61,295 nt of DNA from Acidobacteriota bacterium (GTDB taxonomy: Bacteria; Acidobacteriota; Thermoanaerobaculia; UBA5066; Gp7-AA6): positions 1 through 61,295 of the forward strand of contig DAHUXD010000029.1 of NCBI GenBank assembly GCA_027307335.1, given 5' to 3'. A program made the translations under genes and the position numbers. How positions within the stretch are numbered: position 1 is the first letter of the stretch; every line of letters begins with the position of its first letter. This document shows, piece by piece, positions 1-61,295 of this stretch. The notes beneath the pieces are model-generated. The model was not told where the DNA came from. It ran no database searches and was given only the letters and a program-made list of their open reading frames with translations.

Positions 1-490
1 GCGCGGGCGGCGCGGCCGGAGCGCGCCGCGGGGCGGCGCCCTGGAGGCGGGACTCCTCGCGCTTCTCCGGCGCGGCGGCCGGCGGCCCCGGCGTCCCGTC
101 GACCAGGCGCGCGGTCATCGCCGCGGGCTTGCCCGGTGCGAGCGGCTCGCGCCGCAGAAGAAGCGGCGCAGCGAGAAGGACGACGAGGAGGGCCGCGACG
201 AAGACGCCGGCCCAGCGGATGTCGATGCCGAACGTGACGCCGAAGGGGCGGCGCGAGGGCGCCTGCGCGCGGATCTTCCGCAGGATGCGGGCCGAGAGGT
301 CCGGGGCCGCCGGCGCCGTAGGCTCGGCGCGGAACAAGGCGAGGGCCGCCGCGAACGCCTCGGCCGCGCGGCGGCACTCGCCGCACTCCGCGCGATGGGC
401 GGCGAAGGCCGCGTCCTCGGCGGCATCGAGCTCGCCGTCGTAGAGGCGCGAGAGGAACTCGGTCGATCGGGCGGGGTGAGCGTCGGTCAT
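1..490 (-). CDS. anti-sigma factor, zinc-finger (zf-HC2-like), partial at the left edge
   Basis: The N-terminal part reads MTDAHPARSTEF and then carries the H-x3-C-x2-C motif (HRAECGEC, about residues 33-40) typical of the ZAS/zf-HC2 anti-sigma fold. A single hydrophobic helix (GVFVAALLVVLLAAPLLL, about residues 88-105) follows, then a Pro/Ala-rich extracytoplasmic segment that runs off the window. The family holds its ECF sigma factor at the inner membrane until a signal releases it. The ATG overlaps the stop of the sigma gene (ATGA), so the two are translationally coupled, which supports the pairing. The C-terminal sensor part is missing from the window, so the signal cannot be guessed. Confidence 0.85.
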   Translation of the reverse strand, partial: MTDAHPARSTEFLSRLYDGELDAAEDAAFAAHRAECGECRRAAEAFAAALALFRAEPTAPAAPDLSARILRKIRAQAPSRRPFGVTFGIDIRWAGVFVAALLVVLLAAPLLLRREPLAPGKPAAMTARLVDGTPGPPAAAPEKREESRLQGAAPRRAPAAPPA

Positions 491-1065
491 GGCAGCCTTC
501 CCGAGAGAAGCGGCAGCAGGATCTCTCTCAACAGGCCGCGGCCGCGCGCGATGCGGGACTTCACGGTCCCGACCGGCAGCACGAGCGACGCGGCGATCTC
601 CTCGTAGCTCCATTCTTCGATGTCGCGGAGGACGACCGGCATGCGGAAGTCCGGCGGGAGCAGCTTCAGCGCCTCCGCGACCACGCGTTGCGATTCGCCG
701 GTCCGCGCCTTCTCCTCCGGGCCCGCGGCGGGCTCCGCCGGCTCGCGGAGCGGGTCGGCGTCGACGCTGCCCGCGAACACGCGGCGGAAGCGGCTGCGGG
801 AGCGGTAGCGGTTCTTGACCGCGTTGTCCGCGATCGCGGCGAGCCACGCACGCGGCGGCGCGTCGCCGCGGAACCGCGCGAGCCCCCGGTAGGCGTTGAC
901 GAACACCTCCTGAGTCATGTCGTCCGCGTCGTCTTCGCCGACGGCGCGGACCATCCAGCGGTGCACCGTGGCGGTGTGGCGGCGCACGAAGTCCTCGAAG
1001 GCGTCCTCCTCGCCCCGGCGCGCGAGGGCGAGGAGATCGTCGTCGTTCAGGTCCGGTCGGGCCAC
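487..1065 (-). CDS. ECF-type RNA polymerase sigma factor
   Basis: This 192-residue protein has sigma region 2 (DDMTQEVFVNAYRGLARF, about residues 48-65) and region 4 with the helix-turn-helix (YEEIAASLVLPVGTVKSRI), the usual two-domain ECF layout. It directs core RNA polymerase to a specific promoter set. A GTG start (VARPDLNDDDLLAL) gives the normal ECF length. The open frame continues further upstream but there only in low-complexity Arg/Ser-rich sequence with no family features, so the upstream part is rejected. It is coupled to the downstream anti-sigma gene by a 4-bp overlap, and the pair probably autoregulates. Confidence 0.9.
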   Translation of the reverse strand: MARPDLNDDDLLALARRGEEDAFEDFVRRHTATVHRWMVRAVGEDDADDMTQEVFVNAYRGLARFRGDAPPRAWLAAIADNAVKNRYRSRSRFRRVFAGSVDADPLREPAEPAAGPEEKARTGESQRVVAEALKLLPPDFRMPVVLRDIEEWSYEEIAASLVLPVGTVKSRIARGRGLLREILLPLLSGRLP

Positions 1066-1123
1066 GCTCGGCTCGCGCCGCGCGAGCGGCGCGTTCGGGA
1101 TTGTACGGCGGGCCGGCCCCGAG

Positions 1124-1900
1124 TCAGCGCGCGGCGCCGGGGTCGGGCGCATACGCGTGCTCGAACCCGCGAGCGCGCTCGCGGGCGGCGAGACCGTCGT
1201 CGCAGCGCGGGAGGACCCCGAGGCGGACGAGCTCCGCCCGATACTCGTACCGGATCGCGACGCGCGCGGCCGGAGCCGGGTCCTCCTCGAAGGCGACCCA
1301 GGAAACGGGGAAGGCGGTGCGATCGCCGATCCCGGTGGCGGCGTACTCGTCGGCGGCGCGCACCTTCGCCTCCGCCTCGCGGGCGGGAGCGTTCGGCGCG
1401 CTGCGGCCCGCGGCGCCGCGCTCGTCCTTCGGCGCCGCGGCGATCGGATGGACCTTCTCGCGGAAGAAGACCGCTTCGATCGTCCCGACGTTCGCCGTGT
1501 CGCCGAGCCACTTCGCGTAGGAACGCGAGGTCTCGGTGAAGAAGAACCGGCGCGCCGTCTCTCCCGAGACTTGCCAGCCCGGGATCTCGACCGTCTGTCC
1601 GGGAGCGAGCACCCACTTCGTGGCGCTCCCCTCCGTCGTGCGCTTCGCGTCGACGACGTTCCGCCCGTCGACCGAGAGCGCAACGGCGACCCGCCCGGAC
1701 GTCGGGTTCGACAGGCGGATCGTGAATTCCCGGCCCTTCAGCGCCTCGACATAGACGCGGCCGCGGCTCGCATACTCGGGCAGGGGAGTCCCGTCGACCA
1801 GGACCGACATCGAGAACTCGGGAGCTCCGTGGGCCCGGAGCGAGGATCCGGACGCGAGCATGCCCATGCCGAGGAACGCCGCCGACCACGACCTTTTCAT
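1124..1900 (-). CDS. secreted protein of unknown function next to the sigma/anti-sigma pair
   Basis: The 258-residue product begins MKRSWSAAFLGMGMLASGSS, a Sec signal peptide with cleavage probably near LRAHG-APE. The start is set by a GGAGG Shine-Dalgarno just upstream; a 20-residue upstream extension lacks one. The mature part has a beta-rich look (MSVLVDGTPLPEYASRGRVY, EFTIRLSNPTSGRVAVALSV, then a GWQVSGETARRFFF segment) followed by an Ala/Glu-rich tail. The pattern, a short polypeptide-like domain describing a structure-bound 'VDG' strand pair, is one I associate with unnamed conserved exported proteins; no enzyme motif is visible. It lies 58 bp upstream of the sigma gene on the same strand and could be co-regulated. 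Confidence 0.7.
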   Translation of the reverse strand: MKRSWSAAFLGMGMLASGSSLRAHGAPEFSMSVLVDGTPLPEYASRGRVYVEALKGREFTIRLSNPTSGRVAVALSVDGRNVVDAKRTTEGSATKWVLAPGQTVEIPGWQVSGETARRFFFTETSRSYAKWLGDTANVGTIEAVFFREKVHPIAAAPKDERGAAGRSAPNAPAREAEAKVRAADEYAATGIGDRTAFPVSWVAFEEDPAPAARVAIRYEYRAELVRLGVLPRCDDGLAARERARGFEHAYAPDPGAAR

Positions 1901-1982
1901 GTGTCCTCCGGCAGTAGGGACACCGGTCCGGGCCGGAGGTTCCCGGAGTTCGGGCGGCATCAGGCCGTCAGCTCCAGTGCGG

Positions 1983-3278
1983 TTACGCGGGCAGGCCCTT
2001 CTTCAGCACCTCCTCCATGCGGACGCAGAAGGTGTCGATCTCGTCCGGCGTGTTGTAGACGCTCGGCGTGATGCGCAGGCCATTGAACTCGGGGTGCACG
2101 ATCGGCGTCGTCATGATGCGGTGCTTGTCCCAGAGATACGCCTGGAGTTTCTCGGTGTCGACGCCCTCCACGTGGATCAGGGCGATCGCGCAGGAGTCGG
2201 TGTCGTTCAGCGGCGTCAGGATCTTCACCCGGGGCGACGCCGCCTGGAGGCGCAGTGCCCAGCGATCGCGCAGCCACCGCAGCCGCGCCGCCTTGCGCTC
2301 CGCCCCGATGCCCCGGGAAAACGCGATCGCGGCGGCGATGGCGTTGTGGTTGGCGGCCGGGTGGGTGCCGATCTCCTCGTACTTGCGGATGTCCTCGTCC
2401 ATCTTCGGCGGCGCGGCCATCAGCGGCCAGATGGACTTCTGCTTGTTCTTCCGGACGTAGAGGAAGCCGGTGCCGATCGGCGCGAACAGCCACTTGTGCA
2501 GGCTCGTCGCGTAGTAGTCGCATTCGAGGTCGTCGCGCTTGAAGGGGAACTGCGCGAACGCGTGCGCGCCGTCCACGAACGTCTCGATGCCGTGTTCGCG
2601 CCCGAGGCGGACGACGTCGCGCACGGGCAGGATCTGCCCGGTCAGGTTGGTGATGTGCGTGATCTCGAAGACGCGCGTCCGCGGCGTGATCGCGGCCCGG
2701 AAGCGCGCGACGACGTCGGCGGCGGACGGCGGGGGCACGGGGAAGCTGATCGGCTTCGTCACGATGCCGTGGCGCCGCGCGCGCTGCTCCCACGACGTGA
2801 TCATGCGGGGATAGTTCTGCGTCGTGTAGATGACCTCGTCGCCCGGCTTCAGGTCGATGCCGAACGTCAGCGTCTCGAGCGATTCGGACGCGTTGCGGGT
2901 GATCGCCATCTCCTCGGGATCGCAGCCGAACTCGGCCGCGAGCTCGCGGCGGCAGGACTCGATGCGCGGCTCGAGCACCGTCCACATCTGGTAGACCGGG
3001 ATCTCGTTCGAGAACCGCAGGTCGCGGATCATCTGGTCGAGCACGGGCGCGGGCGCGGGGCTGCAGCCCCCGTTGTTCAGGTTGATCAGCGTGCGGTCGA
3101 CCTGGAAGGCATTGGCGATCTCGGACCAGTACGTTTCGTCGCCGGCGAGGTCCGCGGGGCGCCGGGATGCCGCAATCTTGCCCGCCTGGATCACCCGTGC
3201 CATCGCGTCCGCCGAAAAGGCGGCCAGCGCCGCGGCTCCGGTCAACCCCTGGAAGAGGCTCCTCCGGTCGAGCGTCAT
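1983..3278 (-). CDS. Tat-exported class V aminotransferase homologue (isopenicillin-N-epimerase-like)
   Basis: The 431-residue protein opens with a twin-arginine type leader (MTLDRRSLFQGLTGAAALAA). Then follows a PLP-dependent fold-type I body: NLNNGGCSPAP near the N-terminus, TRNASESLETL, the VDGAHAFAQ motif whose Asp contacts the pyridine nitrogen, and SLHKW, whose Lys would form the Schiff base with PLP. C-terminal residues (HRIMTTPIVH) fit the class V family. Known relatives include cysteine desulfurases, epimerases and kynureninase-like enzymes; the isopenicillin-N-epimerase-like branch is often Tat-exported. The substrate is unknown. Its stop is 83 bp from the start of the secreted protein downstream, so co-transcription is possible. 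Confidence 0.85.
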   Translation of the reverse strand: MTLDRRSLFQGLTGAAALAAFSADAMARVIQAGKIAASRRPADLAGDETYWSEIANAFQVDRTLINLNNGGCSPAPAPVLDQMIRDLRFSNEIPVYQMWTVLEPRIESCRRELAAEFGCDPEEMAITRNASESLETLTFGIDLKPGDEVIYTTQNYPRMITSWEQRARRHGIVTKPISFPVPPPSAADVVARFRAAITPRTRVFEITHITNLTGQILPVRDVVRLGREHGIETFVDGAHAFAQFPFKRDDLECDYYATSLHKWLFAPIGTGFLYVRKNKQKSIWPLMAAPPKMDEDIRKYEEIGTHPAANHNAIAAAIAFSRGIGAERKAARLRWLRDRWALRLQAASPRVKILTPLNDTDSCAIALIHVEGVDTEKLQAYLWDKHRIMTTPIVHPEFNGLRITPSVYNTPDEIDTFCVRMEEVLKKGLPA

Positions 3279-3383
3279 CGTCCCTCCGCGAATCTTCTCG
3301 GCGCCCGGCTCTCGGTGCCCTCGGCTCGCGCGCCGCCGCGGCGTTCCGTCGCCGCGTGAAACTTGCGGGGGATCCTATCCCGT

Positions 3384-4646
3384 TCACGGGGTTTCGACGT
3401 CTCCCGTGATGAGACGGGCGCCGCGCTGGTACGTGAAGTAGGCCCAGGCCCACTCCATCATCACGATGATGCGGTTGCGGAAGCCGATCAGGAAGAAGAT
3501 GTGGACGAAGCACCAGAGCAGCCACGCGACGAGTCCCGAGAAGCGCAGGCCGGCGATCTCGGCCACGGCCTCCGAGCGGCCGATGACGGCCATCGTGCCC
3601 TTGTCGACGTAGTGGAAGCGGTGACGGGGTCTTCCCGCGAGCGTCGCTCGGATGTTGCCGGCCACGGCGCGGCCCTGCTGCAGGGCGACGGGGGAGAGGC
3701 CCGGGAGGGGTCGGCCCGTCTGGTGCGTGTACACCGAGAGGTCGCCGATGACGAAGACCTCGGGATGTCCGGCGACCGAGAGGTCGGGCTCGACCGGAAC
3801 GCGTCCCGCGCGGTCGAGCGGAACGCCGAGGGACCGCGCGAGAGGCGAGGCGGCCACGCCGGCCGCCCATACGACCGTGCGCGCGGCGAGGCGTTCGCCG
3901 CCGATCGAGACGCCCCGCGCGTCGACGTCCGTGACCGGCGTCCCGACGCGCACCTCGACGCCGAGGCGGACGAGCGTCGCCGCGGCGGTCTCGGAGGTCG
4001 CGGGGAGCATCGCGGGCAGCAGCCGCGGTCCGGCCTCGACGAGGACGATGCGGGCCTCGCGCGGATCGATCGACCGGAAGTCGCTGACGATCACGTGGCG
4101 CGAGATCTCCGCGATGGCGCCGGCGAGCTCGACGCCGGTCGGGCCGCCGCCGACGATCACGAACGTGAGGAGGTCGCGGCGGACCGCAGGATCGGTTTCG
4201 CGCTCGGCCTGCTCGAAGGCGAGGAGGATCCGGCGGCGGATATGGATCGCGTCCTCCAGGGTCTTCAAGCCCGGCGCGTCCTTCTCCCAGGCGTCGTGGC
4301 CGAAGTAGGCGTGTCCCGCGCCGCCCGCGACGACCAGGAAATCGTAGGGCAGTGAACCGTCCGCGAGCCGGACTTCGCGGCGCGCGACGTCAATGGCGAC
4401 CACCTCGGCGAGGAGCACGCGCGCGTTGGCCTGATGCCGGAGGATCGAGCGGATCGGATACGCGATGTCGCCGGGGGAGAGCGCGGCCGTGGCCACCTGG
4501 TAGAGCAGCGGCTGGAAGAGATGGTGGTTGCGGCGGTCGACGACGGTCAGCTGGACCGGAACATGGGCGAGCGCGCGCGCCGCCGCGAGGCCGCCGAATC
4601 CGGCGCCGACGACGATGACCCGGGGTCGCCCGGCCGGGGAATTCAT
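3384..4646 (-). CDS. NAD(P)/FAD-dependent oxidoreductase, NDH-2-like
   Basis: The 420-residue protein has two dinucleotide-binding motifs, GAGFGGLAAARAL at the N-terminus for FAD and VIVGGGPTGVELAGAIAE in the middle for NADH, and the second FAD-contact motif GDLSVYTH followed by ALQQGRAVAGNI. The C-terminal helix (LLWCFVHIFFLIGFRNRI) is the membrane-attachment segment of single-subunit type II NADH:quinone dehydrogenases, which pass electrons to quinone without pumping protons. ATG at 4646 is preferred because of the A-rich AAAAGGG in front; a GTG at 4658 is the alternative and adds four residues. Divergent from the small-peptide gene to its right. Confidence 0.88.
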   Translation of the reverse strand: MNSPAGRPRVIVVGAGFGGLAAARALAHVPVQLTVVDRRNHHLFQPLLYQVATAALSPGDIAYPIRSILRHQANARVLLAEVVAIDVARREVRLADGSLPYDFLVVAGGAGHAYFGHDAWEKDAPGLKTLEDAIHIRRRILLAFEQAERETDPAVRRDLLTFVIVGGGPTGVELAGAIAEISRHVIVSDFRSIDPREARIVLVEAGPRLLPAMLPATSETAAATLVRLGVEVRVGTPVTDVDARGVSIGGERLAARTVVWAAGVAASPLARSLGVPLDRAGRVPVEPDLSVAGHPEVFVIGDLSVYTHQTGRPLPGLSPVALQQGRAVAGNIRATLAGRPRHRFHYVDKGTMAVIGRSEAVAEIAGLRFSGLVAWLLWCFVHIFFLIGFRNRIIVMMEWAWAYFTYQRGARLITGDVETP

Positions 4647-4798
4647 GGCCCTTTTCACTCTATCTCTCGAAATCCCAGCAAGATCGGGGCCTGTCCCCGG
4701 GGACGGTTGACGTCACCGCCCGGACTTGTGGTGAAATGGTAGCGATTCGTTTTCGGCTCGGTTCTCGAGCCCGTTTCGAAAAAGGAGTTGAGAAGCTC

Positions 4799-4936
4799 AT
4801 GACTACCTCCAACGCTCCCGCCCGAGTTCCCGAGCGCCAGCCCGAGCCGAACACGACGTCGCGCCCGGCGACCGCCAGCGGCGCGAAGAAGCCGAACCGC
4901 TTCGTCATCAAGATCGCGGGTACGATTCCCGTCTAA
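4799..4936 (+). CDS. 45-residue peptide of unknown function (candidate signal or modified peptide)
   Basis: The reading frame has an AAAGGAG Shine-Dalgarno 11 nt before ATG and a clean TAA stop. The product has a polar, Pro/Thr/Ser/Ala-rich half without hydrophobic character, then a basic, hydrophobic C-terminal end, KKPNRFVIKIAGTIPV. It has no Sec signal and no cysteines. A TTGACG hexamer at 4707-4712 could be a -35 element, although no good -10 is seen. The next two genes (sigma-region-2-like protein and TPR protein) follow on the same strand after 79 bp. A longer ATG start at 4736 is possible but has a poorer ribosome site. I do not recognise the peptide. Confidence 0.55.
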   Translation: MTTSNAPARVPERQPEPNTTSRPATASGAKKPNRFVIKIAGTIPV

Positions 4937-5015
4937 CTTTTGAGCCCTCGGCACTTCGCGATGTGACGCTGGCGGTTGGAACCGTCGCGGCGGTGGTGTA
5001 ACCTTTAGGACCACC

Positions 5016-5378
5016 GTGGAAAAGAGCTCTCCCCGTCGGCCCGACGAAGTCGAGTCGGTATTTGCGCTGACTCTGGAGGTCATCCATTCAGCGCTGGTGG
5101 GCTACTACCAGCTCACCGAAGACGAGGCGCGCGGCGCCGAGGAAGACCTCTACGTCTGGTTTCAGAGGTTGTCGCGCCGGGGCGGCGCGGGACACATGCC
5201 GGCAAAGCTCCTTCGCATCTCGCTTCTGTCCGCGGCCTGCCAGTACGGCCGATCGTTCCAGCTCTGGAAGCTCGGCGGCGAGAAATCTCCGGACGCGCAC
5301 TTGAACGAGCTGCTCGCCCGCGAACCCGACGAGGTCGCCGGAGACCTCGATCGTCGGTTCAAGGAGGACCGGTCATGA
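5016..5378 (+). CDS. 120-residue protein resembling sigma-factor region 2 without region 4
   Basis: GTG start after TTTAGGACCACC. The protein is all-helical in appearance: VIHSALVGYYQLTEDEARGA and EEDLYVWFQRLSRR parallel the region 2.1-2.2 helices of ECF sigma factors (the 'D/E-x-x-QE-x-F' type amphipathic helix), and LLRISLLSAACQYGRSFQLW sits where region 2.3-2.4 would be. No region-4 helix-turn-helix follows; the protein simply ends after a charged tail. This resemblance is by eye only. Its stop overlaps the ATG of the next gene (ATGA), so the two proteins are made together. It could be a sigma-derived regulator or a protein-binding helical bundle. Confidence 0.6.
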   Translation: MEKSSPRRPDEVESVFALTLEVIHSALVGYYQLTEDEARGAEEDLYVWFQRLSRRGGAGHMPAKLLRISLLSAACQYGRSFQLWKLGGEKSPDAHLNELLAREPDEVAGDLDRRFKEDRS

Positions 5379-6481
5379 CCGGCCGGGTTCTTCCGTTTCG
5401 AGGACGGCCCCTGTCCTCCGAGGCGGGACTCCGGGCCGCCGAGCGCGTCTTGTCGACGCCGCTCGATGAACGGACCGCGAAGGCGAAAGCGCTTCACCTC
5501 GAGGATCCGGAGACGCTCCTGGCTCTCTGCGGAGTGCTTCGGGAGCGCATCAGCGCTTCGCCGGCCTCGGTGAAGGAGGAGGCCCAGTTCCTCTATCGCT
5601 TCATCGAGAGCCCGAGGCGAGAGATCGGCCTCTTCGACGAGCGCGATTACTTCCTGGGCGAGACGGCTCTGCTCGCGGGGACGGCGTGCCGATGCCTTTC
5701 TCAGCGCGAGGACGCCTGGATCTGGTTCGACCGCGCCGAGGCCGGATTCCGGCACACGATGAACGCTCCCGCCGAGTTGTCGCGCCTTTCCTATCAGAAG
5801 CTCGCCGAGCGGCTCGAGGAGCGGCAGGTCGATCTCGTCCTCGAGCTTCTGCCGTCCCTCTTCGAGAGCTTCCAGAAGCTCGGGATGCCCGAGGACGCGC
5901 TGAAGTGCCGGTTCCTCGAGGGCCTCGCTCACTTCGAGAAGGACGACCCCCTGGGCGCCATTCGCGTCTTCAATGCGGTCTGTCAGCAGGCCGACGAGCT
6001 CGGCAGCCAGACGCTTCTCGCCGATTCGTACGTCAATCTGATTCACGCCCACGGGCTGCTCGGAGAGGCGGAGGCGGCCATCGAGGCATCGCGGCGCGCG
6101 ATCCCGATCCTCCGGGCGGTCGACAACCGGATCTCGCTCGCCAAGGTTCACTGGGGCCTGGCGACGCTCCTCCGCGAAGAGGGGCAGCTCCGCGAGGCCA
6201 TCGACTCCTATCGCAAGGCCCAGGAAGACTTCGAGGCCATCGGCATGCGCGCCGACATCGCCGCCCTGAACCTCGTCGTCGCCGACCTGCTCCTCGAGGA
6301 GGGGCGGAGCGTCGAGGCGCTGCGCGAGATCTCCGAGGCGCTGCCGGTCATCGCCGAGCTGAAGATGGCGCCGGAGGGAATGGCCGCGCTCTCGCTCGTG
6401 CGCGAGTCCGTCCGCCGCCAGGAAGTGAACCGCCAGGCCCTCCGCGAGCTCCACGGATACTTCCAGGAGCTGCAGAACTAG
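5375..6481 (+). CDS. TPR-like helical-repeat protein, 368 residues
   Basis: From about residue 90 the protein shows successive helix pairs of about 34-40 residues with TPR-like spacing and Ala/Leu/Tyr patterning, for example AVCQQADELGSQTLLADSYV, LLGEAEAAIEASRRAI, AKVHWGLATLLREEGQLREA and IDSYRKAQEDFEAIG. No catalytic motif, signal peptide or membrane segment is present, so it is a cytoplasmic scaffold or peptide-binding protein. It is translationally coupled (ATGA) to the sigma-region-2-like gene and lies downstream of the 45-residue peptide gene. Size and architecture recall Rap/Rgg-type TPR regulators that bind short peptides, although those are Firmicutes proteins and no homology is claimed. 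Confidence 0.75.
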   Translation: MTGRVLPFRGRPLSSEAGLRAAERVLSTPLDERTAKAKALHLEDPETLLALCGVLRERISASPASVKEEAQFLYRFIESPRREIGLFDERDYFLGETALLAGTACRCLSQREDAWIWFDRAEAGFRHTMNAPAELSRLSYQKLAERLEERQVDLVLELLPSLFESFQKLGMPEDALKCRFLEGLAHFEKDDPLGAIRVFNAVCQQADELGSQTLLADSYVNLIHAHGLLGEAEAAIEASRRAIPILRAVDNRISLAKVHWGLATLLREEGQLREAIDSYRKAQEDFEAIGMRADIAALNLVVADLLLEEGRSVEALREISEALPVIAELKMAPEGMAALSLVRESVRRQEVNRQALRELHGYFQELQN

Positions 6482-6514
6482 CGCGGCGGAATCCCGGCTC
6501 GCGAAGCGGCGGGA

Positions 6515-6619
6515 TCAGCCCTCGCGCGAGTGCCGCATGATCGTTTTCCGCTTCGCGCTCTTCCTCGCCGCCTTCTTCTTCGCCGCGGTTTTCTTCGAGG
6601 CCCCTCGCGTCTTCGGCAT
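6515..6619 (-). CDS. 34-residue Lys/Ala-rich basic protein
   Basis: A short frame between two convergent-divergent neighbours encodes MPKTRGASKKTAAKKKAARK and then SAKRKTIMRHSREG. Composition is like the tails of bacterial histone H1-like or HU-extension proteins, or small ribosome-associated proteins. The upstream ribosome site is poor (GGAG only two bases from the ATG) and no homologue can be checked here, so it may not be expressed. It is listed because the frame uses GC-rich third positions and occupies a gap that otherwise holds nothing. Confidence 0.35.
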   Translation of the reverse strand: MPKTRGASKKTAAKKKAARKSAKRKTIMRHSREG

Positions 6620-6641
6620 GGCTCCATCGTAAGCTGCCCGG

Positions 6642-7871
6642 GTGCCGCGCGTCCTCCTGCTCCTGCCGACGACGAGCTATCGGATTCCCGATTTCCTGGC
6701 CGCCGCGGAGAAGCTCGGCGTCGAGGTCACCGTCGCGTCGGAGGAGCCGAGCACGATGGAGCGCCTCAATCCGGCGGGGCTGCTGACCCTCGACTTCGGC
6801 GATCTCGAAGGGTCGGCCGATCGCGCCGCCGGGTTCGCCGGGAGGCATCCGGTCGCGGCGGTCGTCGGCGTCGACGAGCGGACGGCCGTCGCCGCCGCGG
6901 CGATCTCGGGGCGCCTCGGGCTGCCGCACAACCCGGTCGAGGCCGCGCGGGCCGCCGGGAACAAGGCGCGGATGCGGGAGCTGCTGGCGCGGGCCGGCGC
7001 GCCGCAGCCCGGGTTCCGCCTCCACGCGATCGACGAGGATCCGGCGACGGCCGCCGGGGCGACCGCGTTCCCGTGCGTCCTGAAGCCGACGTTTCTCGCC
7101 GCGAGCCGCGGGGTGATCCGGGCCAATGACCCCGCGGAATTCGTCGCCGCCTGGCGCCGCATCGCGCGTCTCCTCGACGAAGCGGAGGTCGCCGCGCGCG
7201 GGGGAGCCGCGGCGCGGGAGATCCTGGTGGAGCGCTTCGTCCCGGGCATGGAGGTGGCGCTCGAGGGCCTCCTCGATGCCGGCCGGCTGCGGGTGCTCGC
7301 GCTCTTCGACAAGCCCGACCCGCTCTCCGGCCCGTACTTCGAGGAGACGATCTACGTCACGCCCTCGCGCCTGCCGGAAGACGTGCAGGCCCGCGTCGCC
7401 GAGGTGGCGGAGGCGGGGGCCCGCGCGCTCGGGCTCGTGCACGGACCGGTGCACGCCGAGATGCGCCTCAACGACGACGGCGTCTTCCTCATCGAGATCG
7501 CCGCCCGCTCGATCGGCGGGCTCTGCGCCCGGACGCTGCGCTTCGGGACGGACCTGTCGCTCGAAGAGCTGATCCTTCGGCACGCGCTCGGCCAGGTCAC
7601 CATCGCGCAGAGGGAGCGGCTCGCGGCAGGGGTGATGATGATCCCGATTCCGAAGGCGGGCGTCCTCGAGGAGGTGCGGGGCCTCGACGCGGCGCGCGCG
7701 ATCCCCGACGTCGCCGACGTGACGATCTCGGCCGCGTGCGGTCGGCCGATCGTGCCCCTGCCCGAGGGCGACCGCTATCTCGGCTTCGTCTTCTCGCGCG
7801 CGGAGACGCCCGCTCGCGCGGAGGCGGCGCTGCGCGAGGCGCACGCGAGGCTGGAGTTCGTGATCCGCTGA
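6642..7871 (+). CDS. ATP-grasp domain protein, carboxylate-amine ligase type
   Basis: The GTG-started 409-residue protein has an N-terminal Rossmann-like pre-ATP-grasp part (VPRVLLLLPTTSYRIPDFLA) and a central ATP-grasp fold. Visible elements are NKARMRELLARAGAPQPGF, the phosphate-loop strand FPCVLKPTFLAASRGV, the LVERFVPGMEVALEG stretch, and the metal-binding MRLNDDGVFLIEIAARSIGG. Such enzymes activate a carboxylate as an acyl phosphate and join it to an amine; the substrate is not evident. The C-terminal 70 residues (YLGFVFSRAETPARAEAALR) match the small domain of biotin-carboxylase-like or amino-acid ligase-like ATP-grasp proteins. No functional partner is adjacent. Confidence 0.85.
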   Translation: MPRVLLLLPTTSYRIPDFLAAAEKLGVEVTVASEEPSTMERLNPAGLLTLDFGDLEGSADRAAGFAGRHPVAAVVGVDERTAVAAAAISGRLGLPHNPVEAARAAGNKARMRELLARAGAPQPGFRLHAIDEDPATAAGATAFPCVLKPTFLAASRGVIRANDPAEFVAAWRRIARLLDEAEVAARGGAAAREILVERFVPGMEVALEGLLDAGRLRVLALFDKPDPLSGPYFEETIYVTPSRLPEDVQARVAEVAEAGARALGLVHGPVHAEMRLNDDGVFLIEIAARSIGGLCARTLRFGTDLSLEELILRHALGQVTIAQRERLAAGVMMIPIPKAGVLEEVRGLDAARAIPDVADVTISAACGRPIVPLPEGDRYLGFVFSRAETPARAEAALREAHARLEFVIR

Positions 7872-7896
7872 CGACCGCGGTCAGCTCGAGGCGCGC

Positions 7897-8487
7897 CTAT
7901 TTGGACGGCGCGTAGAACGGATTGCGCCCGGCGGCGTGATCCGTCGTGTCGAGGATCTCGCCCACCACCGGCGCGAGGTCCCGGATCGCCTTTTCGATGC
8001 CCTGCTTGAGGGTCACGTCCGCCGCGCCGCAGCCCTGGCAGCCCCCGCCGAGACGCAGATAGACGTTGTTCTTCCGGACGTCGATCAGCTCCACGTAGCC
8101 GCCGTGCGCGGCCACCGCGGGGTTGATCTGGCGCTCGAGCAGGTCGCGGATGGCCCACTTGAGGTCGCCCTCCGCCGGCAGGTTCCGGAAGTAGTCCTCC
8201 GAGACGATCGGTCCGCCGGATCGGATGTGCTTGCGGATGACGTTCCCGATCCCGAGGGCGGGCCAGTCGACCGGGTGGGCCGCGGAGACGGTGACCATGT
8301 TGTCGGCGATCAGCACCGATTCGACGCCGGGGATCGCCAGAAGCTCGGCCGCCAGCAGCGAATGGGCCCCGGAGGCGGCGTCGCCGAAGTGGGCCGACTC
8401 CCCCGGAAACAGGGGCCGGTCGACCGTGAACGCGCATCGGTCTCCGGTTCGCGACGGCTCGCCCGTGATACGAATCTCGGCATCCAT
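7897..8487 (-). CDS. NifU/NfuA-type Fe-S scaffold protein
   Basis: The 196-residue protein has an N-terminal Nfu_N-like domain (GVESVLIADNMVTVSAAHPV) and a C-terminal NifU domain with INPAVAAHGGYVELIDV and the C-x2-C pair GGGCQGCGAADVTLKQGIE that holds a transferable [4Fe-4S] cluster. Nfu proteins deliver clusters to apo-enzymes such as aconitase, which is encoded at the right end of the window. ATG at 8487 is chosen because the longer frame upstream is Arg-rich noise; a TATACT hexamer lies 15 bp before that ATG and may be a -10 box. Divergent from the TPR membrane protein gene. Confidence 0.88.
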   Translation of the reverse strand: MDAEIRITGEPSRTGDRCAFTVDRPLFPGESAHFGDAASGAHSLLAAELLAIPGVESVLIADNMVTVSAAHPVDWPALGIGNVIRKHIRSGGPIVSEDYFRNLPAEGDLKWAIRDLLERQINPAVAAHGGYVELIDVRKNNVYLRLGGGCQGCGAADVTLKQGIEKAIRDLAPVVGEILDTTDHAAGRNPFYAPSK

Positions 8488-8632
8488 CCCGGGCAGTATA
8501 GCCCGCGTGTTTCCTTCGGGGCCCCGTGCGGGCTTCGCCCACCCGGAGCTCCGACGCGGCGTTCTCTCGCCGCGAGTTTGACGGGCCCGCCGCACTCGGA
8601 GATAATGCGCCGTTTTTGGAGAATCCGCCGCG

Positions 8633-9331
8633 ATGTCGCCGAAAATCCGCCGTCAGGACCTGAAGCGCAACGAGCTCGCCGAGACCGTCGGCAAGACGGT
8701 CGACTACGTCACCGGCCACCGCCGGGGCGTCACCGAGATCGTCGCGGTCGTGGCGGGGCTCGCGGCCATCGTCGCGGGATTCTTCATGTACCGCGCGTGG
8801 CTCGAGCGCTCCGCGGGACGCACGCTGTCGGAGGCCCTGGCGATCATGGACACGCCCCTCGCCGCCGAGCAGCCCGGCGGCGCCACGAAGACGTTCGCCT
8901 CGGCGGCGGAACGCCGGTCCCAGGCCGAGAAGCTGCTCCGGCAGGCCGCCTCGCACGGCTCCACGGCATCGGGCCGCGCCGCGCAGGTCATCCTCGCGGC
9001 GAGCGGAACGGAGAAGGCGGCCGAGTCCGTGGACGTCTTCGAGAAGGCCGCGCGGCAGTCCCGGTCGGAGACGGCGGCCGCCGCCGAGATCGACGCGGCC
9101 CGCCAGCTCGCCGCCGACGGCAAGGCGAACGACGCGATCGAGCGGCTGAAGCGCGCGATCGAGTCGCCGACCTCGGCGGCGCCGAAGGACGCCCTCCTCT
9201 TCGCGCTCGCGGGGATCTACGAGCAGACGGGCGCCGCGGCCGATGCGCGCGCCACCTATCAGCGCCTCATCACGGACTACCCGAACTCGCCGTACCGCGC
9301 CGACGCCCGGCAGAAGGTCCCGCTGTCGTAG
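8633..9331 (+). CDS. membrane-anchored TPR protein, YfgM/BamD-like
   Basis: The 232-residue product has a basic cytoplasmic N-terminus (MSPKIRRQDLKRNELAETVG), one transmembrane helix (IVAVVAGLAAIVAGFFMY, about residues 38-55) and a helical-repeat periplasmic part ending in LLFALAGIYEQTGAAADARA and YPNSPYRADARQK, a good C-terminal TPR. This is the arrangement of YfgM-type chaperone partners of the Sec machinery, but the similarity is architectural. The frame just downstream opens within its last codons and encodes the glycosyltransferase. Confidence 0.8.
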   Translation: MSPKIRRQDLKRNELAETVGKTVDYVTGHRRGVTEIVAVVAGLAAIVAGFFMYRAWLERSAGRTLSEALAIMDTPLAAEQPGGATKTFASAAERRSQAEKLLRQAASHGSTASGRAAQVILAASGTEKAAESVDVFEKAARQSRSETAAAAEIDAARQLAADGKANDAIERLKRAIESPTSAAPKDALLFALAGIYEQTGAAADARATYQRLITDYPNSPYRADARQKVPLS

Positions 9332-9411
9332 CGCTCCTCCACGGGGCGCTCCTCGCGTCCGCGGTCCTCTGCGCCATCGGTTTCGTCCTCTTCGTCGTCA
9401 ACGCGGCGACG

Positions 9412-10488
9412 ATGTGGCGTCTCGATCCCGCCCGGCCGCGGCCCCCTCGCCTTCCGTTCGTCTCGGCCGTCGTTCCGGCGCGCAACGAGGAGCGGGGCAT
9501 CGAGGAGGCCGTGCGTTCGCATCTCGCCCAGGACTATCCGGACCTCGAGGTCATCGTGGTGGACGACCGCTCGACCGACGCGACCGGCGCCATCCTCGCG
9601 CGGCTCGCGGCCGAGCACCCGCGCCTCCGCGTGGTGTCCGGCGTCGAGCCGCCGGCGGGCTGGCTCGGCAAGCCGCACGCGCTGTTCCAGGGAACGCGGG
9701 CGGCCCGCGGCGAGCTGCTGCTCCTGGCCGACGCCGACGTCCGCTACGCGCCGGACGCCGTCGGGCAGGCGGTGGCCCTCCTCGAGTCGGAGCGGCTCGA
9801 CCTGATCGCGCTCTTCCCGCGCCTGGAGATGAGGGGCTTCTGGGAGAACGTGCTGATGGCGTACCTCCCGGTGTCATACTTCCTCGGCCCGGCGTTCCTG
9901 CTCAACTCCGACCGGCAGCGCCGTTTCGCCGCGGGCGCCGGCGCGGGCATGCTCGTCCGCGCCGCCTCGTATCGCGCCGCGGGCGGGCACGAGGCGCTGC
10001 GCGCCTCCGTCATCGACGACCTCCACCTCGCGACCCGGGTGCGCCGCGCGGGCGGCCGCTGCCGCATGGTGCGGGCCGACCGCGCGATGCGCCTGCGCAT
10101 GTACCGCGGCTTCCGCGAGATCGTGGACGGCTTCACGAAGAACGTCGCGTACGTGTTCGAGGGCGGGTGGGGCGCGCTGCTCGCCGCGACGACGGCGTAC
10201 TCGTTCCTCGCGTGGTCGCTGCCCGCGGCCGTGCTCATCGCGAGCGTCCTGGGAGCGGCGGTGCCGCGGACGGACCTCGTGCTCGCCGGCGTGGCGGTCG
10301 GTTCGATGCTGGCGGCCCGCGCCGGCATCGCGCTCTTCCTCGATTACCCCCTCTGGCCCGCCGTGACACATCCGTGCATGGCCGCCGTGTGGATCGGCAT
10401 CATGGCCCGCTCCTTCGCGTGGCGCTTTCTCCGCCGCGAGATGCGCTGGCGCGGCCGGACCTACCCCGCGGCCACCGCTCGCTTCTGA
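9412..10488 (+). CDS. family 2 glycosyltransferase, membrane-bound
   Basis: The GT-A body has SAVVPARNEERGIEEAV, VIVVDDRSTDATG (nucleotide-sugar site), LLLADADVRY (the DxD-type motif) and IDDLHLATRVRRAGGRC. Three or four transmembrane helices follow (SFLAWSLPAAVLIASVLGAA, LVLAGVAVGSMLAARAGIAL, MAAVWIGIMARSF). Such enzymes transfer sugars to lipid carriers at the inner membrane, for instance in carotenoid or polysaccharide pathways. ATG at 9412 is the first canonical start, but in-frame coding of an N-terminal hydrophobic helix continues upstream to about 9328 with no ATG, GTG or TTG. The true N-terminus is therefore uncertain by about 28 residues. Confidence 0.82.
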   Translation: MWRLDPARPRPPRLPFVSAVVPARNEERGIEEAVRSHLAQDYPDLEVIVVDDRSTDATGAILARLAAEHPRLRVVSGVEPPAGWLGKPHALFQGTRAARGELLLLADADVRYAPDAVGQAVALLESERLDLIALFPRLEMRGFWENVLMAYLPVSYFLGPAFLLNSDRQRRFAAGAGAGMLVRAASYRAAGGHEALRASVIDDLHLATRVRRAGGRCRMVRADRAMRLRMYRGFREIVDGFTKNVAYVFEGGWGALLAATTAYSFLAWSLPAAVLIASVLGAAVPRTDLVLAGVAVGSMLAARAGIALFLDYPLWPAVTHPCMAAVWIGIMARSFAWRFLRREMRWRGRTYPAATARF

Positions 10489-10500
10489 GAGAATCGCGGC

Positions 10501-12458
<1,958 letters not shown>

Positions 12459-12462
<4 letters not shown>

Positions 12463-13718
12463 GCACGACCGCCCCGTCCGCCGCGATCCTCGCGATCGGC
12501 AGCGAGATGCTGGGGCCGCTCCGGCAGGACACGAACTCGCTCTGGCTGACGGGCCGCCTCGAGGAGATCGGCATTCCGGTCGTGCGCAAGGCGGTCGTCG
12601 GCGACGATCCGGCGTCGATCGCCGACGAGCTCGCGCACGCCGGCCGCTTCGCGAGATACGTCTTCACGACGGGCGGACTCGGCCCGACGGCCGACGACGT
12701 GACGGTCGCCGCGGTCGCCGCGTGGCTCGGCGCGACCCTCTCGAGGAACGAGGCGTTCCTCGAGAAGATGCGCGCGCGTTTCGCGCGGCGAGGCTTCGAG
12801 ATGCCGGCCTGCAACGCGAAGCAGGCGGACTTCATCGTCGGCGCGCGCGTGCTCGAGAACCCGCGCGGCACGGCGCCGGGTTTCTGGGCGGAGCGCGGCG
12901 GCGTCGAGGTCGTGGTGCTGCCGGGTGTCCCCTCGGAGATGCGCGAGATCATGGAGGAGAGCGTGCTGCCGGTCCTCCGCGAACGCGGCGGCGGCGTGGT
13001 GTGGCGACGCCGCGTGCTGCGCATCGCGGGGATGGGGGAGTCGGCGGTCGAGGAGCTCGTCGCGCCGGTCTACGCGCGCTGGAAGGACGACCCGGTGACG
13101 ATCCTCGCCTCGCCGGGCGAGGTGCAGCTCCACCTCGCGGTCCGGGGCGCGCCAGACAGCGCCGATGCCCGCCTCGCGTCGATGGAGGCGGACTTCCGGA
13201 GCGTGCTCGGGCCGCGCGTCTTCGGCGAGGATGCCGAGGACCTGCCGCGCGTCGTGGGCCGGCGCCTTCGCGAGCGGGGATGGACGGTGGCGCTCGCGGA
13301 GTCGTGCACCGGCGGCTCGATCGCGGCGATGCTCACGGACGTGCCCGGCTCGAGCGACTACTTCCTCGGCGCGGTCGTCTCCTACGCGAACGCGGCGAAG
13401 GAGGGGTTTCTCGGCGTCGAGCCCGAGACGATCCGCCGCTTCGGCGCCGTCTCGCCCGAGACCGCGCTCGCCATGGCGCAGGGCGCGCGGGACCGCTTCG
13501 GCGCCGACGTGGCGGCGTCGGTCACGGGCATCGCCGGACCCGACGGGGGAACGCCGGAGAAGCCGGTCGGGACGGTGCACTTCGGTCTCGCGACGAAGGA
13601 CGGAGCGGCCCTGACGAAGCGCCGTCTCTTCGGCGGCGACCGTGCCGTCGTCCGCCGGGCGGCCTCGGTCCAGGCGCTCGAGCTCCTGCGCCGCTTCCTC
13701 TCGGGCGAGGAGTCGTGA
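12459..13718 (+). CDS. cinA: CinA family protein, nicotinamide-nucleotide amidase/ADP-ribose pyrophosphatase
   Basis: Two domains are visible in 419 residues. The N-terminal MoaB/COG1058-like domain has AILAIGSEMLGPLRQDTNS and VFTTGGLGPTADDVT and would hydrolyse ADP-ribose. The C-terminal PncC amidase domain has VALAESCTGGSIAAMLTDVP with the nucleophilic Ser, and SVTGIAGPDGGTPEKPVGTV; it recycles NMN to NaMN in the pyridine nucleotide cycle. The GTG start overlaps the ABC-F stop and its own stop overlaps the next GTG (GTGA), so the gene is embedded in a coupled operon. Confidence 0.95.
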
Positions 13719-14299
13719 GGGCCTTCCTCGCCGTGCCCGGCGACCCGGAGTGGATCGCGAGCGCGCGGGAGTTCGAAGAGCGGTGGCGCCCGAAGCTGCC
13801 GCCGGCGTCGTGGACGAAACCCGAGAGCCGGCACCTGACGCTGCGCTTCCTCGGCGAGATCGAGGAAGCCGCCGCGTCGCGGTTCGCGGAGGCGATCGGC
13901 GCCGCTCTTCCGATCCCGGAGGTCGGGCTGCCCCCGGGAGGACCCGTCGTGTTTCCGCCGCACGGCCGCCCGCGGGTGATCGGCGTCGCCTTCGCACCGG
14001 GCCCCGGCGCCGAGGCGCTGGCCGGGGCGGCGCGGACGGCCGAGCGCGCGGCTCGGCGAATCGGCGCCGAGCCGGAGGACCGCCCCTACCGTCCGCACGT
14101 GACCCTCGCGCGGCTGCGCGAGCCCTGGAACCGCGGTTCGGTCGACGCCTTCCGCGAGGCAGCCGGCGCATGGCCATTTCCGGACTGGCGCGTCCGCTCG
14201 ATCGTGCTGTACGCGAGCCGGCTCGATCCGTCCGGGGCCGTGCACACGCCCCTGAAGGAGTGGCCCGCCGAAGCGGCACTGCGGGGGAGGACCGCGTGA
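13715..14299 (+). CDS. thpR: RNA 2',3'-cyclic phosphodiesterase (LigT/ThpR family)
   Basis: The 194-residue protein has both 2H-phosphodiesterase motifs, ESRHLTLRFLG and YRPHVTLARL, each with the catalytic H-x-T. Family enzymes hydrolyse 2',3'-cyclic phosphates at RNA ends. The length and the N-terminal RAFLAVP match ThpR. Both ends overlap neighbours by 4 bp (GTGA), so it is translated with cinA and plsY, an association also seen in other bacteria where cinA and thpR are adjacent. Confidence 0.92.
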   Translation: MRAFLAVPGDPEWIASAREFEERWRPKLPPASWTKPESRHLTLRFLGEIEEAAASRFAEAIGAALPIPEVGLPPGGPVVFPPHGRPRVIGVAFAPGPGAEALAGAARTAERAARRIGAEPEDRPYRPHVTLARLREPWNRGSVDAFREAAGAWPFPDWRVRSIVLYASRLDPSGAVHTPLKEWPAEAALRGRTA

Positions 14300-14892
14300 A
14301 CGCCACGGCGGCCCTGCTCGTCGGCGTCGCGTACCTCCTCGGATCGATCTCGTTCGCCGTGCTCCTCGTCCGCTCCACGACGGGCAGGGACATCCGGACC
14401 GAGGGCTCCGGGAACGCCGGGGCGACGAACGTGCTGCGTGCCCACGGAAAGGCGCTGGGCCTCGCCGTCGCCGCGCTCGACGTCGCCAAGGGCGCCGCCG
14501 CCGTCGGCGTGGTGCGCCTCGCCACCGCGGATCCGCGCTACGCCGCCGCGGCGGGTTTCGCGGCCGTACTTGGTCACGTCTTCCCGGTCTTCTACGGCTT
14601 CCGGGGCGGCAAGGGCGTCGCCACGGCCGTCGGGGCGTTCCTCGTGCTCGCGCCGCTGGCCACGCTCGTCTGCGTGGGAGTCTTCGTCGCCGTCGTCGCC
14701 GCGATCCGCTACGTATCGGTCGGCTCGATGGTCGCGATCGTGCTGCTGCCGCCGGTCGCGGGAGGCCTCTTCCACGCGAGCGCGCCGATCGTGGCCGCGG
14801 CGGCGGCGACCGCGGTGCTCGTGGTGCTCAAGCATCGGGAGAACCTGAGGCGGCTCGCCGCGGGGACCGAGCGCCGGCTGGGGCAGAAGTGA
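14296..14892 (+). CDS. plsY: acyl-phosphate:glycerol-3-phosphate acyltransferase PlsY
   Basis: This 198-residue inner-membrane protein has the PlsY landmarks: YLLGSISFAVLLVR in the first helix, GSGNAGATNVLRAHGK (glycerol-phosphate loop) and GHVFPVFYGFRGGKGVAT (acyl-phosphate loop), with five hydrophobic segments. It makes lysophosphatidate from acyl-phosphate and glycerol-3-phosphate, the first step of phospholipid synthesis. It lies directly before gpsA, which produces its glycerol-3-phosphate substrate, with a 4-bp overlap, so the two form a functional pair. Confidence 0.95.
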   Translation: MNATAALLVGVAYLLGSISFAVLLVRSTTGRDIRTEGSGNAGATNVLRAHGKALGLAVAALDVAKGAAAVGVVRLATADPRYAAAAGFAAVLGHVFPVFYGFRGGKGVATAVGAFLVLAPLATLVCVGVFVAVVAAIRYVSVGSMVAIVLLPPVAGGLFHASAPIVAAAAATAVLVVLKHRENLRRLAAGTERRLGQK

Positions 14893-15881
14893 AGGAGCGC
14901 GTCGCCGTCCTCGGCGCCGGGTCGTGGGGCACCGCGCTCGCGATCGAGCTCGGCCGCTCGGGGCACGACGTGCTCCTCTGGGGCCGCGACCCGGCGGTGG
15001 CGGAGCGCATCGCGGCGGACGGACGCCACCCGCGGCGGCTCACCGAGTTCCGGATCCCCCCGGAGACGCGCGCCACGTCGGACCTCGGCGAGGCGTTTGG
15101 CTTCGCCGCCACGATCCTGGTCGCGGTTCCGTGCGCGTCGTTGCGGCCGCTGCTCGATCTCGCCCCCGCGCGGCCGGGCCGCGGCCTGCGCGTCGTCTCG
15201 ACGGCCAAGGGCATCGAGCCGGACACGCTCCGCCGCATGTCCGAGATCCTCGCGGAGCGATACCCGCAGGCGGCCGTCGCCGCGCTCTCGGGACCCACCT
15301 TCGCCGAGGGCGTGGCGAGGGGAGACCCGACGGCGGCGGTGATCGCGTCGCGCGACGCCGCGGCCGTGGAGGCGCTGCAGGCGAGCCTCTCGAGCCCAAC
15401 CTTCCGTCTCTACCGGTCGGACGACCTCACGGGCGTCGAGCTCGCCGGCGCGCTCAAGAACGTCGTCGCGATCGCGGCCGGGATCGTCTCGGGTCTCGGC
15501 TTCGGGCACAACACGCTCGCGGCGCTCGTGACCCGCGGCCTCGCCGAGATCGGCCGCATCGTCCGCTCGCAGGGGGGACAGGACCGGACCGTGCAGGGGC
15601 TCGCGGGCGTCGGCGACCTCATGCTGACCTGCACGGGCAAACAATCGCGCAACCGCTTCGTGGGCGAGGAGGTCGGACGGGGGCGGCGCCTGTCGGAGGT
15701 GCTGGTCGACATGCCCGAGGTGGCCGAGGGCGCGCGGACCTGCCTCGCCGTGCCGCGGCTCGCGGGCGCCGCCGGCGTCGAGGCGCCGATCGCCGACGCC
15801 GTCGTGCAGGTCCTCTACGAGGGCGTGCCGGCGCGCGACGCGGTCGAGCGGCTCATGACGCGGGCGCTCCGGCCGGAGTAG
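14889..15881 (+). CDS. gpsA: NAD(P)H-dependent glycerol-3-phosphate dehydrogenase
   Basis: The 330-residue protein begins with the Rossmann motif VAVLGAGSWGTALAIEL, and has SGPTFAEGVARGDPTAAVIA, the catalytic lysine region GVELAGALKNVVAIAAGI and the C-terminal GVGDLMLTCTGKQSRNR, all characteristic of GpsA. It reduces dihydroxyacetone phosphate to glycerol-3-phosphate for the PlsY step. GTG start overlapping plsY. Its last 29 bp overlap the end of the convergent permease gene, which leaves no room for a terminator between them. Confidence 0.95.
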   Translation: MKERVAVLGAGSWGTALAIELGRSGHDVLLWGRDPAVAERIAADGRHPRRLTEFRIPPETRATSDLGEAFGFAATILVAVPCASLRPLLDLAPARPGRGLRVVSTAKGIEPDTLRRMSEILAERYPQAAVAALSGPTFAEGVARGDPTAAVIASRDAAAVEALQASLSSPTFRLYRSDDLTGVELAGALKNVVAIAAGIVSGLGFGHNTLAALVTRGLAEIGRIVRSQGGQDRTVQGLAGVGDLMLTCTGKQSRNRFVGEEVGRGRRLSEVLVDMPEVAEGARTCLAVPRLAGAAGVEAPIADAVVQVLYEGVPARDAVERLMTRALRPE

Positions 15882-17940
15882 CCCCGGTCCTCGGAGGCCG
15901 GTCCTTCCGGGGCGCGAGCACGCGGATCGGGAGCACGACAGCCTGCAGCCCGGCGAACTGGAGCCGGCGCTGGATCGCGAACGCCGTCTCGTTGTGCAGC
16001 AGGCGATAGTAGAAGCGGTCGTTCTCGAAGACGAGCTGGCCCAGGAAGAAGATCGATCTCGGAAAGTCGCGACGAATCGCCTCACAGAGCTCGACGACGG
16101 ACTCGACGGCCTCGGTGCCGATCTCGAACCGGTATTCGGCCTTGAAGCCGAGCTTGTGCGCGAGGTGGACGTACTTTTCGAGGTCTTCGATCGTGTGGCG
16201 CTTCAACCCCTCGACCTCGGCCTTCCCCTTGAAGATCGCCGAGTCGATCACGCCCACCGACGCAAAGACGTAGCTCTTGTACTGGTGCGGGAAGAGCGTC
16301 TGCACCGAGAGTACCGTGTGGACCCCTAGGCCGGAGTAGTTGGCGACCAGCATCACGGCGACGGCCTCGTCGGGGCGGATCGGGCTGCGGTCGAACTCGT
16401 GCTTGCGCATGGGGATCCCGAGGAGCTGCTCGTCCAGGCGGCGCAGCTGGTCCCCGACGCCGTTGTAGTGGCTCTTGATCGCGAAGGCGACGGCCACGAA
16501 CGTCGACGTCACGACGACGGTCAGCCATCCGCCCTCGGTGAACTTCTCGAAGATGCTGATCAGAAGGATGGAGAGGCACATGGTCAGGCCGGTCCCGTGG
16601 ATTGCCAGATTCCGGCGCCAGTGCACGTGCCCGCTGTCGAGCTTTCCCTCCTGGATCCAGTGCCGGGACATTCCGAGTTCCGTCAGGGTGAAGGTGAGGA
16701 AGACGTTGATCGAGTACATCAGGACGAGGAGGCTGCTGTTGCCGTGGGAGTACATGAGCACCGCGATCGCACCCGAACCCATCAGGAAGATGCCGTTGTT
16801 GGTCACGAGGCGGTCCGAGAGTTGCGCGAACCGATGGGGCATCCAGGAATCCACAGCCATGTTCGACAGGATGCGCGGCCCGTCGATGAACCCGGTCTGC
16901 GCCGCGACGAACAACAGCGCTCCTTCCGAGATGAGCGTGACGACGACGAGCGTGGGGCCGATCCTGAAGGGACCGAGTTGCCAGGGGCCGAAGAGCGTTT
17001 CCGCGAGGACGGCGTTGAGCGTCTTGCCGGGCACCGGAACGGCGTGGATCAGCATGTAACAGAAGAGGATGCCGCCGGCCGTGAAGGCGAGCGAGAGCGC
17101 CATGTAGAGCATCGTTTTCTTGGCGTTATGGACCCGCGGCTCCCGCAGGATCTGGACGCCGTTCGACACGGCCTCGATGCCCGTGTAGGTGCCGCCGCCG
17201 AGCGAGTAAGCGCGCAGGAGGATGAAGATCGTCGGCAGCCAGCCGATCGTGGCCGTGGACTTGTGGGCCTCTGACGACGCGTTGCGCAGGACGTCGGGCA
17301 GGAGGTGCAAATGGGAGAACAACCCGAAGCTGATGAGGACGAAGTGCGTCAGGACGAAGGTGAGGAAGATGGGGAGAAGAAACGTCACGGATTCGCGCAC
17401 GCCACGGAGGTTCAGCACGATGAGGAAGATCAGGACGAGCACTTCGGTCCCGAGCTTGAAGTGGCCCCATCGCGCCGGGAGGAAACTGAAGATCGCGTCG
17501 CAGCCGGTCGCCACCGACACGGTGATCGTCAGGACGTAGTCGACGATCAGGGCGCAGCCGGAGACCACGCCGAAGCGAGGCCCGAGGAGTTTCGTCGCGA
17601 CGAGATATCCGCCGCCGCCCCCGGGAAAGTGCTCGATGAGGAGGCTGTAGGCGAACGAGATGACGAAGACCGTCACCGCGGTCATCAGCGTCAGGAAGAC
17701 GGCGAGGTAGGCGTGCGACCCGAGCGCCCGGAAGGCCTCCTCGGGGCCGTACGACGACGAGGAGAGGCCGTCCGCGCCGAGGCCGACCCAGGCGAGGAAC
17801 GCGACCAGCGAGATGGAATGGAAGACCCGGGGATCGAGCGGGTCGCGGGCCTTCCCGACGAGGATCGTCTTGATCGTGTTGGGCAAAGTCTTGGTCCCTG
17901 TCTCGGGCGGCCGCGGATTATCGGTGTCGCCTTCGCTCAA
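15853..17940 (-). CDS. APC superfamily permease, KimA/YdaO-like potassium transporter
   Basis: The 695-residue protein has about twelve membrane helices followed by a cytoplasmic domain of about 200 residues. GLGADGLSSSSYGPEEAFRA near the N-terminus and HFPGGGGGYLVATKLLGPR match the KimA/YdaO group of APC carriers, which import K+ with protons and bind c-di-AMP through the C-terminal domain in Firmicutes. The C-terminal part here (VMLVANYSGLGVHTVLSVQT, SIFFLGQLVFENDRFYYRLL) has the universal-stress-like appearance of that group. Whether it binds a nucleotide is not visible. It overlaps gpsA tail-to-tail by 29 bp. Confidence 0.82.
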   Translation of the reverse strand: MSEGDTDNPRPPETGTKTLPNTIKTILVGKARDPLDPRVFHSISLVAFLAWVGLGADGLSSSSYGPEEAFRALGSHAYLAVFLTLMTAVTVFVISFAYSLLIEHFPGGGGGYLVATKLLGPRFGVVSGCALIVDYVLTITVSVATGCDAIFSFLPARWGHFKLGTEVLVLIFLIVLNLRGVRESVTFLLPIFLTFVLTHFVLISFGLFSHLHLLPDVLRNASSEAHKSTATIGWLPTIFILLRAYSLGGGTYTGIEAVSNGVQILREPRVHNAKKTMLYMALSLAFTAGGILFCYMLIHAVPVPGKTLNAVLAETLFGPWQLGPFRIGPTLVVVTLISEGALLFVAAQTGFIDGPRILSNMAVDSWMPHRFAQLSDRLVTNNGIFLMGSGAIAVLMYSHGNSSLLVLMYSINVFLTFTLTELGMSRHWIQEGKLDSGHVHWRRNLAIHGTGLTMCLSILLISIFEKFTEGGWLTVVVTSTFVAVAFAIKSHYNGVGDQLRRLDEQLLGIPMRKHEFDRSPIRPDEAVAVMLVANYSGLGVHTVLSVQTLFPHQYKSYVFASVGVIDSAIFKGKAEVEGLKRHTIEDLEKYVHLAHKLGFKAEYRFEIGTEAVESVVELCEAIRRDFPRSIFFLGQLVFENDRFYYRLLHNETAFAIQRRLQFAGLQAVVLPIRVLAPRKDRPPRTGATPAGAPAS

Positions 17941-17978
17941 GTCAAACCTCGCAGCCGTATGGTACGGTGAACGGTCCC

Positions 17979-18302
17979 ATGGCGACGGACCGGCCGCCCG
18001 AGGTCGTTCGCGAAAGGGCCGACCTGCTCCCCCTAGGGCTTGCGTCCTGCGCCCTCATCCTCGACCGCGAGCTGACGCGCGACGAAATCGCGCGGTTCTA
18101 CCTGGTCGAGGCCACGGATCGCCCGTACCCGATGGACTTCGACGTGGCCGGGCGGGTCATCGCGTGGGAATGCCGGCGCGACGAGGCCGAACGGTGGCGC
18201 CTCGCCCTCGAGATTTTCCTGGTCAAATCGTTCCGCGGCGAGACGCGGGAGGCGGCGGCGCGCCGCGGGGGTCGGCCGGCGGAGCCGACCCCGAGTCATT
18301 AG
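17979..18302 (+). CDS. conserved-looking small protein, function unknown
   Basis: A 107-residue acidic protein (MATDRPPEVVRERADLLPLG, LASCALILDRELTRDEIARF, YPMDFDVAGRVIAWECRRDE) with no signal peptide, motif or membrane segment. A GTG 12 bp upstream is an alternative start. It is divergent from the permease gene and its stop is 27 bp before the tRNA-Glu gene, separated by a short T-rich stretch that could serve as part of the tRNA promoter region. I do not recognise the family. Confidence 0.55.
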   Translation: MATDRPPEVVRERADLLPLGLASCALILDRELTRDEIARFYLVEATDRPYPMDFDVAGRVIAWECRRDEAERWRLALEIFLVKSFRGETREAAARRGGRPAEPTPSH

Positions 18303-18328
18303 CCGTGTTATTTTTTCCGATCCTCGAC

Positions 18329-18403
18329 GGCCCCATCGTCTAGAGGTCAGGACACGGCTCTTTCAAGGCCGCGACACGGGTTCGAGTCCCGTTGGGGCCG
18401 CCA
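18329..18403 (+). tRNA. tRNA-Glu (anticodon UUC)
   Basis: The sequence folds as a full cloverleaf. The acceptor arm is GGCCCCA with TGGGGCC, the anticodon loop CTTTCAA gives anticodon TTC, the T arm is ACGGG-TTCGAGT-CCCGT, and the CCA end is encoded (18401-18403). The D-region GTCTAGAGGTCAGGAC matches the usual bacterial tRNA-Glu. Its last 16 bases are the left attachment core of the element that follows, so the gene's 3' end has been replaced but restored by integration. Confidence 0.97.
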
Positions 18404-19839
18404 TCCGTTTTACACGAACCCGCGAACGGGGCCGCCGGAACGGGCGGGCGCATCCCCTCGCGGGCGACGACGATTCCGGCAGGGAAGACGATCCGGGCGA
18501 ACCGCTGTTTCTGCTCGAGGTCGAACCCGAGCCACGCCCGGCGAAGGTCCGCGAGGAGCCCCTCGGCGAAGGCGAGATCGGCGGAGATCGTCCGCTCGTC
18601 GACCTCGGCCTCGAGGAGCCCGGCGACTCCGAAGTCGGTCTCCGATTCGATCCGCCGAAGCTGCTCGCGATAGGTCTCCGCCGAGATTTCGTCGTCGACG
18701 AACTTCTGATCGAGCCGCTTCTTCCGAGCCCGGATCGCTTCGACCTGTTTCGACCGGGCCTCGCGACGAAGCTCGGCGTCCGCGTGTTCCCTGCGCCATG
18801 CATCGAGGGCGATCTCGCGGAACAGACGGAGGACGGGCGCGGGCATCGAGAACCCGGCGAGGGCCTCCTCGAAGTCGCCCTCGAGCTTCTCCTTCCGCGT
18901 GTTGACGCATCCCGAGGCGGCGAGGCATCGGTAATACCCGTAGGGTCTGCCCGTCTTCGACTTCGCCCACGCCCCGGAGAGCCCCTTCCCGTGCGTCTCG
19001 CACGAGGCGAAGCCGCGAAGCGGGAAGTCGGGATTCTGGCGGAGCCGTTCCGCGAACCTGCCCGCCGTCGCCTTCCCGTCGAGAGCGTGTTGCGCTCGGT
19101 AGAACAGTTCCCGATCGACGATCGGCGCGAAGTTCCCGTCCGTCTCGATTCCCCACTTCTTCGAGCGCACGATCCCGGCGTAGATCGGATTTCGGAGTAT
19201 CGCGTAGAGGGTCTGCCGGGCGACGAGGTTCCCGTGACGGCCCCGAAGACCGAGATCCCCGAGCCGGGCCCGAAGCTCCGGCCCGGTGTAGTCGCCGCTC
19301 GCCGCAAGCTCGAAGGCGCGGCGAACGAGCGGGGCCCGGTCGGCATCGTGCGCCATTCCTTCCGCGTATCCGAGCGGAGGCTGCCACGCCCACCGGCCCG
19401 CCGAGACGGCCGCCCGCATCCCGGCCGTCGTCCGCTCCGACTTCGCCCGATTGTCGAACGCGGCGAACGAGGCGAGTATGTCCTCCATGAGCCGCCCGGC
19501 CGCGTTCTCGCCGATCGGTTCCGTCGCGGAGCGGAGGATCGTGCCGTGCCGCTTTAGGGCGGCGGCCGTGATCGCGTGATCGTAGGAGTCGCGGGCGAAC
19601 CTCGAGAGGGAGTAGACGATGAAGTCGTCGACCTGCTTCTCCCGGCAGAACGTGATCCCGCGCTGAAACTGCGTCCGGTCGGCCGTCTTCGCGGATTCAC
19701 CCCCGTCGACGAAGACGGCGACGACCTCGGAGCCGATCCGCTCGGCGTACTCTCGGCAGGTCTTCTCCTGCGTCCCGAGGCTGAAGTTCTCGACCTGCCT
19801 AGCGTCACTCACGCGGCAGTAGATCGCGGCGGTCCTCAT
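18340..19839 (-). CDS. large serine recombinase (integrase), C-terminus read from the tRNA antisense strand
   Basis: This 499-residue protein has a serine-recombinase catalytic domain (AIYCRVSDARQ with Ser11; YSLSRFARDSYDH), a Recombinase domain (RQTLYAILRNPIYAGIV), a zinc ribbon (GFASCETHGKGLSG, YYRCLAASGC) and a long coiled coil (RSKQVEAIRARKKRLDQKF) that controls synapsis in this family. Start ATG is preceded by GGAGGGACGG and overlaps the stop of the upstream gene. The last 15 codons lie in the tRNA-Glu gene on the opposite strand and end at TAG 18340-18342. In a circular form the same frame would cross the core into the other end of the element, giving a different tail of 24 residues. 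Confidence 0.92.
   Translation of the reverse strand: MRTAAIYCRVSDARQVENFSLGTQEKTCREYAERIGSEVVAVFVDGGESAKTADRTQFQRGITFCREKQVDDFIVYSLSRFARDSYDHAITAAALKRHGTILRSATEPIGENAAGRLMEDILASFAAFDNRAKSERTTAGMRAAVSAGRWAWQPPLGYAEGMAHDADRAPLVRRAFELAASGDYTGPELRARLGDLGLRGRHGNLVARQTLYAILRNPIYAGIVRSKKWGIETDGNFAPIVDRELFYRAQHALDGKATAGRFAERLRQNPDFPLRGFASCETHGKGLSGAWAKSKTGRPYGYYRCLAASGCVNTRKEKLEGDFEEALAGFSMPAPVLRLFREIALDAWRREHADAELRREARSKQVEAIRARKKRLDQKFVDDEISAETYREQLRRIESETDFGVAGLLEAEVDERTISADLAFAEGLLADLRRAWLGFDLEQKQRFARIVFPAGIVVAREGMRPPVPAAPFAGSCKTDGGPNGTRTRVAALKEPCPDL
18388..18403. repeat. attachment-site core, left copy (within tRNA-Glu)
   Basis: CCCGTTGGGGCCGCCA covers the end of the T arm, the 3' acceptor strand and CCA of tRNA-Glu. 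The flanking bases differ from the right copy on both sides (T/G before, T/C after), so identity is exactly 16 bp. Confidence 0.9.
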
Positions 19840-20039
19840 CCGTCCCTCCGGGTCCGCTTCGGGAGCGTGATCGCGGCCAAAGCGTACAACGTCCCCCGCA
19901 TTTCGAGAAGCTCATCGTCGGTCACGTTCGCGTAGTCCGGGCCGAGGATCTCGCGACACCGATCGAGGGGGATCGGCGGAGGCGAAGATCCCGAGCGGTC
20001 GAAGCTCCGGGAATCGGCGGCGACGTTCGAGGTCTTCAT
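19836..20039 (-). CDS. small protein of unknown function in the element operon
   Basis: A 67-residue protein (MKTSNVAADSRSFDRSGSSP, then CREILGPDYANVTDDELLEM, then a basic end KRTRRDG). It overlaps both the upstream gene and the serine recombinase by 4 bp (ATGA on each side), which is the main evidence that it is real. The DDELLEMRGTLYALA helix could be a protein-binding segment. No family recognised. Confidence 0.6.
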   Translation of the reverse strand: MKTSNVAADSRSFDRSGSSPPPIPLDRCREILGPDYANVTDDELLEMRGTLYALAAITLPKRTRRDG

Positions 20040-20266
20040 CCGAACGCGATCCCCTCAAGAACGTCCCGCTCGAGCCGGTCGGACGCCCACGACGCACGGT
20101 GTACGAAGTTGGAGAGGAGCGCGAGGTCCCGCAGGATGAGGATCGGCGAGACGTCCGGGGAGGCGGCCGCGACCCGAACCTCTCCGAGGAGCTTCCGGGC
20201 GTCTTCGAGGTGCCCGGCGATCGAGGCGAGCTTCGTCTCGAGGTCGCGACGGTCGTCGTCGTGCAT
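20036..20266 (-). CDS. small helical protein of unknown function
   Basis: 76 residues from the ATG at 20266 (MHDDDRRDLETKLASIAGHL), forming two likely amphipathic helices, EDARKLLGEVRVAAA and LILRDLALLSNFVHRASWAS. A GTG at 20317 would extend it by 17 residues; neither start has a clear ribosome site. The stop overlaps the ATG of the next gene. It is separated from the upstream gene by about 110-160 bp holding a short G-rich tandem repeat. Confidence 0.55.
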   Translation of the reverse strand: MHDDDRRDLETKLASIAGHLEDARKLLGEVRVAAASPDVSPILILRDLALLSNFVHRASWASDRLERDVLEGIAFG

Positions 20267-20361
20267 CTTCACGGCCGGGCCTCGGGAACCGGGCTCGGAA
20301 CGGTCTCCGGGGGACACGGTTTCGAGTCATAGAGAAGACTCCTGCCCCTTAGACGAATCCC

Positions 20362-20383
20362 CCTCACCCTCACCCTCACCCTA
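20362..20383 (-). repeat. hexamer tandem repeat with G-quadruplex pattern on the minus strand
   Basis: On the plus strand CCCTCA is repeated three times and followed by CCCT; on the minus strand this is four GGG runs with three-base loops (GGGTGAGGGTGAGGGTGAGG). That is the canonical intramolecular quadruplex spacing. It lies in the non-coding gap just upstream of the 76-residue gene, on the transcribed sense strand. Confidence 0.7.
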
Positions 20384-20425
20384 AACGGGTACAGGTACAG
20401 GCGGTTTTCAATACAGGCGCGGGTT

Positions 20426-21007
20426 TTAGAGGTCATTTTCGACCCCCTCGCGGAGCCTAATTTCGGCGATTTTGGAGTAGGGTTTTTCAAGTCCTTGTTT
20501 CTCACGATTTTGGGCGACGACCGCGACCCGTCCCTCGAGCGATCCGGCCCCCTGAATGATGCGGACGACGTCCGGGACGAGGAGCGGCTCGCCGGGCCTG
20601 ATCTGCCGTCTCAGGAGCCCCTCCATTTCGACGACGAGCCGTCCTCCCGGGGCCGGGTCGGGATACGGGCACACGCTCCCGTCGCCCCTCCTGTTCGGGC
20701 ACCACGGGTGCGCGTAGACGTAGAACGTCGCGAGAACGACTCCGCCGAACGCGGGGAGCGCGAAGCGGAGGATCGCCCGGGTGTCCCGAAAATGATGCTC
20801 GGCGTCCTGCGCGGAGAGATAGACGATCGGCGTCCACTCCTCGAACGGCCGCCCGTCGGGCGCGAGAACAAGCTGCTTGTAGTTCTCGAACCGGAGGAGC
20901 CCCGGATGCGCGGGCATAGGCGGGATCGGCCGCTTCGCCCGCTTCGCCCGGATGCGGAGCTTCTCCTTCGACGCCTCGGAACGCCTCGCGACGCGGACGA
21001 GCCTCAC
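20426..21007 (-). CDS. 193-residue protein of unknown function in the element operon
   Basis: The N-terminal 30 residues are strongly basic (RRSEASKEKLRIRAKRAKRP). A mixed alpha/beta body follows with RFENYKQLVLAPDGRPFEEW, a hydrophobic strand-like FGGVVLATFYVYAHPWCPN and a Cys pair (HPWCPNRRGDGSVCPYP) that could hold a metal. It starts at GTG overlapping the upstream stop (GTGA). No family recognised. The gene sits in the block of small coupled genes between the coiled-coil protein and the recombinase, where phage genomes often carry accessory morphogenesis or regulatory genes, but nothing in it proves that role. Confidence 0.6.
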   Translation of the reverse strand: MRLVRVARRSEASKEKLRIRAKRAKRPIPPMPAHPGLLRFENYKQLVLAPDGRPFEEWTPIVYLSAQDAEHHFRDTRAILRFALPAFGGVVLATFYVYAHPWCPNRRGDGSVCPYPDPAPGGRLVVEMEGLLRRQIRPGEPLLVPDVVRIIQGAGSLEGRVAVVAQNREKQGLEKPYSKIAEIRLREGVENDL

Positions 21008-21189
21008 GTTCTACGCTCCTTCTCCGGTAGAACGGCGGGGTCGTTCGTCTTCCTGATCTGCTCGGCGATCTTGCCGAGGGTGAAGGCGACGGCCTGAAGG
21101 CGAGCCTCCGCTTCGGCGAGTAGGGACAGAAGCTCACGCCGTCGGAGAGCCTCGGCGTCGACGGCGGAGACCTCGGGCTCGCCGATCAC
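21004..21189 (-). CDS. 61-residue helical protein, unknown
   Basis: GTG start overlapping the upstream stop, and stop overlapping the next GTG. The product is nearly all helix (AEALRRRELLSLLAEAEARL, QAVAFTLGKIAEQIRK), suggesting a small coiled-coil or subunit protein. The double overlap is the strongest support for expression. Confidence 0.55.
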   Translation of the reverse strand: MIGEPEVSAVDAEALRRRELLSLLAEAEARLQAVAFTLGKIAEQIRKTNDPAVLPEKERRT

Positions 21190-21434
21190 GGCGCGGCGTC
21201 CTTCGACTCGATCGCCTTCCGGTACTCCTCCTCCGCCGCGAGAATCCGCTCGAGGAGCCGGTCATACTCGACCCCCTCGACGACGTCGCCCGCGACGACC
21301 ATCGCGGCGAGCCGATGCACGGCCGACAGGGCCGCGAACTTCTGCCGGAGCTTCTCGATCACGGCCGCGACCCGGGCGGGGCCGTCAGGCTCCGGCGGAG
21401 GCGGCGGCGGGAACGGCAGGACGCGATCGGTCAC
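21186..21434 (-). CDS. 82-residue protein with Pro-rich N-terminus, unknown
   Basis: Starts at GTG in a GTGA overlap. A proline run (VLPFPPPPPPEPDG) is followed by helices (VIEKLRQKFAALSAVHRLAA, RLLERILAAEEEYRKAIES). No known family; its overlap on both sides places it in the same translationally coupled chain. Confidence 0.55.
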   Translation of the reverse strand: MTDRVLPFPPPPPPEPDGPARVAAVIEKLRQKFAALSAVHRLAAMVVAGDVVEGVEYDRLLERILAAEEEYRKAIESKDAAP

Positions 21435-21757
21435 GAGCCGTCTCCGAGGAAGAAGACGTTCCCGACGATCAACGGGGCCCCTCTCGGAATCGCGCCGAGG
21501 AATCCCTCCGCGCCCTGTTCCGACTTGAACGAGAGGAACAGATTCCGAGGAGGTCCGTCGTCGTCGATCGTGATCTCGCCGTCGTGACGGGCCGCGAGCT
21601 TCGAGATCGCCGGGAGGAGAGGTCGTTTCCCTCGAGGGAAGAAGACTTGCACGATCACGGTGCCCGTAGACGGACCTGCTATGCTCGAGGAGACCTCCTC
21701 CCTTCTGATCGCCGCGCCGTTGATCCGGCCCGGCGATCTTTCATTTTCAGGTCGCAT
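21431..21757 (-). CDS. 108-residue protein, unknown
   Basis: From ATG at 21757 the product reads MRPENERSPGRINGAAIRRE and then a compact mixed domain (TVIVQVFFPRGKRPLLPAIS, RHDGEITIDDDGPPRNLFLS, GAPLIVGNVFFLGDGS). It overlaps the upstream gene by 11 bp and the downstream GTG by 4 bp. No motif or relative recognised; the beta-strand pattern suggests a small folded domain rather than a random frame. Confidence 0.55.
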   Translation of the reverse strand: MRPENERSPGRINGAAIRREEVSSSIAGPSTGTVIVQVFFPRGKRPLLPAISKLAARHDGEITIDDDGPPRNLFLSFKSEQGAEGFLGAIPRGAPLIVGNVFFLGDGS

Positions 21758-21986
21758 CGGCGTCCGCCACGGCCACGGCCTCGCGGTATCCGAGCTTCTC
21801 GCCCTTCGCCTCGGCGGCCTTCTGCGCCTCGATCGCCCGGGCGTGACGGAACACGCTCGAGGGCTCGAGCCCGGCGTCGACCGGGAGACCGATCCGCTTC
21901 GCGAGAAGCTCGGCGGCCCCGCGATCACCGTGAGATTTCCGCCACGAGGCGATCAGGTCGCGCTCGACCTTCGGGTCGCCGCTCAC
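21747..21986 (-). CDS. 79-residue protein, unknown
   Basis: GTG start overlapping the coiled-coil gene upstream (GTGA). Helical sequence MSGDPKVERDLIASWRKSHG then ELLAKRIGLPVDAGLEPSSV and an Ala-rich tail. Not recognised. Coupling to the upstream gene suggests it works with that protein. Confidence 0.55.
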   Translation of the reverse strand: MSGDPKVERDLIASWRKSHGDRGAAELLAKRIGLPVDAGLEPSSVFRHARAIEAQKAAEAKGEKLGYREAVAVADADAT

Positions 21987-22801
21987 GACGCGACCTCGAT
22001 CGACGGCGTCGGCGCGAAGTCGGGATCGCCGGGCGTCGCGATCTTCGGCGTGTTCTCACGGGCGAGCCGTTCCGAACGAGTGCGCCAGTCTTCGATATCG
22101 TCGTTCCGTCCCGCACCGATCGCGAATCCGGGAGCCGCCTTCGGGGCGGGCCGCTTCTCGATCATGGCGACGACCGCTTCGAGATCCGCGATCGGGTGCC
22201 CGAGGTCCTCGATCGCCTTCGCGACGTCGGCGGCCGTGCGGGCCTGCGCCCGTTCGGTCTCGACGACCATTCCTCGGGCGTTCTCGAGGGTCGCCTTCGC
22301 GGCCTCGACCTGCTTCTCGAGGTCGGCGACCTTCTGCTCGGCCTTCGATCGGATCTCCTGCGTCGTCTTCACGACGTCGGCAGCGATCGTGTTCCGCTTC
22401 AGGAGTTCGCGGAACTTGTTCGCCTCCTGAATCGTCGGCCCGTTGTCGGCGGCGGTCGCGACGCGGAAGTGCGGGGCCTGCCCGGCGATCTTGTTCGCAA
22501 GCTCGGGCATTTCGGCCCCGCCGGGAAGATGCACCTTCGCGCCGAAGGGGACCTCGGTCCCGGGGTTCATCTGCGCGGCCGCGACCTCGGCATCGAGACA
22601 GAGCGCGGTCGGGCGGAGGATGCGGGCGAACAGGACCGAGACGTCGAGCGTGCGGATCAGGTCGAGACCTTCGGCCGGGACGACGTTCGGGTTCGCGGCG
22701 ATCGCGGCCCGCCGCTTCTGCTCGGCCTTCGTCTCGAGGTGCGCCTCGATCTGTTCGTCGGTGACGGTGACGGCCGGAGCCGTCGGGTTCTTGGGAGCCA
22801 T
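21983..22801 (-). CDS. 272-residue coiled-coil protein, unknown
   Basis: Has a near-ideal ribosome site (AGGAGGTCAAGAATC before ATG). After a Pro/Ala-rich start and a helical segment (TDEQIEAHLETKAEQKRRAA) comes a compact region (EVPFGAKVHLPGGAEMPELA). A heptad-patterned coiled coil of about 60 residues follows (EIRSKAEQKVADLEKQVEAA, KATLENARGMVVETERAQAR), then an acidic, disordered tail. In phages, proteins of this type include scaffolds and tail-assembly factors, but there is no direct evidence here. It heads the run of overlapping genes leading to the serine recombinase. Confidence 0.65.
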   Translation of the reverse strand: MAPKNPTAPAVTVTDEQIEAHLETKAEQKRRAAIAANPNVVPAEGLDLIRTLDVSVLFARILRPTALCLDAEVAAAQMNPGTEVPFGAKVHLPGGAEMPELANKIAGQAPHFRVATAADNGPTIQEANKFRELLKRNTIAADVVKTTQEIRSKAEQKVADLEKQVEAAKATLENARGMVVETERAQARTAADVAKAIEDLGHPIADLEAVVAMIEKRPAPKAAPGFAIGAGRNDDIEDWRTRSERLARENTPKIATPGDPDFAPTPSIEVAS

Positions 22802-22830
22802 GATTCTTGACCTCCTAAAAATGGTTACGG

Positions 22831-23367
22831 TTACGGAGTCGGCGTCCGCGTCGGCGTCGGGTAGAAGCCGCCCTCGGGAGTCGGAGGGATCGGCGGGTTG
22901 TGAAAGGCCGGGGTCATAGTCGCGGTCGGCGGAACGGGCGTCGGCGTCGAGGTCCTCGTGCCCGTGATCGTCGGACTCGGCGTGATCGTCGGCGTCTTCG
23001 AGGGCGTCGGCGTCTGCGTTTTCGTCGCGGTATGCGCCGGGGTATTCGTTCTCGTGTTGTAGACGAGCGCGGTCGGCGTCCTCGAATTGAACGCCGGGGT
23101 CGTCGTCGGCGTACTCGTCGGTGTGTTCGTCGCCGTATGCGTAGGCGTAAAGGTCTGCGCGATCGGCGTGCCGGGCGTCGTCGTGATCGTGATCGAGCCG
23201 GGCGTGTTCGTCGGCGTCGGCGTTTTCGACGCGGTGGGGGTGTTCGTCGGAGTCGCCGTGTTCGTCGGGCCCGGGAACTTCGGGGTCTGCGTCGCGGTCG
23301 GAGCCTGCGCGATCGCGACACCTCCGAGCAGGACTACGAGCAGGGGCAGGAGAATGAGCTTCTTCAT
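22831..23367 (-). CDS. secreted Thr/Pro-rich low-complexity protein
   Basis: A 178-residue protein with a clear Sec signal peptide ([20 protein letters not shown], cleavage after AIA-QA). Almost all of the rest consists of irregular TPT/TNTPT/KTPTP repeats, the composition of cell-surface linkers and O-glycosylated stalks. Ribosome site AAAGGAAT before ATG; the ATG overlaps the stop of the upstream gene. No domain is attached, so if it acts as a linker its partner is elsewhere. The short repeats are non-identical, so it is a coding low-complexity region, not a CRISPR-like array. Confidence 0.75.
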
Positions 23368-23810
23368 CGGGTATTCCTTTCAGTCGGAGGCGAGTTCCCG
23401 GAGACGGAGAATCCGTCCCGGTGAGGATCAGAGATTTTCGTCGGAGTGGCGCACGGGAAGCGGGCCGCGAGCGCGGGACCGATCACGGCCGCCGCGTTCT
23501 CGCCCGAGGTCTCGCGCATCGCCTCGGCCGCGATCTTCATCGCTTCGTCGTCGGGGACGTCGCCGCAGATAGTTCCGTTCGCCATCCCGGCGTCGATCAC
23601 GCCCGCGACGTAAGCTCGGCACGGGTCCGCGCCCAAATCGCATCCGGTGAGTTCACGAGGGGCGGACGACGACGACACCGACGCGCACGAGATCGAAATC
23701 AGGACCCCGACCACGAGCGCGGTCGAACGAACACCGGCACGAGCCGAGAAGTCGCCTCCTCGGGACGAACGGGAATCACGCGGCCGGGCCGGGGCCCCGA
23801 ACTTCATCAT
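23364..23810 (-). CDS. exported protein with a Rap1a/Tai-like immunity-type domain
   Basis: An N-terminal arginine-rich stretch leads to a hydrophobic segment ([20 protein letters not shown]) that could be a signal peptide or lipoprotein signal, although the lipobox is not ideal. The C-terminal half has [20 protein letters not shown], then [16 protein letters not shown] and [15 protein letters not shown]. That four-cysteine, 'C-x-Y-x2-G ... P ... FPC' arrangement resembles the Rap1a/Tai family of type VI effector immunity proteins, also found in phages. Identification is by eye and tentative. ATGA overlaps on both sides. Confidence 0.6.
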
Positions 23811-24022
23811 CGGGAAGCCGCGCTCTTACGATCGGCGATCACCTCGAAGGCGCGATCGAGCCGGGCCATCTGTTCGGGCGAGGGCGTCCGCTCGCCGCGC
23901 TCGAACCGCGAGACGTCGGGTTGCGGAATGCCCGAGGCGGCCGAGACCTCGGCCTGCGACGCGGCGACCGTGAGGCGGCGGATCGTGAGTCCGGTCAGGG
24001 GCGAGATATGTCTTCCGGCCAT
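23807..24022 (-). CDS. XRE-family helix-turn-helix regulator
   Basis: A 71-residue single-domain DNA-binding protein: LTVAASQAEVSAASGIPQPD contains the recognition helix region, followed by VSRFERGERTPSPEQMARLD, the classical Cro/C1 pattern (Q-x3-A-x3-G...S-x-x-E-G). Strong ribosome site GGAGGAAATTTC before ATG. It is the first gene of the leftward operon that runs to the serine recombinase, and inverted repeats lie just upstream, so it probably represses its own operon. Confidence 0.88.
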   Translation of the reverse strand: MAGRHISPLTGLTIRRLTVAASQAEVSAASGIPQPDVSRFERGERTPSPEQMARLDRAFEVIADRKSAASR

Positions 24023-24043
24023 GAAATTTCCTCCGAGTTCGTT

Positions 24044-24061
24044 TAACCTGATTCGAGGTTA
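24044..24061. promoter_or_regulatory. inverted repeat, candidate operator for the XRE regulator
   Basis: TAACCT and AGGTTA form perfect 6-bp arms around a 6-bp spacer, 22 bp upstream of the regulator's ATG, in the right place to cover its promoter. Cro/C1-type dimers bind sites of this size. Confidence 0.5.
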
Positions 24062-24103
24062 TCAGGCAGCGCAAGGGCCTAAACCGTTCCCCGTCAGCCA
24101 CTT

Positions 24104-24184
24104 CCGAACGGAATAAGGCACGAGACGATAGAGACACTAAAATTCGATCCTGACCGAATGGGCCGATCGCCTTATTTCATTCGG
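24104..24184. promoter_or_regulatory. long imperfect inverted repeat upstream of the XRE gene
   Basis: CCGAACGGAATAAGGC (24104-24119) is mirrored by GCCTTATTTCATTCGG (24169-24184) with 14 of 16 positions paired across a 49-bp spacer. The region is AT-richer than its surroundings and has no convincing gene, so it may contain an additional operator pair or a replication/packaging signal. The stretch from 24023 to 24372 otherwise holds no gene I can support. Confidence 0.45.
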
Positions 24185-24372
24185 CGAGATCAATGAAAAT
24201 AGACGAATCCGTTCGGCAGGAGCCCCGCGACCGCCTCACGTTCCCCGGGTTCGGGGCCCCGAGGAACCCGAGGGAGACCTCTGCGCGGGGGCCTACGCGG
24301 GGCGAAGGCGGGCGATCGGGCAGGACAGGGCCCGAAGGGCTGGCCCGAGGGGATCGGGCTCCTGCGAGCGTC

Positions 24373-24594
24373 CTACGACGGCCGAGGGAGTCGGCGCGGA
24401 CGAAGCGGCGGGAACATCGCGGCGTGAACGTGCGGCGAGGTACACCGCTCGCCCGGCCCGGTGTAGATGCGGACGCCGGTCAGTCGCTCCGGCCAATGCG
24501 GGAAGCCAGACTCCGAGCAGAAGACGGCCCCGGCCCGGAGGCGTTCCTCGTGCGTCAGGGTGCCCGAGCTTGATCGGTCAGGGCGTGGGCGCAT
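24373..24594 (-). CDS. 73-residue protein, doubtful
   Basis: MRPRPDRSSSGTLTHEERLR and GAVFCSESGFPHWPERLTGV are followed by IYTGPGERCTSPHVHAAMFP. The middle looks like a small folded domain (Cys, His and aromatic residues in hydrophilic context), whereas the opposite-strand frame here is low-complexity Arg/Gly. No ribosome site is evident and no relative is recognised, so it is only a candidate. Confidence 0.35.
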   Translation of the reverse strand: MRPRPDRSSSGTLTHEERLRAGAVFCSESGFPHWPERLTGVRIYTGPGERCTSPHVHAAMFPPLRPRRLPRPS

Positions 24595-24671
24595 CCTGTA
24601 ATTCTACTCCTTCGAGAGTGCGATGACGGAGTCCAGCGACGGTCACGCCGACTTTGCGCTCCTTTGATCGT

Positions 24672-25247
24672 TTAGTGAGGGATACCGACACAGAATAGCT
24701 TACGGCAACCACTTTGCGGCGCTGAATCCTGTTCGTTTAGCTTCACATCGAAGTACTCGCAAACGTCTTTCGTGCAGCCCAATTGCATCTTCGGTCTCAC
24801 ATCGAAGTACTCGCAAACGTCTTTCGTGCAACCCAATTGCATCTTCGGTCTCACATCGAAGTACTCGCAAACGTCAGTCGTGCAGCCCAATTGCATACTC
24901 GGTCTCACGTCGAAATACTCGCAGACGTCAGTCGTGCAGCCCAATTGCATACTCGGTTTCACGTCGAAATACTCGCAGACGTCTCTCGTGCAACCCAATT
25001 GCATCTTCGGTTTCACATCGAAGTACTCGCAAACGTCAGTCGTGCAGCCCAATTGCATACTCGGCCTGTGTTCTGCGGGTAGTTCTGCGGGTATGGCCGT
25101 GCGAACGGGCGAGGGTCGCGTCTCTTGAACCGGAGTTATTCCACCCGTCGCCGATTGCGCCGAAACGTAGCGTGGCATCAGCGACGCAAAGAGGACAGTC
25201 GCAATCGCGCCGACGCGCCGGGAGATCCCTATGGGCCGCCCTGACAT
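24672..25247 (-). CDS. exported protein with six identical-length Cys-containing 18-residue repeats
   Basis: A Sec-type leader (SRRVGAIATVLFASLMPRYV, cleavage near VSA-QS) is followed by a Pro-rich linker and six tandem copies of the 18-residue unit MQLGCTxDVCEYFDVxPx (x = T/K/R; K/R; S/K). Each copy has a C-x4-C pair. The end carries one more Cys pair (SGCRKLFCVG). ATG at 25247 is used; a TTG 54 bp upstream is an alternative. The DNA repeat is 54 bp, about half GC, distinctly lower than the surrounding element, hinting at recent expansion or transfer. No known family; see the finding. Confidence 0.75.
   Translation of the reverse strand: MSGRPIGISRRVGAIATVLFASLMPRYVSAQSATGGITPVQETRPSPVRTAIPAELPAEHRPSMQLGCTTDVCEYFDVKPKMQLGCTRDVCEYFDVKPSMQLGCTTDVCEYFDVRPSMQLGCTTDVCEYFDVRPKMQLGCTKDVCEYFDVRPKMQLGCTKDVCEYFDVKLNEQDSAPQSGCRKLFCVGIPH
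24735..25058 (-). repeat. six tandem 54-bp coding repeats
   Basis: Exactly in-frame units of 54 bp without spacers; copies differ mainly at the residue after Cys-Thr and at the K/R and S/K positions near the end of each unit. The pattern indicates unequal crossing-over or slippage under selection to keep the two cysteines. Confidence 0.9.
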
Positions 25248-25345
25248 CTGCTGAGAATGATAGCCCCACCGCACACGGCGAGATGTTGCAGCGGGAGTCA
25301 ACGCAGGCGATGTACGCTCCGCTCCTGCGAACAGGAGGTGAGTTA

Positions 25346-25738
25346 GTGGCTCGAAAGTCGAAGTTCCCGAAGCTGTCCCCGTCGCAGGCTCACGCCGCGC
25401 TCCGGTGGCTCCACGCGCTCGGGAAGGTCACGGCGAACGACATAAAGAACGCGATCGGGCACCGCGAGAAGCTCGTCGCCGAGATAAAGGCCCGCCTCGA
25501 ACAGTTAGGCGGCGAGGGGCTCCGGTTCCTGCGCGGCCCTGAAGCGTTGAAACGGCCGCCCCGACGTAAGGCGAAGCGCGTCTCGGCCGCCGCTCGCGTC
25601 GCGTGGAAGACGCAAGGTCAATACCTCGGGGCGGTTCGGCCACTCTCGAAAGCTGATCGGCTAAAGGTGAAAGCGATCCGAGAGAAGTCGGGCGTCCGAG
25701 CGGCGATCGCGGCGGCGAAGAAGATCGCGAAGGCGTGA
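25346..25738 (+). CDS. 130-residue basic protein, first gene of the plus-strand cargo operon
   Basis: GTG start behind a perfect AGGAGGT (AGGAGGTGAGTTA). The N-terminal half is helical and could bind nucleic acid (SPSQAHAALRWLHALGKVTA, DIKNAIGHREKLVAEIKARL). The second half is Lys/Arg-rich (KRPPRRKAKRVSAAARVAWK) and ends KKIAKA, like a nucleoid-type or accessory DNA-binding protein. Divergent from the Cys-repeat gene and coupled (GTGA) to the next gene, so it probably belongs functionally to the operon. Confidence 0.65.
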   Translation: MARKSKFPKLSPSQAHAALRWLHALGKVTANDIKNAIGHREKLVAEIKARLEQLGGEGLRFLRGPEALKRPPRRKAKRVSAAARVAWKTQGQYLGAVRPLSKADRLKVKAIREKSGVRAAIAAAKKIAKA

Positions 25739-25929
25739 CACAAGAGCGGCCCCGCTTCCGTTGGAAATGCTCGCGGTGCGGACGCACCGCAGACGAGCCG
25801 ATCAGATACGGATGGGGTCCGGCCTACGCCGCCTGCTCGTGCGGACACTCCGTCGAGATGATCGTGCGGCGAGATCTGGCCGGGCAGGTAGTCGGGATCG
25901 ACGCGGCCGACCCCACACGCGAACGATGA
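25735..25929 (+). CDS. 64-residue zinc-ribbon protein
   Basis: The sequence RWKCSRCGRTADEPI followed by AYAACSCGHSVEMIV gives a C-x2-C ... C-x-C zinc ribbon. GTG start in a GTGA overlap with the upstream gene and a stop that overlaps the next ATG (ATGA). Small ribbons like this often bridge nucleic acid or protein partners; no specific function is visible. Confidence 0.65.
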   Translation: MTQERPRFRWKCSRCGRTADEPIRYGWGPAYAACSCGHSVEMIVRRDLAGQVVGIDAADPTRER

Positions 25930-26786
25930 GCGACGAGGGACCGGAGAAGCCTGAACAGAAGCCGGAGCCCGGCGAGCCGAAGACGCGACTCTCGGACGGA
26001 ATCGTCTTCGAGTTGGACGACTTCGATCGACACCTCGTCGACGAGCTACTTCCGAAGTCGGCCGAGCCGGGTCGATGGGCAGCGATGAACGCTGTCCGCC
26101 ACGCGAACCGGGCGTGGAAGATCCGCGAAGTCGATCCGGCTATGGCGGCGTTTCGCGCGATCACGGGAGAGGAGGAGGCGGCGTCCGCGTTGTTCCGCGC
26201 CTTCCGGCGCGTGGGCTATCCGAACGCAGAGAAGCTCAACCCGAGAAGCCACGTTCATAAGAACGCGGTGACGCCCTTCCTCGATGCGGTCTTCTCCCTT
26301 CTTGCGCTACCGTTCAACGCCGTGTTTCCGCGCGGGTTCGCTCTCTCGGTGACGGCCGAAGGGAGGATCGTCATAAAGCTGATCGTCGAGAACGGCACCT
26401 ACGAGCCAACGCCGCCGCTCCATATGTTCCTGACAGAGGGGAAATTTCTGCCCGATCGGACGATCGACCGGGAGACCGAAAGGCCCGTCGACTTCGGCAA
26501 CAAGATCGCTGAGCAGGCGGCGACGAACGGGGCGGTGACCGTGAAGGCGTATCTGAAGGAGCGGGCCAACTTGCGAAATCTCATTCTGTACGCCGGAGAG
26601 AACGGGCACCCTGAGGTACGGACCCCGATCGACCCCTTCCTACGGCTCGCGTGCCGGAACACCTTCACGATCTTGAAGGTCTACCTCCTGATCGACCAAT
26701 ACGAGGTGCAGACCTTCGCCCGGCAATGCCTCCTCGCATTCCTGAAGACCGTCGCCGACCCCACGATCGAAGTCGTCTTCGAGTAA
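25926..26786 (+). CDS. 286-residue cargo protein, unknown
   Basis: Mostly helical: LDDFDRHLVDELLPKSAEPG, AMNAVRHANRAWKIREVDPA and MAAFRAITGEEEAASALFRA form an N-terminal helical bundle with a conserved-looking ITGEEEAASAL stretch. A beta-containing region (GFALSVTAEGRIVIKLIVEN) and a C-terminal helical part follow. No membrane segment and no catalytic motif that I can name. It sits between the zinc ribbon and the HEPN-like gene in a coupled operon of four, the layout of many small defence cassettes. Confidence 0.7.
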   Translation: MSDEGPEKPEQKPEPGEPKTRLSDGIVFELDDFDRHLVDELLPKSAEPGRWAAMNAVRHANRAWKIREVDPAMAAFRAITGEEEAASALFRAFRRVGYPNAEKLNPRSHVHKNAVTPFLDAVFSLLALPFNAVFPRGFALSVTAEGRIVIKLIVENGTYEPTPPLHMFLTEGKFLPDRTIDRETERPVDFGNKIAEQAATNGAVTVKAYLKERANLRNLILYAGENGHPEVRTPIDPFLRLACRNTFTILKVYLLIDQYEVQTFARQCLLAFLKTVADPTIEVVFE

Positions 26787-26797
26787 GAGCCGAACCG

Positions 26798-27778
26798 ATG
26801 CCCCTTATCCGTGAAGACGACGGCACCTACCGGCTCGAGTTATCCAGCCCGGAGGAGGCTCGGTTTCCCGCAACCTACACGGAAGCTTTCGTCCGCTATC
26901 TGACTGCTCTCGATCACGCCTTCAGGAAGGCGAGAGAACGATCCGAATTCGATTTCATCCTCGCCCTACTTCGCGTCCGAGGAATCGAAGACGCGGGATG
27001 GGACCCCTACGAGACGTCGCTCCTCGCAATGGAGTCGATTGTGAAGCTCTCGTCGACGGTTAAGACCTTCTACGATCAGCGACACCTCCACCTATGGACC
27101 TACGGGCACCTCGTCGAGGCTTCCGAGCCCTACGAGATCGTCCGCAACGTCGTCGGAATCGCGAACGGCGAGGACAATATGCCTTTCCGGTTCCCGCCGA
27201 AGAAGGGGAAGAAGTACAACGTTCCGCAGACGCCGGGCGAGAAAATTGAACAGATCGAGGCGTACACCGCCTCGGTCGGGATGCCCGAAGTCGCCGTACC
27301 GTTTCGCGAGAGGTGGGACCGGGAGCTTCGGAACGCGATCTTCCACGCGGATTACGCCCTTCACGGCAACGAGATCAGGATTCGCGGGACCGGCCCCGGA
27401 CGCTCGTATTCCGGCGAGGAATTCATGCTGCTACTAAACCGAGCGAAGGCGTGCCACGATGCGATCGCTCACCTACAGCGTGCGGCGTGCGCCACCTACG
27501 ACGCGCCGAAGCTCGTTCCGGTCCCGGCGTATTTCAGTCACGACCGCTCGGCGTTCGGTCAGGTGATCGTCCGCGAAGGTGACGGGCTCGTCGGTGTTCG
27601 ATCTGCGTGGACCGTCCCACCTCGGCCCGGCGAAGGGGAGCGAATCCGTTGGCACTTCGGCCGCTTCTATCCGGGCGAGGCGAAGCTACTCGAAGCCGCC
27701 CGTGACGGCGCGGGGATCGTTCTTCCCCGGCCAAAATGGAAACGCGCCGAACGCCCGGCCGGATGGTGCCCCGAATAG
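26798..27778 (+). CDS. 326-residue protein with a HEPN-like R-x4-H motif
   Basis: Two helical parts flank a central linker. The stretch REL-RNAIFHADYALHGNEIRI contains R-N-x3-H, the catalytic R-x4-6-H motif of HEPN RNases, in the helix context (upstream aromatic/acidic, downstream small residues) typical of that fold. The C-terminal 100 residues form a separate domain (RSAWTVPPRPGEGERIRWHF). It starts at ATG 11 bp after the previous stop. If the motif is catalytic the protein would be an RNA-cleaving effector; homology needs checking. Confidence 0.7.
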   Translation: MPLIREDDGTYRLELSSPEEARFPATYTEAFVRYLTALDHAFRKARERSEFDFILALLRVRGIEDAGWDPYETSLLAMESIVKLSSTVKTFYDQRHLHLWTYGHLVEASEPYEIVRNVVGIANGEDNMPFRFPPKKGKKYNVPQTPGEKIEQIEAYTASVGMPEVAVPFRERWDRELRNAIFHADYALHGNEIRIRGTGPGRSYSGEEFMLLLNRAKACHDAIAHLQRAACATYDAPKLVPVPAYFSHDRSAFGQVIVREGDGLVGVRSAWTVPPRPGEGERIRWHFGRFYPGEAKLLEAARDGAGIVLPRPKWKRAERPAGWCPE

Positions 27779-27781
27779 CAG

Positions 27782-29359
27782 CTACGCGAGCTTCTTCGCA
27801 ATCTGTTCTTCGAGGATCTCCTTAACGGTAAGCGGAATGATGATCCGCTTCGACTTGCGGAAGAAACCGTCGACCTCACGAAGGGCGTCCGACGAGAAGT
27901 CGAACGCGACGAAAAACCCCTTCTGACGGTCTGACCGGATCATCGCCGCCTCGAAGCTGTCGATGTCGGGGCGGCCCGCCTTGTCCTTCTGCTTAACCTG
28001 CACCGGATACCAGTCGTCCATGAAGTCGAGCCCGACGTTCTCGCCGCTCTGAACGTCCTTCGCGCCCTTCGGCGCGGCCGAGACCGGAAAAATCCTGCCG
28101 TCGATGCCCATATCCCCGACCTGCGCCTTGTTCGGGATTCCGCCGAGGGCGATCACCGCCCAGTTCTCGAACTCGAACGGCGGGATCTTGCGAAGCTGCG
28201 CCTCACTCCACGGCAGATCACGCACGACGAAGCCGCGTCCCGCCTTCCATAACTTCTCGTCTTCGCGGAGCGTCGTGTTGTCGCGCAACCGCTTCGCCAT
28301 GACCCGGCAAGCGGTCGGCGAGATGTCGATCCCGATCCATTGCCGCTTCAGCTTCTCGGCCGCTAGGAGCGCCGTCCCGCACCCGCAGAAGGCATCTAGA
28401 ACGATGTCGTTCGGATTGCTACTCGTCGCAATAATCCTGTCCAGTAGAGCTAGCGGCTTCTGTGTCGGATAGCCGAGGCGCTCGGCATCGTTAGCTCGAA
28501 TCTGGTCAATGTCGGTCCATACGTTCCCGAGAACCGGCCCGCTCTGCTCATCGAGATAACGCTTGAACATGATCCGGCCGTCCTTCTCCTTGGGGAAGAG
28601 AAGAAGGCCCTTGCGGTCCAGTTCCGCCATAGTCTCGGGGCTGTTGCGCCATCCGCGTTCGGGCGGCTGATAGCCCTTGTAGACGTACCAGCCGTTAGGC
28701 TTGCCGGTCGCCTTGTTGATCGCCGCCATCCCGCCGCCGGCCGGGGCCGACATATCGCCGGTATTGAATCGTCTCGCACCCGCAGGAACAGACTGATTGG
28801 CGAGTTCCTCCTTCGTCATTCGTCGGGTCGTGCCGTCAGAAAGTTCCAGCCAGACGTACCAGTTACGGAGGGTCTCGGCCGGGTAGGTCGTATGTTGCGG
28901 CGTGAACGTGTACCCTTTGCCACCGGCATACAGGAAGATCGAGTCGCTCACGACAGGGAACTGCTTCGTCGCGTCGTTATGCGAGTCGGCCCGCTTCCAA
29001 ACAATCTCGTTAAGGAAGTTCTGCTCACCGAGGATCTGATCGAGCATCACCTTGACGTAGTGGCTCGCGTGCCAGTCGCAATGGTAGTAGAACGAGCCCG
29101 TCTTCTTTAGGACGCGGGCGAGTTCGACGCACCGGGGCCGCATGAACTCGATGTACGCCTTTGTCGACTCGTGTCGGTCCTCGAACGCTCGCGTCTCTTT
29201 CGACTCGCCCCAGAACACTTCGTAATTACGGTTCGAGTTGAAGGGCGGGTCGATGTAGATGAGATCGACGCAGCGGTCGGGAAGCTTCTGAAGCTGATCG
29301 AGACAGTCGCCGCAATATATGACGCGGGTGTCGAGTAGAGCCGACGATCGACGCGCCAC
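27782..29359 (-). CDS. DNA methyltransferase (DPPF type) with C-terminal Mrr-like nuclease domain
   Basis: Residues about 1-400 are a beta-class N4-cytosine/N6-adenine methyltransferase: DLIYIDPPFNSNRNYEVFWG (motif IV) near the N-terminus and DIVLDAFCGCGTALLAAEKL (motif I, SAM binding) toward the end. Residues about 410-525 resemble the Mrr_cat restriction domain: FENWAVIALGGIPNKAQVGD, MGIDGRIF (acidic residue) and DDWYPVQVKQKDKAGRPDID (Q-x-K). Thus modification and a possible nuclease share one chain. GTG at 29359 is the best start; further upstream the frame is Arg-rich. It is convergent with the HEPN-like gene and divergent from the next one. Confidence 0.85.
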   Translation of the reverse strand: MARRSSALLDTRVIYCGDCLDQLQKLPDRCVDLIYIDPPFNSNRNYEVFWGESKETRAFEDRHESTKAYIEFMRPRCVELARVLKKTGSFYYHCDWHASHYVKVMLDQILGEQNFLNEIVWKRADSHNDATKQFPVVSDSIFLYAGGKGYTFTPQHTTYPAETLRNWYVWLELSDGTTRRMTKEELANQSVPAGARRFNTGDMSAPAGGGMAAINKATGKPNGWYVYKGYQPPERGWRNSPETMAELDRKGLLLFPKEKDGRIMFKRYLDEQSGPVLGNVWTDIDQIRANDAERLGYPTQKPLALLDRIIATSSNPNDIVLDAFCGCGTALLAAEKLKRQWIGIDISPTACRVMAKRLRDNTTLREDEKLWKAGRGFVVRDLPWSEAQLRKIPPFEFENWAVIALGGIPNKAQVGDMGIDGRIFPVSAAPKGAKDVQSGENVGLDFMDDWYPVQVKQKDKAGRPDIDSFEAAMIRSDRQKGFFVAFDFSSDALREVDGFFRKSKRIIIPLTVKEILEEQIAKKLA

Positions 29360-29421
29360 GAAGAAGATCGTAACACCGACTCGCCCCGGAACCGTGTGCA
29401 GATGTACCCTCGGACGACACC

Positions 29422-30159
29422 ATGAACGACGAGAAGCACATCGCGGAGCGGTTCTTCGAGCGGCTTCTTCGGCTTCGCGGATACGACGACTTCGAGCACG
29501 AAGAGGGACGGCCCGGCGCACGGAAGAAGCCGGACTACCGAGTGACGTTCGACGGCGTCGACGCCTACTTCGAGGTGAAGTGCTTCGACGAGGGCGAGCC
29601 GCCCCGAGCCGGAGCGTTCACGTTCGACCCGATTAAGCCGGTGCGGGCGAAGATCGACGAGGCTCGCCCGCAGTTCAGGGAGTTCACGGACTCACCTTGC
29701 GTGCTCGTACTTCTCAATCCCTCGGGGAAGCTCGTGTTCATTCACGAGCACGACCAGATTTACGGCGCGATGTTCGGTGATCCGGCGTGGCAGATACCGT
29801 TCGATCCTGCGACCGGGCGGTTCGGCGAACTGAGCGGGACTGTCTTCACGAAGGGCGGGAAGATGGCCTATTCCCGCGATTCGGGGCCGAAGGACGTACG
29901 GAACACGACCTTCTCCGCGATCCTGTCCCTCTACATCCGGCGTGACCCCGGCGAGCCCCCGCCCGAGCCCGAGACCGTCGAGAAGATCGGGGCGTTCGTC
30001 TTTCACAACCCGTTCGCCCGCGTACCTCTGCCCGACTCGTTCTTCCGTGGGCCGTGGGATCGGGTCTTCGGGCGTCTTCCGAACGACCCGACGCAGATCG
30101 GACCGCTCTACGTCGGCGAGAACGTGCCCTTCGAGAGCGCCGGTCAGTCGACCCGGTAG
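29422..30159 (+). CDS. PD-(D/E)XK-like protein, 245 residues
   Basis: Near the N-terminus KPDYRVTFDGVDAYFEVKCF fits the PD-x(n)-E-x-K core of PD-(D/E)XK nucleases (the Asp of KPDY and EVK of FEVKCF), after a helix ERFFERLLRLRGYDDFEHEE. The rest is beta-rich without other motifs. The gene diverges from the methyltransferase gene with 62 bp between starts, the arrangement typical of a modification/nuclease pair. An alternative is a non-nucleolytic Holliday-junction-like or DNA-binding relative. Confidence 0.7.
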   Translation: MNDEKHIAERFFERLLRLRGYDDFEHEEGRPGARKKPDYRVTFDGVDAYFEVKCFDEGEPPRAGAFTFDPIKPVRAKIDEARPQFREFTDSPCVLVLLNPSGKLVFIHEHDQIYGAMFGDPAWQIPFDPATGRFGELSGTVFTKGGKMAYSRDSGPKDVRNTTFSAILSLYIRRDPGEPPPEPETVEKIGAFVFHNPFARVPLPDSFFRGPWDRVFGRLPNDPTQIGPLYVGENVPFESAGQSTR

Positions 30160-30332
30160 ACCTCGAGGCCGAGAACGGTTTCGACCCGGCCCGTCGGCAG
30201 CCGTCGAGTCCAATCCTCCGGCCGCTCCGGTCGCCTCGGCCTCCGCTTGCGCTCGGGCTCTCGGGGTTCGATCCTCGCAAGCTCGGCCTCCTCGCGACGG
30301 ATCGCAAGCTCCTCGGGGTTCTCAGAAGTCAT
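30144..30332 (-). CDS. 62-residue basic protein downstream of the large terminase
   Basis: MTSENPEELAIRREEAELAR then a strongly basic middle (REPERKRRPRRPERPEDW). Its ATG overlaps the end of the terminase gene by 11 bp, and its end overlaps the converging nuclease-like gene by 16 bp. Such small basic genes next to terminase are common in phage genomes, but this one has no recognised family. Confidence 0.5.
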   Translation of the reverse strand: MTSENPEELAIRREEAELARIEPREPERKRRPRRPERPEDWTRRLPTGRVETVLGLEVYRVD

Positions 30333-32505
30333 TGAACCCTCGCCTCACTCCGCCCCGGGCGAACGGGTTCCCGTCGCTCGAGGGGTTCCCGGCCTCGACG
30401 CGATCGTCGCGCTCGGCCGTCGTTCGACGGGCTCCGCCGTCGTGCTCGTCGACCGGCACGACCCCGCCCTTCCCGTCGGGTCGGAAGGCGCGATCGGCCG
30501 CCCGCGTGAACGTCCTCGAGCCCTCGAGGTTCCCGGTCCCGAAGACGAGCCCGAGGTCGGCGGCCCTGTTCGCCGTGATCCCGCCGCGCCCCTCGTCCCG
30601 GATGATCTGCGCGGCCATGAGGGCCGCGAAGCGGCGAGCGTCGACGGAGTGATCGTCCTGCGTCGAGAATCGGCGATCGCCACGAGAGGAGATCCCGATC
30701 TGCGCGTGATTCGTGAGAAGCTGCGCGGCCCCGAGGGCTCCGTTCCCGTTCCCGCCATCGTTCGCGATTCGAAGTTCGCCTCGACTGACCTTGCGCTCGA
30801 GGATGCGGGTCGAAAATTCCTTGTTCGAGCATCGGTGAGGTTTCGGCCGCCCGGCCGCGTCGAGGTTCGACGGGTTCGGCACCGTCTCTCCGGTGTCGAG
30901 CTCGATCTCGTCGACGCGAACCGAGAAGTCGAACGCCGAGATCCGTTCGTCGAGGTGCGAGTCCGCCCGGCACCTCGAACAGGTCTCGAACCCCCGGCCC
31001 CGGAGCCTCCCGACGAAGGCGACACCGGCCCCGCCGTTGTCGACGCCGAGCCGGAGCCTGTGATTCGTCGAGCAGTCGATCGCGGCGAACACCTCGGCCA
31101 TGAGTTCGTGACCGGCACCGACGAGGTGAAGCCGGAAGACGTCCGCCCATACCTTCGCGGAGACGCTCGGACGCTGAATGAGAAGCTCGGTCGGGTCGAC
31201 CGTGCCGATATCCGCGCCCCCGAACAGATGCGGATCGTCGCCGCCGTTGAAATCGTAAATCGGCGGAAAGTAGGAGGCGATCGTCTCCCCGAGGTCGCGG
31301 TCGGAGGGATACGAGACGTCCTCGTCCGCGACGACGACGTCACCGCCTCCGGGCGCGAGGGCTCCGACCTTCACCTTCGCCCGGCGATTCTTCTCGTCGA
31401 CGAACACCGTCACGAGCCGGTAGAAGGAGAGATCCGAGCGAAGGCACGGCCGGAGCTTCTCGTAAGGAAAAATCGAGCGGACGGGCGAGCCCCACATTCC
31501 CTCGACGTTCGTCTGCCATCCGACCGAGTCGCGGCCGTGGTATTGCTGCTCGTACTCGCGGGCGCGAGCCTCGGTCCAGAACGGCGCGGGCAGGTCCGAC
31601 TTGCGAATGTTGAGCTTGTAGAACTTCTTCGGCTCGTCGGCACCGGCCGGGGCCTCGGTGATCGAGGTCTCGCCGGAGCGTCGATTCGGGTCGAGGGCCG
31701 TCGCCCTCGAGCAGAGCGCATAGAAAAATCCGCCGTAATCGCCGTCGGGCGTCGACGCGATCAGGAACCGCGCCCCGGGCATCGCCGCCCGCCAGAACGA
31801 ATTCCAGATCATCGGGTTCTTCCACTTCGCGACCTCGTCGGCGAAGATCACCGGGCCCGGGAACGATCCGCCACCGCCGCCGAAGTGCCCGCCGAGAAAC
31901 TGATCGCCCGAGACTCCGCCGAGCCGCCATTGAATCGAGCCGCCCGAGGCAAAGACCATTTCCCGGTACGGTGAGAGCTTCGGTTTACCGACGAGCCCGC
32001 CGCCGACCGTCGGGTTCCCCGTGACCTGATATTTCAGGGCCGCGAAGATGCCCTCGGCCGTCGAGTCTTTATTCACCGCGATCAGGACCTTCGCGCCCGC
32101 CACGTGAACGGCCCACGCGGACAAAACGGTCACGAGGAGTGTCTTGCCGACCTCGGAGCCGCATTCGAGGATGAGGTTCCGGCCGAGGGCCGATCGGATC
32201 ATCCGAACCTGCGCCGGGTACAGGACGAGGGGAGTCCCTCGCGCACGAACGACCGAGCCGTCGGCCGCGACGACGTTGTCCTGCGTCGTGAAGTTCAGGA
32301 ACGCGAACGTCACCGGGTCCTCGGACGCCGCGATCTCCTCGAGAACGTCGACCGGAAGTGGGACGAGCTTCCCGCCTTTCTTCCAGCATCGACGGCCGGA
32401 GCGGAGAGCCTCGACCGTGACGTTCGGATGCCGCTTTAGGAAATACTCGAGCAGGTCGTTCGGGAGGCGAGTCGCGAGGGCCTGCGCGGGTTTCTTCTTA
32501 CTCAT
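30322..32505 (-). CDS. phage terminase, large subunit
   Basis: The 727-residue protein has an ATPase domain with Walker A-like CGSEVGKTLL (residues 115-124), Walker B GPVIFADEVAKW (about 217-228) and the coupling motif region FLIASTPDGDYGG. A C-terminal RNase H-like nuclease domain has acidic positions in GGADIGTVDPTEL (about 429-441), RLRLGVDNGG and STQDDHSVDARRFA. The motor packages DNA into a procapsid. It follows the P27-like gene with an 8-bp overlap. A disordered, charged C-terminal tail is present. Confidence 0.92.
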   Translation of the reverse strand: MSKKKPAQALATRLPNDLLEYFLKRHPNVTVEALRSGRRCWKKGGKLVPLPVDVLEEIAASEDPVTFAFLNFTTQDNVVAADGSVVRARGTPLVLYPAQVRMIRSALGRNLILECGSEVGKTLLVTVLSAWAVHVAGAKVLIAVNKDSTAEGIFAALKYQVTGNPTVGGGLVGKPKLSPYREMVFASGGSIQWRLGGVSGDQFLGGHFGGGGGSFPGPVIFADEVAKWKNPMIWNSFWRAAMPGARFLIASTPDGDYGGFFYALCSRATALDPNRRSGETSITEAPAGADEPKKFYKLNIRKSDLPAPFWTEARAREYEQQYHGRDSVGWQTNVEGMWGSPVRSIFPYEKLRPCLRSDLSFYRLVTVFVDEKNRRAKVKVGALAPGGGDVVVADEDVSYPSDRDLGETIASYFPPIYDFNGGDDPHLFGGADIGTVDPTELLIQRPSVSAKVWADVFRLHLVGAGHELMAEVFAAIDCSTNHRLRLGVDNGGAGVAFVGRLRGRGFETCSRCRADSHLDERISAFDFSVRVDEIELDTGETVPNPSNLDAAGRPKPHRCSNKEFSTRILERKVSRGELRIANDGGNGNGALGAAQLLTNHAQIGISSRGDRRFSTQDDHSVDARRFAALMAAQIIRDEGRGGITANRAADLGLVFGTGNLEGSRTFTRAADRAFRPDGKGGVVPVDEHDGGARRTTAERDDRVEAGNPSSDGNPFARGGVRRGFNDF

Positions 32506-33130
32506 CGTCGCCTTCTTTCTCGGGTTCGGGGACGTCTTCGACGACCTCCGAGTCGATCGCGCCGTCGGTGATCGCCGCGTTCTCCGCCGCCGACTCTCTC
32601 CATTCCCGTTGTCTCTCGAGGTGCGCCGTGATCGCGTCGTCCCGCTTCGAGACGTTCCGCGCCTTCGGGCTCGTGAGGAGAGCCTCGGAGTCGAGCCCGA
32701 AGGTCGACGCGGCCTTCAGGGCGAAGTCGGCGGCCGGGTGAATCTTGCGCCTCGAGCCGATCACGACGCCGTCGCCCGTCGTCGCTTCCTCGAGCAGAAC
32801 GAGCCCGTCCTTCTCGACGGCCTCGACCGCCGCGTCGTAGAGCATCGACCCCCGGGCGTGCCGCCGGAGGGAGAGCTTCGAGAGGGGACCGAAATCTCCC
32901 GTGCCCGCCGCGTCGTAAGCCTCAATAATTTTCGGCGCGTCGTCGCGGCCGTACTCCCTCACGAGAGCCCGCTCCCGGCCCGTTCGATGCCGACCGGCCG
33001 CGAGGGCCTTCGTCTGCTTCTTCGTCCGCTTCCGGGCTCCGCCCTTCGGTTCGCCCCCGAGCTTGTACCCGGGCGGGACGATCAGAAGACCGTCGGGGCC
33101 CGGACGCGCCTTCCGCTCGGATCGCTTCAC
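32498..33130 (-). CDS. terminase small-subunit candidate, P27-like
   Basis: 210 residues from GTG 33130, which overlaps the stop of the zinc-ribbon gene (GTGA). A very basic N-terminus (ARKRTKKQTKALAAGRHRTG) precedes helical segments; HPAADFALKAASTFGLDSEA and LLTSPKARNVSKRDD resemble the conserved end of P27-family small terminases (NP-x...-GL-x-P-x-x-R). Position directly upstream of the large terminase supports this. DNA recognition for packaging would be its role. Confidence in the family is moderate. Confidence 0.65.
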   Translation of the reverse strand: MKRSERKARPGPDGLLIVPPGYKLGGEPKGGARKRTKKQTKALAAGRHRTGRERALVREYGRDDAPKIIEAYDAAGTGDFGPLSKLSLRRHARGSMLYDAAVEAVEKDGLVLLEEATTGDGVVIGSRRKIHPAADFALKAASTFGLDSEALLTSPKARNVSKRDDAITAHLERQREWRESAAENAAITDGAIDSEVVEDVPEPEKEGDDE

Positions 33131-33336
33131 GACTTCACGCGCCCGGAGCCGTGGCAAGTCGGGCAGGTCCTCGTCGTCGGTTTCCTGCGCGGCGGGCCCC
33201 ACCGAGCCCGGGCGGCCTTCTTCGCGAGCTTCTGCCGCTCGAGGTCCGAGAGCTTCGCGAGGCGGGCCGCCATGCTGACAGGGCCGCCGATCTTCCCGGC
33301 CCGGCGGGCGTTCTCGTCGCCGATGTAGAAGCTCAT
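33127..33336 (-). CDS. 69-residue protein with DnaJ-type C-x2-C zinc motif
   Basis: From ATG 33336: MSFYIGDENARRAGKIGGPV, SMAARLAKLSDLERQKLAKK, and then TTRTCPTCHGSGRVKS with the CxxCHGSG half-ribbon of DnaJ-like zinc fingers. A TTG upstream (33366) could extend it by 10 residues. The GTGA overlap with the small-terminase gene indicates co-translation; HNH or packaging accessory proteins often sit here, but only one Cys pair is visible. Confidence 0.6.
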   Translation of the reverse strand: MSFYIGDENARRAGKIGGPVSMAARLAKLSDLERQKLAKKAARARWGPPRRKPTTRTCPTCHGSGRVKS

Positions 33337-33863
33337 CGCATCTTCGGAGAGTAAATGCCGCGTCAAGGCGTCGTCCGGGCATTCGTGCGGCGTGCGGATG
33401 CGCGAACGTGGTTCGAGGTTGTCGAGGATTGTTTCGGGCGTCCTGCGTATCTGCCGACCGGGGCCTAAGTTGTGTTTTTCGAGTCACTTCAGAATGACGT
33501 CCGCTGCTGAAAGCAAACGACTTGCGTCGTCCATTTCGCTGCATTCTTCAGAAGAATGGGTTCTGTTATGGGAACGAGACTCTCGAGGCTGACGCGAAGG
33601 CGAAGACCTCGAGGTCCTCGAGGATCACGCCCCACGCGACGAGGCGAGCGCGTTCATGTTGTGCGCGTGCCTGTCCTGCTCGTTCGCGCTCTGCTCGAAC
33701 GAAGGAACGAGAGCTTCGCGTTCCTGCTACGTCGTCGAGGGGCGGCCGCGCGATCTGCGCGACCTGTTCCCCTGCGCTCGAGGGCGTGACTTGCTCGAGG
33801 TGTCGTCCTCGCCCTGTTCGCCCTGCTCGAGGTGACGTCCTCGTCCTCGAGCTTCTGCTCGTC
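33337..33863. other. 527-bp gap with XhoI-like palindromes and a 20-bp direct repeat, no gene supported
   Basis: Reading both strands I find only arginine-rich frames with no ribosome sites. The sequence is dominated by CTCGAGG-like words: GACCTCGAGGTC (33605-33616) is a perfect 12-bp palindrome, and TGCTCGAGGTGNCGTCCTCG occurs twice at 33792-33811 and 33824-33843 with a 32-bp period. It separates the packaging genes from the resolvase gene and might hold the packaging (cos/pac) or replication start, but no known origin motif is recognised. Confidence 0.5.
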
Positions 33864-34547
33864 CTACGTCAAGCGACGAAGAATCCCTGAGAGCGTAGAA
33901 GGAGACCACGAACGCGAGCCCGTCTTCGTCGTGATCCCGCGCTCGCGGAGGCGCGAAGCGATCTCGGCCAGCGATAGACCTTCGTCGCTGAGACGCCTTA
34001 TCAGACCGAGGGTCTTCTGCTCGGGCACGTTCTCGACGAGCCCGGCATCCCCCTCGAGGTCGAAGCCGTACGGGATGCGGCCGGAGATCCTGCGCCCCTT
34101 CGAGCGTAGATGCGCGAGCCCCATGCGGGTCCGTTCACTCGCGATATCGGCCTCGAGGGCCGCGATCGCCGCGAGGACCGTGTAGAAACAGCGGCCCATC
34201 GCGGTCCCGGTGTCGATCGACTCCGACAGGCTCACGAGGGCGACCCCGCCTTCCTCGAGCCGCTTCGCGATCGCGAGGGCGTCCGCCGTACTACGGGCGA
34301 GCCTCGAGAGGCTGTAAACGATGAGGGACGATCCCGGGCGACCCTCGACGGCCGCGAGGGCCTTCGCGAGCCCCGGGCGGTTCTTCGTCTTCGTCCCGGA
34401 GACGCCCGCGTCCTCGTGAATCACGGTCGCCCCGCGCTCGAGGAGGAGCTTCTTCTGCGCCTCGAGGGAGACGCCCTCGGCGACCTGCCCGGCCGTCGAG
34501 ACTCGCGCATAGCCGACCCGGACCGGAGATCCCTTCCTCGTCTTCAT
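33864..34547 (-). CDS. small serine recombinase (resolvase/invertase type)
   Basis: The 227-residue protein has the catalytic domain (VGYARVSTAGQ with Ser17, SLIVYSLSRLARSTADALAI, AALEADIASERTRMGL) and a short C-terminal Recombinase-like segment (LADIAS-type helix: LSLAEIASRLRERGITTKTG, SPSTLSGILRRLT) rather than the zinc ribbon and coiled coil of large recombinases. It could resolve dimers or invert DNA. A 24-bp palindrome with a central TG dinucleotide lies 15-38 bp upstream of its ATG. Confidence 0.88.
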   Translation of the reverse strand: MKTRKGSPVRVGYARVSTAGQVAEGVSLEAQKKLLLERGATVIHEDAGVSGTKTKNRPGLAKALAAVEGRPGSSLIVYSLSRLARSTADALAIAKRLEEGGVALVSLSESIDTGTAMGRCFYTVLAAIAALEADIASERTRMGLAHLRSKGRRISGRIPYGFDLEGDAGLVENVPEQKTLGLIRRLSDEGLSLAEIASRLRERGITTKTGSRSWSPSTLSGILRRLT

Positions 34548-34561
34548 GCGGCCATTTTATC

Positions 34562-34585
34562 ATACGTGACCGTGCGGTCACGTAT
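34562..34585. promoter_or_regulatory. 24-bp palindrome with TG centre, candidate recombination or operator site
   Basis: Two perfect 11-bp arms (ATACGTGACCG and CGGTCACGTAT) flank the dinucleotide TG. Serine recombinases cut around a 2-bp asymmetric centre between inverted half-sites, which is what this looks like, although a simple autoregulatory operator is equally possible. Confidence 0.5.
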
Positions 34586-34607
34586 ATCGGCCCCGAGAGG
34601 TTGCCGG

Positions 34608-34874
34608 TTACAGGGCCTCGCCCCGGGCGATCGCCCACTTCGGCCAGCGGGCACGAATCACGGCCCGGACCTCCTCCGCCGTGATCCTCCTGCCCGGGCC
34701 GCCGCTCCTTCGGGCCGCTTCCCGGAGGTTCGCCGCGATCGCCTCGGCCGTATGGCGGGGGCGGAGGCGGAGCCCGGCGACGAGCCGGGCATTCCGGCCG
34801 CCTCCCGCGACCATCAGGCGGGCTCGAGCCTGAATCCGGGCGACGAGGAGCGGGTCGTCGAGGTTCGTCTTCAT
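34608..34874 (-). CDS. 88-residue protein, unknown
   Basis: From ATG 34874: MKTNLDDPLLVARIQARARL, MVAGGGRNARLVAGLRLRPR and a terminal basic helix (TAEEVRAVIRARWPKWAIAR). Highly basic with helical pattern, possibly nucleic-acid binding. It follows the tyrosine recombinase by about 85 bp. No relative recognised. Confidence 0.5.
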   Translation of the reverse strand: MKTNLDDPLLVARIQARARLMVAGGGRNARLVAGLRLRPRHTAEAIAANLREAARRSGGPGRRITAEEVRAVIRARWPKWAIARGEAL

Positions 34875-34959
34875 TCCAGAGTTCCGTAATATCCAAACCG
34901 CTTCAGAAATACCGAGGCGGCAAGCGGGCAGCACCGAGAAGAAATAGACCCTCGAAGAA

Positions 34960-36018
34960 TCAGTCTTTACCGATCCCGGAGCCGTAGACCCGGCCCGAGC
35001 CCTTCCGACTACGCCCGCCGGGACGGACCGCGTCCTCCGAGAGCCCGAGCCCGCGAGCTTCGGGCAGGGTCGCAAGCGACTCGAATCGGCGACGGTGTTC
35101 TCCGGCCGCTTTCACGTACCGGCGAACGGTCTGAAGGTCCCGGTGCCGGAGAAGAATCGCGACGTCCTCGATCCGCATTCCGCCCTCGACGGCGTGAGTC
35201 GCCCGCGAGCTTCGGAGGGCGTGTGGGGTCAAGCGGCGGCCGACCCGGTGAAGACCGGCGATCCGAACGCATCGGTCGAAGACGGCCGCGCACGCCCGCG
35301 ACGAGAGCCCGAACAGGGAATCGCCGCGACGACCGACCGACGACCGGGTCGCCTTCCACGCGAGCAGGGCCCGGGACGCAACGGGGCCGAGGTACAGGGG
35401 ACGACTCGGCCGCCTCGAGGTCTTCGACGAGCGGATCACGATCGCGAGGTTCCCGTCGCGGCCGTCGGGGGCGAGAACGTCGGAGACCCGGAGCCCGGCC
35501 GCCTCGGAGACCCGAAGGGCCGCCGCATACGAGACCATTAGAAGGGCGAGGTCCCGCTCGGCGATCCCGGCCGCTCGTTCCGCTCGCCGTGCGAAGAACT
35601 TGTCGGGCTCCCGCTTCCCCTGCGTCACCTTCTGCCCGGCGGCGGCCGCGTAGAGCTTCGAGAGTTCCTTCGGCGACAGGACGACGACCTCGGGGTCGTC
35701 TCGATCCCCCCGGGGGAGCTTCACGGCGCGAGCGTGCGATTTCGGAAGGAGGTCCCGATCGACGGCCCACTCCTCGAAGCTCTTGATCGCCGCGAGCCGG
35801 GTCGAGATCGTAGAGGGCGCGAGCCCGGCGATCTGCATCCGGCGAACGAAGTCGTCGAACGTCGCGAGCTTGACGTCGGCCGCGTAGTCCGTCACGCCCG
35901 CATCGCGCACGAAGGCGAGGACGTCCCGCCGATACGCTCGAGCCGTCGCGACCGACTTCCATCCCGGGCCGGTCGACCACGCGGCCCATTGTTCGACGAG
36001 AGTCTCGGAGGCCGTCAC
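34960..36018 (-). CDS. tyrosine recombinase (XerC/D-like integrase)
   Basis: The 352-residue protein has an N-terminal SAM-like core-binding domain (ARAYRRDVLAFVRDAGVTDY, STISTRLAAIKSFEEWAVDR) and a catalytic domain with the family residues in order: Arg in AALRVSEAAGLRVSDV, Lys in RSSKTSRR, H-x-x-R in LTPHALRSSRATH, His in LLRHRDLQ and the nucleophilic Tyr in VRRYVKAAGE. GTG start overlapping the upstream stop (GTGA). It lies at the opposite end of the element from the large serine recombinase, so either enzyme could be the integrase. Confidence 0.93.
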   Translation of the reverse strand: MTASETLVEQWAAWSTGPGWKSVATARAYRRDVLAFVRDAGVTDYAADVKLATFDDFVRRMQIAGLAPSTISTRLAAIKSFEEWAVDRDLLPKSHARAVKLPRGDRDDPEVVVLSPKELSKLYAAAAGQKVTQGKREPDKFFARRAERAAGIAERDLALLMVSYAAALRVSEAAGLRVSDVLAPDGRDGNLAIVIRSSKTSRRPSRPLYLGPVASRALLAWKATRSSVGRRGDSLFGLSSRACAAVFDRCVRIAGLHRVGRRLTPHALRSSRATHAVEGGMRIEDVAILLRHRDLQTVRRYVKAAGEHRRRFESLATLPEARGLGLSEDAVRPGGRSRKGSGRVYGSGIGKD

Positions 36019-36317
36019 GACGGCGGCCCTACAAGAAAGGAAATCTCCTCGGTGCGATCGAGGCGCATCGCGAAGGAGGTCGCGGAGTCGATCGAGGGGA
36101 AGACGAAGGGGCGGACGATCTCGTCGTCCGATCTGATCGAGGGTTCCTCGGCACCTCCGAGACTCCCGGCGAGGTCCCTGATCTCGTCGAGGACCCGGCG
36201 AGGGGCGTCGAGGGCCGTGTAGACGGTCACGATCCGGGGCCTCGGCGGCGAACGGCGGGCGCGGTTCTCCGAGCGGGCGCGGCCGTACTGTTTCTCGAGG
36301 CGGCGGGCGTTCCTCAC
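36015..36317 (-). CDS. 100-residue protein at the right end of the element, unknown
   Basis: MRNARRLEKQYGRARSENRA, then RPRIVTVYTALDAPRRVLDE, a polar middle (GGAEEPSIRSDDEIVRPFVF) and TEEISFLVGPPS. The basic start could bind DNA. GTG start; the TGA that overlaps it belongs to the frame that would continue from the serine recombinase across a circular attachment site. Its own stop overlaps the integrase GTG. Not recognised. Confidence 0.6.
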   Translation of the reverse strand: MRNARRLEKQYGRARSENRARRSPPRPRIVTVYTALDAPRRVLDEIRDLAGSLGGAEEPSIRSDDEIVRPFVFPSIDSATSFAMRLDRTEEISFLVGPPS

Positions 36318-36388
36318 GAAGTCCTCCGAACCTGCCGGAGGGCCGCGAGGGCCGCCACGGCGATTAGAATGGCGAGTTCGTGCCCGCG

Positions 36389-36404
36389 CCCGTTGGGGCC
36401 GCCA
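36389..36404. repeat. attachment-site core, right copy
   Basis: Second perfect copy of CCCGTTGGGGCCGCCA. It is a detached tRNA 3' end with no cloverleaf upstream, as expected for the displaced chromosomal end after integration. Chromosomal sequence resumes at 36405, 77 bp before the octahaem cytochrome gene. Confidence 0.9.
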
Positions 36405-36481
36405 CTCGAGCCTTCCCTTATGACGCCGCTCATATTGGGCCTATCGTGGTTTGAAGTAGCGTGTCCCCGGAGGATCCCGCG

Positions 36482-37876
36482 ATGAGCACGAACCGGCGAC
36501 TCTGGGAGTGTGTCCTCGCGATGCTCGTCATCGGAACGGGCGTCGCCGGCGCGCAGACGAAAACGAAGAAGACGGCCGCCAAACCTGCTTCGGCGGTGGT
36601 GGTGCCCGCCGAGAGCCGCGCCTGCGTCACGTGCCACGAGCAGAAGACGCCGGGCATCGTCGCGCAGTGGCACGGGAGCGCGCACGCGAAGCAGGGCGTC
36701 GCGTGTCTCGAGTGTCACGGCGCCGCCGCGAGCGATCCGGGAGCCTTCACGCACGAGGGCGCGACGATCATCACGGTCGTGACGCCGAACCAGTGCGCCG
36801 CGTGCCACGGGGACATCGTGGCCGAGAACTCGCGCAGCCACCACGCGGCGGCGGCCTCGTTCATCGGCTCGCTCGACAACGTTCTCGGCGAGGTCGTCGA
36901 GGGGCGGCTCGCCGCCGTCAACGGATGCTGGCAGTGCCACGGCTCGACCGTCGCAATTCTGAAGAACCCGGACGGCTCGATCCGGACGAAGCCCGACGGC
37001 GCGCCGATGCTCGACCCGACGACATGGCCGAACACCGGGATCGGCCGCGTCAACCTCGACGGGTCGCTCGGCTCGTGCACCGCCTGCCACAGCCGCCACT
37101 CCTTCTCCAAGGCGATGGCGCGGCAGCCCGAGGTGTGCGGCAAGTGCCACATGGGGCCCGACCATCCCCAGGCGGAGATCTACGCCGAGAGCAAGCACGG
37201 CATCGCCTACCGGACCCAGATGTCCGAGATGCACCTGGATTCCGACCGGTGGATCGTCGGCGTGGACTACACGGCCGCGCCGACGTGCTCGACCTGCCAC
37301 ATGTCCGCGACGAAGGACCAGCGCGTGACGCACGACGTGGGCGCGCGCATCTCGTGGACGCTGCGTCCCGTCGTCTCGAAGAAGCTCGAGAAGTGGGAGG
37401 CCAAGCGCGAGGCCATGAAGGGTGTCTGCGACTCGTGCCACACTCCGGACTTCATCGACGCCTTCTACAAGACCTACGACGCGACGGTCGACCTGTGGAA
37501 CACCAAGTTCGCGGTACCGGCGACCTCGGTGATGACGGCGCTGCGAGAGGCGGGAAAGATCTCGCCCACGCCGTTCGACGACGAGATCGAGTGGACGTAC
37601 TACCGGCTCTGGCATCACGAGGGACGTCGGGCGCGGATGGGCGCCTCGATGCAGGGCCCCGACTACACGCAGTGGCACGGCTTCTTCGAGGCGGCCGAGA
37701 ACTTCTACATGAAGTTCCTGCCCCAGGCCAGGGAGGCGGCGAAGGGCGACCCGAAGGTGCTGGCCGCGATCGAAGCGGTCGAGAACGACCGGCCGAACCT
37801 GTGGAAGAAGGGCCTGTCGCCCGAGGAGCGGCAGAAGATCGACGAGTTCTACAAGGAGCGCTACGGGGAGCACTGA
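36482..37876 (+). CDS. octahaem c-type cytochrome, hydroxylamine oxidoreductase family
   Basis: A Sec leader (ECVLAMLVIGTGVAGA) is followed by eight C-x2-C-H haem sites (CVTCH, CLECH, CAACH, CWQCH, CTACH, CGKCH, CSTCH, CDSCH). YAESKHGIAYRT and LWHHEGRRARMGASMQGPDY, TQWHGFFE match the HAO family, in which a tyrosine in the latter region cross-links haem 4 in the oxidising enzymes. Relatives without that cross-link reduce nitrite or hydroxylamine. Which applies cannot be told here. ATG after GGAGGATCCCGCG. It lies immediately outside the element. Confidence 0.88.
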   Translation: MSTNRRLWECVLAMLVIGTGVAGAQTKTKKTAAKPASAVVVPAESRACVTCHEQKTPGIVAQWHGSAHAKQGVACLECHGAAASDPGAFTHEGATIITVVTPNQCAACHGDIVAENSRSHHAAAASFIGSLDNVLGEVVEGRLAAVNGCWQCHGSTVAILKNPDGSIRTKPDGAPMLDPTTWPNTGIGRVNLDGSLGSCTACHSRHSFSKAMARQPEVCGKCHMGPDHPQAEIYAESKHGIAYRTQMSEMHLDSDRWIVGVDYTAAPTCSTCHMSATKDQRVTHDVGARISWTLRPVVSKKLEKWEAKREAMKGVCDSCHTPDFIDAFYKTYDATVDLWNTKFAVPATSVMTALREAGKISPTPFDDEIEWTYYRLWHHEGRRARMGASMQGPDYTQWHGFFEAAENFYMKFLPQAREAAKGDPKVLAAIEAVENDRPNLWKKGLSPEERQKIDEFYKERYGEH

Positions 37877-37934
37877 GGCGACGTCCGCGGAGCGCGGGGC
37901 CTGACTGGAGGCCTCGACCGGTTACACTTCCGCG

Positions 37935-38789
37935 ATGTCTCTCGTTCAGGCGGTGATTCTCGGGGCCCTGCAGGGCCTCACGGAATTCCTGCCGGTCTCG
38001 TCGACCGCGCACCTCTACCTCGCGCAGGCGCTCATGGGCATCCGCAACGACGAGATCGCGCTCTCCTTCGACATCGTGCTGCACCTCGGGACCGTGGCGG
38101 CGCTGCTCGTCGCGCTGCGCCCCGAGCTCCTCCGGATGTCCGAGGAGGCCTGGCTCCGGGCGCGCCGCGAGCCCGTCCGCGACCCCGCCGCGCGCGCGAT
38201 GCTGCTGCCCCTCGTGGTCGGGACGATTCCGGGGGTGCTGGCCGGTCTCTTTCTCCTGAAGCGCATCGAGCGCGTCCGCTCCGTGGGCCTGATCGGCGCC
38301 TCCATGCTCGTGGCGTGCGCCTACTTCTTCTTCGCGGAGCGCGCGCCCGCACGGCGGAGCGCGGCGCCGCGCGAGCTGGCCGACCTCGACTCGCGCGACG
38401 GATTCTGGATCGGCGTGGCGCAGGCCGCCGCCGGACTGATGGCGGGGTTTTCGCGCTCCGGCTTCACGATCGCAACGGGCAAGCTTCGCGGCTTCCGGCG
38501 CGACGACGCGGCTCGCTTCTCGTTCCTTCTCGCGCTGCCCATCATCCTCGGCGCCGGTGCGAAGGCCCTGCTCGACCTGCGCAAGGCGCCGGGGCCGTCG
38601 GTCGGCGTCGTGGCCCTCGCGGCCGGCTTCGTCGCGGCGGCCGCCGTCGGGTTTGCGGCGATCGAGGGGCTGCTGCGCTTCCTCCGCACGCACTCGCTGC
38701 GCCCGTTCGGCATCTACCTGGGGGCCCTCGGTCTGCTGCTGCTCGCCGCGTCGGCGTTCCCCGGCATGGCGCCGTTTCCGGCGCGCTGA
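37935..38789 (+). CDS. uppP: undecaprenyl-diphosphatase UppP/BacA
   Basis: The 284-residue polytopic protein has ILGALQGLTEFLPVSSTAHL at the N-terminus, the first catalytic loop, and MAGFSRSGFTIATG, the second catalytic loop (usually PG-x-SRS; here AG-F-SRS). It removes a phosphate from undecaprenyl-PP to recycle the peptidoglycan carrier. About eight membrane helices. Short 58-bp gap after the cytochrome gene, but co-transcription is not necessary functionally. Confidence 0.93.
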   Translation: MSLVQAVILGALQGLTEFLPVSSTAHLYLAQALMGIRNDEIALSFDIVLHLGTVAALLVALRPELLRMSEEAWLRARREPVRDPAARAMLLPLVVGTIPGVLAGLFLLKRIERVRSVGLIGASMLVACAYFFFAERAPARRSAAPRELADLDSRDGFWIGVAQAAAGLMAGFSRSGFTIATGKLRGFRRDDAARFSFLLALPIILGAGAKALLDLRKAPGPSVGVVALAAGFVAAAAVGFAAIEGLLRFLRTHSLRPFGIYLGALGLLLLAASAFPGMAPFPAR

Positions 38790-38813
38790 ATTCCGGAAAT
38801 GCGATACTGAGTC

Positions 38814-39206
38814 ATGCAGAGATCGAATCCATCGACGATCGCGGCGACAGCCCTGTCGGTTCTCCTGGCTGGAATCGGCTGCGCGCAGAGCCAGGCGTAC
38901 CAGAAGACGCTCGACGACGCCAACACGAAGGGCAAATACAAGGTTCGTCTGACGACCAACGGGGAGACCATCGCCGGGACCTGTAAGTTCATGGGCAACA
39001 TCGAACCGGGCCAGGACCCGGTCGGTGGGATCCCGAAGGACCAGTACGCGGATTACTTCCGGGTGCACGCCGTCCTCATGGGAGCCGACACGGTGGTCGT
39101 CAAGGCCGAGGGGAAAGTCGGCGAGGCCTACGTCTGCGGGCCGGCCCCGCTGAATCCCGACGGCACGGTCCGCACGTCGTTCGACACGCCGCCGCAGCAC
39201 CCCTGA
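38814..39206 (+). CDS. small exported protein, DUF4156-like
   Basis: 130 residues with a signal peptide (TIAATALSVLLAGIGCAQSQ), possibly a lipoprotein although the -3 position of the lipobox is Gly. The mature part has NGETIAGTCKFMGNIEPGQD and then VHAVLMGADTVVVKAEGKVG, EAYVCGPAP. The spacing of the two cysteines and 'G-A-D/N-x-V ... G-x-A-Y-x-C' is like the DUF4156 family of outer-membrane-linked lipoproteins. By-eye identification only. Confidence 0.6.
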   Translation: MQRSNPSTIAATALSVLLAGIGCAQSQAYQKTLDDANTKGKYKVRLTTNGETIAGTCKFMGNIEPGQDPVGGIPKDQYADYFRVHAVLMGADTVVVKAEGKVGEAYVCGPAPLNPDGTVRTSFDTPPQHP

Positions 39207-39227
39207 CGGCGGCGCGGCCGGCCGCGG

Positions 39228-39260
39228 AAAAAAGGGCCCGGCCCCCGGGGGAGCCGGGCC
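39228..39260 (-). terminator. intrinsic terminator after the TonB receptor gene
   Basis: On the minus strand GGCCCGGC and GCCGGGCC (8-bp arms) flank a short loop, followed by CTTTTTT. It lies 22 bp beyond the receptor's stop and also separates it from the convergent exported-protein gene. Confidence 0.8.
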
Positions 39261-39282
39261 AACGGAGGATCCGGAGCGCGGG

Positions 39283-41448
39283 CTAGAAGCGGAAGGAGAC
39301 CTCTCCCCAGACGCGTCGGGGGAACGCCACGTAGTCTTGGGCGTCGCCGATCTCGCTCTCGCCGACGTAGTGCCGGCTGTCGCCGAGGTTGCGGCCGATG
39401 ATCGAGAACTTCGCCGGCCCCCACGTGTACGACAGGCCGGCGTCGACCTCGAAGAACGAGGGCGTGTACGCGATGTTGATCTTGTCGAACGGCCGGTGGT
39501 TCTGGTGCCGGACCGCGAACCAGCCGCCGATCCCGGAGGGCGGCCCGTAGGAGAGCCCGAAATTGTAGAGGTCCCGCGGCGTCAGCTCGAGGCGCTGGCC
39601 CGAGGCGTCCTGCAGTCCGGCGTCGGGGTCGATGAACGTGAAGACCTTGTAGAGCGCGTTGTGGTGCGCATAGCCGTAGATGAAGGCGAAGTATGGAATC
39701 TGCTTCGGCCGGTACGCGGTCGAGATCTCCATGCCCTCGAAGAGCTCCTTGCCCGCGTTGACGAGCTCGGGCTGGCCGTTGGGGCCCTGGATCGAGACGA
39801 CGAGGTTGTTGAAGATCATGTGGAAGAAGGACACGTCGACAGAAACCTGATTGTCGAGCCAGTTGCTCTTGAACCCGAACTCCTCGCTCGTCGTCCGCTC
39901 GGGCGAAAGGATCTCCGCCGACAGCACGTGCAGGTCCGGCGCCGCCGGCTTGAAGTTCGTCTTGCCCGCGAAATAGACGTTCAGGTCGTTCACGATTCCC
40001 GCTCCGCCCGTGACGACGCGCCCCAGGATCGACCCGCCGCCCGACCACTGGTCGGCGTGCTTCGTGGCCTGCGAGGCGCCCTCGTCGGTCGAGAAGACCG
40101 TCTGCGTGTCGGACGTGATGTCGTACCGGGCGCCGCCGGAGATCGTGAGGTACGGCACCGGCGTCCACTGGTCGTTGGCGTAGATCCCGATGAAGGTGCG
40201 GTCGTCCTTGAGCGTCTGGAAACCCGTGCGCGGGATGTCGGTGAGGTTCGGGACGACGACCGGGTCGATCTGGAAGTCGAAGTCGAACGTCGAACCGCTC
40301 GACTCGATGCGGCCCGTCGTGATCGCGGCGCCGCCGACGAGGCGATGGGTGCCGGCGGCCTGGAACGTCGTGATCACGTGCAGGTCGTCGTAGAGGTCCT
40401 TCTCGAGGGGTTTCAGGTCGTAGCCGTTCGAGTTGGCGATGTTCGGGTTCTCCGCGTCGATCTCGCCGACGAAGCTCTGCGCGAGCGTCGCCTGGTCCCG
40501 CGTCAGTCCGAGGACGTTCTGGAGCGACGTCGTCTTCGAGAGGGCCAGGGTGCCGCCGAGGGTCAGCGCGTACACGCGGTGGTCGACGCGCGCGCCGAGG
40601 AACTCGTAGTTGTTGTCGGGCTTGAATCCGGGGATCACTTCGCCGGTCGGCGGGTCGACCGGCAGGGGCGAGCCGAATCCCTGCTGGTTGAGGAACATCT
40701 GGTAGTTGACGAACATCGACGAGCCGTCGGCGAAGGGCACGTCGAGGCGAAAGCCGCCTCGCGTGTCCTTGTAGTCCGTGTTCGGCTGCCACCCGTCCGT
40801 GAGCTTGTCGAAGTCGCCGAACACCTTGAAGGTCGCGTTCCCGATGGGAATCGCGCTCTGCACGACGGCCCGGCCCTCGTTGAACGAGCCTCCCGCGAGC
40901 GAGACGTACGTGCCCGCCTGCCCGTGCTTGGTGAAAACCTGGACCATGCCGGCGAACGCCGAGGCGCCGTAGAGCGTCCCCTGGGGACCCTTGACGATCT
41001 CGATGTGGTCGACGTCGTTGATGTCGATCTGGGCGAGCTGGGGCAGGAATGGCCCGCCGACGGGGACGCCGTCCACCATGAAGAGCAGCGCGTCGAACTC
41101 CTTCAGGCCCCAGATGCCGACGTTCGGCTGCCGGGCGCCGTTGTCGCTGCCCATGCCGGTGTCGATGCCGACGACGTCCTGGATGGCGTCGGCGAGGTTC
41201 GTGACGCCCCGCTCGCGCAGTTGCTCGCCGGTGACGACCGACGCCTCGCCCGGGATCTCGAGCTCGCTCTCGGGAACGCGGCTGGCGGATACGACGATCG
41301 CCTCGTTGACGGGCGCCGGCGTCGGCTGAGGCGTGGGAGACGGCGTCGGCGCCTGCGCGGACGCTGAGGAAACGAAAGCGAAGAGGAGGACGGCCGGCGC
41401 GAGCGCCCGAACGAGCCGCCGTCCGCCCCGCGAGGGAACGGAATGCAT
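39283..41448 (-). CDS. TonB-dependent outer-membrane receptor
   Basis: The 721-residue protein has a signal peptide (LVRALAPAVLLFAFVSSASA), a short Thr/Pro linker and a TonB box-like VNEAIVVSASR. A plug domain follows (EQLRERGVTNLADAIQDVVG, FMVDGVPVGGPFLPQLAQID, EIVKGPQGTLYGASAFAG), then a long beta-barrel part ending in Phe (GEVSFRF), the usual outer-membrane protein signature. Import is driven by TonB/ExbBD elsewhere. The ligand is unknown; the neighbouring gene encodes a small exported protein. ATG preceded by GGAAGGGT. Confidence 0.93.
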   Translation of the reverse strand: MHSVPSRGGRRLVRALAPAVLLFAFVSSASAQAPTPSPTPQPTPAPVNEAIVVSASRVPESELEIPGEASVVTGEQLRERGVTNLADAIQDVVGIDTGMGSDNGARQPNVGIWGLKEFDALLFMVDGVPVGGPFLPQLAQIDINDVDHIEIVKGPQGTLYGASAFAGMVQVFTKHGQAGTYVSLAGGSFNEGRAVVQSAIPIGNATFKVFGDFDKLTDGWQPNTDYKDTRGGFRLDVPFADGSSMFVNYQMFLNQQGFGSPLPVDPPTGEVIPGFKPDNNYEFLGARVDHRVYALTLGGTLALSKTTSLQNVLGLTRDQATLAQSFVGEIDAENPNIANSNGYDLKPLEKDLYDDLHVITTFQAAGTHRLVGGAAITTGRIESSGSTFDFDFQIDPVVVPNLTDIPRTGFQTLKDDRTFIGIYANDQWTPVPYLTISGGARYDITSDTQTVFSTDEGASQATKHADQWSGGGSILGRVVTGGAGIVNDLNVYFAGKTNFKPAAPDLHVLSAEILSPERTTSEEFGFKSNWLDNQVSVDVSFFHMIFNNLVVSIQGPNGQPELVNAGKELFEGMEISTAYRPKQIPYFAFIYGYAHHNALYKVFTFIDPDAGLQDASGQRLELTPRDLYNFGLSYGPPSGIGGWFAVRHQNHRPFDKINIAYTPSFFEVDAGLSYTWGPAKFSIIGRNLGDSRHYVGESEIGDAQDYVAFPRRVWGEVSFRF

Positions 41449-41504
41449 GGATACCCTTCCTTTCTGTCTGAAGCGTGGAGGTTCCGCGGAGACAGGAAGG
41501 AGGT

Positions 41505-42176
41505 CTAGAGCCGAAGCGGACGCGGAGCGCGGGGCGGCGGTGCGGGGCTGGCGGCGGGAGCGACCGGAGGAAGCGGCGCGACGAGGCGGCCCTGTCCGCC
41601 GCCCGGAGTCGTGTCCGCCACGGGAGACGTTTCGGGCTCGCTCTTCTCCCGGACTCCGGACGCGATCTCGGTCTTCTCCTCGGGGGCGAGTCCGCCGTCG
41701 CCGGAGCGGGCGGGAGCGCCCTCGAGAGCGTCGCGCGTTCGCCACTCGCCGGCGACGGCGTACAGCCGCTCGAGCGTTTCGAACTTCGAGGCGTCGATGG
41801 CGAACGGCTCGCTCACGGCGGCGATCTCCTCGCTCTCGGCCGCACCGTCATCACCGGCGCGAAGGGCGAGGCGCGCGTGCTCCGTCGGCAATGCGGGCAC
41901 CCTCCAGCGCACGCCGCCGTCGGCGGCCTCGAGCCGCGCGACGACCCGGATCGGAAACGTCGCGCCGTCGTCGAGCGAGAGGACCAGCTCCATCTCGTCG
42001 CGATCGCCCATCCCCGAGGCGTCGAGCGTCCAGGAGAGGGGAACGATCTCGCCGGCGCGCACCCGGTCGCCCGCGGGGGACGCGGCGAAGGAACCCGCCT
42101 CGGCGAACGCCGGGACGGACGTCACCGCGGCCGCGAGCAGAGCGGCCGCCCCCCAAAACCGTTTCCGGGAGAGCAT
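41505..42176 (-). CDS. secreted protein with immunoglobulin-like region, unknown
   Basis: About 223 residues from MLSRKRFWGAAALLAAAVTS, a signal peptide with cleavage near AFA-EA (an in-frame ATG 12 bp upstream is an alternative). The domain VRAGEIVPLSWTLDASGMGD, EMELVLSLDDGATFPIRVVA, ARLALRAGDDGAAESEEIAA looks like an Ig/fibronectin-like sandwich of the kind that binds a ligand ('LSLDDGATF' is a sialidase/BNR-like strand). The C-terminal third is disordered (Pro/Ala/Glu). Probably in one unit with the peptidase upstream and the receptor downstream. Confidence 0.6.
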   Translation of the reverse strand: MLSRKRFWGAAALLAAAVTSVPAFAEAGSFAASPAGDRVRAGEIVPLSWTLDASGMGDRDEMELVLSLDDGATFPIRVVARLEAADGGVRWRVPALPTEHARLALRAGDDGAAESEEIAAVSEPFAIDASKFETLERLYAVAGEWRTRDALEGAPARSGDGGLAPEEKTEIASGVREKSEPETSPVADTTPGGGQGRLVAPLPPVAPAASPAPPPRAPRPLRL

Positions 42177-42205
42177 CTGGCCGCGCATCTTACCGCGGGC
42201 CGGAA

Positions 42206-44326
42206 TCAGGGGACCGGCCGGTACGCGACCCCCAGCCGGTCGAACAGGAACGCGTCCACGTCGGCGGCCTCGCCCACCTTCTCGCCGAGCGAGCTGCCGA
42301 TCCCGTGGCCCGAGCTCGCGCTCGTCCGCAGGAGGATGGGGGGAGCCCCGGCCGCGGCGGCCTGGAGGCGGGCCGTCATTTTGCGCGATTGCGACGGATC
42401 GACCCGCGGATCGTTGGCGCCCGTCAGCATCAGCACCGGCGGATACCGGGTGCCGTCGACCACGTGGTGATACGGCGAATAGGCATACAGCGCCCGAAAC
42501 TGCTCCGGGTCCTTCACGGATCCGAACTCGGTCACGTTGAATTCGCCGTTCGACGTCCGCTCGTAACGGAGCATGTCGTAGATGCCGACGTGCGAGACGA
42601 CCGCGGCGAAGAGCTCGGGATGCTGCGTGAACGCCGCGCCCATCAGGAGGCCGCCGTTCGAGCCCCCCTCGATCGCGAGGCGGGACGGCTTCGTGTACTT
42701 CGCCTCGATGAGCCGCCGCGCGCACGCGATGAAGTCGTCGAACACGTTCTGCTTGGTGATCCGGCGGCCGCTCCGGTGCCAGCCCTCCCCCCACTCGCCC
42801 CCGCCGCGCAGTCCGGCGGCCGCCCAGACGCCGCCCTGCTCGAGCCAGACCTTCCGCATCGGGTCGAAGGTCGGCTGCTGGCTGATCGCGTAGCCGCCGT
42901 ATCCGTAGAGGAGCGTCGGGTTGTCGCTGTCCAGCCGGAGCGATTTCCGGTGGACGATCCGCAGCGGCACGCGCGTGCCATCCTTCGAGACCGCCGCCTC
43001 CGCCGTCACCGCGCAGTCCGAGAAGTCGACCGGCGAGGCGGTCGCGAGCGCGGTCTTCGCGACCTTCCCGTCCGCCCCCACGCGGTACCACGCGGGAGGG
43101 ACGAGGTCGCTCTGGTTTTCGAAGAGGAGCGCGTCGCCCGGCAACGCGAGGAGGCCGGTCACCGCGGAGATCGGGAGGAGGGGCACGGCGCCGAGCGCCT
43201 TGCCGCCGTGGTCGTAGACGCGGAGCGTGGAGGGGCCGCCGGCGAGGGCCGCGACGTAGAGGCGGCCCTCCGTGATCCGGAAGTCGTCGATCGCCGCGTC
43301 GCCCTCCGGCACCGCCTCGACCGCCCTCGCGAGGACGGTCTCGCCGGGCGGGAGGCTCAGGATCCGCCCGCGGGGGGCGCCGCGGTGCGAGATCAGGTAG
43401 AGCGAGCCGTCGGGACCGAAGCGGCCGTGCGCGGCGTCGTCCTCGAGGGTCGCGATGCGCGTCCAGGAACCGTCCGGCTTTCGCAGGTACTGCTCCGCCT
43501 CCCCACCGTCGCCGTTCTTGACGGTCGCGAGCACGAAGCGCCCGTCGTCCGAGGAAGCGAGCGAGGTCTCCGCGATCTTCGGGAACTCCTTGCCGATCGC
43601 GTACGCGTCGGTGTCCGTCGGCGTGTCGAGCCGGTGGAAGTACACTTGCTGGTAGAAGTCCAGGTCGCGCCCCGATCGCTCGGGGGGCCGCGGATAGCGC
43701 GTGTAGAAGAAGCCCGAGGCGTCCGCGTTCCAGGCGAGCCCGCCTCCCGCGGTGCCGCCGTTGACGCGCGGGACCAGGTCGGGGAGCCGGCGCGCCGTCG
43801 CGACCTCCCAGACCGAAACGGAGCCGGCCTCGCTGCCGCCCTCCGAAAGGGAGACCGCGACGAAGCGGCCGTCGAGCGAGGGCACGAAGAAGTCGATCTC
43901 GGTCCCGCCCTTCGGGTCGAGGACGTTCGGGTCGACGAGAACGCGCGCGGACGCCGGGTCGTCGGGAGAGCGCAGGGCGACCAGGAACGGCTGCTGCTTC
44001 GGCGGCGCGTTCTCGAGCGCGAAGATCGTGTCGCCGCGGCGCACCAGGCCCGACCAGGACGTCGCCCGGAAGTTCGCGATCGACGCCAGGCGCTGCTGGA
44101 TCTGCGCGTAGTGAGGCATCGCGTCGAGCACGGCGCGCGCATGCTCGTTCTGGGCGCGGCTCCACGCCTGGACCGCCGGCACGCTCCAATCCTCGAGCCA
44201 GCGGTAGTCGTCGCGGACCGACGTCCCGAAATACGTGTCCGTGACCGGGTTCTTGGGAGTCGGCGGCGCCGTCGAGCCCGTCGAAGGCAGGAGAAGGACC
44301 GCCGTCAGGAGCGCGTGGAATCGCAT
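42206..44326 (-). CDS. prolyl oligopeptidase family serine peptidase, exported
   Basis: 706 residues: signal peptide (RFHALLTAVLLLPSTGSTA), N-terminal helical part (DDYRWLEDWSVPAVQAWSRA), a seven-bladed propeller and a C-terminal alpha/beta-hydrolase with the catalytic triad in order: nucleophile in IEGGSNGGLLMG, acid in TGANDPRVDPSQS and histidine in SASSGHGIG. The family cleaves proline-containing peptides shorter than about 30 residues. Exported versions are common in diderm bacteria that feed on peptides, which fits with the adjacent receptor and the aminopeptidase further right. Confidence 0.94.
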   Translation of the reverse strand: MRFHALLTAVLLLPSTGSTAPPTPKNPVTDTYFGTSVRDDYRWLEDWSVPAVQAWSRAQNEHARAVLDAMPHYAQIQQRLASIANFRATSWSGLVRRGDTIFALENAPPKQQPFLVALRSPDDPASARVLVDPNVLDPKGGTEIDFFVPSLDGRFVAVSLSEGGSEAGSVSVWEVATARRLPDLVPRVNGGTAGGGLAWNADASGFFYTRYPRPPERSGRDLDFYQQVYFHRLDTPTDTDAYAIGKEFPKIAETSLASSDDGRFVLATVKNGDGGEAEQYLRKPDGSWTRIATLEDDAAHGRFGPDGSLYLISHRGAPRGRILSLPPGETVLARAVEAVPEGDAAIDDFRITEGRLYVAALAGGPSTLRVYDHGGKALGAVPLLPISAVTGLLALPGDALLFENQSDLVPPAWYRVGADGKVAKTALATASPVDFSDCAVTAEAAVSKDGTRVPLRIVHRKSLRLDSDNPTLLYGYGGYAISQQPTFDPMRKVWLEQGGVWAAAGLRGGGEWGEGWHRSGRRITKQNVFDDFIACARRLIEAKYTKPSRLAIEGGSNGGLLMGAAFTQHPELFAAVVSHVGIYDMLRYERTSNGEFNVTEFGSVKDPEQFRALYAYSPYHHVVDGTRYPPVLMLTGANDPRVDPSQSRKMTARLQAAAAGAPPILLRTSASSGHGIGSSLGEKVGEAADVDAFLFDRLGVAYRPVP

Positions 44327-44464
44327 GGATGTTCCTCCGAAAAGCGCGGGCTGTGGCGCGATTCTACTGTCCTCCCACCGTTCATGTTGGGTTCATCTCG
44401 TCCGGCGTAGCTTCGCGATCGTAGTCCCGCGATGCAAGAGCGCATTCGCGGAAAAGGAGAGAAG

Positions 44465-44722
44465 ATGAAGAAGTTCCTGGTTCTCGCCCTTGCCCTCGCG
44501 TTCCCGGTCGTCGCGATCGCCCAGCAGTCCGCCGCGCCGGCTCCGACCGCCAAGCCGGCCGCCGAGGCGCCGAAGTCGTCGGAGACCATGAAGGACTCCT
44601 CCAGCACGACGAAGAAGACGGATGCCTCCGGCACGACCACCACGAAGTCGACGAAGAAGTCCCACAAGAAGAGCACCAAGAAGTCGACGGCGCAGCCGAC
44701 CCCGGCCGCTCCCAAGCAGTAA
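44465..44722 (+). CDS. 85-residue exported Lys/Thr/Ala-rich protein
   Basis: Signal peptide (KKFLVLALALAFPVVAIA, cleavage before QQSA) then a low-complexity chain of Ala/Pro, Ser/Thr and Lys (TTKSTKKSHKKSTKKSTAQP). AAGGAGAG ribosome site. Such small basic exported proteins are frequent next to transport genes; a role in binding polyanions is only a guess. A strong terminator follows. Confidence 0.7.
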   Translation: MKKFLVLALALAFPVVAIAQQSAAPAPTAKPAAEAPKSSETMKDSSSTTKKTDASGTTTTKSTKKSHKKSTKKSTAQPTPAAPKQ

Positions 44723-44762
44723 GGTTTCTCGAGATTCCGGCGACGAGCCGGAGGACAGGGCG

Positions 44763-44797
44763 CGGCGCGCCGGGCAACCGGCGCGCCGTTTGTTTTT
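44763..44797 (+). terminator. intrinsic terminator
   Basis: An 11-bp GC stem (CGGCGCGCCGG with CCGGCGCGCCG) and GCAA tetraloop followed by TTTGTTTTT, 40 bp after the stop of the 85-residue gene. Confidence 0.9.
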
Positions 44798-44798
44798 C

Positions 44799-44891
44799 TC
44801 CCTCTCCCTCCGGGAGAGGGACGGGGTGAGGGGGGAGCTTGAGCCGACCTCTCTCAGTCCCTCTCCTCCTCGAGAGGGACGGGGTGAGGGG
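44799..44891. repeat. two directly repeated short hairpins
   Basis: The motif CCCTCTCC...GAGAGGGACGGGGTGAGGGG occurs at 44799-44834 and 44858-44891 with a 59-bp period. Each copy has a CTCTCC/GGAGAG-type stem. Similar motifs ('gggagaggg-acggggtgagggg') are dispersed intergenic repeats in several bacterial groups. Here they fill the gap between the terminator and the aminopeptidase gene. Confidence 0.7.
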
Positions 44892-44936
44892 CGTGCTCAC
44901 GCCACCGCCCTCCCGGCCCTCTGCTACGCTTCACGC

Positions 44937-46739
44937 GTGACGAACCCGCGCCTGCCGCGCGATCCCCACTCCCATGCCCGCCCGGACGAGGTCCGGATGC
45001 GCCGCCTGGAGCTCGACCTCGACGTCGACTTTTCCGAGCGCCGCCTCTCGGGATCGGCGACGCTCGAGCTCGAGCGCGTGGATCCCACGTCGACTCGTGT
45101 CCACCTCGACACGCGCCGGCTCTCGATCGAGCGAGCCGAGAGCGGCGACGGTTCCCGGTGGTCCCCCGCGGCGCACGAGCTCGGCCCCGCCGACCCGATT
45201 CTCGGAGCCGGTCTCTCGGTCGTGCTCCCGGCGGGGCACGATCGGGTCAGGATCTTCTACGCAACGAGCCCGAGCGCGTCGGGTCTGCAGTGGCTGGAGC
45301 CGGCGCAGACGGCTGGAAGGCGGCACCCGTTCCTCTTTTCGCAGTCCCAGGCGATCCACGCACGGAGCTGGGCCCCCGTTCAGGACACGCCGGCCGTCCG
45401 GATCACCTACGAGGCGGTCGTGCGGACGCCTCCCGAACTCGTCGCGCTCATGGGCGCCGCGGGCAACACGACGGGGGAGCGCGGCGGGACCTACCGGTTC
45501 TCGATGCCCCAGCGGATCCCCGCCTACCTGATGGCGATCGCGGCGGGCGACATCTCGTTTGCCCCGCTCGGGCCCCGGAGCGGCGTGTACGCGGAGCCCT
45601 CCGTCGTGGCGCGCGCCGCCAACGAGTTCTCCGACACCGAGCGGATGATGGCCGCCGCCGAGCGGCTCTACGGGCCGTACCGCTGGGACCGCTACGACAT
45701 CCTGGTGCTGCCCCCGAGCTTTCCGTTCGGCGGCATGGAGAACCCGCGCCTGACGTTCGCGACGCCCACGGTGCTCGCCGGCGACAAGAGCCTCGTCGCG
45801 CTGATCGCCCACGAGCTGGCGCACTCCTGGTCCGGCAACCTCGTCACGAACGCGACCTGGGGCGACTTCTGGCTGAACGAGGGGTTCACGACGTACATCG
45901 AGCGGCGAATCGTCGAGGAGGTCTACGGCGCCGACGCGGCCGCCATGGAGGCGGTGCTCGGGAGGCAGGACCTCGAGGACGAACTCGCTCGTCTCGACGA
46001 CCGGGACGAGATCCTCCACATCGACCTCGCGGGGCGAGACCCGGACGAGGGCGCGACGCGGCTGCCCTACGAGAAGGGGGCGCTCCTGCTGCGGTCGATC
46101 GAGGAGCTCTACGGCCGGGGCCGCTTCGACGAGTTCCTGCGGGCCTATTTCGACCACTTCGCCTTCCAGAGCATCACCACGGCCGACTTCGTCGCGTACC
46201 TGCGCGCGCACCTCGTCGGGTCCGCGTCCGGTGCGGTCGCATCCCTTCCGCTCGAGGAGTGGATCGAACGGCCGGGGCTGCCGGCGGTCGCCCCCCGTCC
46301 CGTCTCCGAGGCCCTCGGCCGCGTGGCCCGGGCGGCCGAGGCGTGGAGCTCGGGCCGCGTCGAGGAGGCGCGGCGGGCGTTTCCGGCCTGGACGACCCAG
46401 GAGCGGCTGCAGTTCCTGCGGCGGCTCCCGACGCCGCTGCCTCCGGCGCGGCTGGCGGAGCTCGACGCGGCGTTCGCCCTCTCGAGCTCGGGCAACAGCG
46501 AGATCGCGTTTCAGTTCCTCCTGATGGCCCTCCGCGCGGGGTACGGGGGGGCGGACGCGCGCCTCGAGGAGTTCCTCGTCTCGATCGGCCGCCGCAAGTT
46601 CATCAAGCCGCTCTACGAGGAGCTCGTGCGCACCGATGCCGGCCGGGCCCGGGCGCGGGCGATCTATGCGCGCGCCCGCCCCGGCTACCATCCCATCGCC
46701 GTGGACACCGTGGACCGGATCGTGGGAGCGCCCGCGTGA
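44937..46739 (+). CDS. M1-family zinc aminopeptidase
   Basis: 600 residues, GTG start, no signal peptide. The catalytic part has FPFGGMENPRLTFATPTVLA (the G-x-M-E-N exopeptidase motif), LIALIAHELAHSWSGNLVTN (H-E-x2-H) and, 18 residues on, WLNEGFTTYIERR (third zinc ligand Glu). A C-terminal helical domain (SSSGNSEIAFQFLLMALRAG) is like that of leukotriene-A4-hydrolase-type members. It would trim peptides, fitting with the exported oligopeptidase nearby. The stop overlaps the next GTG (GTGA). Confidence 0.93.
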   Translation: MTNPRLPRDPHSHARPDEVRMRRLELDLDVDFSERRLSGSATLELERVDPTSTRVHLDTRRLSIERAESGDGSRWSPAAHELGPADPILGAGLSVVLPAGHDRVRIFYATSPSASGLQWLEPAQTAGRRHPFLFSQSQAIHARSWAPVQDTPAVRITYEAVVRTPPELVALMGAAGNTTGERGGTYRFSMPQRIPAYLMAIAAGDISFAPLGPRSGVYAEPSVVARAANEFSDTERMMAAAERLYGPYRWDRYDILVLPPSFPFGGMENPRLTFATPTVLAGDKSLVALIAHELAHSWSGNLVTNATWGDFWLNEGFTTYIERRIVEEVYGADAAAMEAVLGRQDLEDELARLDDRDEILHIDLAGRDPDEGATRLPYEKGALLLRSIEELYGRGRFDEFLRAYFDHFAFQSITTADFVAYLRAHLVGSASGAVASLPLEEWIERPGLPAVAPRPVSEALGRVARAAEAWSSGRVEEARRAFPAWTTQERLQFLRRLPTPLPPARLAELDAAFALSSSGNSEIAFQFLLMALRAGYGGADARLEEFLVSIGRRKFIKPLYEELVRTDAGRARARAIYARARPGYHPIAVDTVDRIVGAPA

Positions 46740-48760
46740 GCACCGTCGAACGTCACCTCGAGAGCGCCTGCCCGCTCGACTGCCCGGACGCCTGCAGCCT
46801 CGACGTGACGGTCGCGGACGGTCGCGTCATCGCCGTCGGCGGCTCGGAGCGCAATCCGGTCACGGGCGGCTTCATCTGCGCCAAGGTCCGCCGATACCCG
46901 GAGCACATGTACGGCCCGTCGCGCCTCCTCCACCCGGGCGTGCGCACCGGGCGCAAGGGCGCGGGCGAATTCCATCCGGTCTCGTGGGACGAGGCCCTGG
47001 ACCTCGTCGCGCGCCGCCTCCTCGAGGTCCGCGACGGGCGCGGGGGAGAGGGCATCCTCCCCGTTTCCTACGGCGGCTCGAACGGGTACCTCTCGCAGGA
47101 CACGACCGATGCGCGTCTCTTCCACCGGCTCGGCGCGTCGCGCCTCCTGCGCACCGTTTGCGCGGCGCCGTCCGGCCGGGCCGCCATGGGTCTCTACGGA
47201 AAGATGCCCGGCATCGCCTACCCGGACTACGCCCACGCGAAGCTCGTCGTCGTGTGGGGGATGAACCCGTCGGTCTCGGGCATCCACCTCGTCCCGTACA
47301 TTCTCGAGGCGCAGCGGCGGGGCGCGAAGCTCGTCGTCGTCGACCCGCGCCGCACGCGGCTCGCCGAGCGCGCCGACCTCCACCTCGCGCCGCGTCCCGG
47401 CACCGACCTGCCGATCGCTCTCTCCCTGATTCGCTGGCTCTTCGCCGAGGGCCGCGCCGACCGGCGGTTCCTCGCCGAGCACGCGCACGGCGCGGACGAG
47501 CTCGCCCGGCGGGCCGAGCCGTGGACCTTCGCGCGCGCCGCCGGGGAGTCGGGCGTCGCGGCCGGGGACCTGGAGCGGTTCGCCCGGCTCTACGCGGACT
47601 CGAGCCCGGCGGCCCTGCGGTGCGGCTGGGGCCCCGAGCGCAATCGCAACGGCGGCTCGGCGATCGCGGCGATCCTGGCGCTCCCGGCGGTCGCCGGGAA
47701 GTTCGGCGTCCGCGGGGGCGGCTACACCCTCTCGAATTCCGGCGCCTGGAAGGAGATCGACGGCCTCGCGGCGGCCCGCGCACCCGAGCCGGCGACGCGG
47801 GCGGTCAACATGAACCACCTCGGCGCCGCGCTGGCCGAACGGGGCGGGGCGAGCGTCGATCTTCTCTTCGTCTACAACGCCAACCCGCTGATGACCCTCC
47901 CGGATCAGGAGCGCGTGCGCGCGGGGCTCGAGCGCGAGGACCTGTTCACGGTCGTTTTCGACCCGGTCCTCACGGACACGGCCCGATATGCCGACGTCGT
48001 CCTCCCGGCCGCGACCTTCCTCGAGCGGACGGAGCTGTCGCGCGGATACGGCGCCTTCGTGCTCCAGCGGGCCGAGGCCGTCGTGCCGGCGCACGGCGAG
48101 GCCCGGCCGAACCACGAGGTGTTCGCCGAGCTCTGCCGCCGCACCGGAGTGGCGGCGCCCGGGGACCCCGAGACGGCGGCGGAGATCGAGAGCGCGCTCC
48201 TCGAATCGAGCCCCAGAGGGGGCCGGCTCGCCGCCGACCTCTCCCGGGACCGCATCGCCTATCTCCCGGAGGGCCCGGCGCCGGTCCCGTTCGTCGACGC
48301 GTTCCCGAGGACCCCCGACGGGCGCATCCATCTCGTGCCCGACGCGCTCGACGCCGAGACGTCGCACGGCCTCTACCACTATCAGCCGGAGCCCTCCGGA
48401 TCGGGGTTTCCTCTCGCCCTGATCTCGCCGGGGAGCGACCGGACGATCTCGTCGACGCTGGGCGAGCTGCATCGCGCGGACGTGCCGATCGCGCTGCATC
48501 CCGTCGACGCCGGACCGCGCGGGCTCTCCGACGGCGACCGCGTGCGCGTCTTCAACGGGATCGGCGCGGTTCGATGCCGGGTCCGCATCGACGCCGCGCT
48601 CCGTCCGGGCGTCGCGTTCCTCCCGAAGGGGCTCTGGAGCCACCATACGGAGAGCGGGACGACGGCGAACGCCCTCGCGCCCGACTCCCTGACCGACCTC
48701 GCGGGGGGCGCCTGTTTCAACGACGCCCGCGTCGAGGTCGAGCGGCTCGGCCGCGCCTGA
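46736..48760 (+). CDS. molybdopterin oxidoreductase (bis-MGD, formate dehydrogenase/DMSO reductase superfamily)
   Basis: 674 residues with an N-terminal Fe-S motif CPLDCPDACSL...GFICAKV (C-x3-C-x3-C then C further on), MGD-binding segments (YGGSNGYLSQDT, VVWGMNPSVSGIHLVPYILE, VVVDPRRTRLAERADLHLAP) and the C-terminal molydopterin-dinucleotide-binding domain (LSDGDRVRVFNGIGAVRCRV). No Tat signal, so it is cytoplasmic. The catalytic metal ligand cannot be assigned. It is coupled to the aminopeptidase by a 4-bp overlap although no functional link is obvious. Confidence 0.9.
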   Translation: MSTVERHLESACPLDCPDACSLDVTVADGRVIAVGGSERNPVTGGFICAKVRRYPEHMYGPSRLLHPGVRTGRKGAGEFHPVSWDEALDLVARRLLEVRDGRGGEGILPVSYGGSNGYLSQDTTDARLFHRLGASRLLRTVCAAPSGRAAMGLYGKMPGIAYPDYAHAKLVVVWGMNPSVSGIHLVPYILEAQRRGAKLVVVDPRRTRLAERADLHLAPRPGTDLPIALSLIRWLFAEGRADRRFLAEHAHGADELARRAEPWTFARAAGESGVAAGDLERFARLYADSSPAALRCGWGPERNRNGGSAIAAILALPAVAGKFGVRGGGYTLSNSGAWKEIDGLAAARAPEPATRAVNMNHLGAALAERGGASVDLLFVYNANPLMTLPDQERVRAGLEREDLFTVVFDPVLTDTARYADVVLPAATFLERTELSRGYGAFVLQRAEAVVPAHGEARPNHEVFAELCRRTGVAAPGDPETAAEIESALLESSPRGGRLAADLSRDRIAYLPEGPAPVPFVDAFPRTPDGRIHLVPDALDAETSHGLYHYQPEPSGSGFPLALISPGSDRTISSTLGELHRADVPIALHPVDAGPRGLSDGDRVRVFNGIGAVRCRVRIDAALRPGVAFLPKGLWSHHTESGTTANALAPDSLTDLAGGACFNDARVEVERLGRA

Positions 48761-48776
48761 GGACTTCGAAGACCGC

Positions 48777-49697
48777 GTGACGCACACGCACACGCATGCG
48801 CCCGCGAGCGGGCCCGCGACGCGGCGCTCGGCGAACAAACGGCGCCTCCGGGCCGCGCTCCTCCTCACGGTCGGCGTCCTCGTGCTGGAGGTCGCCGGCG
48901 GACTGGTCACGCGCAGCCTCGCCCTGCTCGCCGACGCCGCCCACATGTTCGCGGACGTGGCGGCCCTGACGCTCGCGTGGGCCGGCACGGCGCTCGGCGA
49001 ACGGGCGCCGACGCGGCGGCACACCTTCGGGCTCGCGCGCGCGGAGGTCCTCGCGGCCTTCGTCAACGCCGAGATGCTGATGGTCGCATCGCTCGCGATC
49101 CTGTGGGAGGCCTGGCAGCGGTGGCGCGCCCCGGCGCCGATCCACACCGGCCTGATGCTCGGCGTCGCCGCGATCGGACTCGTCGCGAACATCGTCGCCG
49201 CGGGCATTCTGCACGAGGGCCGAACCAGCAGCCTGGGGATCCGCGCCGCCTATCTCGAGGTGGTCTCGGACGCGCTGGCGTCCGTCTCGGTCCTCCTCGC
49301 CGCCGCGGCCATGGCGAAGACGGGCTGGTACCACCTGGACACGCTCCTCTCGGCGGTCATCGCGATCGTGATCCTGCCTCGGGGGGTCGGCCTCCTGCGC
49401 GAGGCGGCGCACATCCTCCTCGAAGGCGCTCCCGCCGACATCGACATTCCGCGCGTACGGAGCGCGATCCTGGGCATCGCCGGCGTCGAGGCGATCCACG
49501 ACGTGCACGTCTGGACGCTGACCTCGGGGCTGCACTCCGCGAGCGTCCACATCCGCGCGCTCCCCGGGAGCCCCCGCGACCAGGTGCTCGCGGGCGTGCA
49601 GCGCGTGCTGCGCGAGGAGGGCGGCGTCGACCACGCCACGATCCAGATCGAGCAGGGCGACGAGACGATCTGCCACATCGAGCCGGAACACGCCTGA
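48777..49697 (+). CDS. CDF-family divalent metal exporter (CzcD/ZitB-like)
   Basis: 306 residues: a His-rich start (THTHTHAP), six membrane helices with the metal-site motifs LLADAAHMFADVAALTLAWA (H-x3-D) and YLEVVSDALASVSVLLAAAA, then a C-terminal ferredoxin-like cytoplasmic domain (VEAIHDVHVWTLTSGLHSAS). It would export Zn2+, Co2+ or Cd2+ with proton antiport. GTG start. A fragment of an iron/manganese VIT-family gene follows. Confidence 0.93.
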   Translation: MTHTHTHAPASGPATRRSANKRRLRAALLLTVGVLVLEVAGGLVTRSLALLADAAHMFADVAALTLAWAGTALGERAPTRRHTFGLARAEVLAAFVNAEMLMVASLAILWEAWQRWRAPAPIHTGLMLGVAAIGLVANIVAAGILHEGRTSSLGIRAAYLEVVSDALASVSVLLAAAAMAKTGWYHLDTLLSAVIAIVILPRGVGLLREAAHILLEGAPADIDIPRVRSAILGIAGVEAIHDVHVWTLTSGLHSASVHIRALPGSPRDQVLAGVQRVLREEGGVDHATIQIEQGDETICHIEPEHA

Positions 49698-49718
49698 GGC
49701 CGCCTTCGAGGAGGAGAC

Positions 49719-49841
49719 GTGCCCCGTAGCCCTCAGATCGAGCACCATTTCACGGCGAGCGAGACGGTCCGGGACGCGGTCATCGGGATGTCCGACGGAC
49801 TGACCGTCCCGTTCGCCCTCGCCGCCCTCGCGGTGGCATAG
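49719..49841 (+). pseudogene. VIT1/CCC1-family transporter remnant, 40 codons
   Basis: A short frame with a GGAGGAGAC ribosome site and GTG start reads VPRSPQIEHHFTASETVRDA and then VIGMSDGLTVPFALAALAVA before TAG. HHFTASETVRD and IGMSDGLTVPFALAAGL-type sequence are hallmarks of the N-terminus of VIT1/CCC1 iron/manganese transporters, which are normally around 170-240 residues. The rest is absent; the PLD gene begins 9 bp later. Deletion of the remaining gene is the likely cause. Confidence 0.7.
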
Positions 49842-49850
49842 CGGGATCGC

Positions 49851-51107
49851 GTGGCGCGCCGGCGCTTCTGGACGCCCGTGCTCGCCCCGCGAGCGGGACG
49901 CCGCCTGCCGCCCGAGCTCGCGCCGGGAAAGGTCGATCGCCGCGCCGCCGCGCTTCCGGACGGTCTGGAGGACCCCGGTTTCGTCGAGATCCTTTCGCGC
50001 ATCGAGCAGAGCCCCCTGCACGCCGGCAACCGCGCCCGGGTCTACTTCCGGGGCGCGGACGCCTTCGCCGCGATGCTCGAGGATCTCCGGGGCGCCGCGT
50101 CCGAGATCCTGCTCGAGACCTACATCCTGCGCGACGACGGGACCGGCCGCCGCTTCCAGGAGGCGCTGGTCGCCGCGGCGCGCCGCGGCGTGCGGGCGCG
50201 CGTCCTCGCCGACGCGTTCGGCTCGATGCACCTGGGCGCGAAGTTCTGGGGCGGTTTCGGCGAGGCGGGGATCGAGGCGCGGCTCTTCCATCGCCTCGGC
50301 GTCCCGGTCCGGCGGTTCTTCTTCCGGGACCACCGGAAGATCCTGGTGATCGACCGCCGCGTCGCCTACACGGGCGGCATGAACATCGGCGACGAGTACG
50401 GCTCGGCGCTGATCCCGAAGGATCGCGTCTTCCGCGACACGCATGCGCGGGTCGAGGGCCCGGCCGCGGCGGAGATGGCGGCCGTGTTCCGCGAGGGCTG
50501 GCGCGGCGCGAAGGGAAGCGACTTCTCCCTCGAGCCCGTCGTCTGCGCCGAGACGGCGGGCGCCCGGGTGATGGTGCTCGACTCGCGGCCGGGACGCGGC
50601 GCCCACGAGCTCTCGGCGGCTCTCGCCGCGATCGTCGGGGGTTCCCGGCGGCGGCTGTGGATGACGGAGGCCTACTTCGCGCCGCGGCGCCGCGTGGGCG
50701 GAATCCTCGGGCGGGCGGTCGCGCGGGGCGTGGACGTCCGGCTTCTCCTTCCGGGGCGCACCGACGTGCGGACCGTCCGGCACGCGGGGCACGGCTTCTT
50801 CCCCGAGCTCCTCCGGCGGGGAATCCGGATCTTCGAGTATCAGGCGGCCGTACTGCACGCGAAGACGGTCGTCGCCGACGGGCGCGTGTCGGTCGTCGGC
50901 TCGAGCAACATCGACTTCCGTTCGTTCGAGCGCAACGCGGAGTGCAACTTCGCGATCTTCGACGCGCCGGTCGCCGAGGAGATGGAGCGCCAGTTCCTCG
51001 CCGATCTCGACCGTTCGGTGGAGATCCTGCCGCGCGAGTGGCGGCGGCGCTCGTGGCTGCATCGCGCCGCGGATTCCCTCGCCCGAAGACTCGCTCCGGT
51101 GCTCTGA
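49851..51107 (+). CDS. cardiolipin synthase-like phospholipase D protein
   Basis: 418 residues with two HKD motifs: RDHRKILVIDRRVAYTGGMN and LHAKTVVADGRVSVVGSSNI, each followed by the conserved Gly/Asn region. This is the bacterial cardiolipin synthase (two phosphatidyl units joined) architecture, although the typical N-terminal membrane helices are missing, so the substrate could differ. GTG start just after the VIT1 remnant. Confidence 0.88.
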   Translation: MARRRFWTPVLAPRAGRRLPPELAPGKVDRRAAALPDGLEDPGFVEILSRIEQSPLHAGNRARVYFRGADAFAAMLEDLRGAASEILLETYILRDDGTGRRFQEALVAAARRGVRARVLADAFGSMHLGAKFWGGFGEAGIEARLFHRLGVPVRRFFFRDHRKILVIDRRVAYTGGMNIGDEYGSALIPKDRVFRDTHARVEGPAAAEMAAVFREGWRGAKGSDFSLEPVVCAETAGARVMVLDSRPGRGAHELSAALAAIVGGSRRRLWMTEAYFAPRRRVGGILGRAVARGVDVRLLLPGRTDVRTVRHAGHGFFPELLRRGIRIFEYQAAVLHAKTVVADGRVSVVGSSNIDFRSFERNAECNFAIFDAPVAEEMERQFLADLDRSVEILPREWRRRSWLHRAADSLARRLAPVL

Positions 51108-51207
51108 GCCAACGGCGGCCGCCCGCCGAAGGAGCGCACGAACGCGCGCCGCCCGGCGCCGGTCTGGCGTACGATCTCCGGCGTCCGGAGGGAGAAGGGG
51201 GAGCGTC

Positions 51208-51726
51208 ATGCGATTCCTGGCGGGAGTCCTGGTCGGCGTCGCAGTGCTGGGGGCGGCGGCGTTCTTCCTGCTCGCGAGCGGCCTCTTCGAGGTCGCCGCG
51301 GCCGTTCCTCCCGGCTCCCTCGAGACGCATCTCGCCCGCTTCGCGCTCGACCGCTCGATATCGCGGCGGGCGCCGAACACGACGAACCCGGTCGGCAAGG
51401 ACGCGGACGCCCTCCGCGAGGGCCGCGAGCACTACAAGGACATGTGCGTCGCCTGCCACGGCGCGCCCGGAGTCGATCCGTCGGAGGTCGGGGAAGGCTT
51501 GAACCCTCCCGCGCCCGACCTGACGCTCGAGCGCGTGCAGCGGCGCTCGGACGGCGAGCTCTTCTGGATCGTGCAGAACGGGATCCGCATGAGCGGCATG
51601 CCCGCTTTCGGGCCGACGCACAAGGAGCGGCAGATCTGGGAGATCGTCGCGTTCCTCCGCCACCTGCCGTCGATCACGCCGGAGGAGGAGAAGGCGCTCG
51701 GCGCGGGCAAGAAGGACGGCGACTAG
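51208..51726 (+). CDS. membrane-anchored class I cytochrome c
   Basis: 172 residues: N-terminal anchor (RFLAGVLVGVAVLGAAAFFL), then one haem site CVACH in YKDMCVACHGAPGVDP and a distal Met in GIRMSGMPAFGPTHKERQ, with IWEIVAFLRHLPSITPEEEK closing the fold. Such proteins shuttle electrons in the periplasm. Ribosome site GGAGGGAGAAGGGGGAG is unusually G-rich. It converges on ferrochelatase with an 8-bp gap. Confidence 0.9.
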   Translation: MRFLAGVLVGVAVLGAAAFFLLASGLFEVAAAVPPGSLETHLARFALDRSISRRAPNTTNPVGKDADALREGREHYKDMCVACHGAPGVDPSEVGEGLNPPAPDLTLERVQRRSDGELFWIVQNGIRMSGMPAFGPTHKERQIWEIVAFLRHLPSITPEEEKALGAGKKDGD

Positions 51727-51733
51727 CCGGCGG

Positions 51734-52717
51734 TCAGTCCTTCCAGAAGTCCTCGGCGGACCCCACGAGCTCCGCGAGGGCGCGCAGAAACGTCGGCCGG
51801 TCGTTGAGGCCGGGCGTCCGCCGGAAGTGGGCGATGCCCGCCTCGCGCGCCTGCCCGGCGAACAGCTGGTCGATCTCCTGCAGCGTCTCGACGTGGTCCG
51901 TCACGAAGGCGATCGGGACCACGAGCACCTGCGGCACGCCCCTCCGGCCGAGCTCCGCGAGCACGTCCGACGTCGGAGGGCCGAGCCACTCGACCGGGCC
52001 GAGCTTCGACTGATACGCGAGCGTCGACGGCCCCCTCCAGCCGAGGCGGCCGAGGATCGCCCGCACGCTCGCCTCGACCTCGGTCGGATACGGGTCGCCC
52101 TCGCGCGTGACGAGCTTCTTCGGAATCGAGTGCGCGGAGAAGACGAGCTCGACCGCCTCGGGCCTCGGGTCCGGGAACCTGGCGAGCTCCTCGCGGATGC
52201 CCTCGGCGTGCGCGTCGACGAAGAGCGGATGGGTCGGGAAGGAACCGAGCTCGTGCAGGCGCCCGCCGGGCGCGAAGCGGCTCACGGCCGCCCGGCTCCG
52301 CTCGAGCGCGCCCTTCGTGGTGGTGAGCGAGTACTGGGGGTAGAGGGGCAACGCGAGGAACCGGTCGGTGCCCGAGGCCGCGAGGTCCCGGACGACGTCC
52401 TCGACGAACGGTGCGGAGCAGGTCATCGCGGTGCGCACCTCGACGGCTTTGCCGTCCCGGCGCAGGAGCGCCTCGGTCCCCGCGGCCTGCTGCTCGGTCA
52501 GCCGCCGGATCGGGGAGCCGCCGCCGATCGATGCGTAGAGGGCGCGCGAGGCCTTCTTGCGGCCGAGGGCGATCGCCGCGGCGATGGCGTGGCGCAGGAG
52601 GGCCGGCCGCACGCGGATGACGTCGGGGTCGGAGAAGAGCCGGTACAGAAACCCCGGCACGTCGTCGAGGGTCTCGGGGCCCCCGAGCTGGAGGAAGAGG
52701 ACCGCGCGCCTGGCCAC
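51734..52717 (-). CDS. hemH: ferrochelatase
   Basis: 327 residues starting at GTG (VARRAVLFLQLGGPETLDDV), with LPLYPQYSLTTTKGALERS and ELVFSAHSIPKKLVTREGDP (the catalytic His in SAHS) and a GPVEWLGPPTSD, VPIAFVTDHVETLQEIDQ segment with the Glu of the active-site metal path. It inserts Fe2+ into protoporphyrin IX, the last step of protohaem synthesis. Last gene of the acnA-hemE-hemN-hemH set, starting three bases after the hemN stop. Confidence 0.95.
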   Translation of the reverse strand: MARRAVLFLQLGGPETLDDVPGFLYRLFSDPDVIRVRPALLRHAIAAAIALGRKKASRALYASIGGGSPIRRLTEQQAAGTEALLRRDGKAVEVRTAMTCSAPFVEDVVRDLAASGTDRFLALPLYPQYSLTTTKGALERSRAAVSRFAPGGRLHELGSFPTHPLFVDAHAEGIREELARFPDPRPEAVELVFSAHSIPKKLVTREGDPYPTEVEASVRAILGRLGWRGPSTLAYQSKLGPVEWLGPPTSDVLAELGRRGVPQVLVVPIAFVTDHVETLQEIDQLFAGQAREAGIAHFRRTPGLNDRPTFLRALAELVGSAEDFWKD

Positions 52718-52720
52718 GCG

Positions 52721-54103
52721 CTAGAGGGTACGCGAGAAGACCGGTTTGTCCGCCGTCGCGTCGAGGTACGCGTCGAAGGGCATCGCGAGGTTGCGCAGAA
52801 AGACGCGGCCGAGCGCCGTGGCGCGGACCTCGGTCCGCGAGAGCTCGACGAGGCCGTCGGCCACCATGGGCGCGAGCCGCTCGAGGGCCGGGGAGAACGT
52901 CGCGTCGAAGTCGATGCCGAAGCGCTCCTCGATCTCCTTCTTGACCACCACGCCGTGACACAGCAGGTTCTCGATCACCGTGCGGCGGAGCTCGTCGTCC
53001 TCCGTCAGCCGGGCGCCGCGGAACGTCGCGCCGCCCGAGTCCCTGACCGAGGCCGAGTACGCGGGCAGCTCGCGCCGGTTCTGGACGTAGTGGGGGCCGA
53101 CCGAGCCGATCGCGCTCATGCCGAAGCCGATCAGGTCCGTGCCGGCCTTCGTCGTGTAGCCCTGGAAGTTGCGGTGCAGGGTGCGATCCGCGCGCGCCCG
53201 CGCGAGCTCGTCGTCGGGGCGCGCGAAGTGGTCCATGCCGATGTACTCGTATCCGGCGTCGGAGAAGCGCTCGAGCGCCGTGCGGAAGATGCCGAACTTC
53301 GTCGGCTCGTCCGGGAGGTGCGGCTCGAGGACGTGCTGGTGCTTCTTCATCCACGGAACGTTCGCGTACGAGTAGACGGCGAGCCGGTCCGGAGCGATCT
53401 CGAGCACGCGGTCGATCGTCGCGGAGAAGCTGTCGGGCGTCTGGTAGGGGAGTCCGAAGATCAGGTCCATGTTGATGCTCGTGAAACCGAGGCCGCGGGC
53501 CTCCTCGACGAGGCGCCGCGTCGCGGCGTAGGGCTGGATGCGGTTGATGGCCTTCTGGACCTTCGGATCGAAGTCCTGGACGCCCATCGACAGCCGGTTG
53601 AAGCCGAGTCGCGCGAAGGCCTCGAGGTGTTCGCGGGTCGTCACGCGCGGGTCGACCTCGACGCCGATCTCCGCGTCCGGCGCGAGGCGGAACCGCTCCC
53701 GGATCCGGCCGCCGAGCGCCTCGAGCAGGTCCGGCGGGAAATAGGTCGGCGTGCCGCCGCCCCAGTGGAGCTGGATGACCGGACGCTCCTCGCCCACCCG
53801 CTCCGCGACCCAGTCGATCTCGCGCGCGAGCACGTCGAAGTACGGGTGCTCGAGACCGTGCTTGCTCCCCGTGATCACGACCGTGCAGCCGCAGAAGTAG
53901 CAGAGCCGCTCGCAGAACGGCAGGTGGAAGTAGAGCGAGAGCGGCGCGGGCGTCGCCGCCGCCGCGCTCGCCGCGAGGATGTCGCCGTAGGCCGCGGGGC
54001 CGTAGGTTTCCTTCCACACGGGCGCGGTCGGGTAGGACGTGTAGCGCGGGCCCTGGACGTTGTACCGGCGCAGGAGATCGAGGGAGACGTCGGCGGGGCG
54101 CAT
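52721..54103 (-). CDS. hemN: oxygen-independent coproporphyrinogen III oxidase
   Basis: 460 residues, radical-SAM: LPFCERLCYFCGCT holds C-x3-C-x2-C for the [4Fe-4S]/SAM centre, preceded by QGPRYTSYPTAPVW typical of true HemN. HWGGGTPTYFPPDLLEALG and GVQDFDPKVQKAINRIQP fit the core. A C-terminal winged-helix-like part (LLCHGVVVKKEIEERFGIDF) completes the protein. It decarboxylates coproporphyrinogen III under low oxygen. ATG overlaps the hemE stop (ATGA). Confidence 0.95.
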   Translation of the reverse strand: MRPADVSLDLLRRYNVQGPRYTSYPTAPVWKETYGPAAYGDILAASAAAATPAPLSLYFHLPFCERLCYFCGCTVVITGSKHGLEHPYFDVLAREIDWVAERVGEERPVIQLHWGGGTPTYFPPDLLEALGGRIRERFRLAPDAEIGVEVDPRVTTREHLEAFARLGFNRLSMGVQDFDPKVQKAINRIQPYAATRRLVEEARGLGFTSINMDLIFGLPYQTPDSFSATIDRVLEIAPDRLAVYSYANVPWMKKHQHVLEPHLPDEPTKFGIFRTALERFSDAGYEYIGMDHFARPDDELARARADRTLHRNFQGYTTKAGTDLIGFGMSAIGSVGPHYVQNRRELPAYSASVRDSGGATFRGARLTEDDELRRTVIENLLCHGVVVKKEIEERFGIDFDATFSPALERLAPMVADGLVELSRTEVRATALGRVFLRNLAMPFDAYLDATADKPVFSRTL

Positions 54104-55166
54104 CAGACCACCATCTCCTTCGCGACGGCCCCGCGCGACAGCGGTTGGCGCGCCGTTTCGAAGAAGGCCTCGACGCAGTCGAGCCGCGCGCTGGGCAGGA
54201 TTCCGTGCCCGAGGTTGGCGATGTGGCCCGCTCCTCCGGTCTCGCGGATCATCGCGCGGGTGCGCCGACGGACGTCGTCCGGCGCGCCGCCGAGGGAGGC
54301 CGGGTCGAGGTTGCCCTGCAGCGCCGCGCCCGGGACCCGGCGCCGCGCCTCGGAGAGCGAGAGCCGCCAGTCGACCGACAGGACGTCGACGCCGGTCGCC
54401 GCCATGAGCTCGATGAGGTGGGCGGAGCCGTTGATGTAGAGGATCACGGGCGCGCCGTTCCTGCGGATGCCGGCGACCGCGCGGCTCGCGGCCGGGAGCG
54501 CCCACTCGCGGTAGTCCTGGGTCGAGAGCTCGCCCGCCCAGGTGTCGAAGAGCTGGACGGCGCGCGCGCCGGAGGCGATCTGGTAGGAGAGGACGTCCGC
54601 GGCGACGTCGGCGAGCAGGTCGAGGAGGCGCCGCAGCGTCTCCGGCTCTCGCGCCATCATCTCCTTGATCACCGAGAAGCTCCGCGAGCCGCCGCCCTCC
54701 ACCAGGTACGACGCCAGCGTCCACGGCGCGCCGCAGAATCCGAGGACCGCGGCGCGGTCGCCCACCTCTCGCGCGAGGCGACCGAGGATCTCGCCGGTGA
54801 AGCGCACGCGCTCCGAGGGGTCGAAGCGGGAGAGCCGGGCGACGTCGGCGGAGGTGCGGACCGGCTCCGGCAGGTCGGGACCGCCGTCGCCGAACTCGAC
54901 GCGGGCGCCCATCGCCTCGATCGGTACCAGGATGTCGGAGAAGAAGATCACGCCGTCCGGAGAGAAGCGGCGGAAGGGCTGGAGCGAGACCTCGGCCGCG
55001 AGGTCGACGGAGCGGCACAGCTCGAGGAACGTGACCTTCTCGCGCACCGCGCGGTACTCGGGCAGGTAGCGCCCGGCCTGCCGCATCATCCAGACCGGCG
55101 GCCGGTCGACCGGCCTGCCGGCGCAGGCGTCGAGGAACCGCCCGGCGGAGGAGACGCCCGGGTCCA

Positions 55167-55170
<4 letters not shown>
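54103..55170 (-). CDS. hemE: uroporphyrinogen decarboxylase
   Basis: 355 residues. The N-terminal signature [40 protein letters not shown] and [20 protein letters not shown] are those of HemE, which decarboxylates uroporphyrinogen III to coproporphyrinogen III. ATG at 55170 overlaps the aconitase stop (ATGA). Confidence 0.96.
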
Positions 55171-58004
<2,834 letters not shown>

Positions 58005-58031
58005 ATGGCTCCTGCTAACATCCCCGCAGTG

Positions 58032-58841
58032 ATGAGTTTTCATCTCCTCGGGTGGCTCGCGGTGCTCTGCTACGCGGGCGCGGAGGCGGCGGCGATCGTC
58101 TCGCTCGTCGCGCCGAAGACCCGGCTCGCGTGGATCACGCCGGCTCTGATCGGCGCCGGACTCGCTCTCCACTTCCGCGACCTCCTGCTCCGCGCGCGGG
58201 CGCTCGGTTCCGTGCCGTACCGCACGCTCGGAGGCTCCGTTTCCCTCTTCGGCTGGATGCTCGGCATCGCCTTCCTCGTCCTCCTTCTCCGCCACCGGGA
58301 GCACGCGATCGGGCCCTTCCTGATTCCGTTCATCATCGTCACATCCGTGGGCGGACTTCTTCTGCCCGATGCGGGCTCGCCGCCCGCCGAGGGGACGCAC
58401 GGGGCGCTCTTCGCGCTGCACGTGACGCTCGGCATCCTCGCCTACGCCGCGTTCACGTTTTCCTTCGTACTCTCGATCCTCTACCTGATCCAGGACCGGC
58501 AGCTCCGGCGTCGCCAGACGGGACTTCTCTTTTCGCGCCTGCCGGCTCTCGAAGTGATCAGCCGGATGAACCGCACGAGCGTGACCGTCGGCCTATCGAC
58601 CCTCACGATGTCTCTCGTGATCGGCCTCGCCCGGGCGTCCGTCATCTGGAAGACACTCGCGGACCCGAAGATCACGTTCGCGATCGTCACCGCGATGGTC
58701 TACGGGCTCCTGCTCTGGAAGCAGCGGCGCGGATGGCAGGGGCCGAAGGTCGCGATGCTGTCGATCCTCGGCTTCGGCCTTGTCATGTTCTCGTACACGA
58801 TCGTGAACGTCTACCTGAGCCGGGCCCACCGGTTTCGATGA
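58032..58841 (+). CDS. cytochrome c assembly protein, CcsA/HemX-like
   Basis: 269 residues with about eight membrane helices, containing [20 protein letters not shown] and [20 protein letters not shown]. The order 'LHV-x-LG-x-x-AYA' and the adjacent hemA gene match the HemX/CcsA family (in Bacillus hemX is next to hemA). It may help haem or cytochrome c maturation or modulate HemA levels; the WWD tryptophan-rich haem loop of true CcsA proteins is not evident. ATG start; a GTG one codon upstream is possible. Confidence 0.82.
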
Positions 58842-60097
58842 ACGGCGTGGGCGAGGCAAAGCTCCTCCTGCTCGGCTGGAACTTCCGCACGGCGGGGATG
58901 TCCGTGCGGGAGCGCGTGGCGTTCTCCTCCGAGGAGATTCCGGAGGTCCTCCGGCGCATGCAGGGCGAGGGCCTCGTCACGGAGGGCGTGATCGTCGCGA
59001 CCTGCAATCGCAGCGAGATCTACGGCGTCGCGGACCGTGACGGCGCCAACGAGTACCTGACACGCCGGATCTCGGAGTGGCGCGGGCTCGAGATGGCGGA
59101 GGCCGAGGCCGGGAGCTTCTACCGCGAGGGCGCGGAGGCGGCGCGGCATCTCTTCCGGGTGGCGGCGGGGCTCGACTCCCTGGCGCTCGGCGAGAGCGAG
59201 GTGCTCGGGCAGGTCCGGACCGCGCTGCGCCTCGCCAGGGAGGCCGGGGCGACCCGGTCGGTCCTGCACCGGATGTTCGAGAGCGCCGTCGCGGCCGGCA
59301 AGCGCGTCCGGACCGAGACCGAGATCGCGCGACATCCGCTGTCGGTCCCGTCGATCGGGTTCGAGCTCGCCACCAAGGTGTTCGGCGACATGGCGGAGCG
59401 CACGATCCTCGTCCTCGGCGCCGGAGAGACCGGCACGCTCTTCGCCGAACAGGCGTCGGGCGCGGGCGTCAAGGACATCCGCATCTCGAACCGGAGCCGC
59501 GCGCGCGGCGACGAGCTCGCGGCGCGGGTCCGCGGGCGTGCCGTGCCCTGGGAGGATCTCTCCCGGGCGTTGCCCGAGGCGGACGTCGTCGTCGGCACGA
59601 CCGCGAGCCCGGAGCCCGTCGTCACGAAGGCCGGCGTCGAGATGGCGATGCACGAGCGTCGGGGCCGCCCGATGTTCTTCCTCGACCTCGCGATGCCGCG
59701 GGACTTCGAGGACGGGATCTCCCAGCTCTACAACGTCTACGCCTACGGGCTCGACGATCTTCGGGAGGTCGCGGAGGAGAACCGGCGCCGCCGCAGCCGC
59801 GAGGTGCCGAAGGCGGAGGCCATCCTGGAGGAGGACCTCGCGAAGTTTCTCGCGTGGTTCGGCAACCTCGCCGTCATCCCGACGCTGACCGGCCTGCAGG
59901 CGCGGCTCGCGTCGCTGCGCGACGCGGAGCTCGCCCGCGTTCCCGAGGGGGAGCGAGAGCGTTTTCGCGCGTTCGCCGATTCGATCGCGGCGAAGCTCCT
60001 GCACGAGCCGATGCGGCGCATGAAGGCCGAGACGGACGCCTCCCGCAAGCTCGACCGCGTCGAGGCCGTCCGCCACCTCTTCGACCTCGACGCATGA
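58838..60097 (+). CDS. hemA: glutamyl-tRNA reductase
   Basis: 419 residues. The catalytic cysteine in VIVATCNRSEIYGV, GLDSLALGESEVLGQVRTAL, the NADPH-binding ILVLGAGETGTLFAEQ and the C-terminal dimerisation helices (RFRAFADSIAAKLLHEPMRR) are all present. It makes glutamate-1-semialdehyde from Glu-tRNA-Glu, the first committed step of C5 haem synthesis, so it consumes the charged product of a tRNA like the one at 18329. It overlaps its upstream neighbour (ATGA). Confidence 0.96.
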   Translation: MNGVGEAKLLLLGWNFRTAGMSVRERVAFSSEEIPEVLRRMQGEGLVTEGVIVATCNRSEIYGVADRDGANEYLTRRISEWRGLEMAEAEAGSFYREGAEAARHLFRVAAGLDSLALGESEVLGQVRTALRLAREAGATRSVLHRMFESAVAAGKRVRTETEIARHPLSVPSIGFELATKVFGDMAERTILVLGAGETGTLFAEQASGAGVKDIRISNRSRARGDELAARVRGRAVPWEDLSRALPEADVVVGTTASPEPVVTKAGVEMAMHERRGRPMFFLDLAMPRDFEDGISQLYNVYAYGLDDLREVAEENRRRRSREVPKAEAILEEDLAKFLAWFGNLAVIPTLTGLQARLASLRDAELARVPEGERERFRAFADSIAAKLLHEPMRRMKAETDASRKLDRVEAVRHLFDLDA

Positions 60098-60999
60098 GGC
60101 TGAGGCTCGGCGCCCGCGGCAGCGCGCTCTCGCTCGCTCAGGCGACGCTCGTCCAGCGAGCGCTCGGGGGCGAGGAGAAGATCGAGTTCGTCACCGTCCG
60201 CACGACCGGCGATCGCCTCTCGGCCGAGGGGGCGCCGATCGGCTGGAAGGGGGACTTCACCAAGGAGCTCGACGAGGCGCTCCTCGACGGTCGGGTCGAC
60301 TTCGCCGTGCACAGCCTGAAGGACGTGCCGTCGGTGCTGCCCGAGGGCCTCGTGCTCGCCGTCGTGCCGGAGCGCGAGGACCCGCGGGACGTGCTCGTCT
60401 CGCACCCGCGACGCCCCCTCGCCGAGCTCCCCGCGGGGGCGCGGATCGGCACCTCCAGCCCGCGGCGCCAGGCGCAGGTGCGCGCCGCCCGCCCGGACCT
60501 CCAGGTGCTCGAAGCCCGCGGCAACGTCGACACGCGCATCCGCCGGATGCGGGAGGGCCGCTTCGATGCCATCGTCCTCGCGCGCGCCGGCCTCGCGCGG
60601 CTCGGCCGTCTCGAAGAGATCGTCGAGATCTTCGACGAGGCCGTGCTCCTGCCCGCGGTCACCCAGGGAGCCCTGGGGATCGTGACGCGGGAGAACGACG
60701 CCCGCACGGGCGCCGTCGTGCGTTCGCTCGATCACGGTCCCTCGCACGCCGAGGCGCTCGCCGAGCGAGGATTCCTCGCGACGCTGCAGGCGGGGTGCCG
60801 CGCGCCGGTCGCGGGCCGGGCGCGGGTCCGAGGCGAAGCGCTCTCGCTCGACGGCGCCGTCTTTTCCCCGGACGGCGCGCGGATCCTGCGCGGCGCCCGT
60901 GGCGGCGCCGCTTCCGACGCCGAGGGCGTGGGGCGCGCGCTCGCCGCGGATCTTCTCGAGCGTGGCGCCGCCGCGCTCATCGCCGCTTCCGCGGACTGA
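60094..60999 (+). CDS. hemC: porphobilinogen deaminase (hydroxymethylbilane synthase)
   Basis: 301 residues: LRLGARGSALSLAQATLVQR at the N-terminus, VDFAVHSLKDVPSVLPEGLV with the catalytic Asp region, GTSSPRRQAQVRAARPDLQV and FLATLQAGCRAPVAGRARVR with the cysteine carrying the dipyrromethane cofactor. It polymerises four porphobilinogens. ATGA overlap with hemA. Confidence 0.97.
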   Translation: MRLRLGARGSALSLAQATLVQRALGGEEKIEFVTVRTTGDRLSAEGAPIGWKGDFTKELDEALLDGRVDFAVHSLKDVPSVLPEGLVLAVVPEREDPRDVLVSHPRRPLAELPAGARIGTSSPRRQAQVRAARPDLQVLEARGNVDTRIRRMREGRFDAIVLARAGLARLGRLEEIVEIFDEAVLLPAVTQGALGIVTRENDARTGAVVRSLDHGPSHAEALAERGFLATLQAGCRAPVAGRARVRGEALSLDGAVFSPDGARILRGARGGAASDAEGVGRALAADLLERGAAALIAASAD

Positions 61000-61295
61000 T
61001 GCCGCATCGGGTCCTCGTCGTGCGCTCGGGGACGCGCTCCATCCTCGAGGACGGAGCTCCTTCCGGAATCGAAGTCGTCGAGCGCGTCAGCCACGCGATC
61101 GAGTCCGTCAACGCGGGGCCGATGCCCCTCGAGCCCCCCGATCTGGCCGTCTTCACCAGCCGCATCGCGGTCGCGCAGGCCCTCGGGCAGGACGCGCCGG
61201 AGGAGCTCCGCGAGCGCCTCGCCCGCGCCCGCCTGGCCGCGGTCGGGCGCGCGACGGCCGAGGCCCTGCGGGCGGCCGGACGCGAACCCGAGGTC
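60999..61295 (+). CDS. hemD: uroporphyrinogen-III synthase, partial at the right edge
   Basis: The TGATG overlap with hemC gives ATG at 60999; the product begins MPHRVLVVRSGTRSILEDGA and continues with AVFTSRIAVAQALGQDAPEE and AAVGRATAEALRAAGREPEV, the two halves of the HemD fold. It closes the linear tetrapyrrole. About 99 codons are inside the window; a porphobilinogen synthase gene might follow but is outside it. Confidence 0.85.
   Translation, partial: MPHRVLVVRSGTRSILEDGAPSGIEVVERVSHAIESVNAGPMPLEPPDLAVFTSRIAVAQALGQDAPEELRERLARARLAAVGRATAEALRAAGREPEV

Follow-up and report, generated by a model that had tools for sequence, protein, structure and literature searches.

Locus and gene content

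The analysed window is the whole of a 61,295-nucleotide stretch from an Acidobacteriota bacterium (GenBank assembly GCA_027307335.1, contig DAHUXD010000029.1, positions 1 to 61,295 of the forward strand), which corresponds to contig C26 of a 4.37-Mb genome (G000, in the following the own genome). Three consecutive genes, preceded by a short DNA element, were located between positions 4726 and 6481:

4726..4749, + strand, DNA element TTGTGRTNNAATN6GWTTCG, 24 bp, specific to the cassette, its end 50 nt upstream of the peptide ATG
4782..4787, + strand, AAGGAG, ribosome-binding site for the peptide, read from the sequence
ATG 4799 to stop 4936, + strand, peptide gene, 45 aa, ORF read from the sequence
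GTG 5016 to stop 5378, + strand, 120-aa gene, product sigma-region-2-like and without region 4
ATG 5375 to stop 6481, + strand, TPR gene, 368 aa, product modeled as an all-helical repeat, without zinc finger

All three open reading frames of a preliminary description of this DNA were recovered at the same positions, with the stop of the 120-aa gene overlapping the TPR gene start by ATGA. Pfam detected TPR repeats in the TPR protein (TPR_12, E 9e-10) and yielded no match for the peptide or the 120-aa protein. No sigma-70 promoter was found in the region, and a terminator search returned one terminator-like site against 1.8 expected. We considered and rejected a structured leader RNA or a ribosomal attenuator ahead of the 120-aa gene, as positions 4500-6700 gave no Rfam match and the fold of the 82-nt gap a z of -1.0.

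The gene after the trio (6642-7871), which we take to be ATP-grasp-like, recurs 1.5-3 kb downstream of the trios in G001 and G002:C5, so that these two and the window trio lie at one syntenic place. The gene divergent from the peptide is presumably metallopeptidase-like in three of the four trios found (L037:1-1896, L036:2863-5736, L034:2-3667), and the one in the window presumably NADH-dehydrogenase-like.

Conservation of the trio

Profile searches took in 100 genomes, three of which (the own genome, G001 and G002) constitute family f1. The trio is present at four places (window, G001:C218, G002:C5 and G002:C90), covering 3/3 f1 genomes and 0/97 others, and at all four the peptide gene lies directly upstream of the 120-aa gene, followed by the TPR gene. 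The preliminary description had tied its interpretation to co-occurrence of the three genes in relatives, and this co-occurrence was found; overall, its interpretation is supported in part. The frames are open, with 34-54% identity to those of the window across genera. A 120-aa profile built from five rows matched six places in 3/100 genomes, all f1, and in 5/5 aligned pairs the 120-aa and TPR genes are adjacent, overlapping or nearly so. The trio genes are confirmed as real and as retained together.

Further f1 sites depart from this layout. Contig C23 of the own genome carries a sigma-like/TPR pair (TPR identity 39%), followed by a pair of a region-2 protein and a TPR protein (C23b). An orphan f1-type sigma-like gene of 149 aa is found in G002:C41 (L073:4596-5045), with neither a TPR gene nor a peptide called beside it, and in G002:C58 a TPR frame at the contig start is interrupted by a stop.

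Peptide

The four peptides share a conserved P.RVPERQP-like N-terminal part (VPERQP in the window) and an IK..x.IP[VT]-like tail, separated by a variable middle; the window peptide ends in FVIKIAGTIPV and has no signal sequence. A peptide profile run against the 100 genomes gave four strong matches (E 5.2e-19 or better), all f1 and identical with the sequences that make up the profile, with the next best at E 0.0015. In a single-sequence phmmer search of 1724 six-frame ORFs, the window peptide retrieved its counterparts in G001 (E 5.7e-7), G002:C90 (8.1e-5) and G002:C5 (5.9e-4); the last value is borderline against the best of 100 shuffled queries (8.8e-4), and the assignment of the G002:C5 peptide therefore rests on its position. 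Ribosome sites of the AAGGAG or CAGGAG type precede 4/4 peptides. Because amino acids are conserved at both peptide ends, a mere leader is disfavoured. A candidate peptide before the first C23 pair of the own genome (L004:7847-8008, minus strand) is poorly conserved and ends in LNSVAGSVPF.

DNA element

The element TTGTGRTNNAATN6-7GWTTCG precedes the peptide genes. In three of the trios the distance from its end to the peptide start is 33-50 nt; the G002:C90 trio contains it in degenerate form only. The pattern TGTGRTNNAATN{5,8}GWTTCG has four occurrences in the three f1 genomes, at the window, G001 and G002:C5 trios and at C23 of the own genome, and was derived from those same four places, so that only its absence elsewhere is informative. 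A relaxed search, with the gap fixed at 6 and at most two mismatches, added five places. One of these, G002:C102:19618, has a single mismatch and is situated at a contig end beside genes that we take to be helicase-like and D-Ala-D-Ala-carboxypeptidase-like; the same pair flanks C23 of the own genome, and from these shared flanking genes the place probably marks a broken G002 counterpart of the C23 cassette. The other four have two mismatches each and no adjoining cassette gene. The element goes with the cassette; the rest of the three f1 genomes is nearly devoid of it. An element common to f1 and other families was rejected: searches of G003, G005 and G022 for the core TTGTGATNNAAT found no copy, and family f7 has a different dyad.

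The f7 dyad, GTAGGGA-N14-18-TCACTCC, is of nearly constant spacing and resembles an ECF promoter, with about 70 occurrences in eight genomes (G022, G025, G034, G040, G046, G049, G058, G061) against one when the pattern is reversed. Genes preceded by the dyad include some that code for cassette sigma factors (L152, L160) or cassette peptides (L050, L120, L129, L130), along with many others. Separately, the 5' leaders of f7 peptides (L038, L084, L085, L127, L128) contain a hairpin in which the outer stem CCCTCC pairs with the ribosome site GGAGGG; the inner stem sequence varies between genomes, and the five folded gave z values of -0.9 to -3.5.

The 120-residue protein

Profile alignment with hhalign matched the 120-aa family to 17 cassette sigma factors with a probability of 62 and an E-value of 7.6e-5 across 102 columns, over region 2, against a probability of 0.38 in a control alignment with the TPR family. 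Beyond region 2 the frame encodes two more helices and then stops, without a region 4, which bears out the earlier label of a sigma-region-2-like protein lacking region 4. The core-binding DAED motif of region 2 is altered, with the position reading DEAR; for EcfP, loss of a DAED-type motif accompanies dependence of the sigma factor on activation (PMC8999054, in excerpt). The 120-aa gene occupies the same gene position as the sigma factors of related cassettes. The C23b region-2 protein of the own genome, 116 aa in length and likewise without region 4, was recognized by Sigma70_r2 at 39.3 bits, against a cut-off of 24, and has as its partner a TPR gene from the same f1 TPR clade; comparing the 120-aa family profile to this single protein gave a probability of 0.3 and no support.

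An AlphaFold model of the 120-aa protein, computed with four sequences, reached a pLDDT of 85.4. Searched with this model, Foldseek returned no sigma fold and no match at E 0.001, and VIA no sigma factor chain among the best 50 matches listed. A PhyR chain appeared in the VIA list at rank 10 (Z 5.8, 2.7 Å over 69 residues), below the trustworthy level and surrounded by unrelated helical proteins with Z up to 6.8; the match covers the N-terminal PhyR residues 3-71. A PDB sequence search with the 120-aa family found none up to E 1. We regard it as probable that the protein is a diverged sigma region 2, a putative identity for which the profile alignment, the gene order and the sigma-region-2 neighbour argue.

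The TPR protein

The TPR label of the preliminary description held up, with Pfam repeats and a model of paired helices forming an all-helical repeat (pLDDT 88.5, four sequences). Neither a DNA-binding domain nor a membrane part was found in the protein. Foldseek placed eukaryotic LGN/Pins, crystallised with peptide partners, at the top, and the first natural bacterial matches were RapF, the Rap proteins of phi3T and pLS20, and RapJ. A PDB sequence search ranked designed and eukaryotic TPR proteins above NprR (1.2e-9, 4.5e-10) and RapJ (2.7e-7). TPR superhelices look alike regardless of what they bind. The fold matches are compatible with a peptide receptor, in agreement with such a role and no proof of it. 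Searches against NCBIfam gave only weak or TPR-like matches for the window and class-wide TPR proteins and no named family, and a PADLOC search for anti-phage defence systems no match for four proteins. The likeness to the HaaT protein of a RiPP system (29 bits) is confined to the repeats and far under the model cut-off of 1125.

An f1 TPR profile aligned to the TPR proteins of other class families over nearly the whole length (hhalign probability 100, E 2.1e-40, 343 columns), and the six f1 proteins group together as a single clade (100/100) in a TPR tree. The N-terminal HxxxCxxC zinc finger is absent from the window protein. In f2, a family of the same order, L115 has a GRTLPF motif after the zinc-finger-like part, and the window protein starts at a similar GRVLPF, a start position that fits loss of the finger; the f2 protein L113 also starts shortly before GRTLPF. 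Judged by sequence, the TPR protein is a shortened form of the class-wide TPR family.

Sigma/TPR/peptide cassettes across the class

The class-wide TPR relatives are mostly 410-465 aa long, and in many of them the N-terminal part resembles a zinc finger; Pfam zf-HC2 was detected in 5/30 at E 0.01, and HxxxCxxC-like motifs were seen by eye in more. Neighbours of their genes are small ORFs that encode a signal sequence, and genes for sigma factors 160-210 aa in length. Among 24 sigma proteins scanned, f1 included, Sigma70_r2 was found in 14 and r4 in 14. The zinc finger is likely the sigma-binding part of these TPR proteins.

For counting, 62 loci chosen by TPR match and not by peptide were read by script, with a gene caller and a signal-sequence rule that are simple custom scripts and not standard programs. 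Of 61 TPR-family genes scored, 36 were accompanied by a sigma gene and 39 by an SP-like ORF (control, other genes at the loci: 21/209). A filtered set of 46, from which four f1 genes, L086, contig-edge genes and genes above 560 aa had been omitted, contained 35 with an SP-like ORF, 30 with a sigma gene, 24 with both and five with neither, leaving 11 without the ORF and 16 without the sigma gene. Two TPR genes on C23 of the own genome were missed by the gene caller and stand outside these counts.

A proline lies within the last five residues of 27/36 script-found peptides (permutations 16.8, sd 2.9; 3/5000 as high) and of 36/45 cassette peptides (permutation mean 20.8, sd 3.2; 0/5000 as high), figures that overstate the case, as related peptides are not independent. 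The set of 45 includes nine by-eye additions (four f1, four f2 and L122), which favour the proline result, and manual curation before the test discarded a false SP-like ORF at L037, which is the end of the sigma-like gene there, the ORF of L086, and one of the five at L090. Likeness between families is confined to the C-terminal proline. The f2 cassettes have small ORFs with a hydrophobic start and ends such as TPIG, GPIN, KPIGG and GPIGG, picked by eye. The exported-type peptides of f11 and f14 (L046, L048, L049, L051, L075-L082) share ends resembling G-x-[ILVM]-[DN]-P-x-G, which sets them apart from those of f7.

Eight cassette family members occur in one genome, G057 (L043, L048, L075-L080). 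Tandem exported-type peptide genes were observed beside a TPR gene at L090:4436-5205 (four copies), L044:8143-8605 (two) and L038:1172-1650 (two). Many paralogues with distinct tails, together with tandem peptide copies, fit ligand-receptor sets.

In the phylum, the TPR profile had any match in 17/119 genomes. A full-length TPR family outside the class was rejected, since matches there at 1e-20 are to frames of 600-1230 aa and cover part of the profile only.

The trio would accordingly be a reduced, leaderless and f1-specific variant of a wider class cassette of sigma factor, TPR protein and peptide. This kinship is the strongest support for the idea of a sensing circuit. The cassette family is apparently wider than the trio and unreported: no description was found in the literature searched, whose scope did not extend to preprints and many subscription papers.

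Comparison with known systems

RRNPP(A) systems (Rap-Phr, NprR, PlcR, Rgg-SHP, leaderless LCP/RopB) share with the trio a small, conserved peptide gene adjacent to a TPR protein without membrane part; in the window the gene's status as a propeptide is putative. The receptor feature, a TPR superhelix, is seen in the window protein. Peptide quorum sensing of the RRNPP kind has been described in Firmicutes (PMC10075063 and PMC10518010, both in part), where leaderless peptide signals are also known (PMC10518010, in part). The window trio differs in its host phylum, in its sigma-like output partner, in that no DNA-binding domain was found, and in a receptor from a distinct TPR family, most of whose members carry a zinc finger. 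The preliminary description had limited the similarity to Rap-Phr to layout; the likeness in layout, with the peptide gene beside the TPR gene, stands. Rap structures are, in addition, the first natural bacterial fold matches to the TPR model.

In the class-wide relatives, zinc-finger TPR proteins are paired with sigma factors, an arrangement that recalls ECF sigma factors with soluble ZAS anti-sigma factors, from which the window pair differs in having neither region 4 nor zinc finger and in including a peptide gene in the set. In ECF42, sigma factor and TPR act together, and the sigma factors require their fused C-terminal TPR extension (PMC8999054, in excerpt); the window instead has separate proteins, region 2 only, and a peptide. 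SigO-RsoA of B. subtilis, a documented split sigma factor, likewise has a region-2-only protein encoded beside its partner (PMC8103513, in excerpt), the partner there being a region-4 protein and in the window a TPR protein.

Proposed mechanism and alternatives

The trio looks like a small signalling circuit, previously undescribed. Our preferred reading, put forward tentatively and as something short of probable, is that of a reduced class-wide cassette in which a complex of the sigma-like and TPR proteins is controlled by the peptide tail, with feedback on the peptide gene. The two proteins, encoded by overlapping genes, would form the complex, and the TPR superhelix, as the receptor, would bind the peptide by its C-terminal tail (a hydrophobic residue, proline and one more residue). 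Peptide binding may alter whether the sigma-like protein acts on RNA polymerase, in a direction that we infer. The peptide gene, through its own element and a presumed reader of it, would be part of a feedback loop, and the leaderless peptide may act within its own cell or leave it by a non-Sec route. Against this reading stands that all three components deviate from the class cassette, the peptide lacking a signal sequence, the TPR protein a zinc finger and the sigma-like protein region 4.

It is rather doubtful that the peptide is instead the product or effector, small and membrane-active or modified, with the sigma-like/TPR pair regulating its gene through the element. The situation of the element before the peptide gene suits this, as do the cationic amphipathic stretch that related exported-type peptides often have (by eye) and the weak HaaT likeness of the TPR protein; however, that likeness is confined to the repeats, the conserved part of the peptide in f1 is a short tail, and visual reading of the loci revealed neither a modifying enzyme nor an exporter common to the surroundings of the four trios.

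We hold it unlikely that the region-2-like and TPR proteins form a split sigma factor, jointly binding RNA polymerase as RsoA does with SigO, here with the TPR protein in place of region 4. The tight coupling of the two genes in all five pairs and the missing region 4 speak for such an arrangement, and SigO-RsoA (PMC8103513) and the TPR dependence of ECF42 (PMC8999054), each in excerpt, offer precedents, but the TPR model shows no obvious counterpart of region 4, and the acidic core-binding motif is not kept, with DEAR at the DAED position.

Marginally less likely still is a sigma mimic, in which the 120-aa protein would titrate a partner in the manner of the sigma-like domain of PhyR, a mechanism with precedent in the portion of PMC8103513 that covers it, while the TPR protein holds or releases it. 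Loss of region 4 and the altered core-binding motif agree with a mimic, and the PhyR chain match points the same way yet lies under the level at which it could be trusted.

A last alternative, very improbable in our view, would see the trio as the functionless, decaying leftover of a cassette that used to be complete. Zinc finger, region 4 and signal sequence are all absent, the C23 peptide of the own genome is barely recognisable, and the family also contains an interrupted frame (G002:C58) and an orphan gene (G002:C41), but the trio frames have stayed open across genera at the identities given above, with ribosome sites and element retained.

Returning to the circuit reading, its extension to the class is offered a shade more cautiously than the reading itself: the class may carry a large undescribed set of proline-tailed peptides that are read by dedicated TPR anti-sigma proteins controlling a sigma factor, with the window trio as a leaderless, region-2-only branch. 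If true, this would be peptide quorum sensing with a sigma output outside Firmicutes. The region-2-only partner raises the question of the minimal portion of a sigma factor needed for regulation, and the repeated sigma/TPR/peptide cassette would give soil Acidobacteriota a route of cell-cell signalling.

Follow-up and report, generated by a model that had tools for sequence, protein, structure and literature searches.

A putative orphan exported protein with near-identical cysteine-paired repeats in an integrative element at a tRNA-Glu gene of an Acidobacteriota bacterium

The antifreeze protein of Tenebrio molitor is built of disulphide-braced 12-residue TCT repeats that present a flat, ice-binding Thr face. 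Tachyplesin and protegrin are disulphide beta-hairpin peptides, which are single, cationic and equipped with four cysteines, and multi-core ribosomal peptide precursors carry repeated cores with a conserved recognition sequence between one core and the next. The open reading frame (ORF) described here lies at 25247..24672 on the minus strand of a 61,295-nucleotide stretch of DNA from an Acidobacteriota bacterium (the window), and its putative product resembles each of these systems in part. Like the antifreeze protein it would be exported and consist of short tandem repeats with one cysteine pair each, and one disulphide per coil is possible. Its unit, however, has 18 residues with a C-x4-C pair and lacks a T-x-T array, and the antifreeze protein was absent from our fold-search matches. 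With tachyplesin and protegrin it shares strand-like flanks around a short loop that a C-x4-C pair spans, but its units come in tandem, range from acidic to neutral and contain a single pair each. Near-identical short tandem cores in one chain are reminiscent of the multi-core precursors, from which the ORF differs in having neither recognition sequences nor maturation genes and in starting with a putative Sec-type signal peptide where those have a leader peptide.

The ORF starts with an ATG at 25247, ends with a TAA at 24674-24672 and has 191 codons (191 aa); all of its parts are read on the minus strand. A signal-peptide-like segment (MSGRPIGISRRVGAIATVLFASLMPRYVSA, 25158..25247), with a cleavage site placed between VSA and QS by a crude rule and by reading of the sequence, is followed by a cysteine-free, Pro/Thr/Ala-rich linker of 33 aa (QSATGG...AEHRPS, 25059..25157). 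Behind it lie six 54-bp tandem copies of an 18-residue unit, MQLGC-T-[T/R/K]-DVCEYFDV-[K/R]-P-[K/S], namely unit 1 (MQLGCTTDVCEYFDVKPK, 25005..25058), unit 2 (MQLGCTRDVCEYFDVKPS, 24951..25004), unit 3 (MQLGCTTDVCEYFDVRPS, 24897..24950), unit 4 (MQLGCTTDVCEYFDVRPK, 24843..24896), unit 5 (MQLGCTKDVCEYFDVRPK, 24789..24842) and unit 6 (MQLGCTKDVCEYFDVKLN, 24735..24788). A C-terminal tail (EQDSAPQSGCRKLFCVGIPH, 24675..24734) completes the chain.

Six near-identical 18-residue repeats with a C-x4-C pair had been described in an earlier note on this DNA, made from the sequence alone, and our analysis bears this out. Tandem Repeats Finder reports the array at 24743-25058 with a period of 54, 5.9 copies, 91% matches and a score of 492, exceeded in the window only by the array's own 162-bp multiple. 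The cysteine pattern of four copies (TGY-N12-TGY repeated every 54 bases) has three overlapping matches in the window, all at the array, and none of 100 dinucleotide shuffles contained it. Twelve of the 54 nucleotide columns are variable among the units, and the protein changes among them are T/R/K at position 7, K/R at position 16 and K/S at position 18. The earlier consensus, MQLGCTxDVCEYFDVxPx, was right in placing the changes at these three positions, but it left out the end of the sixth copy, which reads KLN and not xPx. The invariant core of the unit is Q-L-G-C ... D-V-C-E-Y-F-D-V, with position 7 inside the cysteine loop and positions 16 and 18 in the linker. The 14 cysteines of the ORF all belong to seven C-x4-C pairs, the seventh of which had been overlooked; it is situated in the tail, outside the array (QSGCRKLFC, in the context Q-x-G-C-x4-C). 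When scored against the unit profile, the tail was equalled by 12 of 3000 random and 51 of 3000 shuffled tails (0.4-1.7%), and by its sequence it is probably a degenerate seventh repeat.

The mean GC content of the array is about 0.50 (0.44/0.35/0.70 by codon position), compared with about 0.6-0.7 in the surrounding 500-base windows, in agreement with the drop remarked on before. Units 1 and 4 are 1 base apart and units 3 and 6 are 11 apart, so that blocks of ~162 bp were likely duplicated as well as single units. We infer a recent expansion of the array through tandem duplication of 54-bp as well as 162-bp blocks.

The mobile-element setting that had been proposed for the ORF holds, and the exact ends of the element, previously missed, can be given. 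The element spans ~18.0 kb between 16-bp exact direct repeats, of which the attL-like copy (CCCGTTGGGGCCGCCA, 18388..18403, plus strand) is the 3' end of a tRNA-Glu gene (18329-18403), and the attR-like copy (CCCGTTGGGGCCGCCA, 36389..36404, plus strand) marks the other end. Integrases are found at both ends, a large serine integrase (18340..19839, minus) at the tRNA and a tyrosine integrase (34960..36018, minus) at the opposite side, close to which a short serine recombinase (33864-34547) is encoded. The element also contains a gene for a terminase large subunit-like protein (30322..32505, minus; PHROG 2, E 3.3e-14). With a large serine integrase, a tyrosine integrase and a short serine recombinase within 18340-36317, any of the three may have made the 16-bp repeats, and the element may be two nested elements or a composite. 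The frame of the large serine integrase (18340-19839) runs into tRNA-Glu. Among its relatives from the same class, at ~35-44% identity, nine of the stretches inspected have a tRNA gene ~25-140 bases from the integrase's C-terminal end, namely four with tRNA-Glu, four with tRNA-Ala and one with tRNA-Arg. Judged by sequence, this group appears to be a clade of large serine recombinases targeting tRNA 3' ends. Within the class, a local search found two distant terminase relatives, at 27-30% identity. Neither the repeat gene nor its neighbours were present in any of 15 related-element stretches identified through the terminase and serine integrase relatives. The genes beyond the ends of the element are of ordinary chromosomal kinds, including those for a multihaem cytochrome, BacA, a TonB receptor and an S9 peptidase.

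Directly downstream of the repeat ORF lies a small ORF (24373-24594, minus). Also downstream, on the same strand as the repeat ORF, are three genes with successive four-base overlaps. They encode a helix-turn-helix (HTH) protein, a Rap1a immunity-like, exported-looking protein (23364..23810, minus; PF18602, E 5.4e-7, which passes the cut-off) and a Thr/Pro-repeat protein whose start resembles a signal peptide (22831..23367, minus). Situated between the HTH and Thr/Pro-repeat genes, the Rap1a-like gene (23364-23810) is possible immunity or envelope cargo. A small basic protein is encoded divergently (25346-25738, plus). Further away, an N6/N4 DNA methyltransferase (27782-29521), whose C-terminal stretch is weakly similar to Mrr-type nucleases (E 0.006), adjoins a protein encoded on the other strand (29422-30159), and the two are possible restriction-modification cargo. 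By its predicted features, the repeat gene is cargo among other, putatively envelope-directed cargo.

An open frame through this array is weak evidence for a gene, since a period that is a multiple of three opens every frame whose unit has no stop. Three of the six frames are open or nearly open, and two of these, on the plus strand and likewise not mentioned in the earlier note, extend through most of the array. The array might be a minisatellite that encodes no protein, either a relatively AT-rich 54-bp product of slippage or a DNA site, such as iterons bound by the small basic protein at 25346-25738, in which case the multiple-of-three period and the signal peptide would be due to chance. 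The other open frames mean that an uninterrupted minus frame says little against such an origin, and the fall in GC from about 0.65 to 0.50 within the array agrees with it, as does the codon usage of the N- and C-terminal flanks, which is not gene-like and unlike that of the element's other genes. In addition, no ribosome-binding site was found before the ATG, whereas several element genes have one, for example those at 25346 (+) and 21983 (-), nor was a promoter-like site found for the ORF. Read from sequence, a TATCAT nine bases upstream of the ATG would be compatible with leaderless transcription. The N-terminus, with three Arg in its n-region, a 13-residue hydrophobic core and a V-S-A cleavage motif, argues against a minisatellite and supports the signal peptide claimed earlier, as the crude rule that it satisfies is passed by only 245 of 61,926 random open starts (about 0.4%). 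A chance origin also accords poorly with the seventh C-x4-C pair outside the array (0.4-1.7%) and with the codon positions of the 12 variable columns in the minus frame (0 at position 1, 4 at position 2 and 8 at position 3), the chance of no variable site at position 1 being 0.8-2.6%. Moreover, no copy of the unit exists elsewhere in the window or genome, and Rfam matched only tRNA. We consider a minisatellite unlikely, though well worth keeping in mind, and posit that the minus frame of the array is probably coding. The substitutions themselves fail to tell this frame apart from its antisense counterpart (plus strand, 24679-25128; units TSKYSQTSxVQPNCIxGx), because the third positions of both frames face each other. 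In the minus frame, four of the eight variable codon columns are purely synonymous and pairwise differences comprise 34 synonymous versus 61 nonsynonymous ones, while the antisense frame, with 50 versus 40 and mild replacements (F/V/L, F/L and L/F), is at least as mild, an outcome that the facing third positions make automatic. That the antisense frame is the real gene would be in line with its 149 open codons and with a slightly higher codon score over the array (0.118 versus 0.015 in the minus frame). Its sole start codon, however, is a GTG inside the array, it has no signal peptide or other N-terminal part, and its positional GC of 0.35/0.44/0.70 is less gene-like than the 0.44/0.35/0.70 of the minus frame. 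The minus frame is preferred because its antisense counterpart has no start codon before the array, and we regard the latter as a scarcely credible gene. No homologue that could show conservation of the frame was found in any collection searched.

If the minus frame is translated, its cysteines could serve ends other than a disulphide-braced fold. Two cysteines and three acidic residues per 18-residue unit, with 14 cysteines in total, would suit an array in which the cysteine pairs and nearby Asp and Glu bind metal and form no disulphides. Metal sites are usually spaced C-x2-C or C-x-C, so that C-x4-C would be unusual, the units have no histidine, and no metal-domain profile matched. Predicted export into the oxidising compartment of a host with a putative VKOR-DsbA oxidant speaks against metal binding as well, and we find a metal-binding array improbable. 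The chain could also be a precursor that is cut into several disulphide peptides of ~18 residues, as had been suggested earlier, since a signal peptide followed by near-identical tandem units is reminiscent of multi-core precursors. Such processing is very improbable given that a constant protease site is missing (K and S alternate before each M, N stands at the end of unit 6, and K and R alternate two residues earlier) and that the spacing recognition sequence of classic repeated cores has no counterpart here. No protease, ABC transporter or modifying enzyme was recognised among the element genes.

One of five AlphaFold2 models of the array alone, made in single-sequence mode, is a solenoid to which each unit contributes two strands (pLDDT 72.7, pTM 0.65), and the remaining four reach 36-45; AlphaFold2 is known to make such solenoids for meaningless perfect repeats (PMC11795689). 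Foldseek returned no significant match for either of the two models searched, with all E-values above 0.3. Aligned with VIA-align, the array model gave Z scores of at most 8.3 against assorted solenoids, and at Z 6.6-8.3 over about 100 residues it superposes on solenoids of the right-handed beta-helix and pentapeptide-repeat type, for example AlbG (2xt4), MfpA (2bm5), the PL3 pectate lyase (3t9g) and the CARP domain of CAP1 (6fm2). At 6-12% identity there is no sequence similarity to these beta-solenoids, and the repeat protein lacks the pentapeptide A(D/N)LxX. It has no Pfam pentapeptide match, and its period of 18 is not a multiple of 5.

The earlier statement that no known domain matches was upheld by Pfam (best E 0.0054, below every cut-off and to unrelated eukaryotic or viral domains), by the NCBIfam and PADLOC profiles and by PDB sequences, none of which matched the repeat protein. 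PHROG profiles gave weak whole-protein scores (phrog_15733, E 2e-4; phrog_7447, E 9e-4) with zero stretches significant alone. We discounted these because weak scores are summed over identical repeats, and a direct search of the genome with phrog_15733 gave no match. In the bacterium's own genome only the array itself and its antisense were recovered. Searches of 60 relatives, of the complete set of 149 genomes from the class and of 396 from the phylum, sets that may lack the records closest to the window's own genome, yielded only marginal matches, none surviving inspection. Plasmids (protein and DNA) and E. coli genomes (DNA) gave no match. In IMG/VR, peptide patterns had no match and a cysteine-only four-unit pattern had at least 120, of which the loci inspected among those listed were only low-complexity. 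The two-unit pattern C-x4-C-x-[FY]-x-[DE] occurred in 46 stretches in 84,980 prokaryote genomes and in 10 in IMG/VR, none of them unit-like. The only phage match, at 28% and antisense to a 27-bp repeat gene in MW202691, was judged to be due to chance. Ruminococcaceae RUG12588 (1919-2001) has two exact tandem 18-residue copies of CRSGHCYFSEASGSTAPQ with the pattern C-x4-C-x-F-x-E, sharing only the cysteine frame with our unit, and the likeness is probably a coincidence, either convergent or non-coding. The literature on secreted cysteine repeats of the C-x4-C kind held nothing relevant that we could find.

Taken together, the ORF probably encodes an orphan exported protein, carried as cargo by the integrative element at the tRNA-Glu site, and the fuller account that follows appears to us about as likely as not. 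For such a protein, local periplasmic disulphides would be the simplest state, because C-x4-C flanked by strand-like residues has the spacing of a disulphide hairpin and the host encodes VKOR and DsbA domains. These lie in neighbouring stretches of one open frame, in the same direction, on another contig (C38:11382-12623; 489-aa frames), and the predicted frame is consistent with a fused VKOR-DsbA disulphide oxidant. We posit that Sec would export the repeat chain and that each C-x4-C pair (C5-C10) would close in the periplasm as a local disulphide through the host VKOR-DsbA; disulphides in the repeat protein are plausible from its sequence. The fold would be made up by the invariant core and would leave the variable residues 7, 16 and 18 exposed to solvent. 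The product, which would be made together with the element's two other exported-looking proteins while the element is integrated, might act in the envelope or at the surface as a rigid protein that is multivalent or spacer-like. Our first guess is that it acts in lysogenic conversion, by changing the surface of the carrier, and a decoy or exclusion role is conceivable. The role in conflict or surface modification that had been suggested before is possible as well, with the Rap1a-like and Thr-Pro-rich exported-looking proteins encoded downstream. A bolder and rather doubtful extension is that the protein represents a new, mobile-element-borne, disulphide-laddered fold with one C5-C10 bridge per 18-residue coil, which would coat or mask the carrier surface, perhaps serving as a multivalent decoy or an exclusion factor against phages or rival elements, with its copy number and position 7 evolvable.

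A single orphan without relatives settles no open question alone. The locus illustrates two traps, namely that a stop-free tandem unit opens several frames and that AlphaFold2 will turn nearly any close-to-perfect repeat into a solenoid. If the protein is made, its repeat unit would be one not described in the libraries searched, and it would provide a simple natural test case for the origin and amplification of cysteine-paired tandem repeats on mobile DNA.
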